Positions 1 through 23,868 of a stretch of DNA of 23,868 nucleotides are shown one piece after another (the stretch's first letter is position 1; each line of letters starts with the position of its first letter). The stretch comes from Zygnema cylindricum (Eukaryota; Streptophyta; Zygnematophyceae; Zygnematales; Zygnemataceae). Made by a program: the position numbers and the translations under genes. The stretch covers positions 1-23,868 of the forward strand of contig JBBHKE010002222.1 of assembly GCA_037447655.1 (NCBI GenBank), written 5' to 3'. The notes below the pieces were generated by a model. That model saw only the letters and a list, made by a program, of their open reading frames with translations. It ran no database searches and was not told the DNA's origin.

Positions 1-660
1 AGCCTTCTTTTCCCAGTAGACTTTCCTCTTATGCTAGTACATGAAAATATTGTAAATATATATTATTCTATGTTAGTTTTGCTGAAATTCCCATTGCTAA
101 CATATAAACAAATAAAATAACTTAAACTACTTTTAAAAGTTTCTTGAAGCTACTTACGTAGCAGCAATTTTATTTGAAGTTTTAACACATCATTTCTTGC
201 ATATATTAACGAGAGAAACGTTGTGTTGGTTCCAACTGGGACCTTCCCATTAGTGAGGACAAAACCCTAAAAAGGACAAAAAATGACAAAAATATTGTTT
301 TTGAGTTCGGGGTTCTGGGAGGTTTTGGTGTTCAAAAAAATAAAAGGGGATTATATTAGTTTCGACATTTAATATTCCAACATTTTGAGCCGATGGAAGA
401 TATACTTTTGCCTATGAAATGGATTATAAATACCTTTGGCTAAACATACAAATGGTACGAATGATACTGTAAGGTTGTTTTTTTTTTGGCAACTCGACAA
501 GTTTAAGGGTTTGAGTTTTAAGAATTTTAGATATGAAGATTTGGGTCCAAAGAATTTTTTCAATGTGTGACATATGAAGGCGTGGTGATGTGTACATTTC
601 TTGTTGAAATTATAGACCGTGGATATGATAGAAATGAGCTCCTATAGTTTACAAAAATTT
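1..660. other. Unassigned AT-rich DNA
   Basis: I see no coding region, repeat family or RNA gene here. A minus-strand frame of 64 codons (369-563) is open, but it is lysine and phenylalanine rich, matches no family I know and looks like chance in AT-rich DNA. One AAACCCTAAA motif near 262 resembles a plant telomere unit but is not repeated. Confidence 0.5.
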
Positions 661-744
661 ATGCCACAGATGAAACACAATTGAATTGTTTTCGTTTGCT
701 ACCGCCAAAAATATTTGATAATAACCTTTCACTAGCTCTCTTCC

Positions 745-852
745 TCATCCTCCCCCCCACTTTCCCTCTCTTCCTCTCCTCGGCCTCCCTTTCTCCTACC
801 CTCTCGCTCTCCGTCTCCCTCTCCCTCTTCCTCTCCCTCTCCCTCTCTCTAT
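745..852. repeat. Polypyrimidine CT-rich low-complexity tract
   Basis: About 110 bases of almost pure C and T on the plus strand, built from CCCTCT and CTCTCC words with few interruptions. Open frames on both strands here (Leu/Ser/Pro on plus, Arg/Glu on minus) are composition artefacts. Such mirror-like tracts can adopt triplex structures; nothing in the sequence says whether this one does. Confidence 0.8.
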
Positions 853-1171
853 GTCCTTTGCAAAAACCTCGGCTCTCGCACATGTTTATCAAAGTTTAAC
901 AACACAATATATACTCCAGTAATTCACCCCAAACAAACAACTCAAAATGCGGAAAATAAAAAGGGTTTTCAGTCGAGAGAAAAACTTACTTTGAATTGAG
1001 CCTCGTTCCCTTAGTTTGTTCTAGTTATAAACTGACGTGTCAAAGTGCTCGCCGCAACTGACATGGACCACGGAGACATATTTGAAACCAAACCGAAATC
1101 GTGTCCGAAATTTCCGGCGGCGGCAGCACTTGGAATTCCGGCAAAGCAAACCTAAATCAAAAGAAACTAAT

Positions 1172-1228
1172 CAATTAATTAGATTAAATCAATCAATTAG
1201 ATTAAATCAAGAAATTAGATTAAATCAA
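1172..1228. repeat. Three-unit 18-bp tandem repeat
   Basis: The core ATTAGATTAAATC recurs at 1178, 1196 and 1214, an exact 18-bp period, with small differences between units. As 18 is a multiple of three, the overlapping plus frame (1037-1309) reads a six-residue repeat ending IRLNQ. That frame has no other recognisable feature, so I treat the repeat as non-coding. Confidence 0.8.
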
Positions 1229-1450
1229 AAGAAGGGTGTAGGGAGGGGAATGAAGTGGAAGGGAAAGGGTAAAAAAAGTCAACAAAACGGGGGAAGGGAA
1301 GGGAAGTAAGGGAAAAGAACAAGGAAATGGAGAAGGGAAAATATTATGAAGGACGAAGGAAAAGGAAGGGGTAAGAAGAGAAAAAAAACACAAGAAAGTT
1401 ATTGGGAAAAGGTAAGGAGAGAATCGAGGAAATGGAAAAGAAGAAAATAT
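1229..1450. repeat. Polypurine GA-rich tract
   Basis: Roughly 220 bases dominated by G and A on the plus strand (GGGAAGGGAAGG, GGAAATGGAGAAGG and similar words), starting just after the 18-bp repeat. It is opposite in polarity to the pyrimidine tract at 745-852. No coding signal is seen. Confidence 0.7.
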
Positions 1451-2560
1451 TGTTAGGTTTTTGGTTGAATCGCGCGGAGTGACACTTTAGTGAACCGGAG
1501 CGTTCGCGTAAGGAGCGCTCGACTTCGCTTCGCGTCTATCTATTATGGAGCAGAGGTCGCAAAAGTCAAAATTTTACATAACCGAAACCGACCGTTTTTT
1601 TTTTACTTCAAAATTTGAGTAACCGACGCCCTACCGGGTTATGTCACGCTCCAAAATTGTTAACCGTTAACTGACCGGCGTTTACGAAAATAAAATTTAG
1701 CCAAAACTCGATTTCTCACGACTAACCAGACCCGCTCATAACCGAAAAAGTACAAAAAAAATCTTAGTTTTTCACAACGTATGAATAAGCCAATAATTAC
1801 GATTTGAACGTTCCCTAAGATTTTGGGAAATAAATAGTGTTACTAACGTGTCAAATATGCGACGCTAATCATGATGTCATGTACTTCCACAATACCAAAG
1901 AGTACAAAGAACAATAATGTTGGATTGTATGGACAGTTCAAAATTCTCATTTTTTTTCGTTTTTTCCTAAACAGACCATGACTGACTTTCTTATATTTTT
2001 CTGGTGAGTCGACCGCCCGCAACCGCCCGGTCCCCGAAATTTGGCAACCGAATCCGTTCCAGATCCGGCGGGGGCGGTCGGATAACGATCGGTCACGGTT
2101 TCAATTTTCCGTTTGCGACCTCTGTTATGGATATATTTCGTACGGGTAATCTGCACAAGTTGATTTTTGACATTCTTTCTGTTGGGATATTGTCTCTTCG
2201 CGGTATTTTCGCGAAGCGTCATACAAACATTTATTTGTTGTACGTGAAGTATCACGTCATCATACAAAATGTACGATGTCGTTTGGCTGCGGTACTTTTG
2301 TTATCCGCGAACGAAATGTACTATTACATCTCGTGTCACTTGTTTTTTTTTCGTGCCCATGTGTTTGATTTTGCGTGCAGGTGTGTTCGTGAAGCAACAC
2401 GTGTAAAGTCAACTTTTGGAGTTAGACATTTAGAAGGAAGAAAACGCGTGCTCCTTCTTTTGTGGAGTTTTCATTGCAGTGTGCAGCAGTTAGCTATGGA
2501 CAGACTTCGTCGCTTTGCTAAGTTCTGCTTGTTTTATCTTGTTGTCTTTTTGTGTAGAGT
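1451..2560. other. Unassigned region, possibly host intergenic DNA or LTR
   Basis: The 1560-1760 stretch repeats the word AACCG many times. A GC-rich patch (about 2010-2075) carries several CCGCCCG/GGCGGG words. A plus frame of 189 codons (2004-2573) is open, which is long for chance, but it is Arg/Leu/Phe rich, has no recognisable domain and sits beside a mobile element. I do not call it a gene. It could be an exon of an unknown host gene, or part of the Copia-2 LTR. Confidence 0.35.
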
Positions 2561-2569
2561 AGCAAGTAT

Positions 2570-2818
2570 GTAGGCAGCAGTGTACAGCTGCAGAGTATTG
2601 AATCTAACAAGATTAATCTTGGAGTAAGAGATTATTTAAAAAGGAGTGAGAGGAGAAAGAGGAGAGAAGAGAGATGATGTAAAGAGGCTTTAGCCAAGAA
2701 CACTTATAAATCTTTTTGGCTGAATATTCCTCTTGTTTCTTATGATCTTCAACTATATAATGATTTATGTTTTGTGAATTATTTTAAGTGAATATCTTTT
2801 TTCTAAGATCCTATAATA
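2570..2818 (+). repeat. Probable 3' part of the Copia-2 5' LTR
   Basis: Inferred only from position: the next bases are a Copia-type primer binding site. The stretch contains a purine-rich patch (2640-2685), a TATA-like word (TATAAATC near 2705) and AT-rich sequence, as expected of an LTR. Its last bases do not end in the usual CA. The matching 3' LTR is not in the window, so neither the start nor the exact end can be fixed. Confidence 0.4.
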
Positions 2819-2829
2819 GGTATCAAAGC
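2819..2829 (+). other. Primer binding site of Copia-2 (initiator Met tRNA type)
   Basis: GGTATCAAAGC matches the tail of the plant Copia primer site TGGTATCAGAGC, with one internal mismatch and the first base lost. The nested Copia-1 has a similar site at 14791. It marks the LTR/leader boundary and sets the orientation as plus. Confidence 0.65.
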
Positions 2830-3420
2830 TAGTGTTTAAAAGATAAAAAGGGAGCGCCTAGGGAAGAAGAATAGTAATACTCCTTGCCGCGTGTCGACTT
2901 CGGAAAGAGCAAAGTGTTGGATTGGCACGTGAAGCCGATCCAATACGGGGTAGAATATGGAAATATCCATACTCGAGCCGCCCGTAATAAATGGGTACGG
3001 ACCCGCCAGTCTCAACATCGAGCTGGTGGCACAGTGGTAGTGCGTTTGCAGCTGAAGTGAAAGGTCCCAGGTTGGAACCCTGGCCGGCTCAATTTTCCCA
3101 ATTGTAGGACATGCCGAATCTCGGATTTCTAAGAAATCTAACACAAAGGAGTTATGTTTTTTGGGTTCTCAACTTGAGGAGACTCGGAATACAGAGAGAA
3201 AAATTGAGGAAATGTTTGATACATTTATCGATATGTAAAATTCCGTTTTCAAACTCAACCGAGTGAGAGCAAAGAAAACACTTCCTTTCTGGATGGCGAT
3301 CCATTCGGTGGAGGAGCTAATGAGAGTGAGAGAAAAGAGAGGATTAGGAAGGGAAAGTCGAAGATAGAAGAAGAAGAGTCATAGTTTGACTAAGGATTGG
3401 AGATTGAAGAAAATTATAAT
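2830..3420 (+). other. Copia-2 5' leader with several small hairpins
   Basis: About 590 bases between the primer site and gag, with no open frame of note. It holds a 10-bp inverted repeat with one G-T pair (about 2914-2942, TTGGATTGGC against GCCGATCCAA), an ATGGA/TCCAT hairpin near 2957-2972, a GGGT/ACCC hairpin near 2994-3005, and the tRNA-like segment annotated separately. The cluster of stems before the cloverleaf may be structured RNA or an inserted SINE. Confidence 0.4.
3020..3090 (+). tRNA. tRNA-like cloverleaf (possible tRNA-Gln CTG pseudogene or SINE head)
   Basis: Seventy-one bases fold by hand into a full cloverleaf. The acceptor stem GAGCTGG/CCGGCTC has 7 pairs with one G-T. The D stem is GCAC/GTGC, the anticodon stem TTTGC/GTGAA has two G-T pairs, the variable loop has 5 nt, and the T stem is CCAGG/CCTGG. 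A-box TGGCACAGTGG (3027-3037) and B-box GGTTGGAACCC (3070-3080) are present at normal spacing. The seven-base anticodon loop would place CTG at the anticodon (Gln). Against a functional gene, the base before the anticodon is G instead of the near-universal T, and the T loop has G where C is conserved. No CCA or poly-T terminator follows directly. I favour a decayed tRNA or a tRNA-derived SINE head inside the Copia-2 leader. Confidence 0.55.
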
Positions 3421-4188
3421 ATGTTAGGGAAATCTGTGGCCTTTAATGGCTCCAATTATGCTGTTTGGAATAAATTTATTTCAAGCTAACTTATTTTTAA
3501 TAAGCTTTGGAGGATTTTCAATGGAGAAGAAAAGATGCCACTCGAGAGTAAGGCACCTGCTCAATGGAGGTTGAAGGATATTGCGGCAATGACTGGTTTG
3601 ATGAAGAATTGCACTTCTTCCGTGCTTGATCATTTCCTCGCTCACGGCACGGCCCAAGAGGGTTGGCAAGCAATTGAGGAGCAATATGAGAAAGGCGTTG
3701 AGAACAAGGGTTAATATGTTTATATGGAATTTATTAATTTTAAAATCAGACTAAATGAAGTGTTGGATGATGATGTAAAGCGCTTCAATATTATACTCAA
3801 GCAATTACTAAACAATGGTCGAGTTATTTTGGATGCGCATAAATTAAGCCTTTTTCTTAACGCTTTACCGGACAATCTTCCGCATCTTAAAGCTATTTTA
3901 CGAGCGAAGGCGGATAACAATTTCGGATTCACCGTCAACTTTATCAAAATGTCGGAGGGAACTCCATCGGCTTCTTCAAGTGGAGGAGGAAGATTTCTCA
4001 ACCTCACTACTGTTGAAACCCCGAATCTTAACTAAACTGGTGGTAGAGGAGGTGGTAGGGGAGGTGGCCTGAGAGATGGTGCCGGCCGAGGCAACAAGAA
4101 GGTGCAAGGTAGTCCACCGAAGGTCCCATCGGAACTTTCCAATGTGACATGCTGTCGGTGTAACCGGCTTGGAAATTTGTTTTCCTCA
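3421..4188 (+). pseudogene. Copia-2 gag, N-terminal part up to the first zinc knuckle
   Basis: One plus frame from ATG 3421 reads a Copia Gag with in-frame stops at about 3487, 3712 and 4033. It opens with FNGSNYAVWNKF, the conserved Gag motif also seen in the neighbouring Copia-1 (FAGSNFAIWKRN). A helical Gag body follows, then a Gly/Arg-rich linker (about 4036-4105). The frame ends in CCRCNRLGNLFSSC, a CX2CX4HX4C zinc knuckle whose His has become Asn. Gag packages element RNA into cytoplasmic particles. The frame stops abruptly at the knuckle's last Cys, whose TGT codon overlaps the first bases of Gypsy block A1. The rest of Gag resumes at about 21060, so this is the left half of an element split by a 16.9-kb insertion. 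Confidence 0.8.
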
Positions 4189-5254
4189 TGTCATGTCGCA
4201 AGGTGTCGGCAGGTATTATTACTCACCCCTATACTAATTGACGTACCTGTGATGTGACAGGTTCATAACGAAGAGTACAGCTCAAGTTACGGACAAATCA
4301 AATACTAGATTACCTTCACGTATGGCACAATGGGAACGCAATGTGGAAGTAGTGTGGGACCGGACTGCGCTACGGCATCGGATGTCAAAAATTCAAACGG
4401 CTCCAAACTTGACTGATGTTTGAAGTCATGAACCCTTGGAGGTTCATGCATTATTTTGCTTAGCTTTGGGAGGGTTTTCATCCTCGAGGTGTAGATGTAA
4501 GGCATTATTGTGCGGCCACCCAGCAGCCGTCTCTAGGAACTGGCAACGTTTGACATAGAAACCTGCATGCTCAAAGACATATAGGAATATGTGTGACAGT
4601 ACGGATTAGTGAAAGCATAGGATAAAACGCCATTTGGCAAGATATAAACTTTTGCAAATTAAGTACGGAAATCCAACATTGGAAGGTTGTTGTGGCATTG
4701 TTTGACATACAAACCTGCATGCTCAAAGACATATAACAATTAGTGTGACAGTACAGATTAGTAAAGCATAGGATAAAACGCCATTTGGCAAGAAAAAAAC
4801 TTTTGCAAATTAAGTACAGAAATCCAACATTAGAGGTTGTCGTTTTGTGGCAGGTTTTTTCTCGAGATTTGTCGAACATTGTGATCCTAAGGTTTCCACC
4901 TAAATATTTAGTGACAGGCTAGTTTGGGATTACGGTTTCTTTTGAGACCCATAGCCTATGGTATTACATGTTTCGGAGAATCTCTTTCTCTTTCTACTAA
5001 GATCTTACCTAATCTATCGGCACTAGCCAGCCTGGAAGGTTTTCCTCCAGACTGTTTTTCTACTTGCTGTTGTTGGTGAATCTTGTCTGTAGGCTTAGTG
5101 TTTTCTTGCTGTCTGGGCGTTGACCGCACGGGTTTGAACCCACCTTGTCTGGCCTTGGAGGAATCGGCTCTCTCTCTCCAGCTGAGGAAGAGTTCTGGCC
5201 TGATGGTTGGACTCCTGTAGGGAATATTGATGACTTCAAGGCCTAGTGGCTACT
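4189..5254 (+). repeat. Gypsy terminal block A1
   Basis: Direct repeat of 19901-20832 (A2). Both start TGTCATG(T/C)CGCAAGG and end near GGCCTAGT(G/T)GCTACT, with long matching stretches and roughly 85-90 percent identity by eye. A1 is longer than A2 mainly because of the 152-bp internal duplication at 4548-4850. Position and length suit an LTR or part of one, but the segment that follows A2 (block B2) does not follow A1. Confidence 0.8.
4548..4850. repeat. 152-bp tandem duplication inside A1
   Basis: GTTTGACATA(G/C)AAACCTGCATG occurs at 4548 and again at 4700, and the following sequence (GACAGTAC, GGATAAAACGCCATTTGGCAAG, AATCCAACATT) is repeated at the same offset. A2 has only one unit (from about 20258). 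The duplication therefore arose in A1 after the two A blocks separated, or was lost from A2. Confidence 0.85.
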
Positions 5255-5517
5255 CTCGCAAATATTATTGTACTCAATTTGTTGTTTTTTCAATTTTCTT
5301 TATTGCTAGTTTAATTGTTTTTCCATCTAGTTTATGGTTTATATGTTGGTATCTTAAAACCCTTGCTTGTTTTCATTCCATTAATTGTCCAGTTATTCTT
5401 GAAGTAGTTGAATCTGAGATTGCTAAAATTGTCTGGTATTGTTTTCTCTTCTTTCATCCTACTAGATTAACTCACGCATAACACCTAGCAAGCTTAAACC
5501 ATAATAAAAAAAACTTG

Positions 5518-5520
<3 letters not shown>

Positions 5521-5572
<52 letters not shown>

Positions 5573-5574
5573 TA
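5521..5574. repeat. (AT)n microsatellite
   Basis: About 21 uninterrupted AT dinucleotides, followed by GTATATATATATT. A common, unstable simple repeat with no assigned role. Confidence 0.95.
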
Positions 5575-5920
5575 GGTTGTATAAAATTATTACAAAAATT
5601 ATCATTGCTTTATAGTCGGGTTGAGCGTGGCATAGTGCTGATACGCGTGCCCTAATAGGCAACAAACTAAGTCATTGAGCTGTGGTGTTTCTTGACAATT
5701 TGGAATTGGAGAGGAATTCGAGCTCGCATTACCATACTTGGTACTATCGCTCTAAGGTGAGTAGTCGGTTCTTTGCGGGTGCAGGCTCGAAGAAGGTAGT
5801 TAAGTGCAACCGTTTAGAGGGATTTTTACTCAACCGCAGGCAATGGCTTTTGTTCGTATAGGGCATTTTGTCACAATTTCTTAGATCTGACCGTGATTGG
5901 TCTTGAATAGCAGCTTCTTG

Positions 5921-6037
5921 TTTTATTACATCTGGCCTTGTTTCCCCAATAGTTTTCTGTTTTATTACATTTGGCCATGTTGGCCCTGATAGTTTACTGT
6001 TTTTATTAAAATGTGGCCACAAGTGGCCTTGCATAGG
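5921..6037. repeat. Three degenerate 39-40-bp tandem units
   Basis: TTTTATTACAT(C/T)TGGCC(T/A)TG starts at 5921 and 5960, and a weaker unit TTTTTATTAAAATGTGGCC starts near 6000. The later part of each unit shares (A/G)ATAGTTT(T/A)CTG. It lies directly upstream of the protease frame. Confidence 0.7.
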
Positions 6038-6076
6038 TGACGTGTTTCTTCTTGGCGTGGCTTGGAGTGACTTCTT

Positions 6077-6602
6077 GTGGCCTATAAGGTCAAAGAACGG
6101 TTATCAATACTGTCCACCATGCTTCGTGATCTAGTGCACAACACCAAATCCGTGGATCTAACTCAATCTGCTCATGCATTACAGACCCTTCAGAATCATA
6201 GAAACACTCTCTCTCTTCAAGCAATTACCCTTAAAGAACGTGTTGGTCTTACACCGCAAATAAGTTTGATGGATAACAAACTAGGAGTGTTTACAGTCAA
6301 TGGTTTTGCCCAAGCGTTACCTCTCAGGGACACAGGTGCAAAACCAATTATTCTTGGGTCAAATTTTGCGATCAAAATAGGTCTTAAATTACAACCTACA
6401 ACCACACGTTTATTGACTTCAACAGGCACCACAATACTTGTCCTTGGAATTACAAAAGAACCCATCTTTTTTAAGTTTCTGTGCAAGTTGGAAATAGATT
6501 TTACATAAATATATGCTCACGCCTTGGTCACCAAGTGTAATGATTATGAATGCTTAGTTGGCCAAGACGTTATTTTTCGCGTAGGGGGGGGTTTATATGC
6601 AT
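6077..6602 (+). pseudogene. Gypsy aspartic protease region
   Basis: The frame from 6077 reads 143 residues to a TAA at about 6508, then continues in frame to a TGA near 6602. Residues 66-100 resemble a retropepsin N-terminal half, with the catalytic motif RDTGAKPIILGSNFA (Asp85-Thr-Gly). After the stop, ECLVGQDVIF matches the hydrophobic Gly-rich segment near the retropepsin C-terminus. In the family this domain cleaves Gag-Pol in the particle. The N-terminal 60 residues are not recognised and may be the tail of Gag or a linker. The catalytic triplet is intact but the frame is interrupted. The methyltransferase region begins at once downstream, in a different frame. Confidence 0.75.
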
Positions 6603-7828
6603 GATCAAACATTTTCGTATAGACCTAGCAACTTTCCAGAACGCAAAATTTGCTTACCCCTTATCTCGGCGTGGCAACCCATGCATACCACGGCCCATTC
6701 TGCGCTGATCTTGCAAGCCTATGTCGCAGTTGGCATAGGTGCGGAGATTCTTCAATCTGTAACATAGGAGGAAATCTGATTAGATCCTCCGAGAATACCA
6801 AAATTATTTAGCACACCTGGATTTATTATTGACTCCGCAGATTTTGACCGACTTTATAAATTCACCATACCAATCTCGTTATTGAGTATTTCAAAACCAT
6901 CCTCCACTACGACAAATTCTTTCGGTTTCTTGCCCATTAAATGGAAACTGGTCAATTTGCAACCGCATCCAAACTGTCTCGTTATTTTATACCTTTTTGT
7001 AGGGATAAGAACTTCACTTCTCGCTTGCCTTCAAAACGGTCTTCTGATTAAGCATTATTACTCTGTAGATATTGATCCCTTGGCCAGACGTGCTTAGTTG
7101 CACCACTGTCAAATTTTGCACAAACAATATCCTCACCTCTAACCCTTGTCTGCTTTTCACAACATGCACTCAGCTTTGCCACAAGATATGCTTTTCACAA
7201 CATGCACTCAGCTTTGCCACAAGATATCCAGCTAATAGGAAATCATCACTTGATGGAATTAGAACCAATCGATCTCCACTTTGCCGGATGGGAATGGCAA
7301 GGTATGTCTAGGGCTGAGAAAGGTTTAGGTCTCGCAGATCTGCGTACTAAGCTATTGTTTGAGGTTGTTCGTCTTATTCACTTCTTCCAAAAATAGGACC
7401 GTCCTTTCAAATACATCCAAGAAAATATCGCAACTCATAATGATCTGCGACCAACGGTAGTCGCATATTACAAACGCATTGAATCATTGATTAGACCAAC
7501 ATTAATTATCAATGTCGCACGTCATGGTTCGCTGGCTCACTAGGTTTGTTCTAAGTGTGCTAAATTGTTAGACATGGGTCGGCTCCGAGAAGCTAACCTC
7601 GCTGTCTGACCACTGATCCTTTCCATTCGGGATGTACGTCTTCTATTTCATAAGGTCCAGACATGTATACAGACAGACTATCCTTCTGGATTTGATGTTA
7701 ACATCCCGAGCCAGCCACTACGTGCACTACCTACACTAGTCCCACACCCACACTTTCATGCATATTTACATAATCCACCGAATGCCACAATACTCATACA
7801 ATCGCTTAGAAGCTTACCGCCGCAGTAA
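6597..7828 (+). pseudogene. Cytosine-5 DNA methyltransferase domain within Gypsy pol
   Basis: In one frame from about 6597 to the duplication at 7152, then shifted by it: LYLFVGIRTSLLACLQ (6987-7034) matches SAM-binding motif I (F-x-G-x-G, second Gly now Arg). YYSVDIDPLARRA (7056-7094) matches motif II. FAGWEWQGMSRAEKGLG (about 7280-7330) matches catalytic motif IV (P-C-Q type), with Trp32 of that frame at the catalytic Cys. KYIQENIATH (about 7409-7438) matches motif VI (ENV). VARHGSLAH, then stop, then V (7514-7546) fits the motif VIII region. The frame runs on as a possible target-recognition region to about 7828. Stops lie at 6765, 6777, 7095, 7140, 7394, 7541 and 7607. The enzyme family methylates cytosine C5 using SAM. 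DNMT3/DRM, CMT or other class cannot be settled by eye; the GSLAH segment recalls DNMT3. Lying between protease and RT, it would have been part of Pol. Confidence 0.85.
7152..7227. repeat. Perfect 38-bp tandem duplication inside the methyltransferase
   Basis: GCTTTTCACAACATGCACTC and the next 18 bases occur twice back to back (7152-7189 and 7190-7227) with no differences. Thirty-eight is not a multiple of three, and the methyltransferase frame before it (frame of 6597) and after it (frame of 7202) differ by exactly this shift. The duplication is thus a frame-breaking event and, being perfect, probably recent compared with the stops around it. Confidence 0.95.
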
Positions 7829-8245
7829 CGAGAGCACCTTTACATTTCATTCCGCACTACTCGCTTCCGACTCACCGTTGCGTACGCACCTTACTCCGTT
7901 GAGTCATGGATCTTCAATCATCTTCAGTTGTTTTGGGCATAGGGTTTGCAGTCCGTCGATACTCACAGAACAATCAGTCTAAATCAGCTGGGGTGGGCAT
8001 ACACCATTTCAATACACAGCATCTAAGTCCGCACCTTCTCTCCAGGTACAGCTTTTCTGCTCTCCCTCTTTCCTTCCCCTGTCAGACCTGACACCGCTCA
8101 CACTATTTATGATTTTTTGATCCCTGGTCACATGGGTTGGTCTCTCCTAACATACACAGCCGCTAGGTCTTAGGCCCCGGACCAAGTATCCGCACACTGG
8201 ACAGTCGTATTTTCGTCTAGATGTTGGCATCACGTAGTAAATTGT
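7829..8245 (+). other. Pol linker between methyltransferase and reverse transcriptase
   Basis: About 420 bases with no recognisable domain. Two overlapping plus frames (7758-7982 and 7906-8091) are open for 60-74 codons but show no motif. By position it should hold the methyltransferase C-terminus (motifs IX-X) and the lead-in to reverse transcriptase; neither is identifiable by eye, so deletion or strong decay is likely. Confidence 0.45.
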
Positions 8246-9000
8246 TTGCTTCAGTTTCCAGTCGAGTGTGAGTTGGGTCACTCCTTAATAGCGGATGAAC
8301 ACATGGCATTTGCACTAGTTATGAAAGCCATGACCATTAACACGTCCGAAATATCGACATGGAAATTCGGAACTGGACTAACAAAAACTGAACACGAACT
8401 GCTAGATGGAGACATTAACCGACATGGGGACGTGTTCGCTTTCAATATGAAAGACTTAGGCCGGCACACCACCTACAAAATGTCAATCAACCTAGAGGAT
8501 GACAACATCGTCTTTCAAAAATTGAATGGGAATCCGTTGACAAACGATTCAGAGAACTAGAAGAGGCAGGTCTTATTTATAGGTCTGATTCCACCTTTGC
8601 AGCTCCCACTGTTATGCCTCGAAAAAAAGATGTGGAGGGTAATTTTACATAACGTCGCATATGTGGAGACTATCGAGAATTAAATTCACATACAATTAAA
8701 GATGGACATCCCATGCCGTTGGCGGAGGACATTTTTTATCATGTCGGTGATGCTAAATATTTCAGTATCTTGGCTTTGCGATAGAGATTTAATCAAATCG
8801 AATAAGAGGTAAATGATCGACACAAGACTGCATTTTGGGGAAGTGACGGACGTCGCGAATGGGCGGTTATGCCCTTTGGACTGAAAAATGCACCAGCCAT
8901 ATTCTAGAAGGTCATGGATTAGTCTTGGGGGGATGTAAGTTTGCCCGTTGCTATATCGACGATTTAATCATCGTTTTGGCCACTATATAGGAACATGCAT
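8246..9000 (+). pseudogene. Gypsy reverse transcriptase fingers and palm
   Basis: The frame 8246-8560 ends with VFAFNMKDLGRHTTYKMSIN, the usual lead-in of this Gypsy class. After a shift near 8520 another frame reads KRFRELEEAGLIYRSDSTFAAPTVMP, ICGDYRELN, PMPLAEDIF, KYFSILALR and AVMPFGLKNAP. YIDD, the motif C Asp pair, is intact at 8952-8963 in a third frame. In motif A the catalytic Asp of the family's S-x-L-D-L is Ala (codon 8773-8775). In-frame stops fall in FT-stop-RR, LR-stop-RF, IE-stop-E and IF-stop-K. The enzyme copies element RNA to cDNA in cytoplasmic particles; this copy cannot. It precedes the connection and RNase H domain, reached after another frameshift. Confidence 0.85.
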
Positions 9001-9027
9001 TGCATATAGAGTGGGTATTGAAAGAAA

Positions 9028-9811
9028 ATGATAAAGGTAAGACTCAAATGTCATCTTGCCAAATGTACCTTCGGGGTCAAAAGAGTCCCCAGTCTTGGGC
9101 ATTTTATCTCGTGCGAGGGAAATAATCCTCTAGAAGTCAAAGTGGAAGCGATTAGGAAACTAGCGGCCGCAACTGATCGGACTAGCCTACGGGCATTTTT
9201 TGGGCTAGCAAATTATTACCGTAGGTTTGTTCCTAGATTTAGTATACTTGCATCTTCACTAAATGAATTCCTAAAGAAATCAGTCTCGTTCACGTGGGGA
9301 CCTGTTCAGATCGAGGCATTTCAAGGATTTAAGGAAGCACTTTCCACCGCTCTCATTTTTCGTCCACCAAATCATAAATTACCATTTTGTCTACAAACCA
9401 AATTTGGTAAGCGCGGTATCGCAACCATCCTAGCTCAACGCGAACTTACAAGTGAGGAATATGTGGTGGCCTACGCTTGTCAAAGCAACAATCAAGAAGA
9501 ATCAAATTTCAGTAGTTACGAGGGAAAATGTCTTGCAGCAGTTAAGGGTATTGTGCATTTTCGCCATCTTTATGGCAAGCCTTTCACCCTTCTTACTAAC
9601 TGTCTTCTATTGCATTCGCTCATGACCAAACAAAGATGTTTGGCAAATTAGCCCTTTTGGCTCTTATTTTACAAGAATATGATGTCATAATTATCCATCG
9701 ACGGAGGCTCCTCAGTTTGAATGCTGACAGTCTCTCTAAGAACCCTTTGCCTAATTCCACTGATAATGGTGTACGACAAGGTTTCAATGGCAAGCCAGTT
9801 GCATCCCTATA
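9028..9811 (+). pseudogene. Gypsy reverse transcriptase thumb and RNase H, copy 1
   Basis: CHLAKCTFGVKRVPSLGHFI and LRAFFGLANYYRRFVPRFS are the RT thumb and connection. RNase H follows with VVAYACQSNNQEESNFSSYEGK, HFRHLYGKPFTLLTN and, after a one-base shift near 9625, GKLALLALILQEYDVIIIHR. The first RNase H catalytic Asp (family L-x-T-D) is Lys (LQTKFG), and the later Asp (LTDH type) is Asn (LTN). The Glu of SSYEGK is kept. The region ends at a TAA at about 9809-9811 that is also present in copy 2. From 9219 on, it is duplicated at 11938. Confidence 0.85.
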
Positions 9812-9867
9812 AGCTGGAGAACATATGATTTATATCTTTGCCGCTCCCACGAATCACAAAACCGAAC

Positions 9868-11010
9868 ACGATCCATGGCGGGACACCGCTTTCATCCTCT
9901 TCTTGTCAACTAAGTCTTTCGAGCGAGCACCTTAACGGGGGAAGAGGAGCGTGTGCGGAGAAGAGCCCAAAGTTGCTTCTGGATGAGGGGCTCACTCATT
10001 CGCCTTCTCACAGAAGGAAGTCATCGGCATGTTACTCGGCCGATAAAACCACTATCATTTATTAACCAAATTCATACTGACCTTGGACATTATGGCACAA
10101 ACGGACTTTGAGCTTGGTACAAGCACGGTATTGGTGGTCAAGCATGCAGGCTGATGTGGCGGCTGTGTTGCACAAATGTAGCACATGTTATCGGCTACGA
10201 ACCTTATTTTTTAATCGACAAACCACCCATCAACCCTTCCCTATTCGAAGGCTCTTCTACAGATTGTCGTGCAACTTGGCAGGTCCCTTTCCAATTTCTG
10301 GAAGGGGCAAGCAATACATCATGATAATGATCAAGAATTTTAGCAAATTGGTAGAGGTTGTGGCCCTTCAGCAGAAAACGGCCAAACTAACCACTACAAC
10401 TTTCAACGAGCATGTACTCCTCCAATATGGAGCCCCTGCGAAAGTACTCACAGATCAGGGAACCGAGTTTCGTGGCGAACTTCAACAGATGTTGGAGGAG
10501 GCGTTGATCGATTATCGTCGAAGAAGCCGAGATCATCCTTAGGTAGACGGTTTAGCCGAGAGAGCTGACAAAAATATAAGCGGGCTCTGCGTAAACAATG
10601 TCCGGAAAAACAGATTACAGTTTGGGATGAATCTTTGGGATATAAAGTTATGGAGTATCAGATGTCTATGCACGCGAGCTTGGCCAATTTGAGTCTTTAT
10701 TATGTGTTGTTTGGTAGAAAACCACTACTAGGTAGGAATGTAAAGAAAGCTGCCAACTTACCTTCGCCTTTTATGTCAGATTCTCTTTTCCTGGAAGAAC
10801 TTACTAACCAGGCATTGCTTTTTGCTAGGAAAATGCCCATGGCTTTTGATAATTTACAAATTCCTCAACATCGCAAACTCCTTACGGTCTGCAACAACTT
10901 GCAGTGGCAGCTACTGGCCAAAACAAAAACCCTTCAGTGTGGGAGATTATGTTTATTTGCGACAACAAATGTAGAAATTGATGGTTTTAAAGTATTTTCT
11001 AGGTCTGAAT
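9868..11010 (+). pseudogene. Gypsy integrase, copy 1
   Basis: It starts in frame with DPWRDTAFILFL and passes through the HHCC zinc region (HTDLGHYG, then KCSTC). The frame changes between HYGTN and TLSLVQARYWW. In the core, the first catalytic Asp is Asn (SCNLAGPF), the second is kept (KVLTDQGTEFRGEL) and the Glu is kept (DGLAERA), but a TAG (10540-10542) separates them. Another shift leads to the C-terminal segment (10635-11012) with NLSLYYVLFGRKP and, in another frame, FSVGDYVYLRQQ. Integrase joins cDNA to host DNA. This copy lacks the PHD tail: recognisable sequence stops near 11010. Confidence 0.85.
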
Positions 11011-11012
11011 AG

Positions 11013-11920
11013 TAATAAAGAAGCCGAGGCAGTCTACCTCTAACTTCTCTCTCCAAACTCTCAAACTTGTCGCAGTCACTAAGAAATTGGAGAGGAAGCT
11101 AGAGCCATGGCTACCTAGGCTATCCTGAGGTTGACGGGAAATTTATACTAGTTAGGGAGGAGATTATTTACTAAAAGGTATATGCCGGCCACAAGATTTG
11201 ATCCTAGTACCTGCCCGCCGACAGATAGTAGGTAGCCAGTAGCGTTAGCCGTTAGGTATAGAAGTAGTCTTACGTATTATATAGTACGATAATTAATTAA
11301 ACATTAATTCGTAGGATAAATCATTAAACTATAATTGTTAACGGGATACATAGATCTGGTATGTAAAAGTACGAATTGCGGTATGGATAAAGAATCAATA
11401 CCGCGCATAGATTTCGTAAGCGAAACAAATACCGCGCATGTATTTATTACGGCTACGATCAAATACGAGTTTAATCGGACGGCCTGAATTAGAGCCGAGA
11501 TCGCGGAAGAAGAATTTGGCGGTTTGTAAGCATCGCCACATCAGATGACACGTGGCGATGTCACATTGGAGCGCGTTATCTCCGAGGATTAAAGGAGCGA
11601 ATTCAGTAATACCACGAGTCAACATTTAGGGCATGTCGTACAGTGTCCGTACATAAAGTACACCGGCAGCTGTACTTTTGCCTACGGAACTGTAATCTGA
11701 TTGGTTCCGTACATCAGTAGATAGAGTCTGTGAGAGAGATAGGACTTAGAAAAATTAGAAGATAGGACCCTCTCTTCCAGGGAGCTTCTGTACAAATGGT
11801 CAACTTTGACCATCCATAACTTACTGCTCAGGGGAGCAAATTCAAAGATTCTTTTTGCTATCGACTCAGGAGAGTCTTGTCTTCAAAGGGATTAAGTTGG
11901 TCAGAGTTTTTGTCTGTCAG
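11013..11920. other. Unexplained spacer between the two RNase H-integrase copies
   Basis: About 0.9 kb with no homology to the rest of the window and no domain on either strand. Structures seen: a 9-bp perfect hairpin CATCGCCAC/GTGGCGATG (11531-11560); AATACCGCGCAT repeated at 11397 and 11428 around a TTTCG-TAAG-CGAAA hairpin; GCGGTAT/ATACCGC (11378-11404); and the palindrome GGTCAACTTTGACC near 11797. The sequence GTGGCAG lies at both edges of the wider interval (10904-10910 and 11922-11928), as a target duplication might. However, the first 100 bases after the left one still look like integrase tail, which argues against a simple insertion. Confidence 0.45.
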
Positions 11921-11937
11921 GGTGGCAGTTATTTTTG

Positions 11938-12534
11938 CCGTAGGTTTGTTCCTAGTTTTAGTACACTTGCATCTTCACTAAATGAATTCCTAAAGAAATC
12001 ACTCCCGTTCACGTGGGGACCTTCTCAGATCGAGGCATTTCAAGGATTAAAGGAAACACTTTCCACCGCTCCCATTTTTCGTCCACCAAATCATAAATTA
12101 CCATTTTCTCTACAAACCGAATTTGGTAAGCCCGGTATCGCAACTATCCTAACTCAACACGAACTCACAGGTGAGGAATATGTGGTTCCTACGGCAGTCA
12201 AAGCAACAATCAAGAAGAATCAAATTACAGTAGTTACGAGGGAAAATGTCTTGCACCAGTTAGGGGTATTGTGCATTTTCGCCATTATCTTTATGGCAAG
12301 CCTTTCACCGTTCTTACTAACCATCATCCGTTGCATTTGCTCATGACTAATGACAAGATGTTTGGCAAATTAGCCCTTTCGGCTCTTATTTTACAACAAT
12401 ATGATGTCATAATTATCCATCGACCCGGCCTCCTCAGTTTGAATGCTGAAGGTTTCTGTAGAAACCCTTTGCCTAATTCCACTGATAATGGTGTACGACA
12501 GGGTTTCAATAGCGAGCCAGCTACATCCCTATAA
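11938..12534 (+). pseudogene. Gypsy RT connection and RNase H, copy 2
   Basis: Near-duplicate of 9219-9811, about 90 percent identical by eye, starting at RRFVPSFSTLASSLNEFLKK. The first catalytic Asp position is Glu here (LQTEFG; Lys in copy 1). The LTN substitution and the terminal TAA (12532-12534) are shared with copy 1. A frameshift follows GEEYVV, and the frame is regained at 12271. The region is preceded by 20 bases (11921-11940) identical to those ending the duplicated block at 13624-13643. Confidence 0.85.
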
Positions 12535-12589
12535 GTTGGAGAAGATCTCAGTTACAGCTTTAACGCTCCCACGAATCACAAAACCGAAC

Positions 12590-13643
12590 ACGATCCATGG
12601 CGGGACACCGCTTTGATCCTCTTCTTGTTAACTCAGTCTTTTTGAGCGAGCACCTTACCGAGGGAAATGGAGCCCGTGCGAAAGAGAGCTCAAAGTTGCT
12701 TCTGGATGGGGGGCTCACACATTCGCCTTCTCACAAAAAGAAGTCATCGGCATGTTTTTCGACCGATGGAATGACTATCATTTATTAACCAAATTCATAT
12801 TGACCTTCGACATTATGGCACAAACGGACTTTGAGCTTGTTACAGCTACGTTATTGGTGGTCAAGCATGCAGGCTGATGTGGCGGCTGTGTTGCACGAAT
12901 GTAGCACAAGTTACCGGCTAGGAACCTGGTTTTAAACCGAGAAACCACCCTTCAACCCTTGCCTATTCGAAGGCTCTTCTATAGATGGTCGTGCGACTTG
13001 GCAGGTCCCTTTCTAATTTCTCGAAAGGGCAAGCAATACATCATGATAATGATCGAGAATTTTGGCAAATTGGAAAAGGTTGTGGCCCTTCAGCAGAAAA
13101 TGGCCAAACTAACCACTGCAACTTTCAACGAGCATGTACTCCTCCAATATGGAGCCCCCGCTAAAGTACTCACAGATCAGGGAACCGAGTTTCGTGGCGA
13201 ACTTCAAGAGATGTTGGAGGAGGCGTTGATCGATTATCGTCGAAGAAGCCGAGATCATCCTTAGGTAGACGGTTTAGCCGAGAGAGTTGACAAACATATA
13301 AGCAGGCTCTGCGTAAACAATGTCCGAAAAAACAGATTACAATTTGGGATGAATCTTAAAGATATATTGTTATGGAGTATCAGATGTCTATGCACGCCAG
13401 CTTGGCCAATTTGAGTCTTTATTATGTGTTGTTTGGTAGAAAACCACTACTAGGGAGGAATGTAAAGAAAGCTGCCAACTCACCTTTGCCTTTTATGCCG
13501 GATTCTCTTTTCCTGGAAGAACTTACTAACCGGGCATTGCTTTTTGCTAGGGAAATGCCCATGGCTTTTGATAATTTACAAATTGCTCAACATCGCGACT
13601 CCTTACGGTTTGCGACAACTTGCGGTGGCAGTTATTTTTGCCG
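12590..13643 (+). pseudogene. Gypsy integrase, copy 2
   Basis: Near-duplicate of 9868-10910. The zinc region has lost a Cys (ECSTS in place of KCSTC). The core keeps all three acidic residues: SCDLAGPF, VLTDQGTEFRGEL and DGLAERV. The TAG between the second Asp and the Glu (13262-13264) is at the same place as in copy 1, as is the frame change after HYGTN. The C-terminal segment 13372-13640 reads NLSLYYVLFGRKP, then MAFDNLQIAQHRDSLR, typical of this Gypsy class. Unlike copy 1 it leads into the Pol tail and PHD finger, so it is probably the copy next to the original 3' end of pol. Confidence 0.85.
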
Positions 13644-13882
13644 AAACACAAAGGGGTCAGGGTTATCCTAGAGGCTTCTTGGAAGCTGTCCACTCTGAGG
13701 ACTTATGGAGGTCTCAGAGTTTTATGCTTGACACCCTTGACACGGATGTTCCACCCCACATTTTGAGGATTACAAAGATCAACTATAATGGATTATTTAG
13801 TATACAAGGGGGCGACACAGGAACTTAGCGGGAGCATTCAAAAAATTGTGCCTCGTGCTACCTGCCAGATCTTTCCCACAAC
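13644..13882 (+). pseudogene. Gypsy Pol C-terminal tail
   Basis: The frame 13544-13828 reads DTLDTDVPPHILRITKINYNGLFSIQGGD, a beta-rich segment of the kind that follows integrase. After a stop at about 13828 the same frame gives REHSKNCASCYLPDL (to about 13880). In related green-lineage elements I recall a segment of this type linking integrase to a PHD finger; this is from memory. The stretch 13644-13715 does not match the integrase tail of copy 1 (FSVGDYVYLRQQ) and may be scrambled. Confidence 0.6.
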
Positions 13883-14098
13883 ATGGACCCATGGCGGATG
13901 CCAATTTATGTGGCCATTGAGTGTCGGTTGTGCCGGCAATCTAATGGAGAAACAACAATGCGTCTTTGTGACAATTGCAATTTGGGATTTCATATGGGGT
14001 GTTTCGTTCCACCTCTGCACACTATCCCGGCTGGACAATGGTTTTCTTACAGATGTCGCGACCTATCGGTTGTGTTTACCAGCTCTTCCGCAGGCTTA
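13883..14098 (+). pseudogene. PHD finger at the C-terminus of Gypsy Pol
   Basis: The frame from ATG 13883 holds a C4HC3 finger at residues 14-58: CRLC (14-17), CDNC (29-32), H37, C40, then PPL (43-45), the conserved Trp53 and C58. All spacings fit a PHD domain, including the LCD-x-C and W-x-x-x-x-C signatures. The seventh ligand, normally Cys two residues after Trp, is Ser55, so zinc binding would be impaired. PHD fingers commonly bind histone H3 tails; in an integrase tail such a domain could guide target choice, which is inference. The recognisable finger ends at 14056; the frame stays open to about 14131 without further motifs. Confidence 0.85.
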
Positions 14099-14120
14099 AG
14101 AGCTGGGGCGAGGAAATTCC
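14097..14120 (+). other. Candidate polypurine tract of the Gypsy element
   Basis: AAGAGCTGGGGCGAGGAAATT lies between the end of pol and block B1. It is purine-rich and placed where plus-strand priming would occur if the 3' LTR starts at B1. The core is interrupted by CTs, so this is tentative. A similar string occurs at 23110-23135. Confidence 0.4.
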
Positions 14121-14294
14121 ATCCTTACTAACTTGACTTCGCTTGTCTTTTAATTTTTTTGCTTAGTTTATGTGTTTAGTTTGTCTGTTTTTTCATGCAG
14201 ATTCGTTTATTCTTTCTTGCGGTTGGGCATACTGTACATATGCTATGGTTATCCATTTTGAAGTGTTTATCTACGACACAAGCTGTATTGGATG
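14121..14294 (+). repeat. Gypsy terminal block B1, left piece
   Basis: Direct repeat of 20837-21014 (B2): AT(C/T)CTTACT, then TGACTTCGCTTGTCTTTTA, CGTTTATTCTTTCTTGCGG-type sequence, and TGGTTATCCATTTTGAAGTG. Copia-1 interrupts it after GGATG (14290-14294); the block resumes at 19860. Confidence 0.85.
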
Positions 14295-14788
14295 TGTTAG
14301 GATATAGTACTGAGCACTTACATAGCGACGAGATATTCTCGTAGGTAAAGTAGCGTCGACCAGCGACGAAGTACTTTCGTCGCTAGATATTTGAAGTGAA
14401 ATAGAAGTTATATGTTCGTTTTGTTTCATGCAAGTTCTAGTCGTACTATAAAAGTGACATGGAAATTATTTCGTCACTTCGGTTCACTTAAGTTTTAGTC
14501 GTACCGCGCATTTCAAGTCGGTTGGTAGTTAACTTTCTTTGTTGGTCAACTAACTTAGGAGGACTACCTTTAGTCGGCGGTATACTTTGCCACACGTTTT
14601 GTTGGTCCTATTTATATATATTTGTTGAGACTTTGTGGTAGAATTATCTTTTGGAGGCGTAGCTTATTAAGGAGGCGTAGAAAGGTCAGAAGTAAAAGGA
14701 GTTTGATTTGCATTGTGTTAAATATATTGAATGTTTTTGGAGAAACCCCATTGTTGTGTGTATATTTTATTTGATTTGTAATCTTTCA
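14295..14788 (+). repeat. Copia-1 5' LTR
   Basis: Bounded TG...CA. Near its start are three related inverted-repeat words: ACGAGA-TAT-TCTCGT (14328-14342), CGTCG/CGACG around 14353-14367, and the perfect 9-bp stem AGCGACGAA-GTACT-TTCGTCGCT (14362-14384). A TATA-like run (TTTATATATA) lies near 14611. It differs from the 3' LTR by lacking one 48-bp unit and a 13-bp purine-rich insert. Confidence 0.95.
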
Positions 14789-14790
14789 AT

Positions 14791-14803
14791 TGGTATCAAA
14801 ACG
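14791..14803 (+). other. Primer binding site of Copia-1
   Basis: TGGTATCAAAACG begins two bases after the LTR end. It matches the plant Copia primer site complementary to initiator Met tRNA (TGGTATCAGAGC) for 8 of the first 8 bases, then diverges. Confidence 0.8.
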
Positions 14804-14826
14804 GGTTACTGGTAACACTTCCTAGT

Positions 14827-15900
14827 ATGGCTGAGAAAGGGAAATCCCTGGTTGAACCTAGTGGAGGAGCTAGTGGGGGAGTTAGTGGAGGAGGAGTTAC
14901 AAGGACACAATATGATGAGTATGACAAATCGGGGGGGGGGAATGTGAAGATGGACGACGGAACGTTTGAACGCTTTCAAGAGTTTCTCAAAACACAAGAT
15001 GATGAGGAGATAGAGGAGTAAGTCCACTCACACAACTCTAAGAAAATAAAGAAAAGGAAGGGGAAATCTAAACTTTATGAGGAAGAGGAGGGGAGCAAAG
15101 ATGATGATTTTAAAGTGTTTAATAAAACCATCGTCTTCGCGGGTTCCAACTTTGCAATTTGGAAGAGAAACATTCGAGGAGCATTCACACCGAAAAAACT
15201 TTGGGACATCGTTATCAGGGAGGAAACACGATCGGATCCTTCCGTGGATCCAGCCGGAGCACATAAGTGGGACAAGAAGGATATGGCGGCCTCCACCGCA
15301 CTTATACAAAGTTGTGTTGAATAATATATTGGGTTTATAGTCCATTGATGATGGAGTCAAAAGGTTTAATGTCATCATAGAACAACATAACTCACTCAAT
15401 AACTTCTCTACGGAAAAAGAGAGGTTGTTTGTGTTTATGAGGAGTCTTCCAAGCAAATTTGCGGTAGCAAAGGGGGTTATCAAGGGGCGAGAGAAATCGA
15501 CAATGGCATATGCTATCAATCACTTGAAGAGTACAGAGAAGGAGAAAGCAACACCGAAAGAGGAAAACAACAAGTCATCTTATCAGAGTTATCAAGAGAA
15601 GGATGACGGATGAGCTTACAGCTTTAGGGGATCTAGGGGGAGAGGAGGTGGACATAGTGGACGAGGAGGAGGTCACAAGGCCTAAGGAGAGGCTCATATC
15701 AACGTGATACCTCTCAGATGACTTGTTACAATTCTAACGAGATTGGGTATGGCTCTTTTGAATGCCCAGATAAAAGTAAACACTGTAACGTTAGTCATAA
15801 GTGGGGACACACTGGTCGCGGTTGTTATCAAAACAAGGGAAACAATCGCAAAAGGGGAGAATTTAGAGACGTAGGAAGTGGTGGAATTGGTTCATCATGT
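14827..15900 (+). pseudogene. Copia-1 gag
   Basis: ATG 14827 opens a Gly/Ser-rich N-terminus (64 codons, stop at 15021). The conserved Gag motif FAGSNFAIWKRN follows near 15130-15170 with LWDIV. Another frame (15425-15613) gives MRSLPSKFAVAKGVI and a Lys/Glu-rich stretch. An RGG-type linker lies at 15620-15685. From 15718 two zinc knuckles follow in tandem, each with one Cys-to-Ser loss: CYNSNEIGYGSFEC (His to Tyr as well) and CNVSHKWGHTGRGC. The paired-knuckle layout is the reference used here for locating the break in Copia-2. At least three frame changes or stops prevent a full product. Confidence 0.8.
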
Positions 15901-15959
15901 AGAGGGGATTTTGTAGGGGATGGGCTATTGGGACAGGATCAAGAATTCTTCGTTTCACT

Positions 15960-16350
15960 CATGGAGGAATCACAAGAAAAAGAGGATATCCTATTTCACA
16001 CACGAGGCAAAGAGAGTAAAGGAAAATTTAAAAATTGGATCATAGACTCAGATGCTACCCATCACGTGTGTTCAAACCTAGGACTATTCAGTGATATTAG
16101 AAAACTTACTATACCAAAATCCATCATAGTGGCTAACGGTTCGATGATGGTTATTGATACAGTGGGAACAATACGATTGGATCTATCGGCACAAGATAGG
16201 AAAGGGAAAACTAGAGTCAATAGAGTACGTTTTAAAAATGTGCTTTATAATCCGAGGGGGTGTATCAATCTCTTAAGTGTCCCACAACTTCAGAGGAAAG
16301 GTGGAAGAGCCACATGCATGGAAGGGGGTAGAATCATTTTGAGTAGTTAA
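15960..16350 (+). pseudogene. Copia-1 protease
   Basis: Continues in the frame of the zinc knuckles. The active-site motif reads WIIDSDATHHVC (Asp codon 16045-16047), where the family has D-(S/T)-G-A; Gly is replaced by Asp, so activity is unlikely. LFSDIRKLTIPKSIIVANGS and VLYNPRGCINLLSVPQL are the conserved downstream segments. TAA closes the frame at 16348-16350. Confidence 0.85.
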
Positions 16351-16453
16351 ACATGACTATTTGCAGAGGGGGTTGTAACTGAAAATATGCAAAGTAGACT
16401 GATTTGGAGAAAACCAGAAAAATTGGACGGCGGACGAAAAAGGGCACCTTCAT

Positions 16454-17500
16454 TTGGCAGAGGTCAACAAAGAGGATCTCACGCTGTGGCATCATCGTTT
16501 GTGTCACACTTCAGAGAGTAATATCAAAGAGATTATTCTTCATCGTGCGGTTCCAGGACTAGACGTGACGACTGGAAAAAAGGTTATCGGATGTGTAGGA
16601 TGCACAAAAAGGAAGCATAAAAGGAAGCCTCATCCGGTGAAAGACCTTCAGTTCAAGGCGAATGCCCCTTAAGACGAAGTTCATGTAGATCTTTGTGATG
16701 ACATATATCTAAAAACCATTGGAAAAAATAAATACATTATGGTGATAGTTGATGATTTCAGCAGGAAGACATGGGTGTACCTTTTAAAGGCAAAGTCAGA
16801 AGCATTAGAGACATGTAAAGATTTTGTGGTTATGGCTGAGAGGGAAAGTGGGAGTGAGGTAAATGCAGTACGATCAAACCGTGGAGGCGAATTTTTTGCC
16901 TTTGCCAAATATTGTAAGGAGACGGGGATTAAACATCAGTTCACGGCTCTTTATTGCCCACAATCAAATGGAATAGCAGAGAGGAAAAATCGGACATTGC
17001 AAGAGATGGTGAGGGTCATGCTCCATACGACATAACTCACTCATCGTCTTTGGGGAGAGGCAATCAGGGCGGCTAATCATGTTACAACCTGGAGAATCAA
17101 CTCGTCTTTAGGTAACAAAACACCGGAGGAAATTTGGAGTGGAAAAATGCCTACGGTAAAATATTTAAGGATTTGAGGAGGTGAGGCTATGGGATACGTA
17201 GAGGAAAGAAATCGGGAGGGGAAATTTGTTGCATGGTCATGGGAAGGATACTTTGTGGGGTATAGTGAAAACTCGATGCGGTATCAGATTTATAATCCCG
17301 TTACTAGGAGGGTTCGAGAGTCTAGAAATGTGGAGTTCAATGAAAATTTTGAATGGATGGTGAAAGGAGCTAATGAGTCTAAACGGGCCCAAGTTTACGA
17401 GGAGGATAGTCGTTGTGAAAAATTCACAAGAGAAGAGGAGGAAAAAGAATATGTCTTGATAAAGGTAGGGACAAAGAAAAAAATGTGATTTGCAGAGAAA
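16454..17500 (+). pseudogene. Copia-1 integrase
   Basis: The HHCC zinc domain is recognisable (LTLWHHRLCHTSESN, then CVGCTKRKHK). The core begins DEVHVDLCDD and KYIMVIVDDFSRKTWVYLLK. The second catalytic Asp is Asn (AVRSNRGGEF); the Glu is kept (NGIAERKNRTLQEMV). Stops fall at about 16670 and 17033. The 17189-17488 frame carries the C-terminal GYFVGYSENSMRYQIYNP, then VRESRNVEFNE, a Copia GKGY-like end. Inactive by both stops and the lost Asp. Confidence 0.9.
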
Positions 17501-17503
17501 ACT

Positions 17504-18576
17504 TTGGAGAAAGTTCAAAAATCTAAGCCCACCAGCAACCAATCACAAGGGGACAAGACCATTAGAGAATCATCTACTCACACAAACAACATGACACCAA
17601 AAGAGACACCTTTAGAGAATGAGGGCGATGACAAGATTGAGAGCAGTGATTCGGATAAAGAATTTGCAGAGGACGTAAGGAGAAGTAAGAGATCAACGAA
17701 AGGGAAGGCACCGGAACGATTCTCACCAAGACAGTCATATAAAAAGCAAACTAGTTACCAGAGGGCAATTTCCGAACTTAGAGAAGGAAGGGCGGAATCC
17801 TTCCTCTTATGAAAGGCAAAATACACAAAATCGTCCGGCCGATCCTCAATCATATCAAGAGGCTAAAGACTCGGATGAATGGGAGGAGAAGTGGAAACCG
17901 ACATATAAAAAAGAGTTTAATTTTGTGAAAGCTAATGGGTGTTTTGAAGAAGTAGACTCACCTATTGGTAAGAAGGCGATTGACTCAAAGTGGGTTTTTA
18001 AACAAAGACAGGAGCCTCGGGAGAAATTCTTAAGTATAAGGTACGGTTGGTATGTAAAGGATTTCAGCAGAAGGAGAGTATCGACTATTCAGAGACATTT
18101 GCTTCGTGGTTAAGTTTGATTCTTTGCGAGCAATTATTGCAATGGTGACAGCAAAAGGAATGCATATTTGACAGATGGATGTAGAGACAACTTTCTTAAA
18201 TGGTGAATTAGAGGAGGAGGTGTACATGAAAATTCCAAAAGGAGTTCCCGGAAAGAATGGAAAACTATGGAGGTTGTGGATGGCTTTGTATGGTTTGAAG
18301 CAAGCGCCAAGAACATGGAACCATAAGCTTTACACGGTTTTACTAATCTTGAGATTTAAGAGGCTTACTGCAGATTGTGGAGTGTATATTCAGGTAGAAG
18401 GTTTGGATATGATAATTTTTAGTGTATACGTAGATGATTTTATTTCCATCTCTCACAACTTGGATTTACTTAGAGAATTAAAGATTGAATTTCGGAAGCA
18501 TTTTAGAATCACAGATTTAGGAGATGCACAATACATTGTGGGAATTCAGATACAGAGGAAAACAAGATATTGTTGA
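17504..18576 (+). pseudogene. Copia-1 linker and reverse transcriptase
   Basis: An acidic, Lys-rich linker (17504-17812) leads to the RT N-terminus: DSDEWEEKWKPTYKKEF and GKKAIDSKWVFKQR (about 17870-18010). Then, in another frame, KVRLVCKGFQQKESIDYSET appears (18030-18100). The palm (18175-18576) has MDVETTFLNGELEEEVYMKI with the motif A Asp, GLKQAPRTWN, and YVDDF with both motif C Asps. The catalytic residues survive although the frame is broken near 18020 and 18110. The copy ends at a TGA after IQRKTRYC. Confidence 0.9.
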
Positions 18577-18900
18577 CCGCAAACAAAGAGTCTTGGGGAT
18601 CGGGTTTTATCAAAGCCACTTGAACTCCGCTGATCCTTTATGCTTTAATTTGCGTTTAAGCCGATAATGGTAATGAGGCGGTTTAGCGATGTAGTGTCGG
18701 TACTTACTACGACATTGTCAACATTGAGTGTTGTTAGTGGATTGTGTCAGTATGCATAGGAGGTTTGTGAAAATATTTAGGTGTTTGGCCGGAATACTTG
18801 AATCCAAATGGTTTATAAAAGATGAGAGCTATTATGGATATTATGATGGACTATGATACATTACGTAGGTCACTTAGGATGTTTTACTTGGAGGAGGAAC
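18577..18900 (+). pseudogene. Degraded Copia-1 RT/RNase H junction
   Basis: By position this should carry the RT thumb and RNase H N-terminus. I recognise only fragments, such as SLGDRVLSKPL in one frame. It is much more decayed than the sequence on either side, and some of it may be deleted. Confidence 0.5.
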
Positions 18901-19265
18901 CATCTCGTGGAATTCCCGTTTGCAGCCTACTGTGGCACTTTTATCAACAGAGGCGAAGTATATGGTTGCCTGTCATGTTGCAAAGAATGTTGTGTGGATT
19001 AAAGAATTTATATCGGAGGATGGAGTGGAAAAAGAATGGATGCAAATACTACGTGATAATATATCCTCCATTCCACTTAGTAAAAATCCTATTTTGCATA
19101 AGGGCACCAAACACATTAAAATTCAGTGGCGTTTTGTTCGAGATTAGGTAGCAGAAAAAGAAGTTTAATTTGCGTTTGTTCTTACTAAAGAACAAGCTGC
19201 TGATATGTTAACCAAAGCACTATTGAAGGAAGTCTATCAAATGGGAAAGAAGTTAGTGTGCATTG
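18900..19265 (+). pseudogene. Copia-1 RNase H C-terminal half
   Basis: The frame 18920-19147 reads QPTVALLSTEAKYMVACHVA (the catalytic Glu region), VVWIKEFI and LRDNISSIPLSKNPILHKGT with the Asp kept, followed by KHIKIQWRFVRD. After a TAG, LTKEQAADMLTKALLKEVYQ is the typical Copia Pol end, and TAA closes it near 19270. A second overlapping frame (18822-19151) is a shadow. Confidence 0.9.
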
Positions 19266-19304
19266 ATTAACAGGGGGCTTTGAGTGTCTCAGTAAAATGG
19301 GATA

Positions 19305-19859
19305 TGTTAGGATATAGTACTGAGCACTTACATAGCGACGAGATATTCTCGTAGCTAAAGTAGCGTCGACCAGCGACGAAGTAGTTTCGTTGCTAGATAT
19401 TTGAAGTGACATAGAAGTTAGCGACAAAGTAATTTCGTCCCAGGATATTTTAAGCGATGTAGAAGTTGTGTGTTCGTTTTTTTTCACGCAAGTTCTAGTC
19501 GTACTATAGAAGTGAAATGGAAATTGTTTCGTTACTTCGGTTCACTTAAGTTTTAGTTGTACCGCGTATTTTAAGTCGGTTGGTAGTTAACTTTCTTTGT
19601 TGGTCAACTAACTTATAAGGACTACCTTTAGTCGGCCGTATACTTCGCCACGCATTTTGTTGGTCATGTACATATATATTTGTTGAGACTTTGTGGTATA
19701 ATTATCTTTTAGAGGCGTAGCTTATTAAGGAGGCGTAGAAAGGTCAAAAGTAAAACGAAGGAAGAAAAGGAGTTGGATTTGCATTGTGTTTAATATATTG
19801 AATGTTTTTGGAGGAACACCATTATTGTGTGTATATTTTATTTGATTTGTAATCTTTCA
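19305..19859 (+). repeat. Copia-1 3' LTR
   Basis: Same TG...CA ends as the 5' LTR. It carries two tandem copies of a 48-bp palindrome-bearing unit, starting at 19372 and 19420, where the 5' LTR has one. An extra purine-rich 13-bp insert lies near 19755. A purine-rich AAAATGGGATA directly upstream (19294-19304) is a possible polypurine tract. Confidence 0.95.
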
Positions 19860-19896
19860 AGATGCATGCCACTCACGATTGTATGGTCATGCACGA
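19860..19896 (+). repeat. Gypsy terminal block B1, right piece with target duplication
   Basis: AGATG (19860-19864) is the right target-site copy. GCATGCCACTCAC and GTCATGCACGA then match the end of B2 (21018-21050). Four bases (AAAC) separate it from the start of A2. Confidence 0.8.
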
Positions 19897-19900
19897 AAAC

Positions 19901-20832
19901 TGTCATGCCGCAAGGTTTCGGCGGGTATTATTACCCATCCCTTTACTAATTGACGTACCTGTGACATGATAGATTCATAACGGACCGTACACCTCAAGGT
20001 ACGGACAAATCAAAGACTATATTACCTTCACGTACGACACAGTGCAAACTCAATGTCGAATCAGTGTGGGACCGGATTGCGCTACGACATCAGATGTCAA
20101 AAATTCAAATGGCTCCAAACCTTATACATGTCTGAAGTCATGAACCCTCAGAGGTTGATGGATTATTTTGCTTATCATAGGGAGGATTTTCATCCTCGAG
20201 GTGTAGATGTAAGGCATTACGAGCGGGCCACGCAGCTGCCGTCTCTAAAAACTAGCAGCGTTTGACATAGAAACCTGCATGCTCAAAGACATATAACAAT
20301 TAGTGTGACAGTACGGGTTAGTGAAAGCATAGGATAAAACGCCATTTGGCAAGATATATACTTTTGCAAATTAAGTACGGGAATCCAACATTGGAAGGTT
20401 GTTGTTTTCTGGCAAGCATTTTCTCAGGATTTGTCGAACATTGTGATCTTAGTGTTTCCACCTAAATATTTAGTGACTGGCAAGTTTGGAGTTAGGGTTT
20501 CTTTTCAGACCCATAGCCTATGCTAGTAATTATTTTTGAGCTTCTCCTTCTCTTTGTACTTGGACCTTATCTAATCTACTGGCAACAGCCAACCTGCAAG
20601 GTTTCCCTCTAGGTTGTTCTTCTACTTGCTATTATTGGTGAATTTTGTCTGTAGACTTAGTGTTTTCTTCCTGGCTGGGCGCTAACCGCACTGGTTTAAA
20701 CCCACCTTGTTTAGCCTTGGAGGAATACCGATTTTCTCAGCTCTCTCTCCAGCTGAGGAAGAGTTTTGGCCTTTGGCGTGCTGGTTGGACTTTTGTAGCT
20801 AATATTGATGACTTCACGGCCTAGTTGCTACT
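19901..20832 (+). repeat. Gypsy terminal block A2
   Basis: Direct repeat of A1 (4189-5254) along its whole length, with one rather than two copies of the internal 152-bp unit. It starts TGTCATGCCGCAAGG and ends TAGTTGCTACT. Four bases later block B2 begins. It carries the conserved small open frame annotated at 20053. Confidence 0.8.
20053..20265 (+). other. 70-codon open frame conserved between the A blocks
   Basis: Open here from ATG 20053 to TGA 20265. The same frame in A1 (about 4355-4553) has two in-frame stops but keeps the same end and conserved strings such as FHPRGVDVRHY, CGTGLRY and EVMNP. No known domain is recognised. It may be a remnant of gag-like coding sequence or only well-preserved repeat DNA; a second frame in A1 is equally plausible. 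Confidence 0.3.
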
Positions 20833-20836
20833 GTCT

Positions 20837-21050
20837 ATTCTTACTTACCTGACTTCGCTTGTCTTTTATTTTCTTTGCTTAGTTCTTGTGTTTTGTCTTT
20901 CCGTTTTTTAGGCAAATTAGGCAGATTTGTTTATTCTTTCTTGCGGTCTGTAATATTGTGCATATGCAATGGTTATCCATTTTGAAGTGTTTATCTACGA
21001 CATAAGTTGTATTCGATGCATGCCACTCACTATTGTATAGTCATGCACGA
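20837..21050 (+). repeat. Gypsy terminal block B2 (contains the uninterrupted Copia-1 target site)
   Basis: Direct repeat of B1 across the Copia-1 insertion. TTGTATTCGATGCATGCCAC at 21007-21026 is continuous here, whereas B1 is split after GGATG. It ends GTCATGCACGA at 21050; Copia-2 sequence resumes within about 12 bases. Confidence 0.85.
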
Positions 21051-21700
21051 CACTCTTAACCGGATAAGGATAAGCCCTGTCATTTTTGTGGTAAGTGGGG
21101 GCATACGAGCCCTCAATGTTATGAAGAGAGTGGAGATTCTGGAGGTGGTGGAGGAGGTAGAGGAGGTAATAGAGGCGACCGAGGTGGCGGCCGAGGAGGA
21201 AGCCGTGGTGTTGGTCGTGGTTATGGTAATGCAAATTACTTTGACTATGGTAATGAAACCGGTGATGTTTTTCTAGTACTTAACCTTACATTTGATTTGG
21301 TGAGTATTGAAGGAAATTTGGAGAACGAGTGGATTATTGATACGGGGGCATCTCACCATGTTTGCACGGATGCCACCTTGTTTGATAACATGAGGGAACT
21401 TACGGTTTCAAATTTTATTAAGGTTGCAAGCGGCCATGTCATTTTGGTTGGAACGGTTGGCAATGTCCGGGTTGATCTCTTTTCATGGGATAATGATGGA
21501 AAGGAGAAATCAACGGAGTATCGTCTTCAAAATACTCTTTTCACTCCGGACGGTTCTGTCAATTTGTTTAGTGTTGCACAAATCCAACGGATTGTGGAAG
21601 CTTACTTGCGAGAGGTGATGAATCTATTGAGATTTGGAATGAGAAGGGGAATGTATTTGGAGAAGGAGTTGTAACGGATGCAAATCATAGTCGGCTCTTA
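21051..21700 (+). pseudogene. Copia-2 gag C-terminus and protease (continuation of 3421-4188)
   Basis: PDKDKPCHFCGKWGHTSPQC is an intact CX2CX4HX4C zinc knuckle (about 21064-21123), equivalent to the second knuckle of Copia-1. A Gly/Arg-rich linker follows (to about 21230). The protease active site is intact: EWIIDTGASHHVCTD (Asp codon 21339-21341). LQNTLFTPDGSVNLFSVAQI is the conserved C-terminal part. A frameshift near 21600 splits the rest, which in another frame leads on to the integrase. With the first knuckle at 4188, this is one Copia element divided between its knuckles. Confidence 0.85.
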
Positions 21701-22655
21701 TGGAGGAGGCCGAAATCTATAGTTCCCACCGTGGGAATTTCACATCAAATTTCGGAGTTAAAAGGTGATCTTACCTTATGGCATCATCGGATGTGTCACA
21801 CATCCGAGGTAAGTTTGAAGAAAGATAATTCATCATTTTTTGGTGAGGGGTTTGGACCTCGCATCCGGTGAGAAGGTGAATGGATGCGGAGGATGTAGCA
21901 AAGGACGTCAAATTTGGAAATCCCATGCGGATATGGACATCAAACATCAGGCTCAGAGTCCTTTGGAGGATGTTCACATTGATATTTGTGGACATATTAA
22001 ACCCGAGACAATTGGAGGTAATAAATATACTTTGGTGATTGTTGATGACTTTTCTTGGAAGTCATGGGTATATTTATTGAAAAAGAAATCGGATGCATTT
22101 GAAAAATTTAAAAAATGGCATGTAATGGCAGAAAGGCTAATTGAAAAGGAACTTAAGTCCATTCGGATGGACAATGGAGGGGAGTTTGTTGTTTTTGAGG
22201 GGTATTGCAAGGAGTGGGGGATAAGGTATCAATTCACGGCGCCTTATTCTCAAAAGTCAAATGGAGTGACCGAGAGGAAGAATCGTACCTTATAAGAAAT
22301 GGTGCGTGCGATGGTTTATAGCTCCGAACGAGCGATGTTTTTGTGGGGAGATGCCATTCTTACGGCAAATTACATTTGTAACCGAAGACTCACTTCGGTT
22401 TTCGGAAGTAAAACATTCGAGGAGTTGTGGAGTGGTAGAAATCCTACGGTTCATCATTTGAGAATTTGGGGATGTCATGCTACGGTTTATATGGAATCAA
22501 TTAAGAGTAAGGGAAAATTTGCACCAAGGAGTTGGCCGGGAATTTTTATTGGATATAATGCCAAAGGGAGTTTATACGAGTATATGATCCAGCTCGTTAC
22601 ACCGTGGAGGAATCTCGGAATGTGGATTTTCATGAGGATCTCAAATCCGCCATGA
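21700..22655 (+). pseudogene. Copia-2 integrase
   Basis: The zinc domain spans LTLWHHRMCHTSEVS (about 21772-21816) and CGGCSKGRQ. The core (21840-22295) reads VHIDICGH, YTLVIVDDFSWKSWVYLLKK, IRMDNGGEF and NGVTERKNRT. All three catalytic acidic residues are present. A TAA follows NRTL (22293-22295), and the frame resumes at 22299 with MVRAMVYSSERAMFLWGDAI, FEELWSGRNPTVHHLRIWG and GIFIGYNAKGSLYEY. It shifts again near 22590. Better preserved than the integrase of the younger-placed Copia-1 in its active site. Confidence 0.9.
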
Positions 22656-23080
22656 ACTCTGTTGGGAAATTTAAAGAAAATTTGGATTTTTATGAGGAGA
22701 GTGAAATTGAGAATTTTTCGTACATTGGGGATTCGGAATCGGATGAGGAACCAAATGTGAAAACTAGGAAAAAGAATTTGAAGAAATCGGTTGAAATTGA
22801 ATTTGAAAGAAAGAGTAACGGATCTTTGGATTCCCGAGTGACTTCGGACATTTGGAAATCTCAAAGCTCTAAATTGAGTTCAAAATTGAGTGAGAATGAA
22901 ATTGAAATTGAATCCAAGGAAGAGAAATAGGAAAAGGAGGAGGAGCAAGTTCTTAGGAGGAGCTCTCGGAGAACAAAGGGAAAGAAACTAGAGAAACTCA
23001 CTTACAATAAAAAAGGGGAAAATGCATCAAATTCGCATTATTTTCTTTCCGATGCTAAGGAGACGAAGTTTCTTTTGTAA
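22604..23080 (+). pseudogene. Copia-2 integrase-RT linker, truncated
   Basis: EESRNVDFHEDLKS closes the integrase C-terminus. An acidic, Lys- and Ser-rich linker of about 100 residues follows to a TAG at 22928-22930, continuing in frame as EEEQVLRRSSRRTKGKK to about 23078. No reverse transcriptase follows: Copia-2 is cut here, and its RT, RNase H and 3' LTR are missing from the window. Confidence 0.8.
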
Positions 23081-23510
23081 AGTCTACCTAGACTATCTAC
23101 TGTCATCTACAGGTTAAGGAGCTGGGGGTGGAAATTATAGGGGTCACTTCACTCTAGGGGAGTATTCTTCGCTTTTTCTCTTTGGGTCATTTTTCCCTTT
23201 ATTCTTTGTCAAGATGTATATACAATTATTTTTTTCTCATTTATTTTTCGTTTGAACATATGTTTGTTCGCATAACTATGCTAGTTGTGATGCATATTCG
23301 CTCTTGCTTCTTTCTCATGCATGACTGTCTACTGTCTTCTCAGAACACCTAAGTCAGCCATGAATCTATCTCTTTCTCTGTCTGGTCATCAGTGACTACA
23401 AAAAGTATGGAGCTGAGAGAGAGAGAGATTAGAGCTTGGCTACCATCTAAACATTTTGTTTTTGTTAGATAAGTGAACAATAAAATAACAAAGAAAGCAC
23501 ATATTTCAAC
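23081..23510. other. Unassigned stretch; right part probably Copia-3 3' LTR on the minus strand
   Basis: 23100-23135 (CAGGTTAAGGAGCTGGGGGTGGAAATTA) resembles the Gypsy pol-end/polypurine string at 14091-14118. The right part, read on minus, would be the LTR that follows the Copia-3 polypurine tract; it starts TGTTG at 23511 going left. Its far end cannot be set without a second LTR. A short GAGAGAGAGAGA run lies at about 23414-23428. Confidence 0.4.
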
Positions 23511-23511
23511 A

Positions 23512-23520
23512 CTCCCCTTA
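23512..23520 (-). other. Polypurine tract of Copia-3
   Basis: Minus strand TAAGGGGAG is followed directly by TGTTGAAATATG, the typical polypurine tract/LTR start of Copia elements. It sits five bases after the RNase H stop codon. Confidence 0.7.
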
Positions 23521-23524
23521 TTTT

Positions 23525-23840
23525 CTAGTCACTTATCAGTTTAAGTCCACACTGTTTTCGACAAAATTTAAGTCTAGGGAATGGAACTAACTTTGTCATC
23601 ACAACTGCTACCATTTCCTCATATGGTTTATATTCCAAACTTACAATTTTATTCTCTACTTTCTCTCTTACAAAACTCAGCCTTATATCCTTATGTTTAG
23701 CTTTAAAATGGTGCTTCAGATAAGCTGCAATAGCAAAGGCAGCTTGATTATCATAGAAGAAATTTCGGATCCCAATCTTCATGAACCCAAGTTCATGTAA
23801 AAGAGACTTCACACACATTAGTTCTTTGACAGCTGACGGG
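23525..23840 (-). pseudogene. Copia-3 RNase H C-terminal fragment
   Basis: The minus frame reads SAVKELMCVKSLLHELGF, FFYDNQAAFAIAA (catalytic Asp kept), KAKHKDIRLSFVREKV and MVAVVMTKLVPFPRL, the end of Copia Pol, then a stop at 23525. The family usually has E-R-T-K-H-I-E-I-D near the third segment; here it is diverged but alignable. The frame is open over 97 codons, so it is less decayed than the other elements. It runs rightwards into a purine tract (from about 23841), so the upstream Pol is absent or outside the window. Confidence 0.85.
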
Positions 23841-23868
23841 AAGAGGGAGGGGAGAGGGAGGGGGAGGG
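23838..23868. repeat. GA/G-rich purine tract at the window edge
   Basis: GGGAAGAGGGAGGGGAGAGG and similar words run to the last base. It abuts the Copia-3 RNase H frame and may mark its truncation point. Confidence 0.8.

Follow-up and report, generated by a model that had tools for sequence, protein, structure and literature searches.

Structure of the Zygnema cylindricum locus

The window, that is, the whole stretch of 23,868 nucleotides of Zygnema cylindricum DNA analysed here, contains a Ty3/Gypsy element at 4189-21052 (nested copia element included), in which a protease (PR), a cytosine methyltransferase (MTase) and a Gypsy reverse transcriptase (RT)-RNase H (RH) lie in series on the forward strand between 6071 and 9651, each of them broken. 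The MTase, of the DNMT3 type, lies between retropepsin and Gypsy RT, as a first-pass annotation of the sequence had claimed, and the placement is borne out by alignment to an intact protein (P0001) and to an unbroken copy in the same genome (L009). The interval originally assigned to it, 6597-7828, covers most of the MTase, but the domain itself occupies about 6861-7960, positions 6597-6860 are linker, and RT begins at about 8503; the element as a whole extends well beyond that interval. The Ty3/Gypsy assignment is based on the order RT-RH-integrase (IN) and on the Gypsy-type RT, both of which were found. The features are as follows.

3715-4188, forward strand: left gag part of an outer copia-type element (right part from 21057; limits not set)
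4185-4188, no strand: left target duplication CTCA (right partner CTCT at 21053-21056, 3 of 4 bases equal)
4189-5264, forward strand: A1, left part of the split direct repeats, starting TGTCATG and containing a 150-bp tandem duplication
6083-6595, forward strand: retropepsin-type protease, broken (78% to L009, 252 bits; PF13650 17.1 bits, below cut-off)
6861-7190, forward strand: N-terminal part of the MTase with motif I, frame 3 (76% to L009; 44% to P0001)
7151-7226, forward strand: 38-bp tandem duplication (7151-7188/7189-7226) that shifts the MTase frame
7190-7960, forward strand: C-terminal part of the MTase with motifs IV, VI, VIII and degraded IX/X (L009 alignment, 372 bits; end set by eye)
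8357-9666, forward strand: RT and RNase H, copy 1, with leader (P0001 alignment; PF17919 66.8 bits)
9633-10968, forward strand: RNase H end, linker and integrase, copy 1 (Pfam and alignments to P0001 and L009)
10970-11930, reverse strand: another repeat (0.96 kb) between both RT-IN copies (84% to the opposite-strand flank of copy L020)
11931-13653, forward strand: second copy of RT end, RNase H and integrase, 2.72 kb downstream of the first (91% to 9212-10929)
13922-14056, forward strand: PHD finger, seventh zinc ligand lost (PF00628 34.6 bits, above cut-off)
14098-14115, forward strand: polypurine tract directly before B1 (by reading; same place in 8 other copies read)
14118-14294, forward strand: B1, first part (remainder at about 19865-19898, beyond the nested copia)
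14295-19859, forward strand: nested Ty1/copia element with flanks GGATG/AGATG (LTR pair; RVT_2 125.6 bits, rve 47.5 bits)
19901-20835, forward strand: A2 (repeat comparison)
20834-21052, forward strand: B2, ending CACGACA (repeat comparison)

The Gypsy element was inserted into the zinc-knuckle gag region of a Ty1/copia element, and a second copia element later split B1. When the flanks are joined across 4189/21052, one frame, interrupted by one stop, runs through two CCHC knuckles of a copia-type gag (PF00098 is the Pfam family of CCHC zinc knuckles); the right part of the outer element matches Pol_BBD (54.8 bits) and rve (47.6 bits) at 21060-22292, and its ORF 3715-4032 has no Pfam match of its own. 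The Gypsy copy is itself rearranged, with a nested copia, a doubled RT-IN block and gag lost (positions 1013-3046 of L009 have no match between 6018 and 6083), and over 4946 columns shares 79.9% identity with L009. It is also dead: in addition to stop codons and the frame-shifting duplication, it has lost the catalytic cysteine of the MTase, replaced by tryptophan near 7293 (TGG, as opposed to TGT in L009), and the seventh zinc ligand of the PHD finger (Cys to Ser). An Rfam search of the window gave no match.

The methyltransferase, its copies and its relatives

Profile searches of the decayed MTase fall below threshold: PF00145 scores 14.8 bits on ORF 7076-7396 and 12.0 bits on a 213-aa MTase piece, against a Pfam cut-off of 22, and NCBIfam dcm scores 15.7 bits on the latter, far below its own cut-off. 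The window copy is not among the PF00145 matches listed for its genome; the Protein Data Bank, searched with the window MTase pieces, yielded no MTase match; viral contigs, searched with the MTase piece, and phage DNA yielded no match; and none of 353 candidates found among MTase-named proteins with the read-through frame was significant. The PF00145 search proposed by the first-pass annotation stays under its cut-off on the window pieces; the domain is recovered through P0001 (2358 aa), which was reached via the better kept RT-RH (26 relatives among 400 candidates). P0001 encodes protease, PF00145 (32.5 bits), RT, RNase H, integrase and PHD finger (42.7 bits) in one frame, is 37.5% identical to the window at 7208-7780 (125 bits, E 6e-34) and 44% identical at 6906-7214 (82 bits, E 1e-19), and is collinear with it in protease (6233-6589), MTase, RT (from 8357), integrase and PHD finger (to 14056). 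L009 matches 6861-7190 over 110 residues (76%, 170 bits) and the sequence from 7190 over 367 columns (59%, 372 bits), in an alignment that extends through the linker to 8260. Motif I (LFVGIRTSLLACLQNG), motif IV (FAGWEWQGMS), motif VI (QENIA) and a GSLAH stretch follow one another in canonical order, and a motif IX/X remnant can be made out by eye after about 7820. By these alignments the MTase of the window is well beyond chance, on the strength of its relatives, the window alone being insufficient.

Comparison with solved C5 MTases indicates an enzyme of the DNMT3 type. A profile built from eight retrotransposon MTases (A3) scores best against DNMT3A (93.1 bits), followed by 4onj (57.6 bits; entry title 'DNA methyltransferase', which we take to be a DRM), DRM2 (47.7 bits), HhaI (46.3 bits) and DNMT2 (38.8 bits). 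The hallmark of DRM enzymes is that motifs VI-X precede I-V; in L009 and others the order is I, IV, VI, VIII, X, unrearranged from I to X, which together with the profile scores rules out a DRM. The comparison with known MTase families that the first-pass annotation had suggested thus separates DNMT3 from DRM by profile and motif order, but a tree to which one DNMT3A and eight bacterial rows were added places the retrotransposon MTases on one side with support of just 76/44, at a point where long branches meet (nine of the 35 MTase rows, the window piece and eight others, are left out of it). Relatives found with A3 number 126 in viral contigs and at least 158 in bacterial ones; the best segments (80 of each kept) are 23-46% identical, which leaves a recent prokaryotic origin unsupported.

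The genome (352,776,454 bases in 2689 contigs) contains at least 123 PF00145 matches above cut-off, a lower bound (123 of 782 candidates scored) that may include gene pieces or host genes. Fifteen loci of 10 kb were read, 13 chosen for long frames and two as top matches: RT lies downstream of the MTase in 14 and the remaining one has the MTase only; nine have the complete order Gag-PR-MTase-RT-RH-IN-PHD, and in five Gag and PR were undetected. A further 20 loci were hand-picked down the list and read over 1.0-2.3 kb beyond the MTase: 16 have an RT (in two cases a short match of 80-86 bits), L200 has a weak integrase match in its place, and three have neither. RT therefore follows the MTase at 30 of 35 loci, all located through their MTase, with copies lacking it uncounted; the idea that other copies of the element lack the domain, which the first-pass annotation had named as its refutation, fails to that extent. 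Intact copies, which it had proposed to seek, exist: L009 carries all seven domains in a single 2395-aa frame, and L010 is nearly identical to it. Some copies, L009 for example, look recently inserted.

All 15 ten-kb loci (themselves chosen by PF00145 match) retain the Cys of motif IV and the EN of motif VI. Of 66 MTase pairs from this genome, 13 have 0.05<dS<2, and their dN/dS ratios range from 0.09 to 0.43 (3 of the remaining pairs are near-identical and 50 lie outside the dS range used); set against a Ka/Ks of <0.2, subfamily 1 gives 0.09-0.17 (4 pairs) and subfamily 2 gives 0.12-0.43 (9 pairs). These ratios point to constraint on the MTase. The PHD finger, which the first-pass annotation had rightly placed in the same element, has Lid, PHF12, CHD4, KDM5A and KAT6A as its best solved relatives; the regular PHD pattern is absent in subfamily 2 (L012, L013). 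H2C2 and rve are present in six proteins, in which no tyrosine recombinase family was found at E 0.01.

A wider search (7992 candidates scored) gave 33 matches, among them Klebsormidium nitens KFL_009030040 (P0030), Chrzof1 Cz02g39130 (a label that we take to denote Chromochloris zofingiensis) and Haematococcus lacustris QJQ45_005750. Two pol orders occur. The first, PR-MTase-RT-RH-IN, comprises eight proteins including fragments, with PR seen in five, K. nitens among them; P0030, a partial protein, ends short of where a PHD finger would lie, and P0010 has the order of P0001 from the MTase onward. The second, RT-RH-MTase-IN-PHD, comprises 15 proteins, six with the whole order; the partial ones are Chromochloris with RH-MTase-IN-PHD (no RT), five with MTase-IN-PHD and three with RT-RH-MTase. 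In the Haematococcus protein the MTase is the sole domain found.

In an RT-RH tree of 41 rows, a clade of 26 rows is separated from 15 other Gypsy rows with support of 100/100, and the second order forms a clade within the tree (99/99). The 26 rows are the window, four own copies, 15 proteins with an MTase, drawn from both orders, and six PHD proteins in which no MTase was seen. This tree omits, despite their RT, P0005, P0007, P0016, P0017, P0020, P0021, P0024, P0026, P0043, P0050 and P0053-P0057, as well as the RT-less P0035, P0038-P0041, P0046, P0058 and P0059; own loci are limited to four, and Chromochloris is absent because its protein has no RT. P0002-P0009 begin at or near RT, where a lost MTase and a separate one are indistinguishable. 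An unrooted MTase tree of 35 rows (22 of 24 MTase proteins, with P0044 and P0047 out, and 12 of 15 own loci, with the frame-split L014, L017 and L019 out) separates the two pol orders at 100/99, with K. nitens on the side of the window and Haematococcus with the second order; the window piece joins own copies L009, L010 and L018 at 98/89. The simplest reading of both trees would be one capture of the MTase and one move inside pol.

Split repeats and the footprint of methylation

The ends are not those of an ordinary Ty3/Gypsy element: in place of two full LTRs there is A alone at the 5' end and B1-GC-A2-B2 at the 3' end. L009 with its left flank (L024) consists of A1 (931 bp), body, polypurine tract, B1 (243 bp), GC, A2 and B2; A1 and A2 are identical over 931 bp, B1 and B2 are 99.6% identical, and the outer ends are TGTCATG on the left and CACGACA on the right (TG/CA). 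Exact 4-bp target duplications (TTGG, AAGG, CCCT) flank three of the five copies with both ends read, namely E1344 (L009), E829 (L014) and E1915 (L015), in which A1 and A2 are at least 99.4% alike per aligned piece. In E449 (L011), whose A1 and A2 are just 80% alike, and in the window, the duplication is equal in three of four bases. A1 of the window is 84-88% identical to its own A2 and 76-79% identical to A2 of L009; its B1 is 82% identical to 20834-21018 and 94% identical over 36 bases to 21015-21050.

The B1/A2 junction reads exactly CACGACAGCTGTCATG in six of the 15 ten-kb loci and GACAGCTGTC in L019 and L023; it is mutated in the window, and none was seen in seven of the 15. At this junction lies the palindrome CA-GC-TG. 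In the 45 bases after A1, examined by eye in three copies, there is no TGG (tRNA primer site). Since the polypurine tract lies before B, the LTR would, from the way reverse transcription proceeds, be B-GC-A. The palindrome, the TG/CA ends and the 4-bp duplications together suggest that a two-LTR-type circle may be opened at CA-GC-TG by the DDE integrase, to yield A-body-B-GC-A-B with target duplications.

The decay of the window copy has a direction. With L009 as the starting point, C>T (and G>A) changes in the window occur at 0.201 of CG, 0.242 of CHG and 0.117 of CHH sites (CG versus CHH, p 9.5e-6; CHG versus CHH, p 3.2e-10), and there is no such excess in the reverse direction (CG 0.101, CHG 0.098, CHH 0.087). 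The signal is weaker in the second RT-IN block (CG 0.169, p 0.11; CHG 0.218, p 0.001; CHH 0.125), in the A repeat (p 0.04 for CG and p 0.12 for CHG) and from L013 to L021 (CG 0.070, p 0.017; CHG 0.052, p 0.14; CHH 0.033). From L009 to L018 the values are CG 0.060 (p 1.4e-4), CHG 0.057 (p 4e-4) and CHH 0.023. Two short, unpolarised controls without MTase (965 and 556 columns) had no C>T bias. Methylation at CG and CHG is the plant-type pattern, and its footprint in a decayed copy indicates that the copy was methylated, not hidden; the proposal of the first-pass annotation that the element hides from host silencing is thus unsupported, and the footprint argues against a hiding role of a simple kind. 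The footprint fits host silencing equally well as self-methylation. According to the available text of PMC5890265, copies of the K. nitens element bear CHH and CHG methylation.

Interpretation and comparison with known systems

We somewhat favour the reading that the window copy is a dead representative of a Ty3/Gypsy clade (of green algae where the host is named) whose polyprotein includes a DNMT3-type MTase and, in most cases, a PHD finger following integrase, and which would methylate its own cDNA, insert where its PHD finger steers it and pass through a circle. The MTase would travel with RT in the particle and methylate CGs of the new cDNA, by analogy with the SymbioDIRS-Dnmt3 domains, which produce CG methylation in yeast (PMC5890265, available text), so that the cDNA might resemble host DNA or enter a tolerated chromatin state. 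The PHD finger may read the histone H3 tail and steer integration, the role that chromodomains play in chromoviruses. The cDNA would close into a circle, its ends meeting as CACGACA-GC-TGTCATG; the DDE integrase would cut at CA and TG, drop GC and insert with a 4-bp stagger; the internal B1-GC-A2 block would be an uncut copy of the junction, kept as template; and the inserted copy would then be methylated at CG and CHG and decay. The isolated K. nitens Gypsy DNMT domain gave no de novo methylation in yeast, which counts directly against the cDNA-methylation step; in the available text the authors call this assay inconclusive because human DNMT3B failed too (PMC5890265). Further points against the favoured reading are the weaker footprint outside the main block, the lack of TGG after A1, the imperfect duplications of E449 and the window, the missing A1 of L010, the seven loci without a visible junction, and the irregular PHD of subfamily 2. 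More tentatively, the clade may be long-lived, with DNMT3 and PHD core to pol, an MTase that has moved between two places in the polyprotein, insertion by DDE integrase from a circle cut at CA-GC-TG, and cDNA methylated on entry; if true, a retroviral-type integrase would be united with a DIRS-type circle cycle.

An element MTase that methylates its own copies, lowering activity and host cost and hence favouring persistence, is an unlikely alternative. The CG and CHG footprints of decayed copies would agree with it, and slowed retrotransposition is among the options in the 2018 discussion (PMC5890265, available text), but the recent look of L009, with L010 nearly identical to it, speaks against such restraint, and a bias at CHG is more suggestive of host enzymes than of a DNMT3 acting on CG. 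That the domain has been retained because it binds nucleic acid or methylates RNA in the particle, and not to methylate cDNA, we regard as likewise unlikely: constraint alone is silent on the substrate, the isolated K. nitens domain methylated no DNA in yeast (with the authors' reservation), and RNA binding or methylation was raised for SymbioLINE (PMC5890265, available text), but all 15 ten-kb loci retain the catalytic Cys and the EN motif, and the MTase resembles DNMT3 more closely than it does DNMT2, an RNA enzyme. It is very improbable that nesting, tandem copies or ectopic recombination have given an ordinary LTR element the appearance of split repeats; the rearranged window copy might suggest this, as might L010, whose A1 was not found in 1.4 kb of flank, but A1-body-B1-A2-B2 recurs in unbroken L009, L014 and L015 with exact duplications outside both ends, and DIRS-like repeats are reported for the K. 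nitens element (PMC5890265, available text). Chance landing of a host MTase gene or retrocopy in one Gypsy copy, conceivable from the window alone with its one broken copy, is refuted by the recurrence of RT behind the MTase across the genome, in K. nitens and in further proteins, and has practically no probability.

One RT clade with MTase, and usually with PHD finger, spans K. nitens, proteins of both orders and a genome in which PF00145 matches abound, and the Chromochloris and Haematococcus proteins join it through their MTase. Such a distribution suggests that reverse transcriptase, DNA methyltransferase and histone reader have been partners for a long time. A genome with both intact young copies and defunct old ones offers a direct test of whether self-methylation protects a retrotransposon or merely marks it, and split repeats with exact 4-bp duplications render the circle-junction idea testable.

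Several known elements share parts of this plan. REM1 of Chlamydomonas is a green-algal Gypsy-type element with unusual repeats and is not known to carry an MTase. In this context the available text of PMC2774666 reports an integrase that is truncated and in reverse frame, with GPY/F and a chromodomain. Chromoviruses, which have ordinary LTRs, likewise carry a histone-reader domain behind integrase, a chromodomain in place of the PHD finger found here, and lack the MTase. DIRS/PAT elements have the same split direct repeats, A1-body-B1-A2-B2 (PMC8969392, available text), but use a tyrosine recombinase and lack target duplications, in contrast with the DDE integrase and 4-bp duplications here. 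SymbioDIRS-Dnmt3 and SymbioLINE-Dnmt of Symbiodinium also hold a DNMT domain in a retrotransposon, but belong to other retrotransposon classes and are described as independent captures; two SymbioDIRS structures of differing domain order coexist (PMC5890265, available text). The mention in the first-pass annotation of such capture in dinoflagellates and charophytes agrees with that report, and a 2025 paper, in its available part, places DNMT3 members in retrotransposons of streptophytes and dinoflagellates.

The closest system is KnitGypsy-Dnmt3 of K. nitens, a Gypsy element that encodes Dnmt3 within its Pol ORF and combines Gypsy domains with DIRS-like repeats; its catalytic residues are conserved and it is under purifying selection (de Mendoza et al. 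2018, PMC5890265, available text). That report viewed the Dnmt3 as acquired in the K. nitens lineage. It shares with the window a Dnmt3-type MTase in Gypsy pol and the DIRS-like repeat plan; P0030 has the order PR-MTase-RT-RH-IN and falls in the window's RT clade and on its side of the MTase tree. It differs in host, and the PHD finger found here lies beyond the reach of the partial P0030. A Dnmt3 in Gypsy pol before RT is therefore already known from KFL_009030040 and the 2018 report, and the novelty that the first-pass annotation had considered for this position does not stand; that for the pairing with a PHD finger apparently does. The available main text of PMC5890265 has no 'PHD', 'target site', 'split' or 'circular', and in the literature covered no mention was found of a PHD finger in these elements, of 4-bp duplications, of the junction or of an alternative pol order in Gypsy. 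Thus, relative to KnitGypsy-Dnmt3, the features apparently described here for the first time are the PHD finger behind integrase, the order RT-RH-MTase-IN-PHD, split repeats with TG/CA ends, 4-bp duplications and a CA-GC-TG junction, and the CG/CHG decay footprint.

Nested Ty1/copia element

14295-19859, nested Ty1/copia, with its LTR match and flanks

The LTRs of this element, which sits inside B1 of the Gypsy element, match at 83% across 564 columns, 61 of these being gap columns, and its flanks read GGATG/AGATG.

Other features in the window

3020-3091, tRNA-Gln (ctg), called by ARAGORN

This call, left of the outer copia gag, is possibly a tRNA-derived repeat. Positions 1545-2124, outside the Gypsy element, hold a repeat common to the left flank of the methyltransferase (MTase) locus L010 (82%). 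On the right, 23110-23325 is 76% identical to the polypurine tract and B of loci L011 and L016, and 23503-23765 is 73% identical to 8719-8980 of locus L012; both segments are leftovers of additional split-repeat elements.

Relatives and pol order

The Gypsy proteins with PHD or MTase (P0002-P0010, P0027-P0050) are mostly ENA, JGI or other-source sequences. Locus L200 (G000:C12:29635-30935) has MTase followed by integrase in place of RT, an arrangement like that of the second pol order (RT-RH-MTase-IN-PHD); its integrase match is weak (43.5 bits).
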